Positions 1-64,000 of a DNA stretch of 64,000 nt are shown piece by piece; position 1 is the stretch's first letter; each line of letters begins with the position of its first letter. The notes under the pieces are model-generated. The model had not been told where the DNA came from. It ran no database searches and worked only from the letters and a program-made list of their open reading frames with translations. The position numbers and the translations under genes were made by a program. Origin of the DNA: Actinomycetota bacterium (lineage in GTDB: Bacteria > Actinomycetota > Actinomycetes > Propionibacteriales > Propionibacteriaceae); NCBI GenBank assembly GCA_020161755.1, contig JAIUOS010000001.1:62001-126000 (forward strand). Reading direction: 5' to 3'.

Positions 1-1
1 G

Positions 2-1588
2 ACGGTCGCCGCGTCCGACTCCAGCGACCAGCGGGCCTCGTTCTCGAACTACGGCACGTGCGTCGACCTCTACGCGCCCGGCGTGGACGTGGTCTCGGTG
101 TCGGCCAGCGGCGCGACCCGCATGTCGGGCACCTCGATGGCCACGCCGCACGTGTCCGGCGTCGCCGCCATGCTGCTGGACGCGCACCCGACCTGGTCGC
201 CGGCGAAGGTGTCGGCGCAGATCCTCAAGCTGACGCTGCCCGACAAGATCGACGGCAACGCGCCCGGCACCCCCAACCTGCTGCTGAACATCGCGCCGAC
301 GCTCACCGCGGCCGCCCCGGCGAAGGGCGGCCAGGGCGGCGGGGACGTGATCACGCTCACCGGGAAGCGCTTCTACGGCGTCACCGACGTGCTCTTCGAC
401 GGCGTGCCCGCCACGGGCGTCTCGGTCAGCGCGGACGCCCGGACGCTCACCGCCGTCGCCCCGGCCCACGCGCCCGGCGCGGTCAACGTCGTCGTGGTCA
501 GCGAGCTCTCGACGTCCAATGCGGTGGCGTTCACCTACCAGCCCTCCCCCGTCGTCAGTCTGGTGTCGCCGGGGGCCGGCACGGTCGCCGGCGGCGACAC
601 CGTGACCATCACCGGCACCCGGTTCACCGGGACGACCGCGGTCACCTTCGGCTCCCGGCCCGCCACCAGCTTCACCGTCGTCTCGGACACGCAGATCCGC
701 GCGGTGTCGCCCGCGCAGTCCAGCGGCACGGTCGACGTCCGGGTCACGAATGCGAGCGGCGCCTCCGCCGTCGTGTCGGTGGACCGGTTCACCTACGGCA
801 ACGTGCCGAAGGTGACCGCGGTCTCGCCGTCCGCCGGCCTGACCATCGGGGGCACCCGGGTCACGGTGACCGGCAAGCACTTCGCGGACGGCATCGCCGT
901 CCTGTTCGGCGGGGTGCCGGGCACCTCGGTGAAGGTCGTGTCCAGCACCACCGTGAAGGTCACGACCCCCGCGCACGCGGTCGGCGCGGTCGACGTCCGG
1001 GCGATCAACCGGTACGGCATGTCGACGGCGTCGGCGGACGCCCGCTACACCTTCGCCGCGGCCGCCGCGCCCGAGGTGACGAAGCTGTCCCCGTCCAGCG
1101 GCTACGCGGTGGGCGGCACCAAGGTGACGATCACCGGCACCGGCTTCGTCGGCGTGAAGTCGGTGCTGTTCGGCAAGGCGGCCGCCACCGTGGTCTCGAA
1201 CTCGTCGACCAAGCTGGTCGTGCTGGCACCCGCGCGCAGCGTGGGGGCGGTGGACGTCAAGGTCGTCACCGCGTACGGCACTTCGACGACCGGGACGGCG
1301 ACGGTGTTCACGTACACCGCGACGCCCGCGCCGAAGGTGACCAAGGTCTCCCCGTCCAGGGGCACCCGTAAGGGCGGCACAGTGGTGACGATCACCGGCA
1401 CCAACTTCTGGGCGGTCTCGGCGGTCACGTTCGGCGGGTCGGCCGGCACCAAACTCAACGTCGTCTCCTCGACGAAGCTGAAGGTCACCACCCCCGCGCA
1501 CGCCCCCGGCAAGGTCGACGTGGTGCTCAGCACCGACGTCAGCCTGGTCTCCGCGGTGAGCTCGGTCAGCCGCTACACCTTCACCTGA
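2..1588 (+). CDS. Secreted subtilisin-like (S8) serine protease with IPT/TIG repeats, 5' end outside window
   Basis: Only the C-terminal part is present; the frame is open from the left edge. The first ~55 visible codons are the end of an S8 peptidase domain with the catalytic-serine motif GTSMATPHVSG (Ser about codon 45). From about codon 98 to the stop come five immunoglobulin-like IPT/TIG units of ~85 residues, each with a core like GGTxVTITGTxF and ending near a FTY element. Such repeats are usually extracellular stalk or carbohydrate/protein-binding modules, so a secreted or surface protease is likely (inference). The signal peptide and the Asp and His of the triad would lie upstream. 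It is convergent with glpK, with a palindromic repeat between. Confidence 0.9.
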   Translation, partial: TVAASDSSDQRASFSNYGTCVDLYAPGVDVVSVSASGATRMSGTSMATPHVSGVAAMLLDAHPTWSPAKVSAQILKLTLPDKIDGNAPGTPNLLLNIAPTLTAAAPAKGGQGGGDVITLTGKRFYGVTDVLFDGVPATGVSVSADARTLTAVAPAHAPGAVNVVVVSELSTSNAVAFTYQPSPVVSLVSPGAGTVAGGDTVTITGTRFTGTTAVTFGSRPATSFTVVSDTQIRAVSPAQSSGTVDVRVTNASGASAVVSVDRFTYGNVPKVTAVSPSAGLTIGGTRVTVTGKHFADGIAVLFGGVPGTSVKVVSSTTVKVTTPAHAVGAVDVRAINRYGMSTASADARYTFAAAAAPEVTKLSPSSGYAVGGTKVTITGTGFVGVKSVLFGKAAATVVSNSSTKLVVLAPARSVGAVDVKVVTAYGTSTTGTATVFTYTATPAPKVTKVSPSRGTRKGGTVVTITGTNFWAVSAVTFGGSAGTKLNVVSSTKLKVTTPAHAPGKVDVVLSTDVSLVSAVSSVSRYTFT

Positions 1589-1643
1589 GCAGCCCCCCGT
1601 CCCGCGGCGCCTCCCTCGATCGGCGGCCTCCCCTCCGTCCCAC

Positions 1644-1715
1644 GCAAACGCCCCCGAAACTCACAGACGCCCCTGAAATTTCGGGGGCGTTTGTCAACTT
1701 CGGGGGCGTTTGTGG
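1644..1715. repeat. Dispersed palindromic repeat R1, copy 1
   Basis: About 72 bp of nested inverted repeat built from CAAACGCCCCCGAAA and its complement around a central GAAATTTC. It lies between convergent genes (protease and glpK), where it could terminate both transcripts. Near-identical copies lie near 12.9, 14.2, 26.2 and 43.2 kb. Confidence 0.85.
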
Positions 1716-1825
1716 GAGAGCCGGCGGAAGAGCCGGGCGGTGGAACAGCGACGGACGGGCCCGGACGCGGCGACGCCGCCGGGACCAGGTGGTCCCGACG
1801 GCGTCGTCGGTTCGTCAGCGAGGCG

Positions 1826-3343
1826 TCAGGAGACGTCGTCGTCGACCCAGTCGAAGGTCTTGGTGACGGCCTTCTTCCAGTTGCGGTACAGGCGGTCGCG
1901 CTCGGCCGGATCGGCCTGCGGCACCCACCGCTTGTCCTCGGCCCAGTTGGCGATGACGTCGGCCTCGCCGTTCCAGTAGCCCGTGGCGATGCCGGCCGCG
2001 TAGGCCGCACCCAGAGCGGTGGTCTCGGCCACGACCGGACGCACCACCGGCACGCCGACCTGGTCGGCCTGGAACTGCATCAGCAGCTCGTTCTGGGTCA
2101 TGCCGCCGTCGACCTTCAGCTCGGCGAGCTTCACACCGGAGTCGGCTTCCATGGCGTCCAGGACCTCACGGGTCTGGAAGGCGGTGGCCTCCAGGACGGC
2201 GCGGGCGATGTGGCCACGGTTGACGAACCGGGTGAGACCGACGATCGCGCCGCGGGCGTCGGAACGCCAGTACGGAGCGAACAGGCCGGAGAACGCCGGG
2301 ACGAAGTAGGCGCCACCGTTGTCCTCGACGGACGCGGCGAGCTCCTCGATCTCCGGAGCGGAGGAGAACATCTTCAGGTTGTCGCGCAGCCACTGCACCA
2401 GCGAGCCGGTGACCGCGATCGAACCCTCGAGGGCGTAGATCGTCTTCTGGTCGCCGATCTTGTAGCACACGGTGGTCAGCAGGCCGTTCTTCGACGGAAC
2501 GATCTCCTCGCCGGTGTTCATGATCATGAAGCAGCCGGTGCCGTAGGTGTTCTTGGCGTCGCCCACGTTGAACGCGGCCTGGCCGAACGTGGCAGCCTGC
2601 TGGTCGCCCAGGTCGCCGGCGACCGGGACGCCACCGAGGAGGCCCTCTTCACGGCACAGGCCGTAGACCTCTGCAGAGGACTTGATCTCGGGCAGCATCG
2701 ACAGCGGGATGCCCATGTCGGCCGCGATCTCGGCGTCCCAGCTGAGGGTGTTGAGGTCCATCAGCATGGTGCGGGAGGCGTTGGTCGGGTCGGTCACGTG
2801 GACGCCACCGTTGACGCCACCGGTGATGTTCCAGATCACCCAGGTGTCCATGTTGCCCATGACGAGCTTGCCGGCCTCGGCGTCCGCACGGGCGCCGTCG
2901 ACGTTGTCCAGGACCCACTTGACCTTGGGGCCGGAGAAGTAGGTGGCCAGCGGCAGGCCGACGCGGGCCTTGTACTTGTCCTGGCCCTCGGCGCCGCCCA
3001 GTTCCTCGACGATCTTGTTGGTGCGCGTGTCCTGCCACACGATCGCGTTGTAGACCGGCTGGCCGGTCTCCTTGTTCCAGACCAGGGTGGTCTCGCGCTG
3101 GTTGGTGATGCCGACGGCCTGGATGTTCTCCTTGTTGAGGCTGGCCTTCGCCAGGGCCTCGGCAACGACCTCGCGCACGTTGTCCCAGACCTCGATCGCG
3201 TTGTGCTCGACCCAGCCGGCCCGCGGGAAGATCTGCTCGTGTTCCTTCTGCCCGACGGAGACGATCCGCCCCTCGTGGTTGAAGATGATGGCCCGGGAAC
3301 TGGTCGTTCCCTGGTCAATCGCGAGGATGTACTTGTCTGCCAT
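1826..3343 (-). CDS. glpK: Glycerol kinase
   Basis: FGGY-family kinase that phosphorylates glycerol to sn-glycerol 3-phosphate with ATP in the cytoplasm. The 505-residue length is typical. The N-terminus [19 protein letters not shown] is the family phosphate-binding motif, and [15 protein letters not shown] near the C-terminus matches the FGGY signature. The ATG is chosen because GGAAGGAATTATCC precedes it; the upstream in-frame extension has no family similarity. It follows glpF on the same strand (147 bp gap), so uptake and phosphorylation are probably co-transcribed. Its product is the substrate of GlpABC encoded nearby. Confidence 0.97.
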
Positions 3344-3490
3344 GGATAATTCCTTCCACGTCATTGTTCGAAGAGGATGATGATTTGTTTCTGAGCGGGT
3401 CGGCGGCCACCGGCCCGCTCGCTTCATTCAGGGGGCGGGTCTGGTCCGACCGGACGGGGCACGCGGCCCCGTCCAGCCGGGATCAGCTTG

Positions 3491-4273
3491 TCACTTGGGC
3501 AGCAGCACACCGCTCAGCAGGCCGGCGAGGACACCACCGATGATGGGGCCGACGACCGGAACCCAGGAGTACGCCCAGTCCGAGCCGCCCTTGCCCTTGA
3601 TCGGGAGCACGAAGTGCGCAATGCGCGGGCCGAGGTCACGAGCAGGGTTGATGGCGTATCCGGTGGGACCACCGAGGCTGGCGCCGATGCCGACGACCAG
3701 CAGGGCCACGCCCAGGGCGCCGAGCCAGCCGAGGCCGCCCGGGGTCTTGGTCGCGGAATCGCCCCAGTGGCCGGCCGCGAGGACCACGAAGACCAGCACG
3801 AAGGTGGCGATGGCCTCAGTGACCACGTTCCACGCGTAGTTGCGGATGGCCGGGCCGGTCGAGAACACACCCAGCTTGGTGGCCGGGTCGGGCTCGGCGT
3901 CGAAGTGCTCCTTGTAGGCCAGCCACGCGAGGCAGGCACCCAGGAAGGCGCCGACCATCTGCGCGCCGATGTAGGTCGCGATCGAAGCAGCGTCAACAGG
4001 GACACCGGCGACGAACTCCTTGGCACCGGAGGCGACGACGCCCAGGGTGACGGCAGGGTTCAGGTGACCACCGGACTTGTAGGACACGAGGACGCCGGCG
4101 AAGACGGCGAGACCCCAGCCCCAGTTCACGAAAAGGAAGCCGGTGCCGTTGCCCTTCGACTTGATCAGGGCTGTGTTGGCCACGACGCCAGCACCGAGGA
4201 GGAGCAGCATCGCGGTGCCGACTACCTCAGAGAGGAAAATAGTCCCCAGCACTTCTTTCTCACTTTCAGACAC
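3491..4273 (-). CDS. glpF: Glycerol facilitator, aquaglyceroporin (MIP family)
   Basis: A 260-residue six-helix channel for passive glycerol uptake across the cytoplasmic membrane. Both MIP half-helix motifs are present: GGHLNPAVT about a third of the way in, and GYAINPARDLGPR near residue 215. The Asp after the second NPAR is typical of glycerol-conducting rather than strict water channels. The predicted start is GTG; a GTG eight codons downstream is an alternative. It is first in a glpF-glpK unit. Confidence 0.95.
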   Translation of the reverse strand: MSESEKEVLGTIFLSEVVGTAMLLLLGAGVVANTALIKSKGNGTGFLFVNWGWGLAVFAGVLVSYKSGGHLNPAVTLGVVASGAKEFVAGVPVDAASIATYIGAQMVGAFLGACLAWLAYKEHFDAEPDPATKLGVFSTGPAIRNYAWNVVTEAIATFVLVFVVLAAGHWGDSATKTPGGLGWLGALGVALLVVGIGASLGGPTGYAINPARDLGPRIAHFVLPIKGKGGSDWAYSWVPVVGPIIGGVLAGLLSGVLLPK

Positions 4274-4743
4274 GTGTTGCGGTGTCAGTTGGGCGTCCCG
4301 GGGGACGCAGGCTATGTGTTGGTTGTCTTCTCAGACGAATAACGGACGGGGCAGACATCCGCTGCTGCGCCGCGTCCCTCCGACCGGTTGAGGTCGGTGT
4401 CGCGGGCCAGTGGAATGTGCTGGCAGACAGCCCGGCCTTGGGTTCGTCCGGGTTGACGTGTCGGCGGCGAGCAAAACCGCCCGAGCCTGGCTGGTTGTCG
4501 CGTCCGCCGAGGCTCGTACGGCCTGGACGCAAGGGGTGAGAGAGTGCCCGGCAGGGTCAGCGTCCTCTTTGGGCTCGGACACGAAGGTCCCAACGGTGCG
4601 CGCTTGCGCGGCGACCGCAGAGAGGTTCATCTGACTCCTTCGTAACCGCTGAACCACGACGTTGTGGGGCATGGCCAGTACAGCGCTGAACCCCGTCCCG
4701 TGGGCCCCATCTTGCTAATGGATGAACGCATGCGCTAGACCTG
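4274..4743. other. Intergenic region between glpF and the SorC-type regulator
   Basis: About 500 bp between divergent genes, expected to hold the glpFK promoter and the regulator promoter. Short open frames here have no recognisable product and I do not call them. A hexamer like TAGCCT on the minus strand lies upstream of glpF, and a TAGACC lies just before the palindrome at 4744; neither is a firm promoter call. Confidence 0.5.
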
Positions 4744-4757
4744 TGCACGAACGTGCA
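4744..4757. promoter_or_regulatory. Palindrome, candidate operator of the SorC-type regulator
   Basis: A perfect 14-bp inverted repeat, TGCACGAACGTGCA, sits immediately upstream of the likely TTG start of the regulator. Autoregulatory binding is inference; no second perfect copy was found at glpF or glpA. Confidence 0.35.
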
Positions 4758-4773
4758 GGGGAAGGGTGCGAGC

Positions 4774-5730
4774 TTGAACGAGCGCTACGAGGACATGTAC
4801 CAAGCGGCCTCCCGCTACTACATTCAGGGCGAAACCATGGAGAGCATCGCCCACCAGCTGCGGCTCTCCCGGTCGTCGGTCTCACGTCTGCTGAAGGACG
4901 CCAGGGAGACCGGCCTGGTGCGGATCAGCCTCGCCGACCACTCCGGTTCGCAGTCGCCGCTCGCCTCCTCGATCAGCCGCCACTTCGGCGTCCGGGTGCA
5001 CATGGTGTCGGTGCGCGAGAACGCCAACGAGAACGTCCGCTTCGACCAGGTCGCCCGGCTGGCCGGCCGGCTGCTCACCGAGGCCGTCGACGACCACCAG
5101 CTCATCGGGGTCGCGTGGGGCGTGACGCTCTCGCACGTGGTCAAGCACCTGGGACGGCGTCCGCTGGTCGGCACGACGGTGGTGCAGATCAACGGCGGCG
5201 CCAACCAGCGCAGCTCGGGCATTCCCTTTATCGGGGAGATCCTGCAGTCGATCGGGGACGCGTTCGACGCCCGGGTGGTGCTGTTCCCCGTCCCGGCGTT
5301 CTTCGACTACGCCGAGACCAAGAAGGCGATGTGGCAGGAGCGCTCGGTGCAGAACGTGCTGAAGCTGCACCAGAAGCTCGACCTGGCCGTGTTCGGGGTG
5401 GGGTGCCTGGAGGGACGGGTGCCGTCGCACGTGTACACCGCCGGGTACATGGACGCGTCCGACATGCGCCAGCTGGCCGCGGACGGGGTCGTCGGCGACG
5501 TCTGCACGGTGCTGCTGCGCGAGGACGGCTCGTACGCCGACATCTCCTACAACGAGCGCGCGACCGGACTGACCCCGGCCGAGCTGCAGGGAGTGCCGCG
5601 GCGCATCTGCGTGGTGGCCGACCCCTCGCGCGCGTCCGCGGTGATCGGGGCGCTGCGCGCCGGCACGGCCACCGACCTCGTCCTCGACGAGGGCACCGCC
5701 CGCGCCATCCTGGACCGCGCCCGCCTCTAA
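4774..5730 (+). CDS. SorC/DeoR-type sugar-binding transcriptional regulator
   Basis: About 318 residues: an N-terminal helix-turn-helix (GETMESIAHQLRLSRSSVSR) followed by a SorC-type effector-binding domain with NAD-binding/isomerase-like fold, recognisable by GVAWGVTLSHVV, VVQINGG and the C-terminal VADPSRA region. The family binds sugar phosphates. Its place between glpFK and glpABC suggests it controls glycerol use, perhaps sensing glycerol 3-phosphate or a triose phosphate (inference). TTG at 4774 is chosen because GGGAAGGG lies 8-12 nt upstream. An in-frame GTG at 4753 lacks a ribosome-binding site and overlaps the palindrome. Confidence 0.85.
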   Translation: MNERYEDMYQAASRYYIQGETMESIAHQLRLSRSSVSRLLKDARETGLVRISLADHSGSQSPLASSISRHFGVRVHMVSVRENANENVRFDQVARLAGRLLTEAVDDHQLIGVAWGVTLSHVVKHLGRRPLVGTTVVQINGGANQRSSGIPFIGEILQSIGDAFDARVVLFPVPAFFDYAETKKAMWQERSVQNVLKLHQKLDLAVFGVGCLEGRVPSHVYTAGYMDASDMRQLAADGVVGDVCTVLLREDGSYADISYNERATGLTPAELQGVPRRICVVADPSRASAVIGALRAGTATDLVLDEGTARAILDRARL

Positions 5731-5734
5731 CCCC

Positions 5735-5850
5735 GGGGACGGTTCTTCGATCCGCCGGAATCTGGCGGGTATCGGGGACGGTTCTCCAAACCCGCCGGAA
5801 TCTGGCGGGGATCGGGGACGGTTCTCTAATCCGCCAGATTCTGGCGGATT
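5735..5850. repeat. Repeat family R2, three tandem direct copies
   Basis: Three adjacent units share GGGGACGGTTCT followed by a palindrome of the type CCGCCAGATTCTGGCGG. They begin four bases after the SorC-gene stop codon and may form its terminator. Confidence 0.8.
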
Positions 5851-5919
5851 GAGGGGACACATCACGGACGCTCCGCGGGCTGGGCGTGCTCCTCGTCCCA
5901 CGCGGACGCCGTGAGATCC

Positions 5920-6003
5920 GTCCCCCTTCCCCGCCGAAAACCGGCGGATCGAAGAACCGTCCCCCTTCCCCGCCGAAATCTGGCGGATCGAAGAACCGTC
6001 CCC
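5920..6003. repeat. Repeat family R2, two copies in inverted orientation
   Basis: Two units of the same family in reverse orientation (GGCGGATCGAAGAACCGTCCC), facing the three at 5735. Together they fill most of the gap between the SorC gene and glpA. The rest of the gap (6004-6189) should hold the glpA promoter; I see no clear -35/-10 pair. Confidence 0.8.
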
Positions 6004-6189
6004 GGGAGGCGGGGTCGATTTCCCATCGGTGCAGGTCGGGGCTGCACGTCTGAGCGACCTTCGTCCACAAGGGTGAATCCGCTACCCGGGCCTGATTAGC
6101 CTGAACCCGGATGGCGCGCTGTGCGCTGCCCCGGGTATTCGACGAGGAGGCCGGGGAGCCGGCGCCGCACAAGGACTTTAGGGGGCTAC

Positions 6190-7767
6190 GTGAGAAAGCT
6201 GGCTGTTGACGTTGTGGTCATCGGCGGCGGTTCGACCGGGGCCGGAGTGGTTCGTGATGTCGCGATGCGCGGGTACAGCACCGTGCTCCTCGACCGGGCT
6301 GATCTGGGCCAGGGCACGACCGGACGGTTCCACGGACTGCTGCACTCCGGCGGACGCTACGTCGTGAGCGACCCGCTCTCGGCCACCGAGTGTGCGCAGG
6401 AGAACGCCATCCTCAGCCGCATCCAGGCCTCCGCGATCGAGACCACCGGCGGCTACTTCGTCACCGGCCCGGACGACGACCCGGCCTTCGCCGACAAGTT
6501 CCTCGAGGGCGCTGCGAAGACCGGCGTCCCCGCCCGCGAGATCAGCGTCGCCGAGGCCCTGCGCAATGAGCCCCGGCTCAACCCGCGCATCCTGCGGGCC
6601 ATCGAGGTCGAGGACGGCTCGGTCGACGGCTGGCAGCTGGTCTGGGGCGCGGCGAACTCCGCCAAGGCCTACGGCGCGCAGATCCTGACCTACCACAAGG
6701 TCACCAGGATCGACACCGCGGACGGCCACGTCACCGCCGTCCACGCCACCGACCTCAAGGCCGGCGAGGACGTCGTCATCGACTGCACGTTCGTCCTGAA
6801 CTGCGCGGGCCCCTGGGCCGGCCAGATCGCCGGCATGGCCGGTGCGCACCCGGTGGACGTCGTCCCGGGCCGCGGCATCATGATCGCGATGAACCACCGG
6901 CTGGTGAACCGCGTCATCAACCGCTGCATCTACCCGGCGGACGGCGACATCCTCGTCCCCGTGCACACCGTCAGCATCATCGGCACCACGGACGTGAAGG
7001 TCGACGACCCCGACGACCTGAAGATCGAGCACAGCGAGGTCCAGGAGATGCTGGACGCCGGCGAGGTCATCATCCCCGGCTTCCGCAAGGCCCGGGCGCT
7101 GCACGCGTGGGCGGGCGCGCGTCCCCTGATCAAGGACAAGCGGGTCTCCTCCTCCGACACCCGGCACATGAGCCGCGGCATGGCGGTCATCGACCACACG
7201 GAGCGGGACGGCCTGGACGGCATGCTCACCATCGGCGGCGGCAAGCTCACCACCTACCGGCTGATGGCCGAGCACATCGTGGACGCCATGTGCGACAAGC
7301 TCGGCGAGAAGCGGGCCTGCCGCACCGCCGACGAGGCACTGCCCGGCTCGGAGTCCGGCAAGAACTACGTGGTCACCCACCGCCTCGAGGACCGCGAGCA
7401 CGACCGGCTCGACGACCAGATCATCTGCGAGTGCGAGCTGATGAGCCGCAAGATGTTCACCGACGCGCTCGCCAACCAGCCCAAGGGCACGTTCGACGAC
7501 CTGCGCCGCCAGCTGCGGCTGGGCATGGGCCCCTGCCAGGGCGGCTTCTGCTCGACGCGGGCGACCGGCATCGCGCTCGACAGCGACCACATCGACATCG
7601 AGCGGGCCACCGGGCTGCTGCGCCTGTTCCTGAAGAACCGCTGGATCGGGTTGTGGCCGATCCTCTACGGCGAACAGGTGCGCCAGACCGCCCTGGACAA
7701 CTGGATCTTCCAGGGCACGCTCGACGTCGAGCACCTGCCCGCACCGGAGAGCGAGGTGGCCCTGTGA
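6190..7767 (+). CDS. glpA: Anaerobic-type glycerol-3-phosphate dehydrogenase, FAD subunit A
   Basis: 525 residues. Flavoprotein subunit oxidising glycerol 3-phosphate to dihydroxyacetone phosphate. The N-terminus has the dinucleotide-binding motif VVVIGGGSTGAGVVRD. The C-terminal ~100 residues carry a BFD-like [2Fe-2S] region with cysteines in ICECE and GPCQGGFC. The GTG start is favoured by an AGGGGGC element just upstream. First gene of glpABC: the stop overlaps glpB by 4 nt. With GlpB and GlpC it passes electrons to the (mena)quinone pool, feeding anaerobic respiration or propionate-type fermentation (pathway inferred). Confidence 0.95.
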   Translation: MRKLAVDVVVIGGGSTGAGVVRDVAMRGYSTVLLDRADLGQGTTGRFHGLLHSGGRYVVSDPLSATECAQENAILSRIQASAIETTGGYFVTGPDDDPAFADKFLEGAAKTGVPAREISVAEALRNEPRLNPRILRAIEVEDGSVDGWQLVWGAANSAKAYGAQILTYHKVTRIDTADGHVTAVHATDLKAGEDVVIDCTFVLNCAGPWAGQIAGMAGAHPVDVVPGRGIMIAMNHRLVNRVINRCIYPADGDILVPVHTVSIIGTTDVKVDDPDDLKIEHSEVQEMLDAGEVIIPGFRKARALHAWAGARPLIKDKRVSSSDTRHMSRGMAVIDHTERDGLDGMLTIGGGKLTTYRLMAEHIVDAMCDKLGEKRACRTADEALPGSESGKNYVVTHRLEDREHDRLDDQIICECELMSRKMFTDALANQPKGTFDDLRRQLRLGMGPCQGGFCSTRATGIALDSDHIDIERATGLLRLFLKNRWIGLWPILYGEQVRQTALDNWIFQGTLDVEHLPAPESEVAL

Positions 7768-9086
7768 GCACCGCTGCGAATACCCCTGCCAGCCGCGTCA
7801 TCGTCATCGGCACGGGCCTGGCCGGCCTCGTCGCCGCCAACCGGCTCGCCTCCGGCGGCGCCGACGTCACCCTGCTCACCAAGGGCATCGGCGGCCTGCA
7901 GCTGGGCCAGGGCACGATCGACGTCCTCGGCTACGCGCCCGACCGGGTCACCAACCCGCTGCTCAGCCTGATGGCGCTGGCATCGGCCCGCGCCGAGCAC
8001 CCGTACGCCACCATCGGCGCCGCCCCGGTGCACACCGGGCTGGACTACCTCAAGCGCCTGCTGCCCGACCTGCTGGTCGGCGACCCGGAGGCCAACTACC
8101 AGCTGCCCACGGCGGTCGGCGCGATCCGTCCGACGTGCCTGGCGCAGCCGAGCATGGTGGCCGGCCACCTCAGCGACGGCGCGAAGGTCGCCATCGTCGG
8201 TCTGCGCCGGCTCAAGGACTTCTACCCCCGGCTGGTCGCGGAGAACCTGTCCCGCACCACCCTGCCGGACGGCGGACGCGTGAGCGCCCGTCCGTTCAGC
8301 GTGGACGTCCCCGCCCGGGACGGCGAGGTGGACTCCACCGGCCTGACCTACGCCCGCGCGTTCGACGACCCGGGCTTCCGCAGCCGCTTCGTCGCCGCCG
8401 TCAAGCCGCTGCTCGAACCCGACGAGATCGTCGGCCTGCCCGCGGTGCTCGGCATCAAGGACACGAGCGCCTGGCGGGACCTGGCCGAGAAGCTGGGGCA
8501 CCCGGTGTTCGAGATCCCGTTGCCGCCGCCGTCCGTGCCGGGCATGCGGCTCAACGAGGCCCTCACCGAGAAGGCGCGCGCGGCCGGCGTCCGCATCGTC
8601 AACGGCAGCAGGGCGATCTCGGCCCGGGTCGAGGACGGCGTCGTCCGGGGCATCACGATGGCCACCGCCGGGGCGCCCCACGAGTACACCGCGGACGAGT
8701 TCGTGCTCGCCACCGGCGGGTTCGAGTCCGGAGCGCTGACCCTGGACTCCTACGGCAACGTCACCGAGACCCTGTTCGGGCTGCCGCTGGCCGGCCTCGA
8801 CGACGGTCCCCTGCTGCACGGCGACTACTGGGGGTCCGAGCAGCCGCTGTTCAAGGTGGGCGTCCGGGTCGGCCCCGACATGCGGGTCGTGGACGCCGCC
8901 GGCGCGGTCGTCCACCCGAACCTGTACGCCGCGGGCGGCATCATCGGCGGGTCGTCCCGCTGGGGCGAGAAGTCCGGCGACGGCATCGCGCTGGGCAGTG
9001 CGATCCAGGCGGCCGATTCGATCCTCGCCCTCACCCCGTCCGCTCCCGGCCCTGTCGGCGGGTCGACCCCGGAGGAGATCTCATGA
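7764..9086 (+). CDS. glpB: Glycerol-3-phosphate dehydrogenase, subunit B
   Basis: 440 residues. A second flavoprotein subunit with an N-terminal Rossmann motif (VIVIGTGLAGLVAANRLA) and a C-terminal FAD-domain motif (NLYAAGGIIGG). In the family GlpB links catalytic GlpA to the iron-sulfur subunit GlpC. Its GTG overlaps the glpA stop (GTGA) and its stop overlaps glpC (ATGA), which indicates translational coupling. Confidence 0.93.
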   Translation: MSTAANTPASRVIVIGTGLAGLVAANRLASGGADVTLLTKGIGGLQLGQGTIDVLGYAPDRVTNPLLSLMALASARAEHPYATIGAAPVHTGLDYLKRLLPDLLVGDPEANYQLPTAVGAIRPTCLAQPSMVAGHLSDGAKVAIVGLRRLKDFYPRLVAENLSRTTLPDGGRVSARPFSVDVPARDGEVDSTGLTYARAFDDPGFRSRFVAAVKPLLEPDEIVGLPAVLGIKDTSAWRDLAEKLGHPVFEIPLPPPSVPGMRLNEALTEKARAAGVRIVNGSRAISARVEDGVVRGITMATAGAPHEYTADEFVLATGGFESGALTLDSYGNVTETLFGLPLAGLDDGPLLHGDYWGSEQPLFKVGVRVGPDMRVVDAAGAVVHPNLYAAGGIIGGSSRWGEKSGDGIALGSAIQAADSILALTPSAPGPVGGSTPEEIS

Positions 9087-10324
9087 GTGACGCCATCAAG
9101 CCCGGCCTGGAGTTCGCCGGCCACGAGCTGGCGCGCGCCACCCTGGACGCCTGCGTGAAGTGCACGATCTGCGAGACCATGTGCCCGGTCTCGGCGGTCA
9201 CGCCGCTGTTCTCCGGCCCGAAGTTCGTCGGGCCGCAGGCCGAGCGGTTCCGCAACGGGGAGAGCGTCGACCACTCGCTCGACTACTGCTCGTCGTGCGG
9301 CACCTGCACGCTGGTCTGTCCGCAGGGCGTCGAGATCGCCGAGTTGAACAGCCAGGCCCGCGCGGTGATGAAGGCCCAGCACATGCCGCTGCGCGACCGG
9401 CTGATCGGCGAGACCGTGCTGATGGGCAAGGCGATGACGCCGGTGGCGCCGCTGGCGAAGGCCGCGCTGCACAACAAGCCGGTCCGGGCGCTGATGGAGG
9501 CGGTCGTCAAGGTGCACCGGGACGCCCCGATGCCGCCGCCGCAGACCCAGACGTTCGCCGGCTGGTGGGCGAAGCGTCCCAAGCCGGCGAAGACGCCGAC
9601 CCGGGGCGTGCTGGTGTTCTTCCACGGCTGTGCGGGCGGCTACTTCGAGGTGGAGACGTCCAAGCGCTCGGTCGAGGTGCTGGAGTATCTCGGCTACGAG
9701 GTCGTCGTGCCCCGGCAGGGTTGCTGCGGCCTGGCCCAGCAGTCGAACGGGCTGTTCGACCAGGCGACGGCGTCCGTCCTGAAGCTCTGCGACGACCTGC
9801 GGGCGGCGGGCAAGGACCTGACGATCATCTCCTCGTCCGGCTCCTGCACGGGCATGCTCAAGCACGAGGCGCACGAGATCATGGGCGTCACGGACGAGAA
9901 GCTGAAGGACGTGGGGACGCGGATCCGCGACATCATGGAGTTCCTGCTCGATCTGCACGAGGCCGGCGAACTGCCGACGGACTTCCGTCCGATCGAGATG
10001 ACCGTGCCGTACCACGCGCCGTGCCAGCTGAAGAGCCAGGGCATGGGCATGCCGGCGGTCGAGGTGCTGCGGCTGATCCCGGGGCTCACCGTGGTCGAGT
10101 CGGGCGCGGTCTGCTGCGGCATCGCCGGCACGTACGGGCTGAAGAAGGAGAAGTACGAGATCGCGCAGGCGGTCGGACGCCCGTTGTTCGAGATGGTGAA
10201 GCGGACGAACCCCGACCTGGCGGTGTGCGACACCGAGACCTGCCGCTGGCAGATCAGCCAGTCGTCCGGGGTGCCCACCGAGCACCCGATCTTCATGGTG
10301 CACCGGGCGTACGGCCTGTCCTGA
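9083..10324 (+). CDS. glpC: Glycerol-3-phosphate dehydrogenase, iron-sulfur membrane-anchor subunit C
   Basis: 413 residues. Two ferredoxin-type [4Fe-4S] motifs lie near the N-terminus (CVKCTICETMCP about residue 25 and CSSCGTCTLVCP about residue 73), followed by two CCG domains (GCCGLAQQ and VCCGIAGTYG) of the kind that bind a further cluster in heterodisulfide-reductase-like proteins. It conveys electrons from GlpAB to quinone at the inner face of the membrane. Last gene of the operon, followed by a double hairpin. Confidence 0.95.
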   Translation: MSDAIKPGLEFAGHELARATLDACVKCTICETMCPVSAVTPLFSGPKFVGPQAERFRNGESVDHSLDYCSSCGTCTLVCPQGVEIAELNSQARAVMKAQHMPLRDRLIGETVLMGKAMTPVAPLAKAALHNKPVRALMEAVVKVHRDAPMPPPQTQTFAGWWAKRPKPAKTPTRGVLVFFHGCAGGYFEVETSKRSVEVLEYLGYEVVVPRQGCCGLAQQSNGLFDQATASVLKLCDDLRAAGKDLTIISSSGSCTGMLKHEAHEIMGVTDEKLKDVGTRIRDIMEFLLDLHEAGELPTDFRPIEMTVPYHAPCQLKSQGMGMPAVEVLRLIPGLTVVESGAVCCGIAGTYGLKKEKYEIAQAVGRPLFEMVKRTNPDLAVCDTETCRWQISQSSGVPTEHPIFMVHRAYGLS

Positions 10325-10332
10325 CCCTCGCC

Positions 10333-10399
10333 CGGACCGAAAGGGGACAGTCCCCTTTCGGTCCGCGAAATGAAAGGGGACTGTCCCCTTTCGTTTCGC
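10333..10399. terminator. Double palindrome of repeat family R3 between convergent genes
   Basis: Two back-to-back perfect inverted repeats (cores AAAGGGGACAGTCCCCTTT and AAAGGGGACTGTCCCCTTT) lie between the ends of glpC and yaaA. There is no U-tract, but position and symmetry suit a bidirectional terminator. Related copies lie at 40.7, 44.0 and 48.1 kb. Confidence 0.7.
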
Positions 10400-10418
10400 T
10401 GGCTCTCTCGGCTCGGCC

Positions 10419-11210
10419 TCAGCTGCGGGAGGCGAACGCGCGGACGAACACCGGCACCTTCGCGGTGGAGGCCACCTTGTCGTAGCGGTAGCCGGCCGCG
10501 TCGAAGTCTTTCAGCGCACCGGGCGTGCGGACGCGGTTCAGCACCAGCCAGGCGGCCAGTTCACCGCGGGCGCGCTTGGCAAAGAACGAGATCACGCTGC
10601 GCTTGCCGCGCGCGTCCGTGTCCTCGAAGCGGGGCGAGATGACGGGCGCGTCCAGCTCGTCCGTCCGTACCGAGCCGAAGTACTCACCAGACGCGAGGTT
10701 CACCACGACCGGCGCACCCGGCGAGGCCGCGAGGTCGTCGCGCAGCACGCGGGTGATCGTCGAGCCCCACCAGTCGTACAGCGAGCGTCCGCGCGGGCTG
10801 GCGACCCGGGTGCCCATCTCGAGCCGGTAGGGCTGCATCAGGTCGAGCGGACGCAGCACCCCGTACAGCCCGGACAGGATCCGGACGGTCTTCTGCGCCT
10901 CGGTGAAGTCGCGGGTCGTGAACCGCTCCCGGACGTCCAGGCCCTGGTAGACGTCGCCGTTGAAGGCGAGGACGGCCGGACGCGCGTTGCGGCGCGTGAA
11001 CGGCATGGCGAAGCTCGCCCAGCGGCTTGCGTTGAGGGCTGCGAGTTCGTCGGAGATGTCGGCCAGCGCGGCCAGGTCGGCCACCGACTTGGTGCGCATG
11101 ATCTCGACCAACTTCTCGGACTCGTCCAGCAACCTCGGCTGGGTGGGCGTGACCTTGGGCAGCTTCGACTCGTAATCCAGCGACTTGGCCGGCGACAGCA
11201 GGATCAGCAC
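10419..11210 (-). CDS. yaaA: YaaA/DUF328 family peroxide-stress protein
   Basis: 263 residues. It starts VLILLSPAKSLDYES, the family hallmark, and contains FNGDVYQGL, LSGLYGVLRPLDL and the conserved C-terminal FFAKRARG. In Escherichia coli YaaA limits intracellular free iron during peroxide stress; the fold is linked to DNA binding. The GTG at 11210 is chosen because the family begins there and AGG lies upstream. It is convergent with glpC and divergent from trxB; no operon partner. Confidence 0.9.
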   Translation of the reverse strand: MLILLSPAKSLDYESKLPKVTPTQPRLLDESEKLVEIMRTKSVADLAALADISDELAALNASRWASFAMPFTRRNARPAVLAFNGDVYQGLDVRERFTTRDFTEAQKTVRILSGLYGVLRPLDLMQPYRLEMGTRVASPRGRSLYDWWGSTITRVLRDDLAASPGAPVVVNLASGEYFGSVRTDELDAPVISPRFEDTDARGKRSVISFFAKRARGELAAWLVLNRVRTPGALKDFDAAGYRYDKVASTAKVPVFVRAFASRS

Positions 11211-11545
11211 GCGGGTGAGCCTAGCTGCCGCGTCAACGCCCACCATCCGGGGTGGGGACGCGGTGACCGCGGGCCGCACGCCGGTAGGTGCCGGGCGTGA
11301 CGCCGGGCACGCGGGGCGACCCGATCTGCCCTGGATCGTGTCGTTTCTGGCCTGAAAGGCAGCCCACCGCGTGATCGAGGGCGAATCGCGTACCCCTGTC
11401 GGGTGGATGGGTGGGCGGCGTCCCTCGGCCGGCGGGGAGGGCTGAGCCGGCTCGGGAATGTTGGCGGCCCCGGCGGGGTTAGGCGGGGTGTGCCGGCCGT
11501 GCGACAGGTAGGCTGAGCACCCACCCGAGACTGCAAGAGGTTGTC
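11211..11545. promoter_or_regulatory. Divergent intergenic region yaaA / trxB
   Basis: 335 bp without a gene. A TAGGCT hexamer at 11509-11514, about 30 bp before trxB, is a plausible -10; no convincing -35 accompanies it. AAGAGG precedes the trxB ATG. Nothing else was recognised. Confidence 0.4.
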
Positions 11546-12517
11546 ATGTCCGAGATCCGTGAGGTCATCGTCATCGGCTCCGGCCCGTCCGGTTACGCGG
11601 CCGCGATCTACACCGCCCGCGCCGGCCTGAAGCCGCTCGTGTTCGAGGGCGCGCTGGCCGCCGGCGGCGCCCTGATGAACACGACCGAGGTCGAGAACTA
11701 CCCCGGCTTCACCGACGGCATCATGGGCCCCGACCTGATGCTCGCGATGCGCGCACAGGCCGAGCGGTTCGGCGCCGAGATCATCACCGACGACGTCATG
11801 TCGGTCGACCTGCTGGGCGAGGTCAAGACCGTCACCGACGCCGAGGGCAACACCTACTCCGCCCACGCGGTGATCCTCGCGATGGGCTCCGGCTACCGCA
11901 AGCTCGGCCTGCCCGCCGAGGAGGTGTACAGCGGACGCGGCGTCTCCTGGTGCGCGACCTGCGACGGCTTCTTCTTCCGCGACAAGGACATCGCCGTGGT
12001 CGGTGGCGGCGACTCCGCGCTCGAGGAGGCCACGTTCCTCACCCGGTTCGCGAACTCCGTGACGCTGATCCACCGCCGCGACGAGCTGCGCGGCTCGAAG
12101 ATCATGGTCGACCGCGCGCTGGCCGACCCCAAGATCCGGTTCGCCTGGAACTCGGTGGTCACGGACCTGAAGGGCGACGGCGGCCTGAGCGGCATCGTCC
12201 TCACCGACACCGTGACCGGCGACACCCGCGAACTGCCCGCGCAGGGCCTGTTCGTGGCGATCGGCCACGACCCGCGCTCCGAGATCGTCCGCGGACAGGT
12301 CGAGGTGGACGCCGCCGGCTATGTGGTGGTGGACGCCCCGAGCACCCGCACCAACGTCCCCGGCGTGTTCGCCGCGGGCGACCTGGTCGACCACACCTAC
12401 CGGCAGGCCATCACGGCTGCCGGCACCGGTTGCGCCGCCGCGCTGGACGCGGAGCGCTACCTCGCCGCACTGTCGGACGCGGCCGCTACCCTCACCCCTG
12501 AACCTGCCAACGCCTGA
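11546..12517 (+). CDS. trxB: Thioredoxin reductase
   Basis: 323 residues. Cytoplasmic FAD flavoprotein that uses NADPH to reduce thioredoxin. Visible motifs: FAD-binding [20 protein letters not shown], redox-active CATC (in [10 protein letters not shown], about residue 135), NADPH-binding [12 protein letters not shown], and C-terminal [10 protein letters not shown]. Its substrate gene trxA follows after 12 nt, so the pair is an operon. Confidence 0.96.
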
Positions 12518-12529
12518 GGAGTCACCACC

Positions 12530-12853
12530 ATGGCCAATGTCGCCGACGTCACCGACGCCACCTTCAGCGAACTCGTCCTGAAGTCCACCAAGCCGGTCGT
12601 GATCGACTACTGGGCCGACTGGTGCGCGCCCTGCAAGCAGCTGTCCCCGATCATCGACGAACTCGCCCGTGACTACGGCGACAAGGTCACGTTCCTGAAG
12701 CTCGACACCAACGAGAACACCCAGGTACCCACCCAGCAGGGCGTCCTCGGCCTGCCGACCATCCAGGTGTTCGTGGGCGGCGAGGTCGTGAAGTCGCTGA
12801 CCGGCGCCAAGCCCAAGTCAGTGCTGCTGCGGGCGATCGAGGAATACCTCTGA
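12530..12853 (+). CDS. trxA: Thioredoxin
   Basis: 107 residues, the usual thioredoxin size. The active site is WCAPC (about residue 32) instead of the commoner WCGPC; Ala at that place occurs in other actinobacterial thioredoxins. The conserved cis-proline region GLPTIQVF is present. CTGAGGAGT precedes the ATG. Translated with trxB, it supplies reducing power for disulfide exchange. Confidence 0.95.
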   Translation: MANVADVTDATFSELVLKSTKPVVIDYWADWCAPCKQLSPIIDELARDYGDKVTFLKLDTNENTQVPTQQGVLGLPTIQVFVGGEVVKSLTGAKPKSVLLRAIEEYL

Positions 12854-12860
12854 GCTCCCG

Positions 12861-12935
12861 CACAGACGCCCCCGAAGTTCACAAACGCCCCTGAAATTTC
12901 GGGGGCGTTTGTGAGTTTCGGGGGCGTTTGCGGGG
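12861..12935. repeat. Dispersed palindromic repeat R1, copy 2
   Basis: It lies between convergent trxA and the HxlR gene, starting 8 bp after the trxA stop. Outer arms CAGACGCCCCCGAA / TTCGGGGGCGTTTG surround the GAAATTTC centre. The GC-rich tail to 13008 holds no gene. Confidence 0.85.
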
Positions 12936-13008
12936 GACCGGAGGCGTTTGCGGGGACAGGGGCTTGGGGACGGGACGGCCGGGACGCGGGGAAGCGGGGA
13001 CGGGGGCG

Positions 13009-13650
13009 TCAGGCGGCAAGGTGGAAGGTGTCGGCGAAGCGGCCGAGCAGCTCGCCCCGTCCGCGGAGCACCTCGACCACGCCGGACGCGATCGCCTCCG
13101 CGGGAGCCAGCTCTCCGGAGATCAGCCGTCGGATGCCCGGGCCGGCGGCGAAGGCGAGGTCGACGGGGCCGTCCCCGCGAGAGACCCCGAGGGACGCCCC
13201 GTCCACGTGGATCAGCAGTCCGGTGGGTCCGAAGTGGGCCGCGTAGGCGGTGGCAGGCAGGTCGAGCGCGACCTGCGGACGGAAGGCCGTCCGCAGTGCC
13301 ATCGTCATCGAGTCGGGAGTGACGATCTGCTCGGCCCGCGGCTCCCCCATCGCCTTGAAACCCCACGCACCGAGGGCCAGCACGACCGGCTCGAGCTCGC
13401 GGCCGTACGGCGTCAGCTCGTAGACGATGATCCGCGACCGCGGCATTCGGCGGATGACGCCCGCGGCCTGCAGTTCCTTCAGCCGCGACGCGAGGATGTT
13501 GCTCGGGATGCGCGGAAGGCCGGCCGCGAGCTCGCCGTACCGGCGGGGTCCGACGAGCAGGTCGCGGACGATGAGCAGCGCCCACCGCTCGCCAACCAGC
13601 TCCAGGGCCTGGGTGACGCCGCAGTACTGCCCGTAGTCGCGGGCGGCCAC
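13009..13650 (-). CDS. HxlR-family winged-helix transcriptional regulator
   Basis: 213 residues. The N-terminal winged helix matches HxlR (ERWALLIVRDLLVGPRRYGELAAGL, then SRLKELQAAGVIRR and YELTPYGREL). The C-terminal ~100 residues resemble an SCP2-like hydrophobic-ligand domain often fused to HxlR proteins. It starts with GTG 5 nt after the stop of the VOC gene, so the two form one transcription unit. Such regulators often respond to small reactive or aromatic compounds; the ligand is unknown. Confidence 0.85.
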   Translation of the reverse strand: MAARDYGQYCGVTQALELVGERWALLIVRDLLVGPRRYGELAAGLPRIPSNILASRLKELQAAGVIRRMPRSRIIVYELTPYGRELEPVVLALGAWGFKAMGEPRAEQIVTPDSMTMALRTAFRPQVALDLPATAYAAHFGPTGLLIHVDGASLGVSRGDGPVDLAFAAGPGIRRLISGELAPAEAIASGVVEVLRGRGELLGRFADTFHLAA

Positions 13651-13655
13651 CGGGG

Positions 13656-14093
13656 TCAGCCCTGCTGCTCGCCCGCGTAGGCGTCGGGACCCTGCTCGGC
13701 GGCCACCGGGTCCATCCAGCCGAACTCGAGGATGTTGCCGTCGGGGTCGGTGATCTGGCGTTGGTACATGAACCCGTAGTCAGAGGGCTTCTGTTCCTCC
13801 GTTCCGCCCGCGGCCAGCCCTGCGTCCGCGGTCTGGTCCACCGCCTCGCGGGAGTCGAGGAAGATCGCCGTCGACACCGACGGGTTCACGGCGTTGTCGC
13901 CGAGCGGCTTGTCGGTGAACGTCTGGAAGAACTCCCGCACCAGGATCATGAAGTAGTTGTGGCCGTCCTCGACGACCACGCAGGCGGCGTTGTGGTCGGT
14001 GAACTTCGGGTTGATGGTGAAGCCGACCGCCGTGTAGAACGCCTTCGCGCGCTCCAGGTCGGTGACGGGCAGGTTGACGAACATCTGCGGCAT
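13656..14093 (-). CDS. VOC (glyoxalase/bleomycin-resistance) superfamily protein
   Basis: 145 residues. It starts MPQMFVNLPVTDLERAKAFY, a typical VOC opening, and ends with TDPDGNILEFGWMDP, carrying the metal-ligand Glu position of the second beta-alpha-beta-beta-beta unit. It resembles the predicted lactoylglutathione-lyase-like group; substrate unknown. The ATG at 14093 fits the family start, with GGAACA just upstream. First gene of a two-gene unit with the HxlR regulator. Confidence 0.85.
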   Translation of the reverse strand: MPQMFVNLPVTDLERAKAFYTAVGFTINPKFTDHNAACVVVEDGHNYFMILVREFFQTFTDKPLGDNAVNPSVSTAIFLDSREAVDQTADAGLAAGGTEEQKPSDYGFMYQRQITDPDGNILEFGWMDPVAAEQGPDAYAGEQQG

Positions 14094-14189
14094 GGCTGTT
14101 CCGATCTGTTGGTTGCTCTCTCCACACTTGCAAAAAGCAAGCGACCGGGGAAGGTCGCGGAATTGCGCACTCCGTCCGCCCCTCCACCG

Positions 14190-14262
14190 CACAAACGCCC
14201 CCGAAGTTCACAGGCGCCCCCGAAATTTCGGGGGCGTTTGTGAGTTTCGGGGGCGTTTGCGG
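14190..14262. repeat. Dispersed palindromic repeat R1, copy 3
   Basis: It lies between two minus-strand genes (downstream of the GNAT gene, upstream of the VOC gene). Same nested palindrome as copy 2 with a few substitutions. A purine-rich stretch (14263-14375) follows with no gene. Confidence 0.85.
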
Positions 14263-14375
14263 AGGGCGGGGACGGAGAGGGGCCGGGAAGAGAAGGGTGG
14301 ACGCGGGCGGAGAGACGGCCGGGAAGAGAAGCGGACGCGGGCCGAGAGACGGCCGGGAAAGGCCGGACGCCACCC

Positions 14376-14921
14376 TCAGGAGCGGTGCACGCGCCCGGAG
14401 ATGGCGCCACCGGCAGGCTCCGGGGGAACCACCGGACGCAGCGACTCCCAGAAGCGCTCGAAGACGTTGCGGACGCCGTTGCGTTCCCCGAGCACCGCAC
14501 GGTCGAGGTCGAGGCGCCAGAGCCGGTCGTCGCGGCCGCGGGTGAACCCGACCGCCCGCAGGAACTCGTGCGGCGGCGCTTCGCAACGCACCCCCGTCCG
14601 GCTGCCGCGGGCCTCGATCACCCGCGCCTTCCGGGCCACCAGCCCGGCGGCGGCCGCCTGCACCAGCTGGCGTCCGTACCCGGCTCCGGTCGAGCCCGGA
14701 CGCACCCACACCGCCATCACCCGGGCGTGGCCCGGCTCCTCCAGCGGTGCCAGCAGCAGGACGCCGGCGACCTCGTCGTCCACGGTGAGTTTCACCCCGC
14801 ACCAGCCCCACACGGTGGCCGCCGAAATGGCCCACGGGGTGTCCTTGGGGACGGCGAACCCGCACCAGGGGCACACGAGGGTCGGCAGCTCCGCCAGTGT
14901 CACCATGGACAACCTCGGCAT
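14376..14921 (-). CDS. GNAT-family N-acetyltransferase
   Basis: 181 residues. The GNAT acetyl-CoA signature is seen in VWVRPGSTGAGYGRQLVQAA (about residue 75). The N-terminal CPWCGF is a short zinc-ribbon-like pair. Substrate unknown. The ATG at 14921 is preceded by TTGGGGGTGG; an ATG five codons later is possible. It is divergent from the aminotransferase gene. Confidence 0.8.
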   Translation of the reverse strand: MPRLSMVTLAELPTLVCPWCGFAVPKDTPWAISAATVWGWCGVKLTVDDEVAGVLLLAPLEEPGHARVMAVWVRPGSTGAGYGRQLVQAAAAGLVARKARVIEARGSRTGVRCEAPPHEFLRAVGFTRGRDDRLWRLDLDRAVLGERNGVRNVFERFWESLRPVVPPEPAGGAISGRVHRS

Positions 14922-14997
14922 GCCACCCCCAACGTTGAGGCCCATCCTGCGGGTGGGTCGGTTTCATCCTAGGCCGAAGGTGAGGCAGTCTGGTGCG

Positions 14998-16314
14998 GTG
15001 AGCCTCCCAGAGCCGTCCCGCCGCGACACGCGGCTGGACCCCTACATCGACGCGTACGCCGAGCGAACCCATGGCCTGACGGTGTCCGCCGTCCGCGCCC
15101 TGTTCGCCGTCGCCAACCGTCCCGAGGTGGTCTCACTGGCCGGCGGCATGCCGAACATCGCCGACCTCCCGCGCGAGGCCCTGGCGAAGGCCGTCGACCG
15201 TCTGATCACCGAGAACGGCACCCAGGCCATGCAGTACGGGTCGGGCCAGGGCGAGCCGTTCATGCGCGAGAAGATCGTCGAGGTCATGGCCGAGGAGGGC
15301 ATCCAGGCCCACGCGGACGACGTCGTCGTCACCTGCGGCAGCCAACAGGCCCTCGACCTGGTCACGCGTGTGTTCTGCGACCCGGGCGACGTCGTCCTGG
15401 CCGAGGGGCCTAGCTACGTCGGCGCGCTGGGCACGTTCCGCGCCTACCAGTGCGAGGTCGTCCACGTCGCGATGGACGAGCACGGCATCGACCCGGTCGC
15501 CCTGCGCGCAGCCCTGGTCAGCCTGAAGGCGGGCGGCAAGCGGGTGAAGTTCCTGTACACGATCCCGAACTTCCAGAACCCGACCGGCGTCACCCAGACC
15601 CTCGAGCGCCGCCGGGAGCTCATCGACATCGCCCGCGAGCACGACCTGCTGGTGATCGAGGACAACCCGTACGGCCTGCTCACCCTGGACGCCGAACCGC
15701 TGCCGGCCCTGCGCTCGATGGACGCTGACAACGTCGTCTACCTGGGGTCGTTCTCCAAGATCTTCGCGCCCGGCTTCCGGGTGGGCTGGACGCTCGCGCC
15801 GCACGCCGTCCGCGAGAAGCTCGTGCTCACCCAGGAGGCGGCCACCCTCTGCCCGCCGGTGTTCAGCCAGTTCGCGATCGCCACCTACCTGGAGGAGTTC
15901 GACTGGCGCAGCCAGATCGTCACCTACCGCGACATGTACCGCCAGCGCCGCGACGCCATGCTCGACGGCCTCGCCCAGCACATGCCCGAAGGCACGACGT
16001 GGACGGTGCCCCAGGGCGGCTTCTTCGTCTGGGTGACCCTGCCGGAGGGCCTGGACTCCCAGGCGATGCTGCCGCGGGCGATCAGCGCGCGGGTGGCGTA
16101 CACGACCGGCACCGCGTTCTACGCCGACGGCCTCGGCAGCCGCAACATGCGCCTGTCGTTCTGCTACCCGACGCCCGAGCGCATCATCGAGGGCACCCGT
16201 CGCCTCGGCGAGGTGCTCGAGCAGGAGCTCGAGATGCACCGCACCTTCGGCCTCGGCACCCAGACCGCCCGGCACTACGACCTCACCACCGGCCCCGCTC
16301 CGGACATCACCTAG
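14998..16314 (+). CDS. PLP-dependent class I/II aminotransferase (2-aminoadipate/MocR-type catalytic domain)
   Basis: 438 residues. Fold type I aminotransferase: substrate region VVSLAGGMPN, cofactor-binding GSQQALDLV, the NPTG motif (FQNPTGVT), and the Schiff-base lysine in YLGSFSKIFAPGFRVGWT. It resembles the LysN-like domain of MocR regulators but lacks the DNA-binding part, so it is an enzyme, perhaps a 2-aminoadipate or broad-range transaminase. The GTG start gives MSLPEPSRRD. The ddl gene follows after 8 nt. Confidence 0.88.
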   Translation: MSLPEPSRRDTRLDPYIDAYAERTHGLTVSAVRALFAVANRPEVVSLAGGMPNIADLPREALAKAVDRLITENGTQAMQYGSGQGEPFMREKIVEVMAEEGIQAHADDVVVTCGSQQALDLVTRVFCDPGDVVLAEGPSYVGALGTFRAYQCEVVHVAMDEHGIDPVALRAALVSLKAGGKRVKFLYTIPNFQNPTGVTQTLERRRELIDIAREHDLLVIEDNPYGLLTLDAEPLPALRSMDADNVVYLGSFSKIFAPGFRVGWTLAPHAVREKLVLTQEAATLCPPVFSQFAIATYLEEFDWRSQIVTYRDMYRQRRDAMLDGLAQHMPEGTTWTVPQGGFFVWVTLPEGLDSQAMLPRAISARVAYTTGTAFYADGLGSRNMRLSFCYPTPERIIEGTRRLGEVLEQELEMHRTFGLGTQTARHYDLTTGPAPDIT

Positions 16315-16322
16315 GAACTGAC

Positions 16323-17291
16323 ATGACCGACTCCCCCACCCATGGCCCGATCGTCGTCCTGGCCGGCGGTCTCTCCCACGAGCGGGACGTCTCGCTGCGC
16401 TCGGGACGCCGCGTCGCCCAGGCCCTGCGCGACCAGGGCCGGGAGGTCGTCGAGTCCGACCTCACCCCCGGTCTGGTCGACCTGCTGCGCGGCCTCGACA
16501 ACCCGGTCGCCTTCCCGGTGCTGCACGGCGGCGTCGGCGAGGACGGTGGGCTGCAGCAGGTGCTGACGCTGCTCGACGTCCCCTACGTGGGCTCCGAGCC
16601 GGCCGCCTGCCGCCGGTCGTTCAACAAGGCCGTCGGCGGTCCGCTTGTCGCGCAGGCCGGGCTCGCCCGTCCGCGCATGGCGGCGCTGCCGCACGACATG
16701 TTCCGTGAGCTCGGGGCTGCCGCGCTGGTCGAGGCCCTCGGCGAGCGGATCGGTTTCCCGATGATCGTCAAGCCCGCCCGCGGCGGCTCGGCGCTCGGCT
16801 GCACCCGGGTGACCGACGTGGCCGGGCTGCCGTCCGCGATGGTGGCCGCCTACTCCTACGGCGACCTGGCCGTGGTCGAGGAGTTCGTCGAGGGCACCGA
16901 GGTCGCGGTCACCGTGGTGGAGCTGGACGGGACGCTGATCCCGCTGCCGGCGGTGGAGATCCGTCCGAACTCGGGCATCTACGACTACACCGCGCGCTAC
17001 ACGGCCGGCGAGACCCGGTTCATCGTCCCGGCGACGCTCAGCGAGGAGGCCTCGACCGCCTGCGCCGACCTGGCCGTGGCCGCCCACCGGGTGCTCGGGC
17101 TGCGGGACCTCTCGCGCGCTGACATCATCGTCCGCCCGGACGGCACCCCGGTGTTCATCGAGACCAACGTCGCCCCCGGCATGACCGAGACCTCGCTGCT
17201 GCCGCAGGCGGTGGAGGCGGCCGGGTACGACTTCGGCCTGCTCTGCGCCCAGCTCGTCGACAACGCGTGGGCCCGCCACCTCGCGCAGTGA
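16323..17291 (+). CDS. ddl: D-alanine--D-alanine ligase family protein
   Basis: 322 residues. ATP-grasp enzyme expected to join two D-alanines for peptidoglycan. Motifs: VLAGGLSHERDVSLRSG at the N-terminus, VLHGGVGEDGGLQ, PMIVKPARGGSALG, VEEFVEGTEVAV, and C-terminal metal-binding FIETNVAPGMTETSLLPQA. It is slightly shorter than many Ddl proteins. AGGA precedes the ATG. Co-directional with the aminotransferase upstream; a functional link is not obvious. Confidence 0.9.
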   Translation: MTDSPTHGPIVVLAGGLSHERDVSLRSGRRVAQALRDQGREVVESDLTPGLVDLLRGLDNPVAFPVLHGGVGEDGGLQQVLTLLDVPYVGSEPAACRRSFNKAVGGPLVAQAGLARPRMAALPHDMFRELGAAALVEALGERIGFPMIVKPARGGSALGCTRVTDVAGLPSAMVAAYSYGDLAVVEEFVEGTEVAVTVVELDGTLIPLPAVEIRPNSGIYDYTARYTAGETRFIVPATLSEEASTACADLAVAAHRVLGLRDLSRADIIVRPDGTPVFIETNVAPGMTETSLLPQAVEAAGYDFGLLCAQLVDNAWARHLAQ

Positions 17292-17330
17292 CGTCTGTTG
17301 CAGTGACGTCCCCGGCACGAACACGCTGAC

Positions 17331-18044
17331 ATGAACACCCTGGCCAAGCAGTGGGCGATCGGCCTGCTCGGCGCGGCCATCTGCGTGGCCATGCTCGGCC
17401 TGGGGCTGTGGCAGATGCGGGTGTTCGAGAGCAAGGAGCACGACTCGGCCGCGGCCACCGCGGCGCTGCCCCCCGTGCCGCTGTCCACCCTCGTCGGTGC
17501 GGACGGAGGGTATGGCGGCGCGTACGGCCACGCGGTGAGCGTCGAGGGACGGTTTCTGCCCGACCAGCAGGTGCGGGTGGTCGGCGCGGACGGCGTCGTG
17601 CGGGTGCTGACCGCCTTCCTGCTGGACGACGGTCGCGTGCTGCCGGTGGTGCGGGGCACGGTCCCGTCCGGCGACGGGGTGCTGCCGCAGCCTCCGGCCG
17701 GACGGGTGGGCGTCTCCGGCGTCCTGCTGCCCACCGAGGAGGCGTCCGACACACCGTCCACGCCGGGCACGATGGGCTCGGTGCGGCTGCCCGCGCTCGC
17801 GCAGGCCTGGCCGCAGCAGTTGCTGCCGGGGTTCGTGACGCTGTCGGCGGCGGAGGCGACGTCCCAGGGGTTGGGCGCGGCGGCCGTTGTCCTGCCGACC
17901 GGCGAGGGGTCGTTCACGAACATCGGCTACGCGCTCCAGTGGTGGGTCTTCGCCGCGTTCGGCGCGTTCATGACGATCCGGTTCGTCCGGGCAATCGGAC
18001 GCCAGGGAACGCTGGGTACGCTGTCGGACCAGGAGGAAGCATGA
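17331..18044 (+). CDS. SURF1-family cytochrome oxidase biogenesis protein
   Basis: 237 residues. N-terminal membrane helix (WAIGLLGAAICVAMLGLGLWQMRV), an extracytoplasmic domain with VEGRFLPDQQV and a VVRGTVP element, and a C-terminal helix (NIGYALQWWVFAAFGAFMTIRFV) with the conserved YALQWW. SURF1 assists haem a3/CuB insertion in aa3-type oxidases. It overlaps the following DUF3817 gene by 4 nt, a common actinobacterial pairing. Confidence 0.9.
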   Translation: MNTLAKQWAIGLLGAAICVAMLGLGLWQMRVFESKEHDSAAATAALPPVPLSTLVGADGGYGGAYGHAVSVEGRFLPDQQVRVVGADGVVRVLTAFLLDDGRVLPVVRGTVPSGDGVLPQPPAGRVGVSGVLLPTEEASDTPSTPGTMGSVRLPALAQAWPQQLLPGFVTLSAAEATSQGLGAAAVVLPTGEGSFTNIGYALQWWVFAAFGAFMTIRFVRAIGRQGTLGTLSDQEEA

Positions 18045-18436
18045 GTGAGACCGCTGCGCCGGCCGTCCGGGCGATCACGCCCGAGCAGGTTCCGGGCATC
18101 CGCGGGGCGCTGCTGCGCTACCGGATCATGGCGTACCTGGTGGGGACGCTGCTGGTGGTGCTGGTGCTGGTGGGCATGCCGTTGAAGTACTTCGCGGACA
18201 ACGGCACGGTGGTGACGTGGACGGGCGTGCCGCACGGCTACCTGTACATGGTGCTGCTGGTCACCGCCTACGACCTCGGACGCCGCGTCCACTGGCCGTG
18301 GAGCCGGCTGATCCTGATCGGGCTGGCCGGCACGATCCCCTTCCTCTCGTTCTGGGCCGAGCACTCCGCGCGGACGGACGTGAACCGCCGCCTCGCCGCC
18401 GTCGAGGACCCGAGTGACACCCCGGACGCCCCCTGA
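18041..18436 (+). CDS. DUF3817 integral membrane protein
   Basis: 131 residues with three predicted membrane helices. The family motif near PHGYLYMVLLVTAYDLGRR is clear, as is LAGTIPFLSFWAEH. Function unknown; the domain is often found beside cytochrome-related genes or as a C-terminal part of other membrane proteins. It starts at an ATGA overlap with the SURF1 gene behind AGGAGGAA. Confidence 0.88.
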   Translation: MSETAAPAVRAITPEQVPGIRGALLRYRIMAYLVGTLLVVLVLVGMPLKYFADNGTVVTWTGVPHGYLYMVLLVTAYDLGRRVHWPWSRLILIGLAGTIPFLSFWAEHSARTDVNRRLAAVEDPSDTPDAP

Positions 18437-18443
18437 GGAGCCG

Positions 18444-18962
18444 GTGAGCGCAGCGCGCGTGCGTCCTGGAGGGCCGTCGGTCATCGACATCCCGTCCGCC
18501 CGGTTCCCCGAGTGCCTGGACGTGCTGCACGCCGCCTTCGGCGCTGAGGTGGCCGACTACGGGATCACCGCGGAGAACACCCCGTCCAACCCCGCGTTCT
18601 GGGACGCCTCGGTGATCCCTTCACTGGTCGGGCGCGGCTTCGAGCTGATCGGTGTGGAGGGGGACGGACGCCTGCTCGGCTGCGTGTTCGCCGGCGCGTC
18701 ACGCCGGCGTCCGGGTGTCTGGGAGCTCCGCCACCTCGCGGTCGCGCCGGCCGGACGCCACCGCGGCTACGGCGAACTTCTGGTCGCGGAGAGCGCGCGT
18801 CGCGCCCGTGCGGCCGGGGCGCAAACGCTGCGCATCGGGATTGTCGCGGAGAACCTCCGCCTGGCCCACTGGTACGCGCGGCTCGGGTTCGTCACCACCG
18901 AGTCCCGGCGGCAGTACGCGGGCCTCCCGTTCACCGTCGACCACCTGGAACTGACTCTCTAG
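18444..18962 (+). CDS. GNAT-family N-acetyltransferase
   Basis: 172 residues. The acetyl-CoA site is seen in LRHLAVAPAGRHRGYGELLV (about residue 95), with LAHWYARLGF near the C-terminus. Substrate unknown. GTG at 18444 is preferred because TGAGGAG lies 5-9 nt upstream; a GTG at 18414 inside the DUF3817 gene is the alternative. It is convergent with parB. Confidence 0.82.
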   Translation: MSAARVRPGGPSVIDIPSARFPECLDVLHAAFGAEVADYGITAENTPSNPAFWDASVIPSLVGRGFELIGVEGDGRLLGCVFAGASRRRPGVWELRHLAVAPAGRHRGYGELLVAESARRARAAGAQTLRIGIVAENLRLAHWYARLGFVTTESRRQYAGLPFTVDHLELTL

Positions 18963-18980
18963 CTCTTTGTCGATAAAGCG

Positions 18981-19871
18981 CTACGTCAACAAGTCGGCGA
19001 TACGCCCGAGGTCCTCGGCACCGGCGAACTCGATCACGATGCGTCCCTTGCTGCGTCCCTCGCTCACCAGGACGCGGGTGTCGAGCCGTTCGGTGAGCTC
19101 ACGCTGGAGTTCCTCGGCCGGACCCGAGAGTTCAACCGGCTTCTTCGAGCGCGGTGCGCGCCGGGTGCCGTGCTCCCCCACGGAGACGATCTCCTCTGCG
19201 GCACGCACCGACAGCCCTTCGGCGACGATTCGCGTAGCCAGGTGCTCCATGGCGTCGGTGTCGGGCAGCATCAGGATGGCGCGGGCGTGCCCCGCGCTGA
19301 GCACGCCGGCCGCTACTCGGCGCTGCACGGGGGCCGGTAGCTGCAGCAGGCGGATGGTGTTGGAGATCTGCGGTCGCGAGCGCTTGATGCGCACCGACAG
19401 CTCTTCCTGCGTGCAGCTGAAGTCGCTCATCATCTGCTGGTAGGCGGCGGCCTCCTCCAGCGGGTTGAGCTGGGCGCGGTGCAGGTTCTCCAGGAGGGCG
19501 TCGCGCAGCAGGTCGGCGTCCTCGGTGCGCCGGATGATCGCCGGAATTGTCGATAAACCGGCTTGTTGACTCGCCCGCAGTCGTCGCTCGCCCATCACCA
19601 GCTCGTACGTGCCGTCGTCGAGCGGACGGACCACCACCGGCTGGAGCAGGCCGACCTCGGAGATCGACCCGACGAGCTCGGCGAGCGCGTCCTCGTCGAA
19701 GACGGTGCGCGGCTGCTTGGGGTTGGGCTTCACGTCGGCGATGGGCACCTCGGCGAAGCGGGCGCCGGCCGGAACGTCGGGCGCCGGGGCGTCGGAGCCG
19801 TGGAGTTCGGGATCGGTGCGCTGGAGCAGGTCGCCGAGTCCCCTACCGAGGCCGGTGTGGCGTGCGTTCAT
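18981..19871 (-). CDS. parB: Chromosome-partitioning protein ParB
   Basis: 296 residues. N-terminal ParB/Noc domain with box motifs GERRLRASQQ (CTP-binding) and ENLHRAQLNPLEEA, a central KorB-like helix-turn-helix (CTQEELSVRIKRSRPQISN), and a C-terminal dimerisation domain. ParB loads at parS as a CTP-dependent clamp and spreads to organise the origin. Its start overlaps the parA stop by 4 nt. Two candidate parS sites lie close by. Confidence 0.96.
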   Translation of the reverse strand: MNARHTGLGRGLGDLLQRTDPELHGSDAPAPDVPAGARFAEVPIADVKPNPKQPRTVFDEDALAELVGSISEVGLLQPVVVRPLDDGTYELVMGERRLRASQQAGLSTIPAIIRRTEDADLLRDALLENLHRAQLNPLEEAAAYQQMMSDFSCTQEELSVRIKRSRPQISNTIRLLQLPAPVQRRVAAGVLSAGHARAILMLPDTDAMEHLATRIVAEGLSVRAAEEIVSVGEHGTRRAPRSKKPVELSGPAEELQRELTERLDTRVLVSEGRSKGRIVIEFAGAEDLGRIADLLT

Positions 19872-20803
19872 GCGGAGCGCTCCTTCGTCTGGTCGAGAGC
19901 GGCACCGCGCTCAGCGAGTTCGGTGGCCGCGTCCAGGTAGGCCTGGGCTCCGGCGGACGCCGAGTGGTAGGTGAGGACGGACTGGCCGTAGCTGGGCGCC
20001 TCGGAGACGCGCACCGAGCGCGGGATGGCCGCCTTGAGCGTCTCCTTCGGGAAGTGCTCGCGCACCTCTGCCGCCACTTGGGACGCCAACCGGGTGCGGC
20101 CGTCGTACATGGTGAGCAGGACGGTCGACAGGTACAGGTGGTCGTTCATCGAGCCCTTGACCAGGTTGATCGTGCGCAGCAGTTGCGAAACGCCCTCCAG
20201 CGCGTAGTACTCGCACTGGATCGGGATCAGGATCTCGTCGGCCGCTACGAGGGCGTTCAGGGTGAGCAGCCCCAGCGAGGGCGGGCAGTCGATCAGCACG
20301 TAGTCGGGCTGGTACCGGCCGTTGAAGGTACGCAGGGCGTTGAGGAGCCGGCTCTCCCGCGCGGGCGTGCTGACCAGGCCGATCTCGGCGCCGGCGAGGT
20401 CGATGGTCGCGGGGAGCACCCACAAGCTGTCGGCCTCTGGCGAGCGCTTGATCAGGCTGGCGATGGGTGAGTTCGCGGTGAGCACCTCATACGTGCCCTG
20501 AATGCCCTCGTGGTGTTCGATGCCCAGCGCGGTGGACGCATTGCCCTGTGGATCGAGGTCGATCACCAGGACGGAGAGTCCGCCGAGCGCGAGCGCGGTC
20601 GCCAGGTTCACGGCGGACGTGGTCTTGCCCACTCCCCCCTTCTGGTTGGCGATGACCATCGTCCGGGTCCGAGCCGGCTTCGGAAGCGATGTTTCACGTG
20701 AAACAGCGAATTCGAGGTCGTCCGGATCTTCGGGACGGGGATCGCCGAACTCGGGTTCGTCGAAGACGACGCGCCGCGGAGTGGGCGGGGGAGTGATCGT
20801 CAT
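19868..20803 (-). CDS. parA: Chromosome-partitioning ATPase ParA (Soj)
   Basis: 311 residues. Deviant Walker A KGGVGKTT (about residue 55), DLDPQGNAS, and YVLIDCPPSLG (Walker B). It forms an ATP-dependent DNA-bound gradient that moves ParB-parS. The ~45-residue N-terminal extension is rich in Pro, Glu and Asp. A parS site lies within the codons of this extension (20690-20705). Operon with parB. Confidence 0.96.
   Translation of the reverse strand: MTITPPPTPRRVVFDEPEFGDPRPEDPDDLEFAVSRETSLPKPARTRTMVIANQKGGVGKTTSAVNLATALALGGLSVLVIDLDPQGNASTALGIEHHEGIQGTYEVLTANSPIASLIKRSPEADSLWVLPATIDLAGAEIGLVSTPARESRLLNALRTFNGRYQPDYVLIDCPPSLGLLTLNALVAADEILIPIQCEYYALEGVSQLLRTINLVKGSMNDHLYLSTVLLTMYDGRTRLASQVAAEVREHFPKETLKAAIPRSVRVSEAPSYGQSVLTYHSASAGAQAYLDAATELAERGAALDQTKERSA
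20690..20705. promoter_or_regulatory. parS: parS site 1, inside parA
   Basis: A perfect 16-bp TGTTTCACGTGAAACA, the ParB-binding palindrome conserved across bacteria. It encodes residues of the ParA N-terminal extension. Confidence 0.95.
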
Positions 20804-20820
20804 GGGTCTCCTGCGCTCGA

Positions 20821-20836
20821 CGTTTCACGTGAAACA
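20821..20836. promoter_or_regulatory. parS: parS site 2, upstream of parA
   Basis: CGTTTCACGTGAAACA differs from the consensus only at the first base. It lies 18 bp upstream of the parA ATG, where ParB binding could also affect parAB transcription. Confidence 0.88.
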
Positions 20837-20905
20837 TCAGGATAGGGGTTCCCGCTGACCCTCTCGAACCTCGTCTGCTCGGCAGCTGAACATCATCACC
20901 GTGGC

Positions 20906-21030
20906 GGCCGACGGGCTCGCTGGTTCCGATCCGGTCCTGTCTTCCCCAGGAAGCGTCCGCGGGTGCGGGCCTCAGGGCGAGGGTTCTCAAGGGATACGGA
21001 CCTTGATCGGAACCAGCGAGCCCGTCGGCC
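20906..21030. repeat. Long inverted repeat module 1 (25-bp arms, 75-bp middle)
   Basis: Left arm 20906-20930 and right arm 21006-21030 are exact reverse complements (GGCCGACGGGCTCGCTGG...). The middle 75 bp has no gene. It lies in the gap between rsmG and parA. Confidence 0.85.
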
Positions 21031-21111
21031 TTCCAGGGAAAGCCCCGTCAGCCAAGCGAGCCTCCTCACACCACCCAGCCAGACGCCCAGCCCGGCCAAC
21101 CCAACAGTGAA

Positions 21112-21227
21112 GGTCGGGCTCGGGACACCGTGCGCGGGACCTATCCTTTGGAACCCGAGCACCACCCCACTGCACCGAACAAGCAAGCGTGACCACCACG
21201 TCCGAGAACGGTGTCCCGAGCCCGACC
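21112..21227. repeat. Long inverted repeat module 2 (20-bp arms, 76-bp middle)
   Basis: Left arm 21112-21131 and right arm 21208-21227 are exact reverse complements (GGTCGGGCTCGGGACACCGT). The architecture matches module 1 but with different sequence. No open frame in the gap (20837-21293) looks coding. Confidence 0.85.
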
Positions 21228-21293
21228 GGAAGCAGACCCAACCCGGCAGGGCCGTCGCCGGCCCTCCGTGAGCGGGATGGACGCTGGAGGCGA

Positions 21294-21893
21294 TCAGCGG
21301 GAGAGCTCGATCAGCCAGGTCGATTCGCCGGTGCCCGGGACGGGGCGCTCGTGGACGCGGCCGGTCAGCCGGTGTTTGCGAAGGAGGCCAGCAGCGTCCG
21401 CGAGCTCGGTGGACGCCGACGAACCCTTCAGCGCGAGCAGGCGACCACCGGGCGCGAGCAGGGGGAGGCACCAGCCGACGAGGCGGGGGAGCGGAGCCAC
21501 AGCGCGGCAGGTCACCACATCGAAGGTGCCGTGGTGCTCCTCCGCCCGCGCCCGCACCACCGGCACCCGATCGCCCAGGTCGAGCTCGTCGACCGCCAGC
21601 TCCAGGAAGTTCACCCGGCGCAGCAGCGACTCCAGCAGGGTCACCCGAAGGTCCGGACGCAGGATCGCAAGCGGAATGCCGGGCAGGCCGGCGCCACTCC
21701 CCACGTCCACCACCGAAGCGCCCTCGCCGAACAGGTCGGCGCCGGCGATCGAGTTCAGGACGTGCCGGTCCCAGAGCCGATCGCCCTCCCGGGGCCCGAC
21801 CAAGCCCCAGTCGATTCCTCGACTTGCCAATATGTCTACATATCGGCTCGCCGTCGGAGCGGCGTCACCGAAGACCTCGGCGCGAGGATCCAC
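21294..21893 (-). CDS. rsmG: 16S rRNA (guanine-N7)-methyltransferase
   Basis: 199 residues. SAM-dependent methyltransferase of the GidB/RsmG family that modifies G527 of 16S rRNA. Motifs: LWDRHVLNS, SAM-binding VVDVGSGAGLPGIPLAI, LLESLLRRVNFL, and VTCRAVAPL. The GTG start lies 5 nt after the khpB stop. Last gene of the rpmH-to-rsmG run, in the standard origin order. Confidence 0.95.
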   Translation of the reverse strand: MDPRAEVFGDAAPTASRYVDILASRGIDWGLVGPREGDRLWDRHVLNSIAGADLFGEGASVVDVGSGAGLPGIPLAILRPDLRVTLLESLLRRVNFLELAVDELDLGDRVPVVRARAEEHHGTFDVVTCRAVAPLPRLVGWCLPLLAPGGRLLALKGSSASTELADAAGLLRKHRLTGRVHERPVPGTGESTWLIELSR

Positions 21894-21898
21894 CGGGA

Positions 21899-22480
21899 TC
21901 AGGACTTGGGCAGCACCACGACGCGGCGGTGCGGCTCCTCGCCCTCCGACTCGCTGACCAGGCCGGCGGCCGCCACCGAGTCGTGCACGATCTTGCGCTC
22001 GAACGGGTTCATCGGTGCCAGCCGCACGGCCTCGCCGGACTCGTTGACCTCCGTCACGGCATCCCGGGCCAGGTCCTGCAGCACCTTGCGACGCTTGTCG
22101 CGGTGCCCGCCGATGTCGAGCATCAGCCGGCTGCGGTGACCGGTCTCGGTCATCACCGCGAGGCGGGCGAGCTCCTGCAGAGCCTCCAGCACCTCGCCGT
22201 CCTTGCCGACCAGGGCGTCCGCTTCGGTGATGATCGACACGTGCGCGCGGCCACCCTCGGCGTAGGTGTCGATGTCGCCGTCCAGGTCGGCGATGTCGAG
22301 CAGCTCCTCCAGGTAGTCGGCGGCGATCTCGCCCTCGTTCTCGAGCGCGGACTCCTTGCGCGAGCGCGGCGCCTCCGCCGTCTCGTCGCCGGCGTCCGTC
22401 GCCTCGTCCGTCGCCTCGTCCGTCGCGACCTCGGTCAGGTCCTCGACGACCACGTCCACCTCGTTCTGATCTTCGCTCAC
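21899..22480 (-). CDS. khpB: RNA-binding protein KhpB (Jag; KH and R3H domains)
   Basis: 193 residues. An acidic N-terminal ~45 residues with a small tandem (DEATDEATD), then a KH domain (HVSIITEADALVGKDGEVLEALQELA) and an R3H domain (MNPFERKIVHDSVAA). KhpB partners KhpA in RNA binding and is linked to cell elongation. It sits between yidC and rsmG as in most Gram-positives. GTG start. Confidence 0.93.
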   Translation of the reverse strand: MSEDQNEVDVVVEDLTEVATDEATDEATDAGDETAEAPRSRKESALENEGEIAADYLEELLDIADLDGDIDTYAEGGRAHVSIITEADALVGKDGEVLEALQELARLAVMTETGHRSRLMLDIGGHRDKRRKVLQDLARDAVTEVNESGEAVRLAPMNPFERKIVHDSVAAAGLVSESEGEEPHRRVVVLPKS

Positions 22481-22499
22481 GTTGTCCTACTCCTCGTTG

Positions 22500-23597
22500 C
22501 TACTGCTTGCGCCCGGCGCGGCTGTTCTTCTTCGGCTGCTGCCGCTGGATCACCTGTCGTTGCACCGTCGGCGCGGCACCGTCCGTGGACGTGCTCGTCG
22601 CCGACCCGTTGGCTACGGACGAACCGCTGCCCTGGCGTGCCACCTTCGTGGGGTCGTAGGCCGTGGTCTCCGGACGCTTCCGACCGGCGCCGCGACGACG
22701 GGCCGCGATCTCGTCGGGGTCCTTGCCGTGAGCCCGCATGCGCTCCTCCCAGTCCACGTAGGCCGGGGTGCCGGGGGCGGGGTTGTTGTGGATCAGGATG
22801 TACTGCTGGCCCATCGTCCACAGGTTCGTCGTCAGCCAGTAGATCAGCACGCCGATCGGGATGCTCACGCCGCCGATCGCGTAGATCGCCGGGAACATGT
22901 ACAGCATCATCTTCTGCTGCTGCGCCATCGGGCCCGTCAGGGCGTCCGGCGGCATATTCTTGCGCATCAGCTGGAGCTGGGTGATGAACAGCACGCCGGT
23001 CATCAGCACGATCAGGGTCAGCGCCACCCACTGGGTGGGCCCGAACGCGGTGATCGGCAGGAAGGTGGACGAGATCTTCGCCCCGAGCAGCGTCGCGCTC
23101 TGCAGGGACGTCACCAGGTGCGGGTTCGTCTCGAAGAAGTAGCCGAGCGCGGTGCCGTGGGAGACGCTGTTCAGCACGTAGAACAGCGCCAGGAAGATCG
23201 GCATCTGCAGCAGCAGCGGCAGGCACGAGGCCATCGGGTTGACGCCCTCGGCCTTGTAGAGCTTCATCGTCTCCTGGCCGAGGCGCTCCCGGTCGTGCCC
23301 GAACTTCTCGTTGAGCTCCTTCACCTTCGGCTGGATCAGCTGCATGTTGCGCGCGGAGTTGATCTGGCGGACGAACAGCGGGATCAGCGCGGTGCGGATC
23401 ACCATCGTCAGGAGCACGATCGACAGCGCCCAGGTGCCGCCCCAGTCGGGGTTCATGCCGAGCATGGTCAGCAGCGAGTGGAAGCCGACCAGGATGCCGG
23501 ACACCGCCCAGTACAGCGGCGTCATCATCGTGCCGAGGAAGCCGAGGAAGTCGTCCCACATGTTCAGCGGGACGAGCAGCGGGATCATCAGGTTCAT
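22500..23597 (-). CDS. yidC: Membrane protein insertase YidC
   Basis: 365 residues. Oxa1/YidC family: LSIVLLTMVIRTALIPLFVRQ (the Arg in the hydrophilic groove), NPMASCLPLLLQMPIFLALFYVL, and C-terminal helices ending at YWLTTNLWTMGQQYIL. A basic tail (after ~300) may contact ribosomes. It lacks the large periplasmic domain of proteobacterial YidC, as expected for an actinobacterium. Its ATG overlaps the yidD stop. Confidence 0.95.
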   Translation of the reverse strand: MNLMIPLLVPLNMWDDFLGFLGTMMTPLYWAVSGILVGFHSLLTMLGMNPDWGGTWALSIVLLTMVIRTALIPLFVRQINSARNMQLIQPKVKELNEKFGHDRERLGQETMKLYKAEGVNPMASCLPLLLQMPIFLALFYVLNSVSHGTALGYFFETNPHLVTSLQSATLLGAKISSTFLPITAFGPTQWVALTLIVLMTGVLFITQLQLMRKNMPPDALTGPMAQQQKMMLYMFPAIYAIGGVSIPIGVLIYWLTTNLWTMGQQYILIHNNPAPGTPAYVDWEERMRAHGKDPDEIAARRRGAGRKRPETTAYDPTKVARQGSGSSVANGSATSTSTDGAAPTVQRQVIQRQQPKKNSRAGRKQ

Positions 23598-23905
23598 CTC
23601 ACCTCGTGGACGCAGGAGTGCGCCAGGTCAGGGGCCGGGACGGCCGTTGCGGAACTGCTGGCCTGTTCAGCGGCCCAGGCTTCGGCGGCCGGCGTGCCCG
23701 GGACGGGGTCGTACCCGCCCGCTGCCCACGGGTGACAGCTGGCCAGCCGCTTGGTGGCGAGCCAGGTGCCCTTGATCGCGCCGTGCACGGTGACCGCCTC
23801 GAGGGCGTAGGCCGAACACGACGGGTAGTACTTGCAGACGTTGCCGTACAACGGGCTGATCACGGCCCGGTAGACCTTCAGGAGCCCGATCAGCAGGTAC
23901 TTCAT
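23594..23905 (-). CDS. yidD: Membrane protein insertion efficiency factor YidD
   Basis: 103 residues. Small amphipathic protein with the hallmark VYRAVISPLYGNVCKYYPSCSAYA and KRLASCHPWAAGGYDPVP. The internal ATG is used: the family starts at MKYLLIGLLKVYR. It overlaps rnpA and yidC by 4 nt each. Confidence 0.94.
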   Translation of the reverse strand: MKYLLIGLLKVYRAVISPLYGNVCKYYPSCSAYALEAVTVHGAIKGTWLATKRLASCHPWAAGGYDPVPGTPAAEAWAAEQASSSATAVPAPDLAHSCVHEVR

Positions 23906-24240
23906 GACGCCAGCCGATCTAGCGCGCTCGCCAGGGCCGCGTCGAAGTCGGACGCGAGGTCGGCGGCGGTGGCGGCCGGCGGCAGTGCCCGCACCACCAC
24001 GTCCACCGTGAACGGTGCGGACGCGAGCGCGTGCGCGGCGAGGTGACGCAGACGACGCTTCACCCGGTTGCGATGGACGGCGTTGCCGACCGACTTGGAG
24101 ACGATGAAACCTGCGCGCGAACACTCCTGCGGGGTGCGACGCGCGTGCACCACCAGTGACGGGCGTCCGCACCGGACGCCCTGGCGCAACGTGTCGCGGA
24201 AGTCCCCGGGGTTACGCAACCGCGACCGGGCAGGCAACAC
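23902..24240 (-). CDS. rnpA: Ribonuclease P protein component
   Basis: 112 residues. Binds the RNase P RNA and helps mature tRNA 5' ends. It begins MLPARSRLRNPGDF, as in the family, and has the signature VSKSVGNAVHRNRVKRRLRH. GTG at 24240 is the likely start, 11 nt after the rpmH stop; TTG one codon later is possible. Confidence 0.93.
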   Translation of the reverse strand: MLPARSRLRNPGDFRDTLRQGVRCGRPSLVVHARRTPQECSRAGFIVSKSVGNAVHRNRVKRRLRHLAAHALASAPFTVDVVVRALPPAATAADLASDFDAALASALDRLAS

Positions 24241-24251
24241 CGCGTGCCGGC

Positions 24252-24389
24252 TCAGCCGGCGAGGCGGACGCGGCCCTGACGGCGACGGGCCGAGATGATG
24301 GCGCGCCCCGCACGGGTGCGCATCCGCAGACGGAAGCCATGGGTGCGGCTGCGACGCCGGTTGCTCGGCTGGAAAGTGCGCTTGCTCAC
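24252..24389 (-). CDS. rpmH: 50S ribosomal protein L34
   Basis: 45 residues. The reading frame gives [20 protein letters not shown] and ends [11 protein letters not shown], clear L34. It starts at GTG with TTGGGAG upstream. First gene of the minus-strand run rpmH-rnpA-yidD-yidC-khpB-rsmG, divergent from dnaA. Confidence 0.97.
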
Positions 24390-24711
24390 GCGAGTGCTCC
24401 CAAGTTCGTAATTTTCGGATCAGATGCGCCCACCTGGACACACGGGCGTCGCGACAGCGACTGCCCAACTCTACGCGGCGTGTACGACACCGGGCAAACC
24501 GGACAGATCGAGGTTAACCCGTCGAGTCGACACGCCGATGTGACTTGATCAAGTTTCAAAACCGTTTGCGCGGGCCCCCAGACCTCGCTAGGTTGCTCTA
24601 GGCCAACGGGGACCGTCACCCCCGTGGTCCGCTGCATCCTTGATGCACAGTCTGTGGACAATCGTGTGGAAACCTGGCTGGGGCAGGTAGTGAGGAGCCG
24701 AAGCAGGACCC
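24390..24711. promoter_or_regulatory. rpmH/dnaA divergent promoter region with DnaA boxes
   Basis: 322 bp without a gene. A perfect DnaA box (TTGTCCACA on the minus strand) is at 24653-24661 and a weaker one (GTTTCCACA, minus strand) at 24665-24673, about 40-60 bp before dnaA. This suggests dnaA autoregulation or an accessory origin element. Confidence 0.75.
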
Positions 24712-26106
24712 ATGTCTCAGCCGTCCCCAGCGAGTGAACCCGTCGCGTCCGCCGAGCTCCAGGCCGCCTGGACGCACGTCTGGGACTCCTCCGACCCGGT
24801 CACCCGGGGCTGGCTGCAGGGAATGCGTCCGGTCACGATCCACGATTCGCTGGTCATCCTGGCCGTGGCGAACGACTTCACCCGCGACCGCGTCGAGAGC
24901 CGGCTGCGTCCGGCGATCGAGCAGCAGCTGTCGGAGTACTACTCGCGTCCGATCCGGCTCGCCATCGACGTGGACCCGCTGATCGAATCCGACGAGGCGC
25001 ACGCCGAACCCCCGGTGGCCGCTCCCGAGCCGCCGCCGGCGAGCTCGCGTCCGACGAACGGACGCACCGGTGGTGACCGGCTCAACCCGAAGTACTCCTT
25101 CGAGACCTTCGTGATCGGGAACTCCAACCGCTTCGCACACGCCGCGGCCGTCGCCGTGGCCGAGGCGCCCGGCAAGGCCTACAACCCGCTGATGATCTAC
25201 GGCGACTCGGGGCTGGGCAAGACCCACCTGCTGCACGCCGTCGGCCACTACATCCGCAACTACTACGACCGGGTCCGGGTGAAGTACGTCTCCACCGAGG
25301 AGCTCACCAACGACTTCATCAACGCGGTTTCCGACAACCGGACGGCGGACTTCCGCCGCCAGTACCGCGACGTCGACGTCCTCCTGATCGACGACATCCA
25401 ATTCCTCGAGGGCAAGATCCAGACCCAGGAGGAGTTCTTCCACACGTTCAACACCCTGCACACCGCGCAGAAGCAGATCGTGCTCACGTCCGACCGTCCG
25501 CCCAAGGGGCTGGAGGCGCTGGAGCCGCGGCTGCGCAGCCGTTTCGAGTGGGGCCTGATGACCGACATCCAGCCGCCCGACCTGGAGACGCGGATCGCGA
25601 TCCTGCGCAAGAAGGCGGCCGCCGAGCGGCTCACCGCCGGCCCGGACGTGCTCGAGTTCATCGCGTCCAAGATCCAGACGAACATCCGCGAGCTCGAGGG
25701 TGCGCTGATCCGGGTGACCGCGTTCGCCAGCCTGAACCGGCAGGAGGTCGACCTGGCCCTGGCCGAGGTGGTGCTCCGCGACCTGATCCCCGAGGGCGCC
25801 GAGACCCGCATCTCGTCCACCGCGATCATGACCCACGTGGCCGACTACTTCGGCATCACCGTCGAGGACCTCTGTGGCCAGAGCCGGACGCACGTCCTGG
25901 TGACGGCCCGCCAGATCGCCATGTACCTGTGCCGTGAACTCACTGATCTGTCGCTGCCGAAGATCGGCCAGCTGTTCGGCGGCCGCGACCACACCACCGT
26001 GATGCACGCCGATCGCAAGATCCGCCAGCTCATCCGTGAGCGTCGCAGCGTCTTCAACCAGATCACCGAGCTGACGAACCGCATCAAGCAGTCCCCGCTC
26101 CGCTGA
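24712..26106 (+). CDS. dnaA: Chromosomal replication initiator DnaA
   Basis: 464 residues. Domain I (1-~90), a short Pro-rich linker (domain II), an AAA+ domain III with Walker [12 protein letters not shown] (about residue 163) and Walker [13 protein letters not shown], the arginine-finger region around [12 protein letters not shown], and DNA-binding domain IV with the DnaA signature [15 protein letters not shown]. It opens oriC and loads the helicase. Candidate boxes flank it on both sides. Confidence 0.98.
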
Positions 26107-26157
26107 CGCCCGTCCCGTCCTCGTCCCCTTGGCCAGGGCCGCACCAGCCCGTCCCCG

Positions 26158-26232
26158 CGCAGACGCCCCCGAAACTCACAGACGCCCCTGAAATTTCGGG
26201 GGCGTTTGTCAACTTCGGGGGCGTCTGCGGGG
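26158..26232. repeat. Dispersed palindromic repeat R1, copy 4
   Basis: It starts about 50 bp after the dnaA stop, at the left edge of the presumptive origin. The form is closest to copy 1 (same GTTTGTCAACTTCGGGG inner segment). It probably terminates dnaA transcription. Confidence 0.85.
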
Positions 26233-26264
26233 GAGCGGACGGAGGCTGTCACCCGGGCGGGGGA

Positions 26265-26585
26265 CACTGTGCACTTCTGTGGAAAACTCGGGGGATAACC
26301 TGACCGACCTGTGGGTCGTTCGCACCGGACGCGGCGTCGTCCTCAAATCCTCCCCGTGTGATTTCGGGTTGTCCACAGCGGCCGTCCACTCCCGACACGC
26401 CGTCGGGGCAGGGCGGACGCCGGTTTTCCACCGAATCCACAGGCGCTATGACCCCTACGAATTGAAAGATCTCCGATGAACTTCAAAGTCAGCGGATGCA
26501 CAGACTGGGGAAACGCCCTGAAGGCGTGTCAGGTCGCTCCGCGTCGATATGATCAACCGACCACGCCTGTGAGTACTAGGGAGCA
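26265..26585. other. oriC: Probable chromosomal origin (oriC) between dnaA and dnaN
   Basis: Non-coding and relatively AT-richer. DnaA-box-like 9-mers: TGTGGAAAA (26278-26286, one mismatch on the minus strand), perfect TTGTCCACA (26369-26377), TTTTCCACC (26424-26432), GAATCCACA (26433-26441); GGATAA near 26293 is a partial box. An A/T-richer tract runs about 26447-26490. The dnaA-dnaN location is the actinobacterial norm. A TATGAT at 26548-26553 is a plausible dnaN -10. Confidence 0.85.
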
Positions 26586-27743
26586 ATGGTGAAGATCCGT
26601 CTCGAGCGCGACGTCCTGGCCGAAGCCGTCCAGTGGGCTGCGCGCAGCCTGCCGACCCGTCCGAGCGTCCCGATCCTGGCCGGCCTGCTGGTCAAGGCCG
26701 CGGGGAGCCAGGTGGTGATGAGCAGCTTCGACTACGAGACCTCCGCGCAGATCACGGTCAAGGCCGAGGTGTCGGACGAGGGTGTCGCGCTGGTGTCGGG
26801 ACGCCTGCTGGCCGACATCGCCCGCTCGCTGCCGAACAAGCCGGTCGACATCACCGCGGACGAGACCCGCATGGAGCTGGTCTGCGGCACCGCACGCTTC
26901 ACCCTGCAGACGCTCCCGGTCGCCGACTACCCGGCGCTGCCGGAGATGCCCGAGGCCACCGGCGCGATCCCGAGCGAGGAGTTCGCCAAGGCGGTCAGCC
27001 AGGTCGTGGTCGCGGCCGGACGCGACGAGCTGCTGCCGGTCTTCACCGGCGTCCGCATGGAGATCGAGGGCGACACGCTGTCGCTGCTGGCGACCGACCG
27101 CTACCGGATGGCGCTGAAGGAGCTCGACTGGAGCCCGGTCAGCCGTGGCGACGGCGCGGCCCTGGTGCCGGCCCGGGTGCTGGCCGAGACCGCGAAGAGC
27201 ATGACCGCGGGCGAGCAGGTCACCCTGAGCCTGTCGTCGGCGGCCGCCGGTGACGGACTGATCGGCTTCGAGGGCACCGGCGCGGCCGGCGTCCGCCAGA
27301 TCACCACGCGCCTGCTGGACGGCGAGTTCCCGAAGGTCCGCCACCTGATGACCGTGCAGGCGACGGTCACCGTCCGCGCCAACACCGCCGAGGTGATCGC
27401 CGCGGTGAAGCGCGTCGGTCTGGTGGCCGAGCGCAACACCTCGCTGCGCATGCTGATCGGCGACGGCTCGATCACGCTCGAGGCGGCCACCGGCGACCAG
27501 GCGCAGGCCGTCGAGGCGCTGGAGGCCGTGGTCGAGGAGACCGCCGGCGACTCGGGCATGACCGCGGCGGGCTTCAACCCGCACTACCTCTCCGACGCGC
27601 TGGCCGCCCTGGACAGCCCGTACGTGCAGTTCTCGTTCACCCAGCCCGGCAAGCCCTGCCTGCTCACCGGCCTGAACGAGCTGGACGGCGAGCCGCTGGA
27701 CGACTACAAGCACGTGATCATGCTCATGCGCCTGCCGGCGTGA
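26586..27743 (+). CDS. dnaN: DNA polymerase III beta sliding clamp
   Basis: 385 residues, three clamp folds. It begins [34 protein letters not shown] and the C-terminal end [12 protein letters not shown] are family features. It forms the dimeric ring that tethers the polymerase. TAGGGAGCA precedes the ATG. recF follows after 10 nt. Confidence 0.97.
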
Positions 27744-27753
27744 CGCGTCCGGC

Positions 27754-28965
27754 GTGTTCGTCACCCACCTGAGCCTGGCCGACTTCCGGTCCTACACGCT
27801 GGCGGAGGTGCCGCTGGCCGCCGGCGTCACGGTGTTCACCGGGGCGAACGGGCAGGGCAAGACCAACCTGGTCGAGGCGATCGAGTTCCTGGCCACCTTG
27901 GGATCCCACCGGGTCGCGACCGAGGCGCCGCTGGTCCGGGCCGGGGCCGAGCGCAGCATCGTCCGGGCCCGGGTGCAGGCCGGTCTGGAGGACACCCGCA
28001 GCCTGCTGCTCGAGATCGAGCTGATCCCCGGCCGCGCCAACAAGGCGTCCCTCAACCGGGCGCCGTTGCGGCGGCCGCGCGACCTGCTCGGCGCGCTGCG
28101 GGTGGTGTTCTTCTCCCCGGAGGACCTGGCGATCGTGAAGGGCGACCCGAGCGAGCGCCGGCGTTTCATCGATGAGCTGGTCGTGGCCCGGTGGCCGCGG
28201 CTGGCCGGCGTCCGGGGTGACTACGACGGGGTGCTGCGGCAACGCTCTGCGCTGCTCAAGTCGTTGTCGGGACGCGGTCCGCGCGGCGTGACCGACGACG
28301 TGGCTGCCACCCTCGACGTGTGGGACGGCCAGCTGGCCGCGTACGGCGCCGAGATCGTGGCCGCCCGGCTGGCGACGCTCGCCGAGCTGCGTCCGTTCCT
28401 CGAACAGGCCTACGCCAGCATCGCCCCGACGAACAACGTGGCCGGCATCACGTACAAGTCGTCCTCGCTGCCGGCCGAGGAGCCGGCCGAGGCGTTCACG
28501 GTGGGCGACCTCGGCGGCATCCTCACCGAGCGAATGCGCGAGCGCCGCGGTGAGGAGATCGCCCGCGGCGTCTGCCTGGTCGGCCCGCACCGCGACGACC
28601 TCACCCTCACCCTGGGGGAGCTGCCGACGAAGGGCTACGCGTCGCACGGGGAGTCGTGGTCGACCGCGCTGGCGCTGCGACTGGCGTCGTTCCAACTGCT
28701 GCGCAGCGACGGGGTCGAGCCCGTGTTGATCCTCGACGACGTCTTCGCCGAGCTGGACGAGACCCGCCGCGCCCGGCTGGCCGAACTCATCGCCGGTGCC
28801 GAGCAGGTACTGATCACCGCCGCGGTGGCGGCCGACGTGCCGTCCACCCTTGTCGGGCCGCGGTTCGCGGTGCAGGCTGCGACCGTTGCGCCGCTCGCCA
28901 CTGACGACGTCGCCGCACCTGTACCGATGGTTGAATCGGAACCGACCGGCGAGGCTGAGGCATGA
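27754..28965 (+). CDS. recF: DNA replication/repair protein RecF
   Basis: 403 residues. SMC-like ATPase: Walker [15 protein letters not shown] (about residue 30), signature region [19 protein letters not shown], Walker [14 protein letters not shown]. It helps load RecA at gaps. The start is GTG. The C-terminal ~35 residues after the conserved domain are an Ala/Val/Pro-rich extension. It overlaps dciA by 4 nt. Confidence 0.95.
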
Positions 28966-29438
28966 CGATCGAAGGCCCAGAGCACGACCCGCAGGGCCTC
29001 GACCTGGCCAAGCGCATCGCCCGCGCCGCCCGGGGCGCCGCCCCGAAGCCGGCGCCGAAGAAGCGGCGTCCGGTCGAGCGCACCGACGAGCCGACCGTCC
29101 TCGGAGACCTGCTCAAGGAGGTCATCGCCGAGGAGGGCTGGACGCGCGAGGTCAGCGTCCACCAGCTGCTCGCCCGCTGGCCGGCGCTGGTGGGTCCGGT
29201 GAACGCCGCCCACTCGGTGCCCGAGCACTACGCCGAGACCGTCCTGACCGTGCGCGCCGAATCGTCCACCTGGGCCACCTCCCTGCGCAGCATCGCGCCA
29301 CAGCTGGTGGCGGTGCTCAACGAGCAACTCGGCCAGGGCACGGTGAGCCGGGTGATCGTGCGCGGCCCGGAGGCGCCGAACTGGAAGAAGGGCAAGCGTT
29401 CCGTCCCCGGACGCGGCCCGCGCGACACCTACGGCTGA
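28962..29438 (+). CDS. DciA-like DUF721 protein
   Basis: 158 residues. DUF721/DciA domain over residues ~45-135 ([47 protein letters not shown]). DciA promotes loading of the replicative helicase DnaB. The basic N-terminal and C-terminal ends may bind DNA. In most actinobacteria gyrB follows directly; here it lies ~22.7 kb further on. Confidence 0.88.
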
Positions 29439-29447
29439 CCCCCTATC

Positions 29448-29523
29448 CCGCCGAGAGCCACCGTTCCGGTCAAACGCCACCACCCAGGCGGTGGCGCTTG
29501 ACCGGAACGGTGGCTCTCGGCGG
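29448..29523. terminator. Large hairpin, repeat family R4 copy 1
   Basis: Arms of ~34 bp with a single mismatch (starting CCGCCGAGAGCCACCGTTCC) around an ~8-nt loop, beginning 9 bp after the dciA stop. It probably terminates dnaN-recF-dciA. A related hairpin is at 33382. Confidence 0.8.
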
Positions 29524-29524
29524 A

Positions 29525-29564
29525 TTGGCAACCGGTGGCAACCAATGGCCGGGTCGGTTGCCAA
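29525..29564. promoter_or_regulatory. Candidate LacI-type operator cluster A (HAD-GH3-nickel permease unit)
   Basis: TTGGCAACCGGTGGCAACC from 29525 followed by GGTTGCCAA at 29556-29564, so inward-facing TTGGCAACC and GGTTGCCAA half-sites 38-77 bp upstream of the HAD gene. Similar GGCAAC motifs occur at the other promoter regions of the sugar-acid block. Confidence 0.5.
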
Positions 29565-29601
29565 GCGGCTCTACTGGGAGCTGTCACCGCAGAGGAGTCC
29601 C

Positions 29602-30519
29602 ATGAGCACCGTCGCCATCGACACCCCGACCACCGCGCATCCCGCGCAGGCCCTGATCGACTTCCGTCCCCGCCACGGGTTCTTCGTCGGCGTCGACTCC
29701 GACGGCTGCGCCTTCGACGCCATGGAGATCAAGCACAAGGAGTGCTTCACCCCGAACACGATCAAGCACTGGGGCCTCCAGCCGGTGTCGTCGGTCGCCC
29801 GGCAGACCGCCGAGTTCGTGAACCTCTACTCCACCGGACGCGGGCTCAACCGCTGGCCGGCGCTGCTGCGGGTGTTCGAGCTGCTGGCCGAGCGTCCCGA
29901 GGTGGCCGAACGCGGCGCGAGCGTGCCGACCGGCGACAGGATCCGGGAGTTCATCGCGTCCGGCTACCCGCTGAGCGGGGCCGGCATCCGCGCCTACGCC
30001 GCCGACCATCCCGACCCCGAGCTCGACCGGGCGCTGGCCTGGACCGACGGCGTGGACGCCAGCATCGCCGACATGGTGCACGGCGTCCCGCCCTTCCCGT
30101 GGGTGCGGGAGAGCCTGGCCGGCATCGGTGACCGGACCGACCTGATGGTCGTCTCCGCCACCCCGTACGAGGCGCTGGCCCGTGAGTGGGCCGAGCACGG
30201 CCTGGCCGACCACATGGACGTGATCGCCGGCCAGGAGTCGGGCACCAAGCTCGAGCACCTCCAGTTCGCCGCGAAGGGCAAGTACGCCGACGACCACATC
30301 CTGCTGGTCGGCGACGCCCCCGGCGACCGGGACACCGCCGCCGCGGCCGGCGTCCTGTTCTACCCGATCAACCCCGGCGGCGAGGCCGCCTCGTGGCACC
30401 GTTTCCACACCGAGGCGTTCGACCGGTTCCTCGCCGGCACCTACGCCGGCGCGTACCAGCAGGCACTGGTCGCCGAGTTCGACGCCCTGCTGCCCGCCAC
30501 GCCGCCCTGGCAGCACTGA
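29602..30519 (+). CDS. HAD-superfamily hydrolase
   Basis: 305 residues. HAD motif I is seen as FVGVDSDGCAFD, motif II as LMVVSATPYEAL, and motifs III/IV around HILLVGDAPGDRDTA. A helical cap lies between. It likely dephosphorylates a phosphorylated sugar or related metabolite; substrate not determinable. AGAGGAG precedes the ATG. First gene of a unit with the GH3 enzyme (36-nt gap) and the nickel permease, under operator cluster A. Confidence 0.82.
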   Translation: MSTVAIDTPTTAHPAQALIDFRPRHGFFVGVDSDGCAFDAMEIKHKECFTPNTIKHWGLQPVSSVARQTAEFVNLYSTGRGLNRWPALLRVFELLAERPEVAERGASVPTGDRIREFIASGYPLSGAGIRAYAADHPDPELDRALAWTDGVDASIADMVHGVPPFPWVRESLAGIGDRTDLMVVSATPYEALAREWAEHGLADHMDVIAGQESGTKLEHLQFAAKGKYADDHILLVGDAPGDRDTAAAAGVLFYPINPGGEAASWHRFHTEAFDRFLAGTYAGAYQQALVAEFDALLPATPPWQH

Positions 30520-30555
30520 CCGTCCCGCCCACCACCAGAGACCGGAGCACCCACC

Positions 30556-32298
30556 ATGAGCACCACCGTCGACCTGTCGGCCCTGCCCTACCTCCTGGAC
30601 GCCTCGCAGCGCGGCTGGGTCGAGGAGACCCTCGCCGGGATGTCGGACGAGGAGAAGGTCGGCCAGCTGTTCTTCAACCTGTTCCATTTCGGCACCGACA
30701 CCTTCGGTGGCAACGACCTCACCAACGACGAGATCCTGGCGCGCTACCACATCGGCGGCGCCCGCTACCACGGCGGCAGTGCCGCCCAGGTGCAGGAGCT
30801 GCTGAACAGCCTCCAGGCGTCCTCGAAGATCCCGCTGCTGATCGCGGCCAACTGCGAGTCCGGCGGCAACGGCGCGTGCGCCGAGGGCACCTACATCGCC
30901 ACCGGTGCGCAGTGCGACGCGGCCCGCGGCGACGCCGTCCGCGCCGAGGAGGTGCCGTTCCGCACCGGCCTGGTCTCGGCCCGCGAGGCCGGCGTGCTCG
31001 GCGTCAACGTCAACTTCGCCCCGATCGTCGACATCCTGTTCAACTGGCGCAACACGATCGTGAACACCCGCGCCCACGGCACCACCGCCGAGGACGTGAT
31101 CCGCTCCACCGGTGCCAAGGCGCGCGGCCTGCGCGCGTCCGACGAGGACGTCGCGGTGTGCATCAAGCACTTCCCGGGCGACGGCACGGAGGAGCGCGAC
31201 CAGCACCTCGTGCTCGGCGTCAACGAACTCTCCCCGCAGGAGTGGGACGACTCGTTCGGACGGGTCTACCGCCACCACATCGACGCCGGCGTCGAGATGA
31301 TCATGGCCGGCCACATCGCGCTGCCGGCGTACTCCAAGGTGCTCGACCCGTCGCTGACGGACGCCGACATCATGCCGGCCACGCTCGCTCCCGAGCTGAT
31401 CCAGGGCCTGCTGAAGGACCGGCTGGGGTTCAACGGGCTGGTCGTCACCGACGCCAGCCACATGTTGGGGATGACCTCGGCGATGCGGCGCCAGGACTAC
31501 GTGCCGCGCGCGATCGCGTCCGGCTGCGACATGTTCCTGTTCTTCAACGACATCGCCGAGGACTTCGGCTTCATGCTGGACGGCGTGCGCTCCGGGGTGA
31601 TCCCGCCCGAGCGGCTGGACGACGCGGTGCGCCGGATCCTGGGCCTGAAGGCGAAGCTGAACCTGCACGTGAAGCAGGCGTCCGGGACACTGCTACGCAC
31701 GCCGGACGAGCTCGCGATCATCGGCTGCGAGGAGCACCTGCGCTGGCGCGCGGAGGCCGCGGACGCGTCCATCACGCTGGTGAAGAACACGCTCGACCAG
31801 CTGCCGCTGCGCCCCGAGACCCACCGCCGGATCCGGCTCTACTACCTGGACGCCGACGCCGGCGACATCTACGCGGCCAACCCGCAGGCCCTGGCGACCT
31901 TCGTGGCCGAACTGGAGTCACGGGGCTTCGAGGTGACGGTGAACAACGGCGCCGATCGCGTCAAGGGTCGTACTTTGAAGTACAGGGACGAGGTGGACGC
32001 GGCGATCGTCGTCGCGAATGTCGTCGGCTACGCGGCCGAGAACAACTACCGGATCCGCTGGAAGATCCCGATGAGCACGGACTGCCCCTGGTACGTCCAC
32101 GAGGTGCCCACCGTGATGGTGTCGCTGAACTACACCACCCACCTGCACGACGCCACGATGGTCAAGGCCTACATCAACGCCTACTCCGACAACGCCGAGG
32201 CCATCCGCCAGGTGGTCGACAAGATCACCGGTGTTTCGGCTTTCCACGGCACGTGCAACGATCTGGTGTGGACCGGGAAGTGGCAGGCGAAGCTCTAG
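30556..32298 (+). CDS. Glycoside hydrolase family 3 protein, NagZ-like fold, cytoplasmic
   Basis: 580 residues, no signal peptide, so it should act on imported glycosides. The GH3 (alpha/beta)8 domain shows the nucleophile region GLVVTDASHM (Asp about residue 299). Residues 204-217, KHFPGDGTEERDQH, resemble the NagZ signature KHFPGHGxxxxDSH but have Asp for His and Gln for Ser. The C-terminal ~200 residues resemble the second GH3 domain (IYAANPQALATFVAEL). Substrate unknown: beta-N-acetylhexosaminide, glucoside or glucuronide. Its end overlaps the likely start of the nickel permease. Confidence 0.85.
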   Translation: MSTTVDLSALPYLLDASQRGWVEETLAGMSDEEKVGQLFFNLFHFGTDTFGGNDLTNDEILARYHIGGARYHGGSAAQVQELLNSLQASSKIPLLIAANCESGGNGACAEGTYIATGAQCDAARGDAVRAEEVPFRTGLVSAREAGVLGVNVNFAPIVDILFNWRNTIVNTRAHGTTAEDVIRSTGAKARGLRASDEDVAVCIKHFPGDGTEERDQHLVLGVNELSPQEWDDSFGRVYRHHIDAGVEMIMAGHIALPAYSKVLDPSLTDADIMPATLAPELIQGLLKDRLGFNGLVVTDASHMLGMTSAMRRQDYVPRAIASGCDMFLFFNDIAEDFGFMLDGVRSGVIPPERLDDAVRRILGLKAKLNLHVKQASGTLLRTPDELAIIGCEEHLRWRAEAADASITLVKNTLDQLPLRPETHRRIRLYYLDADAGDIYAANPQALATFVAELESRGFEVTVNNGADRVKGRTLKYRDEVDAAIVVANVVGYAAENNYRIRWKIPMSTDCPWYVHEVPTVMVSLNYTTHLHDATMVKAYINAYSDNAEAIRQVVDKITGVSAFHGTCNDLVWTGKWQAKL

Positions 32299-33362
32299 GG
32301 CAACCGCGCACCCCCGCGTCCGACCGGCGCCCGCTCCTGGGCATGGGCGCGGTCATCGTCATCCTGCACGCGCTGGGCTGGGGGACGCTGCTCGCCCTCG
32401 TGGTGCCGCAGCAGTTGGCCCTCGGCACCGGGCAGGTGTTCGGCATCGGGCTCGGCGTGACGGCGTACACCCTCGGCATGCGGCACGCGTTCGACGCCGA
32501 CCACATCGCGGCGATCGACAACGCCACCCGAGCGCAGCTGGCCGCGGGCCGGCGTCCGCTCTCGGTCGGGTTCTGGTTCTCGCTGGGGCACTCGAGCGTG
32601 GTGTTCGTGCTGGTCGCGCTGCTCGCCGCCGGCGTGGGTGCGGTGGCCACGCAACTGGTCGACGACCGGTCGGTGCTCCTCCGGGCGATGAGCACCTTCG
32701 GCACGCTGGTCTCCGGGATCTTCCTCGTGGTGATCGGCCTGGTGAACCTCGTCGTCCTCGCGGGCATCGCCCGGGTGTTCCGCGGCCTGCGCGCCGGGAT
32801 GCTGGACGAGCGGCAACTCGAGGCCCAACTGCAACGCCGCGGGGTGCTCGCGCGGCTCACCAGCCGGGCGGTGGCGGTCGTCACGAAGCCACGGCAGCTC
32901 TACCCGGTCGGGCTGTTGTTCGGCCTCGGGTTCGACACCGCCACTGAGGTCGGACTGCTCGTCCTGGCCGGCGGCGCGGCAGCGGTGTCCCTGCCGTGGT
33001 ACGCGATCCTCACCCTGCCGGTGCTGTTCGCCGCCGGCATGTGCCTGCTGGACACCGTCGACGGCGTCGTGATGACCCGCGCCTACGGCTGGGCGGACGT
33101 CCGACCGGTGCGGAAGGTGTACTACAACCTCACCGTCACCGGGCTCTCGGTGGTCGTCGCGCTGGTGATCGGCGGGATCGAGCTGCTCGGGGTCCTCGCC
33201 GACCGGCTGGGGATCACCACGGGCCCGCTGGCCGCGATCGCGTCGCTCGACCTCGGCGCGGTCGGCTACCTCGTGGTGGTCCTGTTCCTCGCCGCCTGGG
33301 CCGTGGCCGTCGTGGTCTGGAGGCTCGCCCGCATCGAAGAGCGCTGGTCCCCGTCCCCCTGA
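32280..33362 (+). CDS. Nickel/cobalt permease, NiCoT family (HoxN/NixA type)
   Basis: About 360 residues, eight-helix secondary transporter for Ni2+ (or Co2+). All family signatures are present: RHAFDADHI in helix II, SLGHSSVV, LGFDTATE, and GMCLLDTVD. The start is uncertain: GTG 32280 is given; GTG 32268 (also overlapping the GH3 gene) and ATG 32343 (which leaves almost no N-terminal tail before helix I) are alternatives. The overlap implies co-translation with the GH3 gene. With larA, larE, larB and larC nearby, nickel for the LarA cofactor is the obvious use (inference). Confidence 0.9.
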   Translation: MAGEALGQPRTPASDRRPLLGMGAVIVILHALGWGTLLALVVPQQLALGTGQVFGIGLGVTAYTLGMRHAFDADHIAAIDNATRAQLAAGRRPLSVGFWFSLGHSSVVFVLVALLAAGVGAVATQLVDDRSVLLRAMSTFGTLVSGIFLVVIGLVNLVVLAGIARVFRGLRAGMLDERQLEAQLQRRGVLARLTSRAVAVVTKPRQLYPVGLLFGLGFDTATEVGLLVLAGGAAAVSLPWYAILTLPVLFAAGMCLLDTVDGVVMTRAYGWADVRPVRKVYYNLTVTGLSVVVALVIGGIELLGVLADRLGITTGPLAAIASLDLGAVGYLVVVLFLAAWAVAVVVWRLARIEERWSPSP

Positions 33363-33381
33363 GCCCCGTCCTCCTCTCCGC

Positions 33382-33449
33382 CGAACGCCACCGTTTCGGT
33401 CAAACGCCACCGCCTGGGTTGGGGCGTTTGACCGAAACGGTGGCGTTCG
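33382..33449. terminator. Large hairpin, repeat family R4 copy 2
   Basis: Arms CGAACGCCACCGTTTCGGTC and their complement, extending to ~28 bp, around a short loop. It lies between convergent nickel-permease and gluconokinase genes; a likely bidirectional terminator. Sequence is related to the hairpin at 29448. Confidence 0.8.
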
Positions 33450-33467
33450 ACGTCCTGGGGGAGTGAG

Positions 33468-34985
33468 TCAGGAGCCGGCGAAGAGGGCGGCGACGTCGTC
33501 GTAGGCGGAGAGCAGGGACGGGATGCGAGCGGCCAGGTCTGCGTAGAGCTCGGGGTGGACGGGATCGACCAGGTCGACGTGGACGGCGGACGCGAGCCGG
33601 TCCGCGGCCGCCACCGGCGAGCTCTCGAGGCCGAGACCCACCAGCGCGAGCGCGGCCGCACCGAGCGCGGTGCCGGCGGCGTCCTCACCGACCTCGACGG
33701 GCAGGGCGAGCGCGTCGGCGACGACCTGGCGCCACAGCGGCGCACGGAACACCCCGCCGGTGGCGCGGACCACCTCGATCGGCTGGACGGCAGCCAGGCT
33801 GCGGGTGATCAGGGCGAGCTGGAGGGCAACCCCCTCGACAGCCGCGCGGACGAAGTGGCCGCGGGTGTGGGAGTGCCGCAGCCCGAGGAACGCACCGGGA
33901 AGCGTCGGGTCCCACAGCGGGGCCCGCTCGGGCAGCAGGTAGGGCAGCATGACCAGCCCGTCGCTCCCGGCGGGCACGGACGCGGCCAGCCGCAGCAGCG
34001 CCGCGTCCCGGTCCCCGTCCGACGCCTCGGCGGACGCATCGCCGAACACGCCGCTCGCCCAGCGCACCACCGAGCCGCCGTTGCTGATCGCGCCGCCGGT
34101 CACCCAGACGTCCTCGGTGAGCGCGTAGCTGAAGAGCCGTCCGGCCGGGTCGAGCACCGGCGCGCCGACCCCGAGGCGCACCGCGCCGCTGGTGCCGATC
34201 GAGACCCCCACGGTGCCGGACGCGAACGCGCCGCTGCCGAGGTTGCCCAGTGGACCGTCCGCGCCGCCGAGCACGACCGGCAGCCCCGCCGGCAACCCGG
34301 TGGCCGCCGCGGCCGCCACACCCAGCGGCAACACGTCCGTGGTGGCGAGGATTGCGGGCAACTTGTCGAGATCGACGCGGGCGAGCGCAGCCAGTTCGGG
34401 GCTCCAGGCGCGGCGGTGCACGTCGAGCAGCCCGGTGCCGGACGCGGACGACAACTCGGTGGCCAGCGTGCCGGTGAGCCGCAGCACCACGAAGTCCTTC
34501 AGCGACACCCAGTGGCGGACGCGGGCCGCGAGCTCCGGTTCCTCCTCGGCGAACCACATCAGCTTCGCGAGCGGTGTCATCGGGTGGGTGGGAACGCCGC
34601 TCAGGCGGTATGCCTCCGCCGCCCGGCCCGACTCCCGCAGCCGCGCGGCCTGCGGCGTGGCCCGTCCGTCCGCCCAGGTGACCAGCGGAGTGAGCGGGAC
34701 GCCGGCGGCGTCCAGTCCGATCAGGCCGTGCATCGCGGTGGACAGCCCCATCCCCACGACGCGCCCGGCGCCGAGAACCTGCCGGCACTCCGCCAGCGCG
34801 GAAAGCACCTCACGCAGGATCCGCTCGGGGTCCTGCACCTGCTCGCCCGGCCGCGGCTGCTCCAGCGGGTACTCCCGACTGAGCACGAGCCGCTCGGGCG
34901 CGTCCACGCCGAAGGCGACCAGCTTGGTGGCGGTCGTGCCGACGTCCAGGCCGATCACGACGCGTCCCGGGGCTGACGAGTTCAC
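33468..34985 (-). CDS. gntK: Gluconokinase, FGGY family
   Basis: 505 residues. Phosphorylates D-gluconate to 6-phosphogluconate. N-terminal GLDVGTTATKLVAF is the FGGY phosphate motif. STAMHGLIGLD, VTWADGRA and SGVPTHPMTPLAKLMW are features of the gluconate branch rather than xylulo- or glycerol kinases; SIGTSGAVR and GGVFRAPLWRQVVADAL are FGGY core motifs. Third gene of the minus-strand unit uxaC-uxuB-gntK (4-nt gap). Its product feeds the nearby 6-phosphogluconate dehydrogenase. Confidence 0.9.
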   Translation of the reverse strand: MNSSAPGRVVIGLDVGTTATKLVAFGVDAPERLVLSREYPLEQPRPGEQVQDPERILREVLSALAECRQVLGAGRVVGMGLSTAMHGLIGLDAAGVPLTPLVTWADGRATPQAARLRESGRAAEAYRLSGVPTHPMTPLAKLMWFAEEEPELAARVRHWVSLKDFVVLRLTGTLATELSSASGTGLLDVHRRAWSPELAALARVDLDKLPAILATTDVLPLGVAAAAATGLPAGLPVVLGGADGPLGNLGSGAFASGTVGVSIGTSGAVRLGVGAPVLDPAGRLFSYALTEDVWVTGGAISNGGSVVRWASGVFGDASAEASDGDRDAALLRLAASVPAGSDGLVMLPYLLPERAPLWDPTLPGAFLGLRHSHTRGHFVRAAVEGVALQLALITRSLAAVQPIEVVRATGGVFRAPLWRQVVADALALPVEVGEDAAGTALGAAALALVGLGLESSPVAAADRLASAVHVDLVDPVHPELYADLAARIPSLLSAYDDVAALFAGS

Positions 34986-34989
34986 GGCG

Positions 34990-36378
34990 TCAGTCTGCCA
35001 GCGCGAGGATCTCCCGTGCCGCGGACAGCACGCCGGCCGCGACGTCCGCGCGCCCGGCGAGGCCGAGGTATGCCAGGACGGCGGACACGCTGTCCTCCAG
35101 GTCGCCGCTGCCGAACGGCGTCACCGTCGCGGCGTTGACGTCCTTCACCGGGGCGCCGGCCCCACGCAGGTGCAACACCCAGGCAGCCACCGCACGGCAC
35201 GCACCCGGCGGGACGCGGCCCGCGGCCAGCTCGGCGGTCAGGGTCGGGACGATCCGCACCGGCACCTTCAGCGAGCCGTCGGACGCGATCTGCGCGAGGG
35301 CGTGCCGGATGTTCGGGTTGCGGTAGCGGTCGAGCAGAGCCGCGCGGTAGGCGGCGAGCTCGGCGGTCGGCAGCGGAATGTGCGCGCACGCCTCGTCCCA
35401 CCACTGCTCGACCCAGGCCAGGCAGCGGGGGTCGGCGATGGCGTCCGCCACGGTCTCGTGGCCGAGGATCGTGGCCGCGTAGGCCAGCAGCGAGTGCGAG
35501 CCGTTGAGCAGCGCCAGCTTGCGCCGCTCGAACGGCGCGACGTCGTCGACGATCCGCGCCCCCGCGCTCTCCCACGCTGGACGCCCGGCGGGGAATGCGC
35601 CCTGGATGACCCACTCGCTGAACGGCTCGGTGGGTACCGGCGCGGCGTCCTCGACGCCGGTCGCGGCCCGGACGGCCGCCCGGTGCTCGTCGGTGGTGGC
35701 CGGGGTGATGCGGTCGACCATCGTGGTGCCGAAGGAGACGTTCGCCGCCAGCCAGGCGGGCAGCGTCGCGTCCACGTGCCCGGCGAGCTCGGAGACGACC
35801 CGCGCGAGCACCGAGCCGTTGTGGGACAGGTTGTCGCAGGACACGATCGCCAACGGACCCCCGGACGCCGCGCGGCGCGCGAGCAGGCCGGCCACGATCC
35901 GGGCGGGGGCGGTGGCCACCGGGGCGGTGGCCGCGGCCCGCAGGGCGGCGACGTCGGCGGCCACCGCAGGATCGGTGAGGTCGGGGCCCCCGTCCGCGCC
36001 CCGCCGGTAGCCGGCCTCGGTGACGGTCAGCGTCACCACCGCGAGCTGCGGGGAGCGGAAGTAGTCCAGCAGGGCGTCGTGCTCGCCGGCGGAGTGGACG
36101 GCCGACAGGCTCGAGATCACCTCGAAGGCGTCCCCGTCCGTGCCGCGGGTGATCAGCGTGTACAGCCCGTCCTGGGGACGCAGCGCGTCGGCCATGGCGG
36201 TCGAGCGCCCGGTGAAGGCGGCGATGCCCCAGGCGACCGCGTCCGCGGCGTGCTCGGTGTACCAGGCCTGGTGGGCGCGGAAGAAGTTGCCGACGCCGAG
36301 GTGGACGATGCGCACCGGGGCGGCGGGACGGCCGTGGCCGGCGTCCCTGCGCAGGGTGGTGGTGGCGGTGATGGTCAC
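34990..36378 (-). CDS. uxuB: Mannitol-dehydrogenase-family oxidoreductase, probable D-fructuronate reductase (mannonate dehydrogenase)
   Basis: 462 residues. Polyol-specific long-chain dehydrogenase: NAD-binding RIVHLGVGNFFRAHQAWYT, GTTMVDRITPAT, SEWVIQGAFPAGRP, and the catalytic KLALLNGSHSLLAY (K-x4-N-x2-H). Next to uxaC the expected reaction is NADH-dependent reduction of D-fructuronate to D-mannonate. The GTG start overlaps the uxaC stop by 4 nt. Related enzymes act on mannitol, tagaturonate or arabinitol, so the assignment rests on context. Confidence 0.85.
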   Translation of the reverse strand: MTITATTTLRRDAGHGRPAAPVRIVHLGVGNFFRAHQAWYTEHAADAVAWGIAAFTGRSTAMADALRPQDGLYTLITRGTDGDAFEVISSLSAVHSAGEHDALLDYFRSPQLAVVTLTVTEAGYRRGADGGPDLTDPAVAADVAALRAAATAPVATAPARIVAGLLARRAASGGPLAIVSCDNLSHNGSVLARVVSELAGHVDATLPAWLAANVSFGTTMVDRITPATTDEHRAAVRAATGVEDAAPVPTEPFSEWVIQGAFPAGRPAWESAGARIVDDVAPFERRKLALLNGSHSLLAYAATILGHETVADAIADPRCLAWVEQWWDEACAHIPLPTAELAAYRAALLDRYRNPNIRHALAQIASDGSLKVPVRIVPTLTAELAAGRVPPGACRAVAAWVLHLRGAGAPVKDVNAATVTPFGSGDLEDSVSAVLAYLGLAGRADVAAGVLSAAREILALAD

Positions 36379-37784
36379 AGCTTGAACGCCTTTCGTGGGT
36401 TGCCGACCACCAGTTCCTCGGCGGCTTCGACGGCCTCGTCGAGGGTGAGCCGGTGCTCGCCGACGAGCCGGGCGAGGTAGCCGGCGTCGATCCGCCGGCT
36501 GAGGTCGTGGCGGGCGGGGATCGACAGGTAGGCCCGGGTGTCGTCGATGAAGCCGGACGTGCGTCCGAACCCGACGGTCTCGGTGACCGCCGACCGGAAG
36601 CGCGTCATCGCGTCCGGGGCGTCGATGAACCACCACGGCACGCCCACGAACACGCTCGGGTAGAACCCGGCGAGCGGGGCCAGCTCGCGGGAGTAGGTGG
36701 TCTCGTCGATGGTGAAGAACACCACCTGGAAGTAGCAGGACGTGCCGAACGCGGCGAGCATCGGCTGGACGGCCCGGGTGAACTCCACCTGCATCGGGAT
36801 GTCGGCGCCGACGTCCGCGCCGAACCGGTCGAACGTGCCGGGGTGGTGGTTGCGGTACACCGCCGGGTGCATGGTCATCACCAGGCCGTCGTCGGCGGCC
36901 ATCCGTGCCTGGGTGAACATGAAGTGGCGACGCAGCGTGTTCGCCTCCTCGCACGTGATCCGGCCCTCGCGGGCCAGCCGGTAGAGCCGGGACGCCTCCG
37001 CCTCGGCCAGCGGCTCGACACGCGCGTCGGCGTGGGAGTGGTCGGACGAGACCGCGCCGCGGGCCTTGAAGTACGCCCGCCGGCTCTCCATGGCTGCGAC
37101 CCAGCCCGCGTAGCTCCCGGTGTCGACCCGGCTGACCTCCCCGAGCCGGTCGACCAGGGCGTTCCAGTCGCTCCGTGCGGGCTCCAGGTAGCGGTCGGGA
37201 CGGAAGGTCGGCGCCACCTGCCCCGTCCAGGACGGGTCGGCGGCGAGCGCGTCGTGGGCGGCCAGGTCGTCGCACGGGTCGTCGGTGGTGGCGAGGAAGT
37301 CGATGCCGAAGCGTTCGAACAGCGCGCGGGGACGGAACTCCGGCGTGGCGAGCTTCGCGGTGATCGCGTCGTAGAGCTCGTCCGCGGTCTCGGCGGACGG
37401 GGCCAGGTCGAGCCCGAAGATGTCGGCCAGCTCCGACTCCAGCCAGAACCGCACCGGGGTGCCCCGGTAGGCCGTCCAGTGCGCGCACAGCGTGCGGAAC
37501 GCCTCGCGCGACTGCTCGGGGGTGAAGGTCTCCTGCGCGACGCCGAGGGCGTCCAGGCCGACCCCGTTGGCGTGCAGCAGCCGGTTGACGTAGTGGTCGG
37601 GGGTGATCAGCAGCGACGTGGGGTCGGTGAACGGCTCGTCCTCGGCCAGCCACTGTGCGGGCACGTGGCCGTGCGGGGAGATGATCGGCAACTCGCGCAC
37701 CGAGGCGTAGATCTCGCGGGCGAGGGGGCGCAGGCCGGGGTCGGCCGGCAGCATCCGGTCGGGGTGGAGTTCGAGTCGAGCCAT
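36375..37784 (-). CDS. uxaC: Uronate (glucuronate) isomerase
   Basis: 469 residues, the standard UxaC length. Amidohydrolase-fold enzyme interconverting D-glucuronate/D-fructuronate (and galacturonate/tagaturonate). The metal-binding SPHGHV motif is at residue ~36. LATTDDPCDDLAAH, SHADARVEP and GFIDDTRAYLSIPARHDLSRR are family motifs. First gene of uxaC-uxuB-gntK, divergent from the LarA-family gene across a 97-bp promoter region with three GTTGCC motifs. Confidence 0.95.
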   Translation of the reverse strand: MARLELHPDRMLPADPGLRPLAREIYASVRELPIISPHGHVPAQWLAEDEPFTDPTSLLITPDHYVNRLLHANGVGLDALGVAQETFTPEQSREAFRTLCAHWTAYRGTPVRFWLESELADIFGLDLAPSAETADELYDAITAKLATPEFRPRALFERFGIDFLATTDDPCDDLAAHDALAADPSWTGQVAPTFRPDRYLEPARSDWNALVDRLGEVSRVDTGSYAGWVAAMESRRAYFKARGAVSSDHSHADARVEPLAEAEASRLYRLAREGRITCEEANTLRRHFMFTQARMAADDGLVMTMHPAVYRNHHPGTFDRFGADVGADIPMQVEFTRAVQPMLAAFGTSCYFQVVFFTIDETTYSRELAPLAGFYPSVFVGVPWWFIDAPDAMTRFRSAVTETVGFGRTSGFIDDTRAYLSIPARHDLSRRIDAGYLARLVGEHRLTLDEAVEAAEELVVGNPRKAFKL

Positions 37785-37820
37785 GTCCCCATCGTCACGG
37801 CTGGGCCCGGATCGGGGAAT

Positions 37821-37855
37821 GCGTTGCCGGGAGTTGCCGCCCACTGTTGCCGCCG
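37821..37855. promoter_or_regulatory. Candidate LacI-type operator cluster B (uxaC / larA divergent promoters)
   Basis: Three GTTGCC motifs at 37823, 37833 and 37846 lie in the 97-bp divergent gap. They are candidate binding sites that would control both the uxaC operon and the LarA-family gene. Confidence 0.5.
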
Positions 37856-37881
37856 GCCCGGGGCAGGAGCAGGGTGGGCGC

Positions 37882-39171
37882 ATGACCCAGACGATCGACC
37901 GTGTCGCGGAGCTCGCGCAGGGAGCCGCCCTCATCGGCGGCGCGGACCAGGTCCTCGACGACGAGCAGGTGCGCGCCTTCATCGCCGAACAGCTGGCCGG
38001 CGTCGACCTCGACGGGCGCAGCGTCTGCCTGGTGATCCCGGACGGCACCCGTTCCAGTCCGCTGCCGCTGCTGCTCGGCGCCGTCCACGGTGCGCTCACC
38101 GGACGGGTGAGCCGGCTGACCGCGGTGATCGCCCTCGGCACGCACGTGGGCATGTCGGACGCGGCCATCGCCAAGCACCTGGGGTACGGCGACGGCGGCC
38201 TGGAGGGCACCTATCCGGGGATGACCGTGATCAACCACGAGTGGGCCGACCCCGACACGTTCGTCGAACTCGGCACGATCAGCGCCGAGCGGGTCGGCGA
38301 GCTCAGCGGGGGGCTGCTCCAGGTGCCGGCGAGGGTCGCCCTGAACCGGGCCGTGGTCGAGCACGACGTCGCCCTGGTCGTCGGGCCGGTGTTCCCCCAC
38401 GAGGTGGTCGGGTTCTCCGGCGGCAACAAGTACTTCTTCCCCGGCATCGCCGGCCAGGAGATCATCGACCTCACCCACTGGGTGGGTGCCCTGATCACCA
38501 GCGCGGAGATCATCGGCACGCTGGGCATCACGCCGGTGCGGGCGCTGATCAACGAGGCCGCGGCGATGATCCCGTCCGAGAAACTGGCGCTCTGCGTGGT
38601 GGCGAAGTCGGGGAGCCACGACCTGCACGCGGCCGCGTTCGGCGGCACCGAGGAGGCCTGGGCCGCGGCGGCGCAGGTGTCTGCGCAGACCCACGTTCGC
38701 TACCTCGACGCCCCGGTGAAGCGGGTGGTGTCGCTGATCCCGGACAAGTACGAGGACATCTGGACGGCGGCGAAGGGCTTCTACAAGCTCGAGCCGGTGG
38801 TGGCCGACGGCGGGGAGGTCATCCTGTACGCGCCGCACGTGACCGAGATCTCCTTCGTCCACACCGAGATCTACGACATCGGCTACCACTGCCGCGACTA
38901 CTTCGTGAAGCAGTGGGAGAAGTTCGCGGGGATCCACTGGGGGGTGCTGGCCCACAGCACCCACCTGCGCGGCGCCGGCACCTACGACGAGGTGGACGGG
39001 GAACGCTGCCGGGTGGACGTGACGCTGGTCACCGGCATCCCCGAGCACAAGGTGCGGGGCGCCAACCTCGGCTACCTCGCGGTGGAGGACTTCGACCTGG
39101 CCGCCTACGAGGCCGACCCGGACACCATGGTCGTGCCCAACGCCGGGGAGACCCTCTTCCGCCTGCGCTGA
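37882..39171 (+). CDS. larA: LarA-family nickel-pincer-dependent 2-hydroxyacid racemase/epimerase
   Basis: 429 residues. Lactate-racemase superfamily (DUF2088). The NPN-site residues can be seen: IPDGTRSSP (Asp54, Arg57), GTHVG (His88), FPHEVVGFSGGNKYFFPGIAG (His173; Lys183, which tethers the pincer nucleotide) and LTHW (His199). These correspond to the catalytic set of Lactobacillus plantarum LarA. The neighbours (gluconokinase, fructuronate reductase, uronate isomerase) argue for a sugar acid, most simply C2 epimerisation between D-mannonate and D-gluconate, rather than lactate (inference). The 3' end overlaps the convergent lacI-type gene by 67 bp. Confidence 0.9.
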   Translation: MTQTIDRVAELAQGAALIGGADQVLDDEQVRAFIAEQLAGVDLDGRSVCLVIPDGTRSSPLPLLLGAVHGALTGRVSRLTAVIALGTHVGMSDAAIAKHLGYGDGGLEGTYPGMTVINHEWADPDTFVELGTISAERVGELSGGLLQVPARVALNRAVVEHDVALVVGPVFPHEVVGFSGGNKYFFPGIAGQEIIDLTHWVGALITSAEIIGTLGITPVRALINEAAAMIPSEKLALCVVAKSGSHDLHAAAFGGTEEAWAAAAQVSAQTHVRYLDAPVKRVVSLIPDKYEDIWTAAKGFYKLEPVVADGGEVILYAPHVTEISFVHTEIYDIGYHCRDYFVKQWEKFAGIHWGVLAHSTHLRGAGTYDEVDGERCRVDVTLVTGIPEHKVRGANLGYLAVEDFDLAAYEADPDTMVVPNAGETLFRLR

Positions 39172-40139
39172 CCGGTCGAGCCGCGCACCTTCAGCTGCAC
39201 CGGCATCACCGACGCCTCCCCGGTGCGGTGCTTGGCGCCCTTCATCAGCGCCACCACGTTGTTCACGGCGGTCGCGCCCATCTGGCGCATCGGGGCGGCC
39301 ACGGTGGTCAGGGTGGGCAGCACCAGCCGGGAGATCAGGATGTCGTCGAAACCGATCACACTGACCTGTTCGGGGATCTGGACGCCCTCGCGCAGGAAGC
39401 CGTGCATGACGCCGATCGCCATCAGGTCGTTGTAGCCGATGACCGCCGTGGGCAGCTTCTCCAGCAGCGTCCGGGACGCCGACAGGCCGCCCTCGAAGGT
39501 CGGCAGGTACGGCCCCACCTTCTGGATGTTCAGGCCGGCTCTGCCGCCGAGGTCGCGCAGGGCGCGGAAGCGCATCCCGTCCGCCCAGGACGCCTCCGGC
39601 CCGGCGACGTAGGTGACCGAGTCGTGGCCGAGGTCGCGCAGCAGGTCGATCGCGGCCTGGATGCCGGCGGCGTTGTCGGTGACCACGCTGGGCACGTCGG
39701 AGAGGGCGCGGTTCAGGACCACCATCGGACGCTGCTTGGCGACGTTGCGCAGCGCGGAGTCCGACATCCGGGAGCTGCCGATGATGAAGCCCTCGACGAC
39801 CGGGACGAGGCGCTCCAGCGCCGTCCGTTCGCGCGTGCCCGACTCGCGGGAGTCGGCCAGCAGGAGTTCGTAGCCGGCCTCGGTGGCGGCCAGCTGGGCG
39901 CCGCGGATCAGCTGGGAGTAGAACGGGTTGGCCACGTCGGAGACCATCAGCCCGAGCAGCTTCGTCTGGGACGTCGCCAGCGCCTGGCCGATCGGGTTGG
40001 CGCGGTAGCCGAGCTCTTCGGCGATCCGGCGGATGCGCTCGGCGGTGTCGGCGTTCACGCGTCCGGGACGCGCGAAGGTGCGGCTCACCGTCGACGGCGC
40101 GACGCCGGCCGCCTCGGCGACGTCGTAGATGGTGACCAT
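39105..40139 (-). CDS. LacI-family transcriptional regulator
   Basis: 344 residues. N-terminal HTH MVTIYDVAEAAGVAPSTVSR with the hinge helix at NPIGQALAT, then a periplasmic-binding-protein-like effector domain (LLGLMVSDVANPFYSQLIRG; VSVIGFDDILISRLVLP). ATG 40139 is chosen with GGAG 9 nt upstream; a GTG six codons earlier is possible. The last ~22 residues (basic SP-rich tail) are encoded antisense to the end of larA and look like read-through past the normal LacI terminus. It probably senses a pathway sugar acid and controls the GGCAAC-containing promoters (inference). Confidence 0.9.
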   Translation of the reverse strand: MVTIYDVAEAAGVAPSTVSRTFARPGRVNADTAERIRRIAEELGYRANPIGQALATSQTKLLGLMVSDVANPFYSQLIRGAQLAATEAGYELLLADSRESGTRERTALERLVPVVEGFIIGSSRMSDSALRNVAKQRPMVVLNRALSDVPSVVTDNAAGIQAAIDLLRDLGHDSVTYVAGPEASWADGMRFRALRDLGGRAGLNIQKVGPYLPTFEGGLSASRTLLEKLPTAVIGYNDLMAIGVMHGFLREGVQIPEQVSVIGFDDILISRLVLPTLTTVAAPMRQMGATAVNNVVALMKGAKHRTGEASVMPVQLKVRGSTGQRRRKRVSPALGTTMVSGSAS

Positions 40140-40186
40140 GCGGGGCTGCTCCGTCACCCGCCCAGCGTAACGGTCACCCCTCCCCT

Positions 40187-40277
40187 GGGGACGGTTCTTC
40201 GATCCGCCAGATTCCGGCGGAAAACGGGGACGGTTCTTCGATCCGCCAGATTTCGGCGGGTATCGGGGACGGTTCTT
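40187..40277. repeat. Repeat family R2 (two full copies and a partial third)
   Basis: Units GGGGACGGTTCTTCGATCC plus a CCGCCAGATTCCGGCGG-type palindrome, as at 5735-6003. It lies upstream of the lacI-type gene, in the ~690-bp gap before gnd. Confidence 0.8.
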
Positions 40278-40378
40278 GTCTCGGTCCGGGACCGGATTGG
40301 GGACTGATCCTGAGATCCCGGCCTTCGCCGGGGTGACCAGGGCGTCACGAAGGGCCCCCGACTACCGGAACGCCACCC

Positions 40379-40545
40379 TTTACCGCGTTTCTCGGCTTTT
40401 CGCCGACCTCGGCGACCGGCGTGCAGGTGGTTACCGCGTTTCTCGGGTTATCGGTGCGAACTCGGGGCTGATAAGCCGAGTTTCGCGGTAAGCACTTGCC
40501 GGGTCGCCGTCAATCGGCCTGATAACCCGAGGAACTCGGTAATCA
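40379..40545. repeat. Repeat family R6, diverged copy
   Basis: Several TTACCGCGTTTCTCGG...TTAT elements and their complements (ATAAGCCGAGTTTCGCGGTAA type). Related to the ~228-bp repeats at 58.0 and 63.5 kb. No coding potential recognised. Confidence 0.65.
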
Positions 40546-40571
40546 CTCGCAGAGCCGGGACGCGGCTAGAC

Positions 40572-40684
40572 CGGCGGCCCTTCGTGACGCCGCCCGGCTC
40601 CTCAGGGACCGTGAACCCTCACGCACCCGCTACCTGAGGAGCGCTGGTGAGGAACGAGCCAGCGCGTCACGAAGGGCCGCCGGC
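40572..40684. repeat. Repeat family R7, inverted pair
   Basis: A reverse copy (40572-40608, CCTTCGTGACGCC...CTCCTCAGGGA) and a forward copy (40632-40684, CCTGAGGAGC...GTCACGAAGGGCC). A further copy lies between gyrB and gyrA. Confidence 0.7.
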
Positions 40685-40700
40685 TGGAGCGCCCTCAAGA

Positions 40701-40735
40701 CCGGACCGAAAGGGGACTGTCCCCTTTCGGTCCGG
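40701..40735. repeat. Repeat family R3, perfect palindrome
   Basis: A 35-bp palindrome with 17-bp arms (CCGGACCGAAAGGGGAC) and a single central base, just upstream of the gnd promoter region. A direct relative of the glpC/yaaA terminator. Confidence 0.8.
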
Positions 40736-40740
40736 ACGCA

Positions 40741-40761
40741 GCAACCGACGGCAACCTGTTG
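40741..40761. promoter_or_regulatory. Candidate LacI-type operator C (gnd-larE-larB promoter)
   Basis: GCAACCGACGGCAACCTGTT: two (G)GCAACC motifs 10 bp apart, 65-85 bp upstream of the gnd ATG. Confidence 0.4.
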
Positions 40762-40825
40762 AGCGGGGGGCCGCATGCTGGTTGATTGGACGCGAGCACA
40801 CGACCCACGTCCAGGAGCGACCACG

Positions 40826-42307
40826 ATGACCAGCCCGCAGACCACGCCCATCGCCACCGCCGACATCGGCGTCGTCGGGTTGGCGGTGATGGGCAGGAAC
40901 CTGGCGCGCAACTTCGCCCGGCACGGCTACACGGTCGCGCTGTACAACCGCACCACGTCGCGGACGGACGCCCTGGTCGCCGCCCACGGCGACGACGGCG
41001 CCTTCGTCCCCTCGGCCACCGTCGCCGACTTCGTCGCCAGCCTCAAGCGTCCGCGGCGGATCGTCCTGATGGTGCAGGCCGGTGCCGGGACGGACGCGGC
41101 CATCCAGTCGCTCGTGCCCCACCTCGAGCCCGGCGACATCGTGGTGGACGGCGGCAACAGCCACTTCCCGGACACCATCCGGCGCGAGCGCGAACTGAGC
41201 GCCCTCGGCCTGCACTTCGTCGGCGCCGGCATCTCCGGAGGCGAGGAAGGCGCGTTGAACGGGCCGGCCATCATGCCGGGCGGGCCGGCGGAGTCCTACA
41301 CCGACCTCGGCCCGATCCTGGAGAGCATCGCCGCGACGGTGGACGGGGTGCCGTGCTGCACCCACGTCGGGCCGGACGGCGCCGGGCACTTCGTGAAGAT
41401 GGTGCACAACGGCATCGAGTACGCCGATATGCAGCTGATCGGCGAGGCCTACGACCTGCTGCGCCAGGGCCTGGGGGCCGGCGCGTCCGAGATCGGCGAC
41501 ATCTTCGCCGACTGGAACACCGGCGACCTGGAGTCGTTCCTGATCGAGATCACGGCCGAGGCCCTGCACCAGGTGGACGCGACTACCGGGCACCCGTTCG
41601 TGGACGTGGTGGTCGACGAGGCCGGCCAGAAGGGCACCGGACGCTGGACGGTCCAGAACGCGCTCGACCTCGGCGTCCCGGTCACCGGCATCGCCGAGGC
41701 CACGTTCGCCCGGGCACTGTCGAGCTCGCTGCCCCAGCGGGAGGCCGCCCGCCGAGTGCTGCCCGCCGCCGCCGAACCGCTCGTGGTCACCGACCGCGCG
41801 GCCTTCATCGAGGACGTCCGCTCGGCGCTGTACGCGTCCAAGGTGGTCGCCTACTCGCAGGGCTTCGACCAGATCGCCGCGGCCAGCGCCGCGTACGGCT
41901 GGAACATCGACCGCGGCGCGATGGCCCGCATCTGGCGTGGCGGCTGCATCATCCGGGCGCGGTTCCTGAACCGCATCACCGAGGCGTACGAGCGCGACCC
42001 CGAGCTGCCGCTGCTGCTGGCCGACCCGTACTTCGCCGCCGCGATCACCGCCGGGTTGCCCGCGTGGCGACGGGTCGTGGCCCAGTCCGCCCTCGCCGGC
42101 ATCCCGGCGCCGGCGTTCGCGTCCTCGCTGGCCTACTACGACGGCCTGCGCGCGGAACGCAGCTCGGCGGCCCTGATCCAGGCGCAGCGCGACCTGTTCG
42201 GCGCGCACACCTACCGCCGCGTCGACCGTCCCGGGGTGTTCCACACGCTGTGGTCGGGGGACCACAGCGAGATCGAGATCCCGCCCCTTGTCCCGACCGG
42301 CGCGTGA
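40826..42307 (+). CDS. gnd: 6-phosphogluconate dehydrogenase, decarboxylating
   Basis: 493 residues. Converts 6-phosphogluconate to ribulose 5-phosphate, CO2 and NADPH. N-terminal IGVVGLAVMGRNLARNFARHG (Rossmann; Asn-Arg-Thr after the second strand suggests NADP), VDGGNSHFPDT, GAGISGGEEGA, catalytic HFVKMVHNGIEYADMQL, and C-terminal IWRGGCIIRARFL. CCAGGAG precedes the ATG. In many actinobacteria gnd sits between dnaN and recF; here it lies in the sugar-acid block, first in a unit with larE and larB. Confidence 0.96.
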   Translation: MTSPQTTPIATADIGVVGLAVMGRNLARNFARHGYTVALYNRTTSRTDALVAAHGDDGAFVPSATVADFVASLKRPRRIVLMVQAGAGTDAAIQSLVPHLEPGDIVVDGGNSHFPDTIRRERELSALGLHFVGAGISGGEEGALNGPAIMPGGPAESYTDLGPILESIAATVDGVPCCTHVGPDGAGHFVKMVHNGIEYADMQLIGEAYDLLRQGLGAGASEIGDIFADWNTGDLESFLIEITAEALHQVDATTGHPFVDVVVDEAGQKGTGRWTVQNALDLGVPVTGIAEATFARALSSSLPQREAARRVLPAAAEPLVVTDRAAFIEDVRSALYASKVVAYSQGFDQIAAASAAYGWNIDRGAMARIWRGGCIIRARFLNRITEAYERDPELPLLLADPYFAAAITAGLPAWRRVVAQSALAGIPAPAFASSLAYYDGLRAERSSAALIQAQRDLFGAHTYRRVDRPGVFHTLWSGDHSEIEIPPLVPTGA

Positions 42308-42323
42308 GGGTGAGGCTGAACCC

Positions 42324-43184
42324 ATGACGGCCGTCGCCCTGCCCGACGAGGTGACCACACTGACGAACCGGGTGCAGCGTGCGCTCGGCGCGCCCGCCCG
42401 GCTCGGCGTGGCGTTCTCCGGTGGCGTCGACTCCTCGGTGCTGCTCGCGCTCGCGACCCGTTCGCTGGGCCCCGACCGGACGCTGGCGATCCTCGGCGTC
42501 TCGGCGAGCCTGGCCGCGTCCGAACGCCGGGACGCCCACGAGGTCGCCGCCGGGATCGGCGTCCCGCTGGTCGAGCTGACCACGCACGAACTCGAGCGGC
42601 CCGAGTACGTCGCGAACGGCCCCGACCGGTGCTTCCACTGCAAGACCGAGCTGTTCAGCCTGATCGACGACGAGGTCGCGAGCCGGTACCGGCTCACCGC
42701 CATTGCCTACGGCGAGAACGCCGACGACGCCCGGCGTCCGGACCGTCCGGGGGCGCGGGCGGCCACCAACCACCGGGTGCTCCGGCCGCTGGCGGACGCC
42801 GGCCTGGGCAAGGCGGACGTCCGTCGCGTCGCCCGGGCGCTCGGCCTGGCCTCGGCCGACAAGCCGGCCGCGCCGTGCCTGGCGTCCCGGATCCCGCACC
42901 ACGAGCCGGTGACCGCGGCCAAGCTGCGCCAGGTCGAGGACGCTGAAGCGGCACTGCACGAACTCGGCTTCACCGACGGACGGGTACGCCACCACGGGGA
43001 CGTCGCCCGCATCGAACTGCCGGTCGACGAGCTCGTCCGGGCGGTCACCGAGCCGACCCGCAGCGCCCTGCTGCGCGGGGTGCGCGCGGCGGGCTTCCGG
43101 TTCGTCAGCATCGACCTCGCCGGCGTCCAGTCAGGCGCCTTCACCCTCCCGCTGGTGACTCGCGGCGGGACGAGCGATGCCTGA
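42324..43184 (+). CDS. larE: LarE, ATP-dependent sulfur transferase for nickel-pincer cofactor
   Basis: 286 residues. PP-loop enzyme with FSGGVDSS (about residue 31), CFHCKTELFSLI and AYGENADD. It adenylylates the carboxylates of the LarB product and donates sulfur. Cys185 in PAAPCLASRIP corresponds to the sacrificial cysteine of L. plantarum LarE, so this is the sacrificial type rather than the iron-sulfur three-cysteine type. GAGGGTGAGG precedes the ATG. Overlaps larB by 8 nt. Confidence 0.93.
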   Translation: MTAVALPDEVTTLTNRVQRALGAPARLGVAFSGGVDSSVLLALATRSLGPDRTLAILGVSASLAASERRDAHEVAAGIGVPLVELTTHELERPEYVANGPDRCFHCKTELFSLIDDEVASRYRLTAIAYGENADDARRPDRPGARAATNHRVLRPLADAGLGKADVRRVARALGLASADKPAAPCLASRIPHHEPVTAAKLRQVEDAEAALHELGFTDGRVRHHGDVARIELPVDELVRAVTEPTRSALLRGVRAAGFRFVSIDLAGVQSGAFTLPLVTRGGTSDA

Positions 43185-44007
43185 GCACCCGGCGTCCCCC
43201 CGCCACCCCGACCGCGCAGACGCCCCCGAAACTCACACACGCCCCCGAAATTTCGGGGGCATCGGTGAACTTCGGGGGCGTTTGGACGGGGACGGGGGGC
43301 CGGACGCTCCCGCGGCGGACGGTGAGTCGGACGCGGCGTGGCAGCCGCCACCGGAGCTGCGGGACGTCGCCGACCTCGACTTCGACCGCGAAGGCCGTCG
43401 CGGGTACGCCGAAGCCGTCTACTGCGAGGCCAAGACGCCCGAACAGGTGCGGCTGATCGCGGCCGCGGTGGGCGAGCGCGGGGCGCGGACGCTGTTCACG
43501 CGGGCCAACGACGAGCACGCGGCTGCCGTTCGGGCGTCCCTGCCGGACGCCGTCCACGACGCCGAGTCACGGCTGCTGTGGTGGCCGGCCGCACTGCCCG
43601 AGCCCACCGGCGGCCTGGTGGTGGTGGCCGCCGCCGGCACGTCCGACCTGCCGGTGGCGCGCGAGGCCCGGCAGGTGGCCGCGTTCCTCGGGCGTCCCAC
43701 GGAACTGGTGGCCGACGTGGGCGTCGCCGGGTTGCACCGGATCCTGCGCCGGCTCGACCTGCTGCGCTCGGCCGCCGTCGTGGTGGTGGTCGCCGGCATG
43801 GACGGTGCCCTGCCCAGCGTGGTCGCCGGCCTGGTCAGCGCGCCGGTGGTCGCCGTCCCCACGTCCGTCGGTTACGGCGCCGCGTTCGAGGGCCTGGCCC
43901 CACTGCTCACGATGCTCAACTCGTGCGCCCCCGGCGTCGCGGTGGTGAACATCGACAACGGCTACGGCGCCGGCCACCTGGCCGCCCAGATCGCCGCCGG
44001 CCGCTGA
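43177..44007 (+). CDS. larB: LarB, nicotinate mononucleotide carboxylase/hydrolase for nickel-pincer cofactor
   Basis: 276 residues. It carboxylates nicotinic acid adenine dinucleotide at C5 and hydrolyses it to the P2CMN precursor of NPN. Family motifs: DLDFDREGRRGYAEAVYCEAKTPEQ, VAAAGTSDLPVAREA, VADVGVAGLHRIL, VVVAGMDGALPSVVAGL, TSVGYGAAFEG, and NIDNGYGAGH. The stop is followed at once by a double hairpin. Codons 13-37 are a copy of repeat R1, giving ADAPETHTRPRNFGGIGELR before the conserved domain. Starts inside the end of larE (8-nt overlap). Confidence 0.93.
   Translation: MPEHPASPRHPDRADAPETHTRPRNFGGIGELRGRLDGDGGPDAPAADGESDAAWQPPPELRDVADLDFDREGRRGYAEAVYCEAKTPEQVRLIAAAVGERGARTLFTRANDEHAAAVRASLPDAVHDAESRLLWWPAALPEPTGGLVVVAAAGTSDLPVAREARQVAAFLGRPTELVADVGVAGLHRILRRLDLLRSAAVVVVVAGMDGALPSVVAGLVSAPVVAVPTSVGYGAAFEGLAPLLTMLNSCAPGVAVVNIDNGYGAGHLAAQIAAGR
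43215..43286. repeat. Dispersed palindromic repeat R1, copy 5, inside larB
   Basis: The only R1 copy within a coding sequence. It keeps the larB frame open. Compared with other copies a CGTTTG is changed to CATCGG, so the peptide reads GGIGELRG instead of GGVCELRG. Confidence 0.85.
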
Positions 44008-44075
44008 AACGAAAGGGGACTGTCCCCTTTCGTTTCGCTCGGGTGGACCAAAAGGGGACTGTCCCCTTTTGGTCC
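44006..44075. terminator. Double palindrome of repeat family R3 between convergent genes
   Basis: Two hairpins (44006-44036, core GAAAGGGGACTGTCCCCTTTC; 44045-44075, core AAAAGGGGACTGTCCCCTTTT without mismatches) separate larB from the convergent oxidoreductase. Likely bidirectional terminator. Confidence 0.75.
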
Positions 44076-44076
44076 G

Positions 44077-45090
44077 CTACAGCTCCTGGCCGGCGGGCAG
44101 CAGGCCGGAACGGCGATAGACCTCCCGCAGGACGCGCAGCGGCGCGAGGCCGGCGTCCAGGCCGATCCAGAAGGGCTCGGGGTCGGCCAGCCTCGCATGG
44201 AAGTCGTCGATGAGCAGGGCGTGGCCGCGTCCCCAGTACGACCGCTGGCCGCCCGCCTGGGTGTCGGAGGCCAGCACCGTCTCCCCGGACGCGGTGCGCA
44301 GCCGCGCCTCACCGCCGGCCAGCCGCAGCACCCCACGAGCGCCCACGATCTCCAGCTCGACGTCGTCGTTGCGGTGGTGGGTGTTGGTAGCGAAGAACGT
44401 CGAGCGGACGCCGCCGGCGTGCTCCAGCACGATCGTGGCCGTGTCCTCCACCTCGACGGACGCGGCCAGCGCGAGCGTCGCGGCGCTACCGCTCGACCAC
44501 ACCGGCTCGCCCAGCAGCCACAGCAGCAGGTCGAGGGTGTGGATGGCCTGGTTGATCAGGACACCGCCACCGCCCTCCGCCCACCGTCCGCGCCACGGCG
44601 CCGCCGCGTAGTACGCCGCAGTACGCGACCACCACACGGCCGCCCGCGCGCCCTGCACGGGGCCGATCAGCCCGTCGTCCAGCGCCCGCCGGAGTGCGAC
44701 CGAGGTCGGGTTGTACCGGTTCTGGAACACCACGCCCACCTTCACCGCGGACGCCGCCGCGCGCGCCCGCAGCTCCTCGGCCGAGGCGACGGTGTGCCCG
44801 ACCGGCTTCTCGGTGAGCACGGCCACGCCCGCCTCGAGCGCGTCCAGGGCGACCGGCACGTGCTGGTGGTGCGGGGTCGTCACGTGCACCACGTCCACCC
44901 TGACGGACGCGAGCAGCGCGCGATGGTCGGCGAAACCGGGGACGCCGAGCCGCTCGGCAGCCGTCCGGCAGCGTTCGGCGTCGACGTCGCACACCGCCAC
45001 CAGCTCGATGGACGGGTTGGCGGTGATCGCGTCCAGGTGCAGCGCGGAGATGTCGCCCAGCCCGACGACCGCCGCCCGCGTCCTAGGCAT
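44077..45090 (-). CDS. Gfo/Idh/MocA-family oxidoreductase
   Basis: 337 residues. NAD(P)-dependent sugar/cyclitol dehydrogenase: Rossmann AAVVGLGDISALHLDAI, the EKP motif (VAVLTEKPVG), and the catalytic-region GGGVLINQAIHTLDLLLWLLG. Substrate unknown. It overlaps the upstream TIM-barrel gene by 8 nt; the two form a minus-strand operon. Such pairs commonly oxidise glycosides or inositols to keto-sugars and process them further. Confidence 0.88.
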   Translation of the reverse strand: MPRTRAAVVGLGDISALHLDAITANPSIELVAVCDVDAERCRTAAERLGVPGFADHRALLASVRVDVVHVTTPHHQHVPVALDALEAGVAVLTEKPVGHTVASAEELRARAAASAVKVGVVFQNRYNPTSVALRRALDDGLIGPVQGARAAVWWSRTAAYYAAAPWRGRWAEGGGGVLINQAIHTLDLLLWLLGEPVWSSGSAATLALAASVEVEDTATIVLEHAGGVRSTFFATNTHHRNDDVELEIVGARGVLRLAGGEARLRTASGETVLASDTQAGGQRSYWGRGHALLIDDFHARLADPEPFWIGLDAGLAPLRVLREVYRRSGLLPAGQEL

Positions 45091-45910
45091 AGCCGATCCC
45101 TTCCTCGCGCAGGATCGCGGTCAGCGCGGCATGGGCACGCCGCCAGTTGTCGGGCCCGGAGAAGCCGCCGAGGGAGTGGCCGAAACCGAGGTGGGGTTCG
45201 AGCGAGACGAACCCGTCGAAGCCGTCGCGCGCGAACGCCCGGATCGTCTCGCGGAACTCGCCGTCGCCCTCACCGGCCGGCACCACCGTGCCGTCGGACG
45301 CGAGCGCGTCCTTCACCTGGAGGTACTCCACGTGCGGCGACAGCAGCGGGTAGCCCTCGGTGAACGGCCGCACCCCGCACTGCACGAAGTTGGCGTTGTC
45401 CCAGGTCAGCCGCAGCGCCGGGCTGGCCACCGCCTCCACCAGGTCGAGGCAGCGCCGCGGGATGTCGCCGAAGATCTCCTTCTCGTTCTCGTGGATCAGC
45501 GTGACGCCCGAACCCTCCGCGACGGCGGCCAGCTCCCGTACCCGGGCCACGACCTCGTCGCGGTAGTCGTCCGGAGAGGCGTCCGCCGGCATGAAGTAGG
45601 AGAACATCCGGATGAACGGCGCCTCGAAGAAGGCCGCCACGTCGAGGGCGTGCCGCAGCCGCTCCACGTGCGGGCCGTTGTCGTCGCTGATCGCGATCTT
45701 GCCGATCGGGGACCCGATGCTCGACACGGCCAGGCCGGCGTCCGAGAGCGTCCGGCGCACCCGTCCCAGCTGGGCGTCGTCCAGGTCGAGGATGTTCACG
45801 TCCCACGCCGACCTGAGCTCGACGAACCGCAGCCCGAGCGCGGACGCGAGGCCCACCTGCTCGTCCAGGTCGGGGGAGATTTCGTCGATGAAACCGGACA
45901 GCTGCCACAT
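45083..45910 (-). CDS. Sugar phosphate isomerase/epimerase-like TIM-barrel protein (AP endonuclease 2 family)
   Basis: 275 residues. Xylose-isomerase-like barrel with metal ligands plausible in LIHENEKEIFGD, LTWDNANFVQCG and SLEPHLGFGHS. It resembles IolE/IolI/hydroxypyruvate-isomerase-type proteins. ATG 45910 (MWQLSGFIDEISPDLDEQ) is chosen with GGAATGGG upstream. First gene of a unit with the Gfo/Idh/MocA protein; divergent from a second such pair. Confidence 0.85.
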   Translation of the reverse strand: MWQLSGFIDEISPDLDEQVGLASALGLRFVELRSAWDVNILDLDDAQLGRVRRTLSDAGLAVSSIGSPIGKIAISDDNGPHVERLRHALDVAAFFEAPFIRMFSYFMPADASPDDYRDEVVARVRELAAVAEGSGVTLIHENEKEIFGDIPRRCLDLVEAVASPALRLTWDNANFVQCGVRPFTEGYPLLSPHVEYLQVKDALASDGTVVPAGEGDGEFRETIRAFARDGFDGFVSLEPHLGFGHSLGGFSGPDNWRRAHAALTAILREEGIGYA

Positions 45911-45938
45911 GTGCCCATTCCAGACCTCCGTCCGGGGT

Positions 45939-45975
45939 GTGGCAACAGCGCCCGACAACCGATGGCAACAACTGG
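45939..45975. promoter_or_regulatory. Candidate LacI-type operator D (divergent TIM-barrel / oxidoreductase promoters)
   Basis: GGCAAC at 45941 and 45964 with an ACAACC between, inside the 125-bp divergent gap. Confidence 0.45.
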
Positions 45976-46035
45976 TGTGCAGGCCGTCCGACCGGCTTAG
46001 CGTGAGGCGTACATTCGCCAACGAAGGACGAACAC

Positions 46036-47208
46036 ATGACTGACCGCAGGGTACGACTGGGCATCATCGGGCTGGGAGCGCAGGGCGGCTTCTACGCCGG
46101 CTTCCTCGCCGCGGGCCGGGTGCCGAACACCGAGCTGGCCGCGATCTGCGACACCGACGAGTCGAAGCGGGCCGCGGCGGACGGCTACGGCGTCCCCTTC
46201 TTCACCGACCACGTCGCCCTCCTCGACAGCGGCCTGGTGGACGCTGTCGTCACCACCGTCCCGCACTACCTGCACCCCGGCATGGGGCTGGACGCCCTGA
46301 ACCGCGGCCTCCACGTGCTGGTGGAGAAGCCCGCCGGCGTCTACACCGCGCAGGTCTCCGAGCTCCTCGACGTGGCCGCCGCGAAGCCCGAGCTCACCAC
46401 CGCGATCATGTTCAACCAGCGCACGAACCCGCTCTACCAGGACCTGCGCGAACTGGTCGCCGGGGGCAGCCTCGGCAGGCTGCGCCACACCAGCTGGATC
46501 ATCACGACCTGGTGGCGCCCGCAGGGCTACTACGACCAGAGCGCCTGGCGCGCCACGTGGGGCGGCGAGGGCGGGGGAGTGCTGGTCAACCAGGCCCCGC
46601 ACCAGCTCGACCTGTGGCAGTGGATCTGCGGGGTGCCGACATCGGTGTTCGCCAAGCTCGCGTTCGGGTTCCAGCGCGACATCGCCGTCGAGGACGAGGT
46701 GACCGCCGTCGTCGACTTCGGCGGCGGGGCGACCGGAACGTTCATCACCTGCACCCACGACCTGCCCGGCACCGACCGGCTCGAGATCCTGCTGGACGGC
46801 GGCAAGATCGTCGTCGAGGACTCCAAGCGGGTCACGATCACGCGCCTGGCCGCTCCCGAGCAGGAGCTCAGCAAGGGCATGGGCATGGCGGACGTGATGC
46901 GCATCTTCGCCGGCGGCGCCGACACGTCCGACCTGATGACGACCACGACGAGCACCTACGAGTCGAGCTGGGGTGACCAGCACCCGGCGGTGATCGAGAA
47001 CTTCAGCGCCCACATCCTTCACGGGACGCCGCTGATCGCGCCGGTCGGGGACGGCATCCACGGCGTCCGGCTGGCCAACGCCATCCACCTGTCCGGCTGG
47101 ACGGGCGAGGAGGTGTCGATCGAGCACTTCGACGAGGACCGCTACCTCGCCGAGCTCAACCGGCGCATCGCCGAGGAAGCGAAGTTCCCGACCAGGCAGG
47201 AGCGCTGA
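46036..47208 (+). CDS. Gfo/Idh/MocA-family oxidoreductase
   Basis: 390 residues. Rossmann LGIIGLGAQGGFYAGFLAAG, EKPAG, WWRPQGYYDQSAWRATWGGE and the catalytic region GGVLVNQAPHQLDLWQWICG. It differs from the 44.1-kb paralogue in length and motifs, so the two probably have different substrates. The second TIM-barrel gene follows after 1 nt. Confidence 0.88.
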   Translation: MTDRRVRLGIIGLGAQGGFYAGFLAAGRVPNTELAAICDTDESKRAAADGYGVPFFTDHVALLDSGLVDAVVTTVPHYLHPGMGLDALNRGLHVLVEKPAGVYTAQVSELLDVAAAKPELTTAIMFNQRTNPLYQDLRELVAGGSLGRLRHTSWIITTWWRPQGYYDQSAWRATWGGEGGGVLVNQAPHQLDLWQWICGVPTSVFAKLAFGFQRDIAVEDEVTAVVDFGGGATGTFITCTHDLPGTDRLEILLDGGKIVVEDSKRVTITRLAAPEQELSKGMGMADVMRIFAGGADTSDLMTTTTSTYESSWGDQHPAVIENFSAHILHGTPLIAPVGDGIHGVRLANAIHLSGWTGEEVSIEHFDEDRYLAELNRRIAEEAKFPTRQER

Positions 47209-47209
47209 C

Positions 47210-48058
47210 GTGGCCGGCATCGGGGTGCAGCTGATGATGGTGCGCGACAAGATCGCCGCCGACGGGATGCGCCCGGTCCTGCAGCGGGTGGCCGACCTGG
47301 GCTACACCTGCGTGGAGGTCTCCCAGGTGCCGACCGACGCGGCCAACATCGCGGCGTTGGACGCGGCGCGGCACGACCTCGGGCTCGACGTCGCCGCGCT
47401 GTCGGTGGGGTTGAAGAAGGGCCCGACAACGACCGGGGACGCGCTCGACAGCGACTTCGCCAAGGTCGTCGAGGACTGCCACCGGCTGGACTGCCGCTAC
47501 CTGCGGATCGGGATGATGCCGTTCGACGCCATGGTGAGCAAGGACGCGGTCGTCCGGTTCGCCGAGGACGCCGAGGACGCCGCCCGGCGGCTCGCCGAGC
47601 ACGGGATCACGCTGGCGTACCACAACCACCACGTCGACTTCGCCAAGCATGACGGGGAAACCCTGTTCGACATCGTGCGGCGGACGTCGCCGTCCCTGCA
47701 CTTCGAGATCGACGTGCACTGGGTGCAACGGGGCGGACGCAACCCCGTCGACGTGCTGGCCGAGTTCGCCGGCATCGTGGAGCTCGTGCACCTGAAGGAC
47801 TACCGGGTGGCCACGCTGCCCCCGTCCGGCCTGGAACTGCTGCAGGCGGGCGATTTCGCCGGCTTCATGCAGGCGTTCACCGGGCTGGTGCAGTTCGCCG
47901 AGGTCGGCGCCGGCACGATCGACTTCGCCCGGGTCGTCCCCCAGGCGCTGGCCAGCGGCGCGGAGTACCTGCTCGTCGAGCAGGACGACCTCTACGGCCG
48001 CGACGCCTACGACTGCCTGGCCGACTCCCGCGCCCACCTGCGCACTCTCGGCTACTGA
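47210..48058 (+). CDS. Sugar phosphate isomerase/epimerase-like TIM-barrel protein
   Basis: 282 residues. AP-endonuclease-2-type barrel: GVQLMMVRD start, TLAYHNHHVDF, HFEIDVHWVQRGG, VELVHLKDYR and LLVEQDD carry the likely metal-binding Glu, Asp and His positions. It resembles IolE-like proteins but is not assigned. GTG start with AGGCAGGAG upstream in the preceding gene. Forms a two-gene unit with the oxidoreductase. Confidence 0.87.
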   Translation: MAGIGVQLMMVRDKIAADGMRPVLQRVADLGYTCVEVSQVPTDAANIAALDAARHDLGLDVAALSVGLKKGPTTTGDALDSDFAKVVEDCHRLDCRYLRIGMMPFDAMVSKDAVVRFAEDAEDAARRLAEHGITLAYHNHHVDFAKHDGETLFDIVRRTSPSLHFEIDVHWVQRGGRNPVDVLAEFAGIVELVHLKDYRVATLPPSGLELLQAGDFAGFMQAFTGLVQFAEVGAGTIDFARVVPQALASGAEYLLVEQDDLYGRDAYDCLADSRAHLRTLGY

Positions 48059-48059
48059 C

Positions 48060-48177
48060 GCGGACCAAAAGGGGACAGTCCCCTTTTGGTCCGCCTCGCC
48101 CGCCCCACCGGACCGAGTTGGGGACGGTTCCTAACTCGGTCCCGGACCGAGTTGGGAACCGTCCCCAACTCGGTCCG
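48060..48177. terminator. Tandem palindromes (R3 and a variant) between convergent genes
   Basis: A perfect R3 palindrome at 48060-48094 is followed by an inverted repeat with 23-bp arms (48109-48131 and 48155-48177, CGGACCGAGTTGGGGACGG...). They lie between the TIM-barrel gene and larC, immediately before the larC stop codon. Confidence 0.75.
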
Positions 48178-49410
48178 TCAGACGTCGAGCGGGGAGCCGA
48201 CCACCAGGCCGGCGGCGGACGCGGCGGCGTTGGCCGCGGCGAGCACGTCGCGCTGGGTGCGGCCGGACGCGGCAGCCGCGGCGGCCACGTCCTCGAACTC
48301 GGGGGTCGCGGTGAGGATGCGTCCGTCGCGGTGCCCGACCTTGATGCGGACGGCCCGGCCGTCCACCTCGACCCCGACCCAGAGCCGGTCGAGGACATGC
48401 TTGGTGGCCGCCGTCTCCCGCACCCCGAGGGTCGGGACGAGGTCGAACACCAGCCCCGCCAGCCGCCCGGACGCCTCCGGCGCGCACAGCACCTGCAGCG
48501 TGTGCGCCGGACGGCCCTTCTTCATCAGGATCGGCGTCAGCCAGGCGTCGTCCGCACCGGCGTCCAGCAGCGCGGCCAGCACGCCGGGCCACAGCCGCGG
48601 GTCGAGGTCGTCGACGTTGGCGGCCAGGACGACCGCCGGCTCGCGGTCCTCAACGAGAGGGGAGTCGAACCGTCCCAGCACCACCCGGACGATGTTGGCC
48701 CGCTGCGGGTCGTCGCGGGTGCCCGCCCCGATACCGACCCGCTGGACGACGCCCGCCGGGATCGTCGGCTGGGGAGTGGCCAGCGCGGCCAACAGAGCCA
48801 TGCCGGTCGGGGTGGCGAGCTCACCGGTGCCGCCGGCCAGCACCGGCCAGCCGCTCGCCAGCTCCAGCACCGCGGGCACCGGGACGGGAACCTCCCCGTG
48901 CGCGGCCCGGACGGTGCCCGAGCCGAGCCCGACCGGTCCGCACGACAGCGAGGCCAGGCCGAGGTCGTGGACGGCCGCGCACACCCCGACGATGTCGGCG
49001 ATGGAGTCCCAGGCCCCGACCTCGTGGAAGTGCACCTGTTCGGGGTCGATGCCGTGCGCGCGTCCCTCGGCCGCCGCGAGTGCCCCGAACACCGCCAGGG
49101 CCCGCTCCCGCACCGGCTCGGCCAGGGCAGCAGAAAGAAGGAGACCGCGAATCGTGGTCCAGTCGCGATGGTGCTGGTCCTCGACCAGGACGACCACGTC
49201 CAGCTTGGCGGCCCGCATGCCCGCCCGCCGCACCTCACCGAGCTCGAGGCGGACGGTCCCGGGCAGCACCGCCTCGACCGCGGCGACGACCGCGTCCAGC
49301 GACGCACCGGCGTCCAGCATCGCGCCGAGCAGCATGTCTCCGGCCACGCCGTTGCGTGCGTCGATCCAGGCTGAGACCCTTGTGGAAGAGGCGTTTTCAG
49401 GCGTGGTCAC
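48178..49410 (-). CDS. larC: LarC, nickel insertion protein for nickel-pincer cofactor
   Basis: 410 residues. CTP-dependent nickel insertase that converts the dithiocarboxylate P2TMN to NPN. Motifs: WIDARNGVAGDMLLGAML at the N-terminus, HFHEVGAWDSIADIVG, ANVDDLDPRLWPGVLAALLD and LTPILMKKGRPAHTLQVLC. Both halves lie in one continuous frame, whereas in L. plantarum LarC is produced through a programmed frameshift. GTG 49410 is the likely start. Divergent from the GPH transporter gene. Confidence 0.93.
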   Translation of the reverse strand: MTTPENASSTRVSAWIDARNGVAGDMLLGAMLDAGASLDAVVAAVEAVLPGTVRLELGEVRRAGMRAAKLDVVVLVEDQHHRDWTTIRGLLLSAALAEPVRERALAVFGALAAAEGRAHGIDPEQVHFHEVGAWDSIADIVGVCAAVHDLGLASLSCGPVGLGSGTVRAAHGEVPVPVPAVLELASGWPVLAGGTGELATPTGMALLAALATPQPTIPAGVVQRVGIGAGTRDDPQRANIVRVVLGRFDSPLVEDREPAVVLAANVDDLDPRLWPGVLAALLDAGADDAWLTPILMKKGRPAHTLQVLCAPEASGRLAGLVFDLVPTLGVRETAATKHVLDRLWVGVEVDGRAVRIKVGHRDGRILTATPEFEDVAAAAAASGRTQRDVLAAANAAASAAGLVVGSPLDV

Positions 49411-49460
49411 GACCTGATGGTAGGACGCCGTGCCGGCGGTGGACCCCCCGGCGAGGAAAC

Positions 49461-49480
49461 AGTTGGCAACGAGTGCCACC
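49461..49480. promoter_or_regulatory. Candidate LacI-type operator E (larC / transporter divergent promoters)
   Basis: AGTTGGCAACGAGTGCCA: a GTTGGCAAC half-site followed by a weaker inverted TGCCA, in the 136-bp divergent gap. Confidence 0.45.
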
Positions 49481-49546
49481 CCGAATCCCCGCGTCCTTAC
49501 TGTCAAGCCAACCTCGCACGAACAGTGCCTGACCAAAGGATCTTCA

Positions 49547-51076
49547 ATGACGACGACCGCTCTCCCCACCCGACACCTGGGGGCCTTGGAGAAGCAACCC
49601 GCGACCGCCGTGATCGGCTACGGCCTGGGCGACTTCGGGATGAACCTGGCCTTCTCGATGGGCACCTCGTTCCTGCTCTACTACTTCACCGACGTGGCCG
49701 GCCTCACCGCCGCTGCGATCGGCACGATGTTCCTGGTGGTCCGCCTCTGGGACGCCTTCACCGACCTGTTCGCCGGCCGCATGGTCGACAAGACGATGAC
49801 CCGCTGGGGCAAGTTCCGTCCCTTCATCCTGTGGTTCGCCGTGCCGGTGCTGTTCCTCAGCTTCCTCAACTTCAACGTCCCGACCGAGGGCGTGAAGTGG
49901 CTGGGCCTGTTCGACGTCAGCCTCGACACCAGCGGACGCCTGCTCTACGCCTACCTCGCCTACGCGGTGCTCGGCCTGCTGTACTCGCTGATCAACATCC
50001 CCTACGGCTCGCTCGCCTCGGCCATGACCCAGTCGGTCAACCAGCGCGCCAAGCTCGTCGCAGCCCGCGCGTTCGGTGCGGCCGTGGGTGGCGTCATGCT
50101 GACCTACATCGTGGCCCCGCAGATCTCGGCCATCCAGAAGACCGCCCCCAAGCTCGCCGAGGGTGCGGACGCCGCCGCGCAGGCCGCCTACCAGGCCGCC
50201 GCCATCGCCTACCGCCAGAACGTCCAGAACGTCTTCACCACCACCACCCTGCTGTTCGTGCTGCTGGGCTCGATCGCGTTCTTCCTCACCTTCTGGTGGT
50301 GCCGGGAGTCGGTCGTCCGCTCCACGCCCCGCGTGACGATCAAGGAGACGGTGGCCACCCTCAAGCACAACAAGCCGCTCGCCTACCTGTGCGCGGCCAG
50401 CCTGTTCTACCTGATCGGCCTGTTCGCCGTCGGCGGCTCCACCGCCTACTACGCCAAGTACGTCCTCGGCGACATCTCCCAGACCGCCAACATGACGCTG
50501 GTGAACTCCGGCATCGCCTTGCTGATCACGCCGATCATCCCCTGGATCATCCGCAAGATGGGCAAGAAGAACGTCTTCCAGTGGTGCGGCCTGTTCACCA
50601 TCGTCGGCGGCGTCTCGCTCTTCTTCGTCCCGGCCGGTGCGCTCGCTCTGGCCCTGGTGTTCCTCGCCGTGAAGGGCGTCGGCGCCTCGCTGATCAACAC
50701 GGTGATGTTCGGCCTCGAGGCCGACACCGTCGAGTACGGCGAGTGGAAGTCGGGCCAGCGGTCCGAGGGTGCGACCTACGCGATCTTCTCCTTCACCCGC
50801 AAGGTCACCCAGTCCATCGGCGGCGCGCTCGGCGCCTGGATGCTGGCGATCGGCGGCTACCTGTCCGCCACGGCGACCAACCCGAACCCGGTGCAGCCGG
50901 AGTCCGCGATCTTCGCCATCAAGTTCACCATCGGCCTGCTGCCGGCGATCTGCGCGGCGATCGCGATGGTGATCTTCTGGAAGTACCCGCTCACCGACAA
51001 GCTGTTCAACAGCATCCGGGACGAGAACGAGGCCCGCAAGCTCGCCCTCGCCGCCGAGTCCGCCCAGTCCTACTGA
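49547..51076 (+). CDS. GPH-family (glycoside-pentoside-hexuronide) cation symporter
   Basis: 509 residues, about 12 membrane helices. YGLGDFGMNLAFSMGTSFLLYYFTDV at the N-terminus and RMVDKTMTRWGKFRPFIL (the conserved loop 2-3 motif) identify the GPH/MelB/YicJ family. An insertion of ~60 residues rich in Ala lies between helices VI and VII. Next to uronate genes, the likely substrate is a hexuronide or related glycoside (inference). AAAGGA precedes the ATG. Last gene of the sugar-acid block. Confidence 0.9.
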   Translation: MTTTALPTRHLGALEKQPATAVIGYGLGDFGMNLAFSMGTSFLLYYFTDVAGLTAAAIGTMFLVVRLWDAFTDLFAGRMVDKTMTRWGKFRPFILWFAVPVLFLSFLNFNVPTEGVKWLGLFDVSLDTSGRLLYAYLAYAVLGLLYSLINIPYGSLASAMTQSVNQRAKLVAARAFGAAVGGVMLTYIVAPQISAIQKTAPKLAEGADAAAQAAYQAAAIAYRQNVQNVFTTTTLLFVLLGSIAFFLTFWWCRESVVRSTPRVTIKETVATLKHNKPLAYLCAASLFYLIGLFAVGGSTAYYAKYVLGDISQTANMTLVNSGIALLITPIIPWIIRKMGKKNVFQWCGLFTIVGGVSLFFVPAGALALALVFLAVKGVGASLINTVMFGLEADTVEYGEWKSGQRSEGATYAIFSFTRKVTQSIGGALGAWMLAIGGYLSATATNPNPVQPESAIFAIKFTIGLLPAICAAIAMVIFWKYPLTDKLFNSIRDENEARKLALAAESAQSY

Positions 51077-51092
51077 GCCCGGTTCCTTCCCA

Positions 51093-51158
51093 CTTCGCTC
51101 CCGAATTGTCCCCTCGCCACCGGAATTCCGGTGGCGAGGGGCGTTTTCGGGAGCGAAG
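51093..51158. terminator. Large hairpin, repeat family R5 copy 1
   Basis: A 66-bp imperfect palindrome with arms CTTCGCTCCCGAA and CCCTCGCCACCGGAA around GAATTC, 16 bp after the transporter stop. A near copy follows the next gene. Confidence 0.8.
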
Positions 51159-51222
51159 ACGCGTCCGGGGTGCAACGCGGACGCGGCGCGCGGCGTGCGT
51201 TGTCCTTGGAGGGGAGGAACCC

Positions 51223-51756
51223 ATGACGGCTCCACGAATCACCGCAGCACTCCTGGCGCTGCTGCTCCTGCCCGCCTGCTCGGCACCCGAACCTGCGCCG
51301 CCCCCGGGATCGACAGAGCCCATGTCCGCAGGGCCGACAGCCGCCGGGCCGACAGCCGCGGGGCCGACAGCCGCGGGGCCGACAGCCGCCGGGCCGGCGT
51401 CCGCGAGCCCGTCCGACACCGCGACCCTGAAGGACCCGCCACCGGTCGAACTCACCGCCAGGCAGCGCTGCGCCGCGGCGCTGCCCGGACGGACGCTGCT
51501 GGGCTGGGGCGACACCACCGTCGGCGAGCTGAGGTCCTACCGCTACGGGCCGCCGAACAGGCAGCCCGTTCTCGCCGACAAGTTCCCCGGCGTCCCCGAC
51601 GGCGACGGCGGCACCTGGTGCGTGACCCGGGACGAACCGAGCGCGACGGCGTGGTGGGGTGTCGCGGACGGCGTCGCCGAACACGTGGTCACGATCCAGG
51701 GTCCCGGCGAGGGTGCACCGCAGGGTGAGGTGACGGGCGGGCCGGTGATCCCCTGA
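51223..51756 (+). CDS. Small secreted lipoprotein, function unknown
   Basis: 177 residues. N-terminal lipoprotein signal: ITAALLALLLLPACSAPE, with a lipobox ending at the cysteine of LPAC. Residues ~37-61 are a Gly-Pro-Thr-Ala-Ala repeat encoded by a 15-bp tandem. The rest (~115 residues) has two further cysteines (RQRCAAAL, TWCVTRD) that could form a disulfide. No family recognised. Strong Shine-Dalgarno (GGAGGGGAGGAA) before the ATG. Flanked on both sides by R5 hairpins. Confidence 0.8.
   Translation: MTAPRITAALLALLLLPACSAPEPAPPPGSTEPMSAGPTAAGPTAAGPTAAGPTAAGPASASPSDTATLKDPPPVELTARQRCAAALPGRTLLGWGDTTVGELRSYRYGPPNRQPVLADKFPGVPDGDGGTWCVTRDEPSATAWWGVADGVAEHVVTIQGPGEGAPQGEVTGGPVIP
51331..51405. 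repeat. In-frame 15-bp tandem repeat in the lipoprotein gene
   Basis: Four near-identical units GGGCCGACAGCCGCG and a diverged fifth, encoding repeated GPTAA. Copy number could vary by slippage without breaking the frame. Confidence 0.9.
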
Positions 51757-51772
51757 GCCTGGTTCCTTCCAC

Positions 51773-51836
51773 TTCGCTCCCGAATTGTCCCCTCGCCACC
51801 GGAATTCCGGAGGCGAGGGGAGGTTTCGGGAGCGAA
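51773..51836. terminator. Large hairpin, repeat family R5 copy 2
   Basis: Near copy of the hairpin at 51093, 16 bp after the lipoprotein stop. Confidence 0.8.
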
Positions 51837-52105
51837 CTCGCGTCCGGGGGCCGGCAACACGGGGCCGCGCCGCCCAGAACACGTCCCGATCGTCTCTCTG
51901 GCCGTTTGCGGGCCCCGGACGCATACCCGACCTTGGACGGACCCCTCCGAGAGCCTCCGAAACGGCAAATCGGGCCGCTCAGGACCACATGATGGGTGCC
52001 GGTGCGCAGGAATTGGGACCGATCGGCTAGAATGAACGGTGTTCCCGAGCGTGCCACGACTTCCCGGAGTCAGTGGCGCTTTCTTACGTCCGGAGGGGTA
52101 TCCGA
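51837..52105 (+). promoter_or_regulatory. gyrB upstream region with probable promoter
   Basis: No gene. A TAGAAT at 52028-52033 in the context GGCTAGAATGAACGG is a good actinobacterial -10; the -35 is not clear. GGAGGGG lies just before the gyrB GTG. Confidence 0.5.
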
Positions 52106-54124
52106 GTGACTGACGAGCCCATCGTCGCCATGTCCGCAGCAGAGGCAGCCCACGTCGCCGAAGGCAGCTACGACGCCTCCGCGATCACCGTCCTCGAAGG
52201 CCTGGAGGCGGTTCGCAAGCGTCCCGGCATGTACATCGGTTCGACCGGTGAGCGCGGCCTGCACCACCTTGTCTACGAGGTGGTGGACAACGCCGTCGAC
52301 GAGGCGCTGGCCGGCTACTGCGACACGATCGTCATCGAGCTGCTCGACGAGGGCGGCATCCGGGTCAGCGACAACGGCCGCGGCATCCCGGTCAAGGAGC
52401 ACCCCAAGGAGAAGATCTCGGCGCTCACCGTCGCGCTGACGATGCTGCACGCCGGCGGCAAGTTCGGCGACGGCGGCTACAAGGTGTCCGGCGGCCTGCA
52501 CGGCGTGGGCGTCTCGGTCGTGAACGCCCTGTCCGACAACCTCACCGTCGACGTCCGCCGCGACGGCTTCCACTGGCAGCAGAGCTTCACCCTCGGTGAC
52601 CCGGTGGCGCCGCTGGAGCAGCTCGAGCCGAGCACCGAGACCGGCACGATCGTCACCTTCTACGCGAGCCCGACGATCTTCGAGACCACGCTGTACTCCT
52701 ACGAGACCCTGGCCACCCGCTTCCGCGAGATGGCGTTCCTGAACAAGGGCCTGAAGATCACCCTGGTCGACCAGCGCCGCCACGAGGTGGACGCGGACGC
52801 CGACGTCGAGGAGGAGGACGCCGCCGCGCGCCAGCAGACCTTCCAGTTCGCGGACGGCCTGATCGACTACGTGAAGTACCTGACCGGCAACAAGGAGACC
52901 ATCCACTCCTCGGTGATCGCGATCGACGCGAATTCCGAGGAGCAGCACATGAGCCTCGAGGTCGCCATGCAGTGGAACTCCTCGTTCAACGAGAGCGTCC
53001 ACACCTTCGCCAACACGATCAACACCCACGAGGGCGGCACCCACGAGGAGGGCTTCCGCGCGGCCCTGACCAACACGGTCAACAAGTGGGGTGAGACCTG
53101 GGGCATGATCAAGAAGAAGGAGGACCGGGTCTCCGGCGACGACATCCGCGAGGGTCTCACCGCGATCATCTCGGTGAAGCTGGCCGAGCCGCAGTTCGAG
53201 GGCCAGACCAAGACCAAGCTGGGCAACACCGAGGCGCGTTCGTTCGTCCAGAAGGTCGTCAACGACCTCCTCGGCGACTGGTTCGAGAAGAACCCCGCCG
53301 AGGGCAAGGACATCGTCCGCAAGAGCCAGGCCGCCGCGTCCGCCCGCATCGCGGCCCGCAAGGCCCGCGACATGGCGCGCAGCCGCAAGGGCCTGCTCAA
53401 CAAGGGCCAGTACGGCAAGCTGTCCGACTGCTCCTCGACCGAGCCCGCCGAGTGCGAGGTGTTCATCGTCGAGGGCGACTCCGCCGGTGGCTCGGCGAAG
53501 GGCGGACGCGACCCGCGCACGCAGGCGATCCTGCCGATCCGCGGCAAGATCCTGAACGTCGAGAAGGCGCGGCTGGACAAGATCCTCCAGAACAAGGAGG
53601 TCGAGGCGATCTTCAACACCCTCGGCACCGGCGTCCAGGACGACTTCGACGTCGACAAGCTGCGCTACCACAAGATCGTGCTGATGGCGGACGCCGACGT
53701 CGACGGCGCCCACATCCGGACGCTCCTGCTGACCCTGCTGTTCCGGTTCATGAAGCCGCTGATCAACGCCGGCCACGTGTACCTGGCGCAGCCACCGCTG
53801 TTCCGGTTGCGCTGGAGCAACGCCGCGCACGAGCTCGCGTACTCCGACGACGAGCGCGACAAGCTTCGCGACGAGGGCATCGCCGCCGGCAAGAAGCTGC
53901 CGAACGTCAACCCGATCCAGCGCTACAAGGGCCTCGGCGAGATGGACGCCGGCGACCTGTGGGACACCACCATGGACCCGGGCAAGCGCGCCCTGCTCCA
54001 GGTGACGCTGGACGACGCCGCCGCGGCCGACGAGATGTTCTCGATCCTGATGGGCGAGGACGTGGAGTCGCGCCGCAGCTTCATCCAGCGCAACGCCAAG
54101 GACGTCCGCTTCCTCGACATCTGA
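52106..54124 (+). CDS. gyrB: DNA gyrase subunit B
   Basis: 672 residues. GHKL ATPase domain ([46 protein letters not shown]), transducer, TOPRIM domain ([19 protein letters not shown] and [16 protein letters not shown]), and C-terminal [13 protein letters not shown] at 52106 is chosen for the GGAGGGG 7-13 nt upstream; an ATG 33 nt earlier is less likely. With GyrA it forms the A2B2 gyrase. Confidence 0.97.
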
Positions 54125-54148
54125 CCACCCGCACCGAAGAACACCAAC

Positions 54149-54195
54149 GCTCCCTGAGGAGCCTCGCGAGGCACGAGCGAGGCGTCACGAAGGGC
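54149..54195. repeat. Repeat family R7 between gyrB and gyrA
   Basis: GCTCCCTGAGGAGC...GTCACGAAGGGC, matching the pair at 40.6 kb. It fills most of the 87-bp gyrB-gyrA gap. Confidence 0.7.
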
Positions 54196-54211
54196 GAAGG
54201 AGAACACAGAC

Positions 54212-56857
54212 ATGACTGACGGCCCCGACGAACCCACGGACGTCGACATCGAGGCTGCGGCCGCCGCCGAACAGGCGCTGGCGCCGACCGAGGCGAAGAC
54301 CGAGGAGATCGACCTGCAGGTCGAGATCCAGCGGTCCTACCTCGACTACGCGATGAGCGTCATCGTCGGCCGGGCGCTGCCTGACGTCCGCGACGGCCTC
54401 AAGCCGGTGCACCGCCGCGTCCTGTACGCGATGTACGACGGCGGCTACCGTCCCGACCGCGGCTGGAACAAGTGCTCCCGCGTGGTCGGCGAGGTGATGG
54501 GCCTGTACCACCCGCACGGTGACTCGGCGATCTACGACACCCTCGTCCGGCTCGCGCAGCCGTGGGTGATGCGGGCGCCGCTGGTCTCCGGCCAGGGCAA
54601 CTTCGGCTCGCCCGGCAACGACCCGGCCGCCGCGATGCGCTACACCGAGTGCAAGATGGCGCCGCTGTCGATGGAGATGGTCCGCGACATCACCGAGAAC
54701 ACGGTCGACTTCAAGCCGAACTACGACAACCGCGAGACCGAGCCGGTCGTGCTGCCGGCCCGGTTCCCGAACCTGCTGGTGAACGGCTCGACCGGCATCG
54801 CGGTGGGCATGGCCACCAACATCCCGACGCACAACCTGCGCGAGGTGGCCGACGCCGTCCAGTGGTCGCTGGAGCACCCGGACGCCACCAAGGAGGAGCT
54901 GCTCGAGGCCGCCATGGAGCGGATCAAGGGCCCGGATTTCCCCAACGGCGCGCTGATCGTGGGCCGCAAGGGCATCGAGGACGCGTACCGCACCGGTCGC
55001 GGCTCGGTGATCATGCGTGCGGTCATCGACATCGAGGAGGACAAGGCCGGACGCACCCAGCTGGTCGTCACCGCGCTGCCCCACATGTGCAACCCGGACA
55101 ACCTGGCGGTGAAGATCGCCGAGCTGGTGAACGCGGGCAAGCTGACCGGCATCGCCGACATCCGCGACGACTCGTCCGCGCGCACCGGCCAGCGCCTGGT
55201 GATCCTGCTGAAGCGGGACGCGCAGCCGCGCGTGGTGATGAACAACCTGTACAAGCACACCCAGCTGCAGGACACGTTCGGCTGCAACATGCTGGCGCTC
55301 GTCGACGACGTCCCGCGGACGCTGCGGCTCGACCAGTTCATCAGCCACTGGGTGCGCCACCAGATCCAGGTGATCCAGCGGCGCACCGCGTACCGGCTGG
55401 AGGAGGCCGAGAAGCGGGCGCACCTCGACCGGGGCTTGGTGAAGGCGCTGAACCGGCTGGACGAGGTGCTGGCGCTGATCCGGGCGTCCCGGACGGCGGA
55501 GGCCGCGCGCGAGGGACTGAAGGACCTGCTGGAGATCGACGACGACCAGGCGCTGCACATCCTGAACACGCAGCTGCGGCGGCTGGCGGCGATGGAGATC
55601 CAGCAAATCAGCGCCCGGCTGGCCGAGATCGAGCTGCTGATCACCGACCTCAAGGACATCCTGGCCAAGGTCGAGCGGCAGCGGGAGATCATCAGCACCG
55701 AGCTGGCCGAGATCGTGGAGAAGTTCGGCGACGACCGCCGGACGCGGATCATCGCGGCCGACGGCGACCTGTCCGACGAGGACTTCATCCCCGACGACGA
55801 CATGGTGGTCACGATCACCCGCGGCGGCTACGCCAAGCGCACCCGCACCGACCTGTACCGCACGCAGAAGCGGGGCGGGAAGGGCGTCCGTGGGGCGACG
55901 CTGCGTTCGGACGACGAGGTCGACCACCTGTTCGCGACCACGAGCCACCACTGGATCTTGTTCTTCACGAACCTCGGCCGGGTGTACCGGGCGAAGGTGT
56001 GGCAGCTGCCGGAGGCCGGTCGGGACGCGAAGGGCGGCCACGTGGCGGGCCTGCTGAGCTTCCTGCCGGACGAGCGGATCGCGGAGGTGCTCACGCTGCG
56101 CACCTACGACGACGCGCCGTACCTGCTGCTGGCCACCCGCAACGGGCTGGTGAAGAAGACCGAGCTGCGGGCGTACGACTCGCCGCGGCAGGCGGGCGTG
56201 ATCGCGATCAATTTCCGCGAGGGCGACGACGAGCTGATCGGGGCGGCGCTGTGCAGCGCGGCCGACGACGTGCTGCTGGTGTCGCGCAAGGGGCAGGCGA
56301 TCCGGTTCGCGGCGGACGACGAGCAGCTGCGTCCGATGGGACGGGCGACGTCGGGCGTCACCGGCATGAAGTTCCGGGACGGGGACGCGCTGCTGAGCAT
56401 GTCGATCATCGGGGCGGACATGCCCGAGGACGACCGGTACGTGTTCACGGTGACCGACGGCGGCTTCGCGAAGCGGACCGCGGTGAGTGAGTACCGGCAG
56501 CAGGGCCGTGGCGGCCTGGGCATCAAGGCGATGAAGCTGAACGAGGACCGCGGGTCGCTGGTCGGCGGCCTGGTGGTGCAGGAGTCGGCTGAGGTGATCG
56601 CGATCAAGGTGAGCGGTCAGGTGACCCGCTCGGCCGTCGCGGAGGTGCCGGCGAAGGGTCGCGACACGATGGGCGTGAAGTTCGTCGGGGTGGCGGACGA
56701 CGACGCCGTTTCGGTGATCGCCCTCAACCCGGAGTCGAGCGCGGAGGAGCTGGAGACGGGCGCAGTTGACCCCGAGGCGACGCCGGAGGGTACCGTTGAG
56801 GCTCAGCAGCCGACGGCGGCGGACGCCGCTGAAGCCGAGGAGGAGCAGGGTGACTGA
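54212..56857 (+). CDS. gyrA: DNA gyrase subunit A
   Basis: 881 residues. Catalytic tyrosine in [10 protein letters not shown], quinolone-pocket segment [11 protein letters not shown] with the susceptible-type Ser and Asp, coiled-coil and C-terminal beta-pinwheel with GyrA-box QKRGGKG. The final ~45 residues are an acidic Ala/Glu-rich tail. The stop overlaps the DUF3566 gene by 8 nt. Confidence 0.97.
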
Positions 56858-57794
56858 TCGACAAGGCACCGTGGAGGGCAAGACCCAGGAGGGTCAGGAC
56901 CACCCGCAGTGGCGCGTTGAGGGCTCCGAGTCCTCTGACAACGGGCTGGGCGACACGGTCGTCCGGATCCCCAAGATCACCGACGACAGCCCTGCGCCGA
57001 AGCTGCCGTCCGCGCCGAAGCCGCGGACGGGTCGCACCGGCCGCCAGCCCGCGGTGACCGAGACGGGGGAGGTGCGCAAGCCCACGGTGAAGACCGCGCC
57101 GGCGGAGAAGCCTGCGGAGGTGCAGCCTGCCCCGGAGGCGAAGAGCGAGGCCACGACGGTGATCAAGCCGTCCTCGCCGTCGCCGTTCGCGCCGGCGGAC
57201 GCTCCGGCTCCGGTCCGGCCTGCGGCCGCGGCCCCGTTGGCGGCGGCTCCGCTCGCGTCCGCTCCCACGGCCCCGGTGGCGCCGGCACCCACGCTGCCGC
57301 CGGCGCCGTTCACCGTCCCGAAGGCCTACGGTCCGACGGCCACCACGACCACGGCAGCCGTCCCGGCCGCGGTGGGCGCGGCGACGTCCCCGGTGTCGGC
57401 GGCGAAGCCGTCCGGACTGCGGCGGACGCGGAAGGCGCGCCTGCGCCTGTCCAAGGTCGACCCGTGGTCGGTGATGAAGACGTCGTTCCTGTTCTCGATC
57501 GCGTTCGGGATCATGTTCGTGGTGTCGATCGCCGTGGTGTGGACCGTGGTGGAGCAGTCGGGCCTGTTCGACGCCATCAACGCCGCGATCGTGAACATCA
57601 TCTCGAGCCCGAACTCGACCAGCACCTGGCGCATCGAGGACTACATCAACGGCAACAAGGTGCTCGGCATCGCCGCGCTGCTCGCCGTGATCAACGTGGT
57701 CATCTCGACGGCCCTGGGCACCCTGGCCGCGTTCCTGTACAACCTGAGCGCCAACATCCTCGGCGGTCTGGAGCTCACCCTCGCCGAGGACTGA
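56850..57794 (+). CDS. DUF3566 membrane protein
   Basis: 314 residues. A long low-complexity N-terminal ~200 residues rich in Pro, Ala, Lys and Thr, then the DUF3566 domain with two membrane helices ([21 protein letters not shown] and [20 protein letters not shown]). It corresponds to the actinobacterial gene after gyrA (CwsA-neighbour/Rv0007-like). Role unknown, probably in cell envelope or division. GTG start behind GAGGAGCAGG. Confidence 0.9.
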
Positions 57795-57892
57795 CGCTCC
57801 CTGAGGAAGCCGCGCCCGTCCCACGAAGACCGCTCAAGTTGAGTGCACCGGCGTGAGTCGGTAACGTTTCCTCCTGCGTGTTCCGCGCAAGC

Positions 57893-57966
57893 GGGCCTAT
57901 AGCTCAGACGGTTAGAGCGCTGCCCTGATAAGGCAGAGGTCACTGGTTCAAGTCCAGTTAGGCCCA
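57893..57966 (+). tRNA. tRNA-Ile (anticodon GAT)
   Basis: 74 nt. The acceptor GGGCCTA pairs with TAGGCCC. D arm AGCTCAGACGGTTAGAGC, anticodon stem CTGCC/GGCAG around CTGATAA (GAT), T arm CTGGTTCAAGTCCAG. No encoded CCA. It follows gyrA-DUF3566, the usual actinobacterial place. Confidence 0.96.
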
Positions 57967-58041
57967 CGAGATCGCCCAGCGATCACCCTCCCCGCTCCGC
58001 ACCCTCCGTCATCACGGCGAAGGCCAGGCTCTCCAAGTCCC

Positions 58042-58269
58042 GCCCGCCGATGCTTGTGCACCCCGCGGAGCCCTCGACCTGGTCGTTACCGCGAACCTCG
58101 ACTTATGAAGGCCTCGTCGGGCGGGGCTACGAGCCGTTACCGGGTTTCTCGGCTTATGAGGCGGTTTCCGGCCTCGATAAGCCGAGTTCCGCGGGAAGCG
58201 TTGTGCGCGGTCGGCGGGAGGGCCGTGAAAACCCGAGTTTCCCGGTAGCGACGCCTGCGGTGCACCTCA
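58042..58269. repeat. ~228-bp direct repeat (R6), left copy
   Basis: About 90% identical by eye to 63447-63675, including TAAGCCGAGTTCCGCGGGAA and GTGCGCGGTCGGCGGGAGGG. It lies 75 bp after tRNA-Ile. It contains internal inverted motifs (CTCGGCTTAT / ATAAGCCGAG). Confidence 0.88.
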
Positions 58270-58441
58270 TCTACTGTCGGCGGACCTGCGTTATTGAGTG
58301 CGGGTATTGATGCCTCGGGGGCGCGGGTGTTCGGTTCGGCCTGGCGGCCCTGCGGGCTTTGGCGCCAACCTGGCCGGGTTCCCGAATGGTTCAGGTTGGC
58401 AGTCAGCTCGGCTGCTGAATCCGAACCGACGGGATGGCTCC

Positions 58442-58735
58442 ATGGACTACAGGCGGGTGTTGGCGGGCGTGCTTGGCGCGCTGGGGTGGGTCGTGAGTCA
58501 CTTCGCTGATGACGTTGTTGGCGTTGTCTCCTGGGAAGTTGGATTTCAGGGCGGTAGTTGGGTCGTTGTGGTTGGGGTGCTGACTTGGGCTGCCGGTGCG
58601 AGGTTGGCGCTGCGGTGGGCGGACCTTGGCGGACCGATCCAGGTTCCGTTCGAGTCGGGCTACCGCCCTCGGCGCGCGGTCAGCGGTTGGCGACGTATCC
58701 GCTCCAGTCGCGGGCGGCGAGGGCTGCCCATCTGA
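58442..58735 (+). CDS. Hypothetical small membrane protein (tentative)
   Basis: 97 residues, MDYRRVLAGVLGALGWVV..., with two hydrophobic stretches and a basic tail. Third positions are less GC-rich than in neighbouring genes. The 3' end overlaps the integrase remnant on the other strand, and the ribosome-binding site is weak. No family recognised; it may be non-coding debris. Confidence 0.3.
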   Translation: MDYRRVLAGVLGALGWVVSHFADDVVGVVSWEVGFQGGSWVVVVGVLTWAAGARLALRWADLGGPIQVPFESGYRPRRAVSGWRRIRSSRGRRGLPI

Positions 58736-59030
58736 TCGCGGCGTTGGGTGTGATGCCGGCGATGTCGGCAAAGGACGGGTGCAGGGATCTGACTGGCGAG
58801 GGCGAACAGGGCGGCGCTGCGGGACTCGCGGGGATGGCTGCCGCGTGTGACGAGTTCGTGGCGGACTTGTTCGGTGGTCATGTGGGTGCCGGAGTTGCGT
58901 CCGGGGAACAGCCAGTTGGTGCCGCCGGCGGTGCAGGTGGCGAGCCCGCGGCTGGCCTTCTGTGACGAGTGTGCTCAGGCCGGGTGGTAGTTCGACGGTC
59001 TTGAGAGGCGGGCCGACGTTCATCGGAGGC
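58680..59030 (-). pseudogene. Remnant of an actinobacterial site-specific integrase/recombinase C-terminus
   Basis: The minus strand encodes pieces typical of the C-terminal region of actinobacterial tyrosine-type recombinases: TWLFPG-like TNWLFPGRNSGTHMTTEQVR, HPRESRSAALFALASQIPAP, and, after a one-base frameshift near 58767, ADIAGITPNAAIRWAALAAR followed by DWSGYVANR and a stop at 58680. A further frame change precedes the WLFPG part. No start or catalytic core is present. Confidence 0.65.
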
Positions 59031-59162
59031 ATCGGACGAGCTCTGGTGCCGATGTGGAGCTGGATCGCTGACTGCAGCCGGAAGCCAACGGGGCAGCGCA
59101 ACTCCTTCGTTCGGCTGCGCCGCCCTCGCGGCCAACAATCGCGCCGTTGCTGCGCGTGTGCA

Positions 59163-59212
59163 TATACCGGGTATACAGTCGGTGGCGAGTCGTAATACCG
59201 AGTATGTAGGAG
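59163..59212. promoter_or_regulatory. Candidate PadR operators/promoter
   Basis: The palindrome TATACCGGGTATA (59163-59175) and a second partial copy (AATACCGAGTATGTA, ~59194-59208) lie just upstream of the padR-type GTG. PadR proteins often repress their own operon at such A/T-flanked dyads. Confidence 0.5.
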
Positions 59213-59217
59213 ACGTC

Positions 59218-59790
59218 GTGTCGGTGAAACTGGGGTTGCTCGCGTTGCTGGCTGAGGAGCCGCGCTACGGCGCGCAGTTGAAGGCCTCGTTCGAAGAGCG
59301 GACGGGCGGCACCTGGCCGGTGAACGTGGGGCAGGTGTACACGACGCTGGATCGCCTGGAGCGCGACGGGATGGTGCGCGCCGAGGAGGCCGATGACGGT
59401 GGCCGGATCCTCTACTCGCTGACCGATTCCGGGCGCGAGGCGGTGCTGGAGTGGTGGTCCACACCCGTGGAACGCGAGGCTGGCCCCCGTGACGAGCTGG
59501 TGATCAAGCTGGCGTTGGCGATCACCAGCCCGGGGGTGGATTCGGCGGCGGTGGCCCAGGCGCAGCGCTCTGCGTCCATGCGCCGGTTACAGCAGCTCAC
59601 CCGGCTGAAGCAGTCGGTCGACCCGGCCGTCGACCTGGCCTGGCTGATGGTCGTGGAGAACCAGCTGTTCGCGGCCGAGGCCGAGATCCGCTGGCTCGAT
59701 CAGGTGGAAGCCGGCGTCCGGCGCTACGGGCGACCAGACAGCTTCGCCAGCGAGGTCGTCGCAGACGAGCGCCTGGAGAACCGACGATGA
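59218..59790 (+). CDS. PadR-family transcriptional regulator
   Basis: 190 residues. N-terminal winged helix VKLGLLALLAEEPRYGAQLK, VNVGQVYTTLDRLERDGMV, ILYSLTDSGREAVLEWW, then a C-terminal helical dimerisation domain (the larger PadR-s1 class). AGGAGA precedes the GTG. It overlaps the ABC ATPase gene by 4 nt, so it probably represses this exporter and responds to its substrate. Confidence 0.9.
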   Translation: MSVKLGLLALLAEEPRYGAQLKASFEERTGGTWPVNVGQVYTTLDRLERDGMVRAEEADDGGRILYSLTDSGREAVLEWWSTPVEREAGPRDELVIKLALAITSPGVDSAAVAQAQRSASMRRLQQLTRLKQSVDPAVDLAWLMVVENQLFAAEAEIRWLDQVEAGVRRYGRPDSFASEVVADERLENRR

Positions 59791-60497
59791 CCGCCCCGGT
59801 GTTGCAGCTGCTCGAGGTGTCGCGGGTGCATGGGGACGGCGAGACCGCCGTCCACGCGCTGCGGGGGGTGTCCATGCAGGTGTCCGCCGGCGAACTGGTG
59901 GCGGTGATGGGGCCGTCGGGTTCGGGCAAGTCGACGTTGCTGAACCTCGCCGGTGCCCTGGATCGGCCCACCAGCGGCGAGGTGGAGATCGACGGTACCC
60001 GGCTGGGCCGCCTGAAGACGCAGGAGCTGGCCGCGCTGCGGCGCCGCCGGGTGGGGGTGGTGTTCCAGGACTACAACCTGATCCCGTCGCTGACCGCCGC
60101 GGAGAACATCTGCCTGCCGCTGGAACTGGATGGGATGCCCGTCCTGGCGGCCCGGCAGGAGGCCCGGGCCACATTGAAGGACCTGGGCCTGGGCGGCCTG
60201 GCAGACCGGTTTCCCGACCAGCTCTCCGGCGGGCAACAGCAGCGGGTGGCGATCGCCCGGGCATTGATCGGACAGCGGAAGCTGGTGCTGGCCGACGAAC
60301 CCACGGGTGCGCTGGACTCGGTGACTGGCGAGGAGGTGCTCGCAGTGCTGCGCGGGCGCTGTGACGCCGGCGCCGCCGGTCTGTTGGTCACCCACGAGCC
60401 GCGGCACGCGGCCTGGGCCGACCGGGTGATCTACCTGCGCGACGGCGTGGTGGTGGATGGCACCACCGCCCGGCAGCCGGCCAGGGCCCACGCATGA
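59787..60497 (+). CDS. ABC transporter ATP-binding protein, MacB/LolD type
   Basis: 236 residues. Walker A GPSGSGKST, Q-loop VVFQDYNLIPSLTAAENI, signature LSGGQQQRVAIARAL, Walker B KLVLADEPTGALD, H-loop VTHEPRHA. The LTAAEN region is typical of the LolD/MacB mechanotransmission class that pairs with FtsX-like permeases. It overlaps the permease gene by 4 nt. Confidence 0.93.
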   Translation: MTAPVLQLLEVSRVHGDGETAVHALRGVSMQVSAGELVAVMGPSGSGKSTLLNLAGALDRPTSGEVEIDGTRLGRLKTQELAALRRRRVGVVFQDYNLIPSLTAAENICLPLELDGMPVLAARQEARATLKDLGLGGLADRFPDQLSGGQQQRVAIARALIGQRKLVLADEPTGALDSVTGEEVLAVLRGRCDAGAAGLLVTHEPRHAAWADRVIYLRDGVVVDGTTARQPARAHA

Positions 60498-63232
60498 GCA
60501 GCCTGATCGCACCACGACGCCTGGTGAGGGTCCCCGACGCCCGGCGTCCGGTCGTTCCGGCCGGACGCCTGCGCCGCTGGTGGTCGGGCTCGCGGCTGGC
60601 ACTGAGGATGGCACGCCGCGACATCCGCCGTGCCCGGGGACGCAGCATCTTCATCTGGCTGATGATCGCCGTCCCGATGACCATCATCTCGGCCACCCAG
60701 GTGGTGATGGCCTCAGACGACCTCTCGCCGGGGGAATGGCTCGACCTGCGGCTGGGCACAGCCCAGGCCCGGCTCACCTGGTCTGGGAAGGACTGCAGAC
60801 CGAGCTACAGCGGCGACGGGCAGGCGAGCTGTGCAGTCAGCGACGACCAGCCCGCCAAGCCGATCGGTGGCTGGGGCGACACCCTCGCCGCCAAGCAGGC
60901 CGCGGTCGCCCAGCTGGTCGGTCAGCCGGTCGTCGCGATGACAAGAAGCGAAGTCCGGTTCGGCAAGGCGCTGGACTCGTTCACCGAGTTGGGGCTCGAC
61001 GCCCGAGGTCCCACCGCCGGCATCGTCGAGGTGACCGGTGGACGTGCGCCCGTTGCTCCCGGCGAGGTGCTGGTCACTCCGGGCGGCGTTGCGACGGGAC
61101 TGCCGGCCAGCGGTGACTTCACCGTCACGCTCGAGGACGGCAGCACGACCGTGCGCACGGTGGTGGGTGCGGCAACCGTCCGGCTCGACCAGTACGTCGA
61201 GCTCGTCGGCCTACCCGACCAGCAGGCAAGTGCACCCGACTTCTTGGTCACCGGTTTCGGGGAGCTGACTTGGCAGGACGCCGAGCGGCTCGCCCACTAC
61301 GGCCTGGAGACCACCAGCCGCGCCGTCTTCGCCACCCCGCCGCTCGGGACCTCCTCGACGGGCAGCCAGTCGCTCGGCTACGGCGGCATCATCGGCGGTG
61401 TCGCCCTACTCGAGGTGGCGCTCATGGTCGGCCCTGCCTTCGCCATCGGCGCGGCCCGGCAGCGCCGCAGTCTTGCACTGGCAGCCACCAACGGCGCCAC
61501 CACCGCCCAACTGCGCCGCTCGGCGCTGGGCCAGGCCTGGCTGCTCGGACCCACCGCTGCGGTGTGCGGCCTGCTCCTCGGGGTAGGGGTGGGCGCCGTT
61601 GCCTGGCCGGTGCTGTCGGCTGATCCCAACTCGATCCACCGGCCCTTGGAGATCCCGTTCACCTATCTGGCCGTGATGCTGGCGCTGGCCATCGCCACCG
61701 CGCTGATCGCGGCCCTGATTCCCGCGCGTGGCCTCGGCAAGCTCGACCTCGTTGCCGCCCTGCGCGGCAGCACCCGTTCGGCCCCGGCCAGGAAGGGCGC
61801 TCCAGTACTCGGGGTTCTGCTCCTCGCCCTTGGCATCGCGGGCACCTGGGCCACCGGTCCCCTGAATCTGGTCAGCACGGCGGTGGTCTACGCGGTCTGG
61901 ATGGGCTCGACAGCGGTCGCTGTGGCGGGTCTGCTGCTCACCGTCCCGCTGCTCCTGGTGGGCCTGGGCCGCGCTTTCACCTGGGCACCGCTCAATGCCC
62001 GCATGGCCGCCCGCCAACTCTCCAGACAGCGCGGACGGGCCACCGCCACCGTTGCCGCGGTGGTCGGTGCCACCCTGCTGCTCGGAGTCACCTGGACGCT
62101 CACACTGAGCATCGACGCCGACTTGGCCCGCCAGTACTCGCCGTCCAAACCGTACGGACAGGGCGACATCTCCACCGGGAGCCCGTCGGCCGATGGACTT
62201 GCACCGATAGAGACTGCGGTGCGCGCCACCGACCCGGCGCTGCGCACCGCGAGGTGGGCGACGATCATCAACTGGAGCGACGGCACCGCCGAGGGCGCGT
62301 TGCCGATCATGGCCCTGCGTGCCGGCTGCACTCCCGACGACATCGACCACACCGTTGACGGGTCTCGCTGCAACTCTCTGGGCAACTCCAGTTCGATCAT
62401 GACCGGCTCGATCGACGACCTCACACGCCTGTTCGCCCTGGACGCCGACCAGGTGCACGCGCTGCGCGCCGGCCGGGTGTTGGTGAACACCGACCGGCAG
62501 CCGGGCGAGGGTGGGCTGAATGAGCTCGTCGACGGCAAGCTGCGCGTCTTCTATTGGGACTACAGCGCCGACTCCGGTTCGAAGCAGCGCATTGTCTCGG
62601 TACCGGCCACCGCAGTGACAGCTGAGCTGATCTCGCGGGCCGCGTCCCCACAGCGGCAGGGTGCACTGGTGACCACCGAGGCCGCTGCAACGCTGGGCTG
62701 GGTGCCCGAGGGTTGGGAACTGCGCGTCATCGATCCGCGGGGCCCGATCAGCGAGCAGGTTGCGGCACGCATTGACGCCGCCTTGCACGATCCGGAAACA
62801 ACGATCTGGGTGGAGCGCGGCTACCAACCGACCCCGCAGTGGTTCTCGCAGCTGTGGCTGCTCACAGGGACGGTCGGGCTGCTGGCTATCATCGCCGCCG
62901 CCGTCGCTACCATTCTCGGTACCGCGGAACTGCGCCCGTTCCTTGCCACCTTCGAAGCTGTGGGTGCCGACCCAAGGCTCAGCCGCCGCCTGGCTGCCAC
63001 GCAGGCCGGCCTGCTGGCACTGGTCGGCTGCCTGCTGGGGATGGGCATTGGCGTGCTCACCGCGGCGCCGCTCGCCCTTACCTACACCTCCGGTGAAACG
63101 AAGAACACGCCGGTGCTTGTGATCCCTTGGCTGGTGTCTGGGATCGTCATTGTCGCGGTGCCCTTGGTCGCGGCTGCAATCGCCGCGCTAGCCACACCGG
63201 CCCAGCCCGTCCTCAGCCGACGTGCGACCTGA
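60494..63232 (+). CDS. ABC transporter permease, FtsX-like domains
   Basis: 912 residues. One N-terminal helix (IFIWLMIAVPMTIISATQVV, about residue 53), an extracytoplasmic domain (~75-275), a central membrane bundle (~290-510), a second extracytoplasmic domain (~545-780) and three C-terminal helices. Two FtsX/DUF214-type halves in one chain. It likely extrudes or extracts amphipathic compounds such as antimicrobial peptides or lipids (inference). No partner gene is needed beyond the ATPase. Confidence 0.88.
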   Translation: MSSLIAPRRLVRVPDARRPVVPAGRLRRWWSGSRLALRMARRDIRRARGRSIFIWLMIAVPMTIISATQVVMASDDLSPGEWLDLRLGTAQARLTWSGKDCRPSYSGDGQASCAVSDDQPAKPIGGWGDTLAAKQAAVAQLVGQPVVAMTRSEVRFGKALDSFTELGLDARGPTAGIVEVTGGRAPVAPGEVLVTPGGVATGLPASGDFTVTLEDGSTTVRTVVGAATVRLDQYVELVGLPDQQASAPDFLVTGFGELTWQDAERLAHYGLETTSRAVFATPPLGTSSTGSQSLGYGGIIGGVALLEVALMVGPAFAIGAARQRRSLALAATNGATTAQLRRSALGQAWLLGPTAAVCGLLLGVGVGAVAWPVLSADPNSIHRPLEIPFTYLAVMLALAIATALIAALIPARGLGKLDLVAALRGSTRSAPARKGAPVLGVLLLALGIAGTWATGPLNLVSTAVVYAVWMGSTAVAVAGLLLTVPLLLVGLGRAFTWAPLNARMAARQLSRQRGRATATVAAVVGATLLLGVTWTLTLSIDADLARQYSPSKPYGQGDISTGSPSADGLAPIETAVRATDPALRTARWATIINWSDGTAEGALPIMALRAGCTPDDIDHTVDGSRCNSLGNSSSIMTGSIDDLTRLFALDADQVHALRAGRVLVNTDRQPGEGGLNELVDGKLRVFYWDYSADSGSKQRIVSVPATAVTAELISRAASPQRQGALVTTEAAATLGWVPEGWELRVIDPRGPISEQVAARIDAALHDPETTIWVERGYQPTPQWFSQLWLLTGTVGLLAIIAAAVATILGTAELRPFLATFEAVGADPRLSRRLAATQAGLLALVGCLLGMGIGVLTAAPLALTYTSGETKNTPVLVIPWLVSGIVIVAVPLVAAAIAALATPAQPVLSRRAT

Positions 63233-63397
63233 CCTGAAGCCAATCGTCGCGAGCCCCGGACAGGTGGCGGCGCACCAAGGCTCGTGCAAGGCGGGCACTC
63301 CTGTTGCGTTGATAGTGCACGCAAGTTGCACGACGACAGAAACAGTGGGGTGTGCGTTTGTGCTTGTGAAAGGCATCTTCTGAGGACCGCATTGGGT

Positions 63398-63420
63398 GGT
63401 CCAAGTCCAGTTGGGCCTAC
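63398..63420 (+). repeat. Imperfect copy of the tRNA-Ile 3' end
   Basis: GGTCCAAGTCCAGTTGGGCC and TAC match 57945-57967 at 20 of 23 positions. No other tRNA arms are present, so this is a fragment, a candidate right attachment-site remnant. Confidence 0.7.
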
Positions 63421-63446
63421 CGGCCGACGCCGGGATCTCCGAGCGG

Positions 63447-63675
63447 CGCCCGCCGATGCATGGTTGGTCCGCGGCGCCCTCGACCTCGTCGTTACCGCGA
63501 ACCTCGGCTTATGAAGGCCTCGTCGGGAGGGGCGGCGAGCCGTTACCGCGTTTCTCGGCTTATGAGGCGGTTCTCGGCCTCGATAAGCCGAGTTCCGCGG
63601 GAAGCGTTGTGCGCGGTCGGCGGGAGGGCCGTGAAAATCCGAGTTCCTCGGTAACGACGCCTGCGGTGCACCTCA
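63447..63675. repeat. ~228-bp direct repeat (R6), right copy
   Basis: Same orientation as the copy at 58042-58269. Together with the tRNA fragment just upstream it bounds the PadR-ABC segment. Confidence 0.88.
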
Positions 63676-64000
63676 GGAGGTTGTCACCCTCTGCGCTTCT
63701 CAGCTCGAGTTCCGACCCAGCCTGCCGGAGCTCCTCGCTGCTCTCGGGTTGTGTCCGTCACCGGTGGCCCACGCCGGGCTCTACCAGGCCGGTGAGAGCA
63801 CTCGCCCCGGATTCGTCCGGCGCCGCCGGGCGGGAGCCACTTCCCGGCGCGATCGAGCGCGGATCCTCCCGCCCGCCGCCCAGCCGCCGGAACCTGCCCA
63901 TCGCAGACTCTTGACACCCAAACTTTTATCGATAACACTTTTGCCATCCCGGAGTGCTAGCACGGTCGCGACAAGAGAACCTCCGGAGGATCCACCACCA
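63676..64000 (+). promoter_or_regulatory. Upstream region of a gene beginning at or after the right edge
   Basis: No convincing gene. TTGACA at 63911-63916 is a consensus -35; the palindrome TTATCGATAA (63926-63935) sits in the spacer and -10 area, typical of a LacI-family operator. CTCCGGAGGATCC ends 8 bp before the window edge as a strong ribosome-binding site, so a start codon is expected at about 64001. Confidence 0.7.

Follow-up and report, generated by a model that had tools for sequence, protein, structure and literature searches.

How is D-mannonate used in a locus which carries genes for the first two steps of glucuronate catabolism and has a LarA-family gene where a mannonate dehydratase would be expected? 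The glucuronate route of E. coli is uxaC-uxuBA-kdgK-eda. The locus would share with it the same two first steps to D-mannonate, with glucuronide uptake and hydrolysis upstream. E. coli then uses the dehydratase UxuA and Entner-Doudoroff aldol cleavage, whereas an epimerase, a gluconokinase and Gnd would follow here. The window, which is the whole 64-kb stretch of DNA analysed, was read as containing a glucuronide and glucuronate catabolic regulon which feeds the pentose phosphate pathway through a nickel-dependent gluconate 2-epimerase (GntE), with a probability of roughly 0.8. UxaC would convert glucuronate to fructuronate and UxuB would convert this to D-mannonate. The LarA homologue, as an NPN-dependent GntE, would invert C2 to give D-gluconate, from which the kinase would form 6-phosphogluconate, and Gnd would oxidise and decarboxylate this to ribulose 5-phosphate. 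LarB, LarE and LarC would build the cofactor and NicT would bring in nickel. These operons would be governed via the operator GTTGCC-N4-GTTGCC, with the local LacI as the most likely regulator.

Coordinates are positions within the window, and those prefixed C1: are positions on the contig which carries it. The larA gene (37882-39171, plus strand, PF09861, likely ATG at 37882) and a compact uxaC-uxuB-FGGY-kinase operon point away from each other, with gnd, larE, larB and larC close by. Profile matches placed every gene named by the earlier note where it had been described. The glucuronate/uronate isomerase UxaC (36375-37784, minus strand, PF02614) scored 446 bits with PDB 2q01 and 524 bits with NCBIfam NF002794, passing the cut-off of 387. 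A mannitol-dehydrogenase-family reductase (34990-36387, minus strand, PF01232/PF08125) scored 266 bits for D-arabinitol dehydrogenase, 252 for fructuronate reductase and 187 for tagaturonate reductase on NCBIfam, none reaching its cut-off, and its best PDB match was a mannitol dehydrogenase. It is likely to be the fructuronate reductase UxuB because of its position after uxaC. The FGGY carbohydrate kinase (33468-34985, minus strand, PF00370/PF02782) is likely a gluconokinase. Its best PDB match was the gluconate kinase 3gbt (277 bits), with 156 bits for the best entry named xylulokinase, and it scored 330 bits with NCBIfam gntK_FGGY, below the equivalog cut-off of 649. On the other side of larA are a LacI-family regulator (39105-40157, minus strand, PF00356 plus ligand-binding domains) and the 6-phosphogluconate dehydrogenase Gnd (40775-42307, plus strand, NCBIfam NF006765, 730 bits, above cut-off), the sole full-length PF00393 match in the genome.

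The window encodes the complete NPN synthesis set. This comprises the sulfur transferase LarE (42288-43184, plus strand, TIGR00268, 265 bits, cut-off 150), LarB (43177-44007, plus strand, NF033503, 273 bits, cut-off 175) and LarC, for nickel insertion into the pincer cofactor (ORF 48178-49569, minus strand, PF01969, 402 bits, likely start near 49371). Between larB and larC are a Gfo/Idh/MocA oxidoreductase (44077-45090, minus strand, PF01408, PF22725) and a xylose-isomerase-like TIM barrel protein (45083-45910, minus strand, PF01261, predicted start). Three elements had been overlooked in the earlier note, namely a nickel importer, a symporter and the operator. The importer is a NiCoT-type high-affinity nickel transporter, NicT (32343-33362, plus strand, PF03824 NicO, 285 bits, predicted start). 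It ends a run which begins with a HAD-like gene (29602-30519, plus strand, predicted start; weak PF13419 match of 20 bits, under cut-off) and continues with a glycoside hydrolase family 3 (GH3) gene (30556-32298, plus strand, PF00933, 164 bits); homologues of the HAD-like gene also adjoin GH3 in relatives. The GPH-family symporter (49547-51076, plus strand, predicted start) scored 385 bits with TIGR00792, above the cut-off of 231. Its closest named model was the glucuronide transporter NF007353, at 463 bits, below the cut-off of 528.

By its cofactor-binding and catalytic residues the LarA homologue is a member of the NPN-dependent LarA superfamily. Residues D54, R57, H88, H173, K183, H199 and K298 correspond to LarA D72, R75, H108, H174, K184, H200 and K298 and were invariant in sets of 24 and 29 rows, which were aligned to 2yjg and 4nar. 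The GntE-type loop residues E174 and V175 and the helix-11 residue W294 were also invariant (24/24 and 29/29 rows). Published features of the GntE groups are an E and a V which follow the catalytic His (LarA positions 175 and 176) and a helix-11 W (LarA Y294). For the A and H expected of a GntE at LarA 358 and 359, A357-H358 was invariant and matches GntE2 A351-H352, but the LarA alignments end before this region; PMC7583248 places GntE2 N348, which is G354 here, at LarA position 358. The nearest solved chain was 4nar, T. maritima GntE2, with a profile score of 282 bits compared to 62 for lactate racemase and 55 for malate racemase. Identity was 34% to GntE2 and 23-25% to the lactate and malate racemases. 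The predicted model had a pLDDT of 93 and its top PDB fold was again 4nar (TM 0.87, the next being 0.75). Loop residues, scores, identity and fold thus ruled out a lactate or malate racemase. The best NCBIfam model was NF052594, a group-18 putative hexonate epimerase, at 152.5 bits, under the curated cut-off of 500. A tree also spoke for closeness to GntE2, but by its branch lengths only, since it is unrooted with three groups. The predicted function as a D-mannonate/D-gluconate 2-epimerase is well supported by the GntE residues, by GntE2 as the nearest structure and, in relatives, by linkage and a shared operator with UxaC, Gnd, a kinase and the uptake and hydrolysis of glucuronides. The C2 epimerase proposed in the earlier note to join mannonate to gluconate thus held up as a prediction from sequence.

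The earlier note had also mentioned a D-gluconate 2-epimerase in the LarA superfamily, and this activity is published: it has been demonstrated in vitro with the enzymes of T. maritima (GntE2) and C. glutamicum (GntE1) (PMC7583248). LarAH19/GntE1 is, like the protein described here, an actinobacterial LarA homologue. Its K_M for D-mannonate is 120 mM, and its authors doubt that mannonate is the native substrate and suggest glucarate/mannarate (PMC7583248). The pathway itself was proposed for Thermotoga in 2012, where the pectin locus gnd-uxaE-uxaD-gntE-gntK follows the same logic (PMC3750489, citing Rodionova 2012). The suggestion of an unusual hexuronate route therefore did not stand as it was put, since routes of this kind were already described (PMC7583248; PMC3750489). 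In T. maritima the set gnd-uxaR-uxaE-uxaD-gntE-gntK resembles the locus in having GntE, gluconokinase and Gnd beside uronate genes, but it serves galacturonate and pectin via UxaE under a GntR-family regulator (PMC3750489), in contrast to the proposed glucuronate role and candidate LacI regulator here. The T. maritima set stands beside kdgAK-uxuBA under the same regulator, and the account of it in PMC3750489, as far as it covers these genes, names no nickel importer or cofactor genes.

Neighbourhoods were compared across relatives. De-duplication varied between analyses: 115 unique loci in one, 108 validation loci in another (two above the stricter rule) and 112 unique of 120 loci here, of which 84 were non-identical and had flanks of 6.5 kb or more on each side. 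For the named larA relatives 80 loci were kept of 591, with C. glutamicum GntE1 lying outside those 80. Counts rest on tblastn; the GC3 gene calls missed genes and served only to find neighbours. Within 8 kb of larA in the 84 full-flank loci were uxaC (45), uxuB (43), LacI (46) and gnd (22), with uxaC or uxuB near 49 and at least one of larB, larC and larE within 8 kb in 32. A beta-glucuronidase was near larA in 14 of the 84, and one locus (L158) had both a UidA-type beta-glucuronidase above cut-off and a GPH symporter. In the culturable relatives Geodermatophilus obscurus (L086) and Raineyella antarctica (L153) larA is grouped with uxaC, uxuB and lacI. NicT was near larA in 3 of the 112 unique relatives. 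No UxuA was detected near larA in any of the 84 when the divergent UxuA of this genome served as tblastn query, and 22 of the 84 had neither uronate, lar nor gnd genes near larA. The recurrence of the neighbours across the 84 relatives shows more than chance clustering. Chance clustering near gnd was ruled out by this conservation together with the operator.

Three unrelated kinase families occurred within 8 kb of larA in these 84 loci, namely FGGY (15), PfkB (8) and P-loop GntK (4). The P-loop GntK type is classically gluconate-specific. This bears on the order of the two middle steps, since the kinase could act first, making 6-phosphomannonate which LarA would then epimerise. Such an order is described for L. 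suebicus, whose route from galacturonate to the phosphoketolase pathway also takes mannonate to 6-phosphogluconate bypassing UxuA: in extracts mannonate was phosphorylated first and a 6-phosphomannonate 2-epimerase activity was then measured (PMC6978723). The FGGY kinase of the window, being under the gluconokinase equivalog cut-off, would fit this too. GntE1 and GntE2 act on free D-mannonate in vitro, however, and the alternative kinases of the relatives include the P-loop GntK type, so that a kinase-first order is improbable and epimerisation before phosphorylation is preferred.

The operator GTTGCC-N4-GTTGCC is a direct repeat which was found by aligning six relatives; the validation loci exclude this discovery set. 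Exact copies are located at 29527-29542 (minus strand), where the HAD-GH3-NicT run follows after about 60 nt, and at 37823-37838 (plus strand) in the divergent uxaC/larA promoter, at 39 nt from one start and 44 nt from the other. Copies with one mismatch, all on the minus strand, are located upstream of gnd-larE-larB (40740-40755), upstream of the TIM-barrel/Gfo pair (45954-45969) and between larC and the GPH symporter (49455-49470). Across the 4.08-Mb genome only two copies are exact, and these are the two at the locus. Another 27 have one mismatch, of which three are at the locus, all preceding locus operons. Thus 5 of 29 copies with up to one mismatch are at the locus and 24 elsewhere, compared to 12 for the backwards control. 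The window has five where 0.41 would be expected, and 0/100 shuffles reached five; with two mismatches allowed the motif was not enriched in the window. A palindrome search of seven intergenic regions of the window gave one 16-base match, upstream of gnd.

In the validation loci the operator was present up to 300 bp upstream of uxaC in 41/59, of lacI in 26/55 and of gnd in 11/30. By genus-level groups, which were assigned by hand, it preceded uxaC in 28/39 and gnd in 10/17. At uxaC, lacI and gnd spacings of 2, 3, 5 and 6 gave 0-2 matches and permuted half-sites gave 0-3, while a spacing of 7 gave 11/59 at uxaC and 0 at lacI and gnd. The operator also preceded the beta-glucuronidase in 10/17 relatives and the GPH symporter in 8/10 (4/6 relatives by another count), most of these sites being shared with each other, lacI or uxaC. 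Lower counts were obtained for larE (5/37 relatives) and for homologues of the TIM-barrel (3/10 loci), HAD (3/8) and GH3 (4/9) genes; in one relative (L041) a one-mismatch site precedes the HAD gene of a HAD-GH3-NicT run. Directly before larC (0/30), larB (0/34) and NicT (0/3) no operator was found in relatives. Base frequencies at 105 sites showed a less pronounced GGCAAC half-site two bases upstream, and the operator may therefore be partly palindromic. A site upstream of uxaC was found in 37 of 48 loci with a LacI homologue compared to 4 of 11 without, a modest association (p = 0.025). The local LacI is most likely the reader of the operator, its binding being inferred since the association is only modest. 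The enzyme, cofactor, nickel-importer and sugar genes of the locus are apparently under one DNA switch.

The earlier note had described a block which lacks UxuA, KDG kinase and KDPG aldolase. Profile searches bore this out for UxuA in the window block, and the description held for the block but not for the genome. The contig also carries, at a distance of about 55 kb, genes for a divergent UxuA (ORF C1:156437-157852), a KDPG aldolase and two PfkB kinases. The divergent UxuA scored 205 bits with NF003027, passing the cut-off of 191, and 142 with TIGR00695, failing the cut-off of 200. A genome without any UxuA homologue was thereby ruled out, and the canonical branch could offer mannonate a way out. 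Only one operator-like copy occurs in the UxuA run. It carries one mismatch and falls within the 3' end of an upstream ORF of the run, with 58 bases to the next ORF, which makes co-regulation with the glucuronate locus unlikely.

With such a cluster at hand LarA could act on another sugar acid, for example an aldarate such as the glucarate/mannarate suggested for GntE1, while the divergent UxuA, one of the PfkB kinases and KDPG aldolase handle mannonate. This is very improbable. No UxaC was found in the cluster, and the one UxaC match of the genome is inside the window. Gnd in the operator set and the gluconokinase-type genes would be left unexplained, and by hand count the divergent UxuA occurs in only 5 of 51 good family genomes which have GntE only. 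Operation of both branches in parallel, where the nickel branch would serve under nickel supply or a demand for NADPH and pentose, gains some weight from the UxuA homologue and the operator-like copy in its run. The gene sets of Thermotoga suggest the same, as gntE-gntK-gnd and kdgA-kdgK-uxuB-uxuA of T. maritima are both under UxaR (PMC3750489). That copy, however, is one of 24 outside the glucuronate locus, and no UxuA of either type was above cut-off in 46 of 57 good GntE+ UxaC+ family genomes (hand count). Parallel use is thus somewhat unlikely and a nickel-dependent route through GntE and Gnd is favoured.

Among 83 good UxaC+ genomes of the bacterial family GntE alone was present in 51, canonical UxuA alone in 16, both in 6 and neither in 10 (classes typed by hand, the UxuA class including split or fragmentary matches in G027, G065, G086 and G096). 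GntE and UxuA were therefore separated within the family (Fisher p = 3e-6, uncorrected for kinship). Exclusion across the phylum was tested in a sample of 296 genomes and not seen: of the 20 with UxaC, two had a strong GntE, one an intermediate GntE, three canonical UxuA, one divergent UxuA only and 13 none, weak LarA matches below 70 bits not being counted.

A further reading is put forward tentatively, at slightly under even odds. In this bacterium and its relatives glucuronate or a product of it, via a LacI-type regulator and the operator, would jointly induce the sugar-acid enzymes, nickel import, cofactor synthesis and the only full-length Gnd, and the pathway would have taken the place of mannonate dehydratase in much of the family. 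This reading of substrate-induced nickel uptake in the service of a sugar pathway is weakened by the finding that in relatives no site stands immediately ahead of larC or NicT.

The locus is well supported as an actinobacterial variant of a known pathway, and its new part is the shared regulation, in which nickel import is probably included. In the GntE papers considered here the reaction is measured and its cellular role unproven, with mannonate as natural substrate of the actinobacterial enzyme left open by the authors. The regulon connects an actinobacterial GntE type with Gnd on one side and, on the other, with the uptake and hydrolysis of glucuronides, and mannonate to gluconate is therefore the most economical assignment. 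If this is true, growth on glucuronate in these bacteria would need nickel, and nickel import could be controlled by a sugar acid.

The window covers bases 62001–126000 of contig C1; the source genome was 4.08 Mb in 61 contigs and 96% complete. Within the window, a run of uxaC, uxuB and a kinase gene was divergent from LarA (37882–39171, plus strand; probable start ATG at 37882). Beyond LarA came a LacI gene in convergent orientation, then gnd, larE and larB, with larC 4 kb past larB. An earlier note had claimed uxaC-uxuB-gntK divergent from LarA with gnd and the cofactor genes near, and all of these were found, but its gene list did not name two further members. These were a NiCoT nickel transporter gene (32343–33362; PF03824, 285 bits) directly past the kinase gene and a GPH symporter whose closest model was the glucuronide transporter (463 bits, below the cut-off of 528). 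As uxaC and uxuB overlap and the gap between uxuB and the kinase is 4 bases, the three genes probably form a single operon. The UxuB-type reductase matched the D-arabinitol dehydrogenase model slightly better than the fructuronate reductase model, both under cut-off, and is assigned as UxuB from its genomic context. The closest structure to the FGGY kinase was 3gbt, named gluconate kinase.

In the interval 24712–56857, the catabolic locus was located between dnaA-dnaN-recF-dciA and gyrB-gyrA, dciA being named from position and sequence. These two groups are normally near each other. The same cluster also lay between dciA and gyrB in larA locus L046 and adjoined recF-dciA in L043. REP-like elements, comprising short palindromes GGGGAC(T/A)GTCCCC and repeats with GGGGACGGTTC, were present at 10343, 10376, 40712, 44015, 44054, 48071, 5735–5814 and 40187–40265.

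The genome contained no Lar_N match other than LarA. The best solved relative of LarA was 4nar, which is GntE2 of T. maritima according to PMC7583248 (192 bits with a single sequence, 282 bits with a 24-row profile). A lactate racemase and the malate racemase Mar2 scored 62 and 55 bits, respectively. Identity was 34% to GntE2 and 23–25% to three other LarA types, using partial sequences. The AlphaFold2 model (pLDDT 93) had 4nar as its top PDB match with a TM of 0.87 and rmsd of 2.5, the next match having a TM of 0.75. Seven cofactor and catalytic residues were invariant in alignments of 24 and 29 rows, as were E174, V175 and W294, the residues that mark the groups of gluconate epimerases in the loop and in helix 11. 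A357-H358 was conserved and may match the last two residues of the E, V, A, H signature in the literature; the alignments to LarA stop before this region, and two papers differ on its position. LarA scored 152 bits with the NCBIfam group-18 model, whose cut-off is 500, and is not a member of that group. The earlier note had proposed placing LarA in a tree; branch lengths favoured GntE2 but the topology of the unrooted three-group tree did not.

A total of 120 larA loci were fetched, of which 112 were non-identical and 84 had at least 6.5 kb either side of larA. Genes within 8 kb of larA in these 84 included uxaC (45), uxuB (43), LacI (46), larE (31), larB (29), larC (25), gnd (22), a UidA-like beta-glucuronidase (14) and a GPH symporter (8). 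The beta-glucuronidase of locus L158 scored 858 bits, above the cut-off of 544. KDPG aldolase was found in 2/84, and no homologue of the genome's own divergent UxuA, used as query, was found within 8 kb (0/84). Twenty-two loci had no uronate, lar or gnd genes in this range. The kinase slot was occupied by three unrelated families: FGGY (15/84), PfkB (8/84) and P-loop GntK (4/84). The PfkB kinase is closest to 2-keto-3-deoxygluconate kinases; its location, with gnd on one side and larA on the other, makes it a candidate PfkB-family gluconokinase. KDG-kinase-type PfkB genes occupied this place at L075:10713–11822 and L158:6008–7192, as in several relatives. In the Kribbella locus L088 (3468–10503) the genes flanking larA encode an FAD oxidase of the berberine-bridge type and a reductase resembling FMOs. 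The Kribbella larA loci had no uxaC nearby, and the same epimerase is perhaps put to a different use there.

The putative operator GTTGCC-N4-GTTGCC was detected by aligning the uxaC/larA promoter from six relatives. Two exact copies were present in the genome, both at this locus, one in the uxaC/larA promoter and one approximately 60 bases ahead of a run encoding a HAD-like protein, a glycoside hydrolase family 3 protein and the NiCoT importer (HAD-GH3-NicT). Allowing one mismatch gave 29 copies in the genome, five of them within this 20-kb stretch, while the reversed operator gave 12. Five copies in the window compared with 0.41 expected, and five were reached in 0/100 shuffles; with two mismatches allowed the window was not enriched (9 against 7.5). 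The five copies were 20–85 bases ahead of likely starts and preceded HAD-GH3-NicT, uxaC/larA, gnd-larE-larB, a TIM-barrel/Gfo pair and larC/GPH. Two Gfo/Idh and TIM-barrel pairs were present at 44077–48058, one with the operator copy upstream, and such pairs were also near larA in several Actinoplanes loci.

For validation, 108 loci outside the discovery set were searched up to 300 bases upstream of each gene. The operator preceded uxaC in 41/59, lacI in 26/55, gnd in 11/30, larE in 5/33 and larA in 35/107 (30/60 where the locus has uxaC, 5/48 where not), the uxaC and larA counts coming mostly from one common promoter. It preceded uxuB, mostly an inner operon gene, in 1/53. Across all six genes, control spacings of 2, 3, 5 and 6 gave 0 to 2 sites, the inverted operator 0 and permuted half-sites 0 to 3. 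Spacing 7 gave 11/107 for larA and 11/59 for uxaC, reflecting a third repeat; the other genes gave 0 or 1. A stricter recount by genus groups assigned by hand, with discovery loci excluded for these genes, gave 28/39 for uxaC, 22/33 for lacI and 10/17 for gnd. Over all loci the operator preceded beta-glucuronidase in 10/17 (9/15 groups), the GPH symporter in 8/10 and larE in 5/37; none was directly upstream of larB (0/34), larC (0/30) or NicT (0/3). Nine of the ten beta-glucuronidase sites were common to an adjoining lacI, symporter or uxaC promoter. On these counts the sites behave as the operator of a glucuronide regulon, with LacI as its putative reader. The cofactor genes appear to join this regulon chiefly because they follow gnd as passengers. 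Nickel import probably joins by way of the HAD-GH3-NicT run, which occurs both here and in larA locus L041.

In 197 family genomes, drawn evenly, UxaC was present in 68/74 genomes carrying a strong representative of this LarA type, compared to 36/123 lacking one. Among good genomes (at least 90% complete, at most 5% contaminated) 83 had UxaC: 51 had this LarA without canonical UxuA, 16 the reverse, six both (five in one genus) and 10 had neither. Fisher's test gave p 3e-6, with no correction for kinship. The genus of the source genome held both states (4 and 2). In a phylum sample of 296 genomes, 20 had UxaC; two of these had a strong GntE, including the source genome, one an intermediate GntE, three canonical UxuA, one a divergent UxuA only and 13 fell into none of these classes. 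The phylum-sample counts stand against replacement of UxuA.

The absence of uxuA, KDG kinase and KDPG aldolase stated in the earlier note held for the block, but the genome encodes a divergent UxuA, a KDPG aldolase and PfkB kinases. The divergent UxuA was above the mannonate dehydratase subfamily cut-off and below the equivalog cut-off. It belongs to a second sugar-acid cluster at L008:3116–16711 (149–163 kb of contig C1) with an ABC transporter, RraA-like, DUF4432 and DUF5054 proteins, a short-chain dehydrogenase, the divergent UxuA, a lactonase, KDPG aldolase, PfkB, LacI and PfkB. The PfkB directly after KDPG aldolase resembles KDG kinases. Given this cluster, a second exit for mannonate may exist in this genome. 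One operator-like copy with one mismatch was found across the 50 kb containing it, inside the 3' end of a DUF4432 ORF and 58 bases before the first ORF of the DUF5054-dehydrogenase-UxuA run; the cluster is unlikely to be within the same regulon.

According to PMC7583248, GntE1 of C. glutamicum (K_M 120 mM) and GntE2 (K_M 17 mM) act on D-mannonate in vitro; the authors suggested that GntE2 feeds the pentose phosphate pathway and that GntE1 perhaps has another substrate. PMC11770544 adds a third GntE and also describes residue patterns. For T. maritima, PMC3750489 gives a gnd-uxaR-uxaE-uxaD-gntE-gntK locus in the UxaR regulon. Epimerization followed by gluconokinase and 6-phosphogluconate dehydrogenase had been proposed by Rodionova 2012, as cited in PMC6978723, which also gives a kinase-first version of the route in L. 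suebicus. Among the matches listed by word searches of the open-licence literature, no paper described this route for Actinobacteria or linked nickel-pincer enzymes to glucuronate. The hexuronate route is therefore less novel than first thought, the GntE reaction (PMC7583248) and the proposed pathway (PMC6978723) being already published.

The original observation was confirmed and extended. The interpretation as a nickel-dependent route from glucuronate to the pentose phosphate pathway through the epimerase was right in substance but incomplete regarding the canonical genes of the genome. One new element is an operator-defined regulon that unites glucuronide use, the epimerase, Gnd together with the cofactor genes, and probably also nickel import; the other is the replacement of UxuA at family level.
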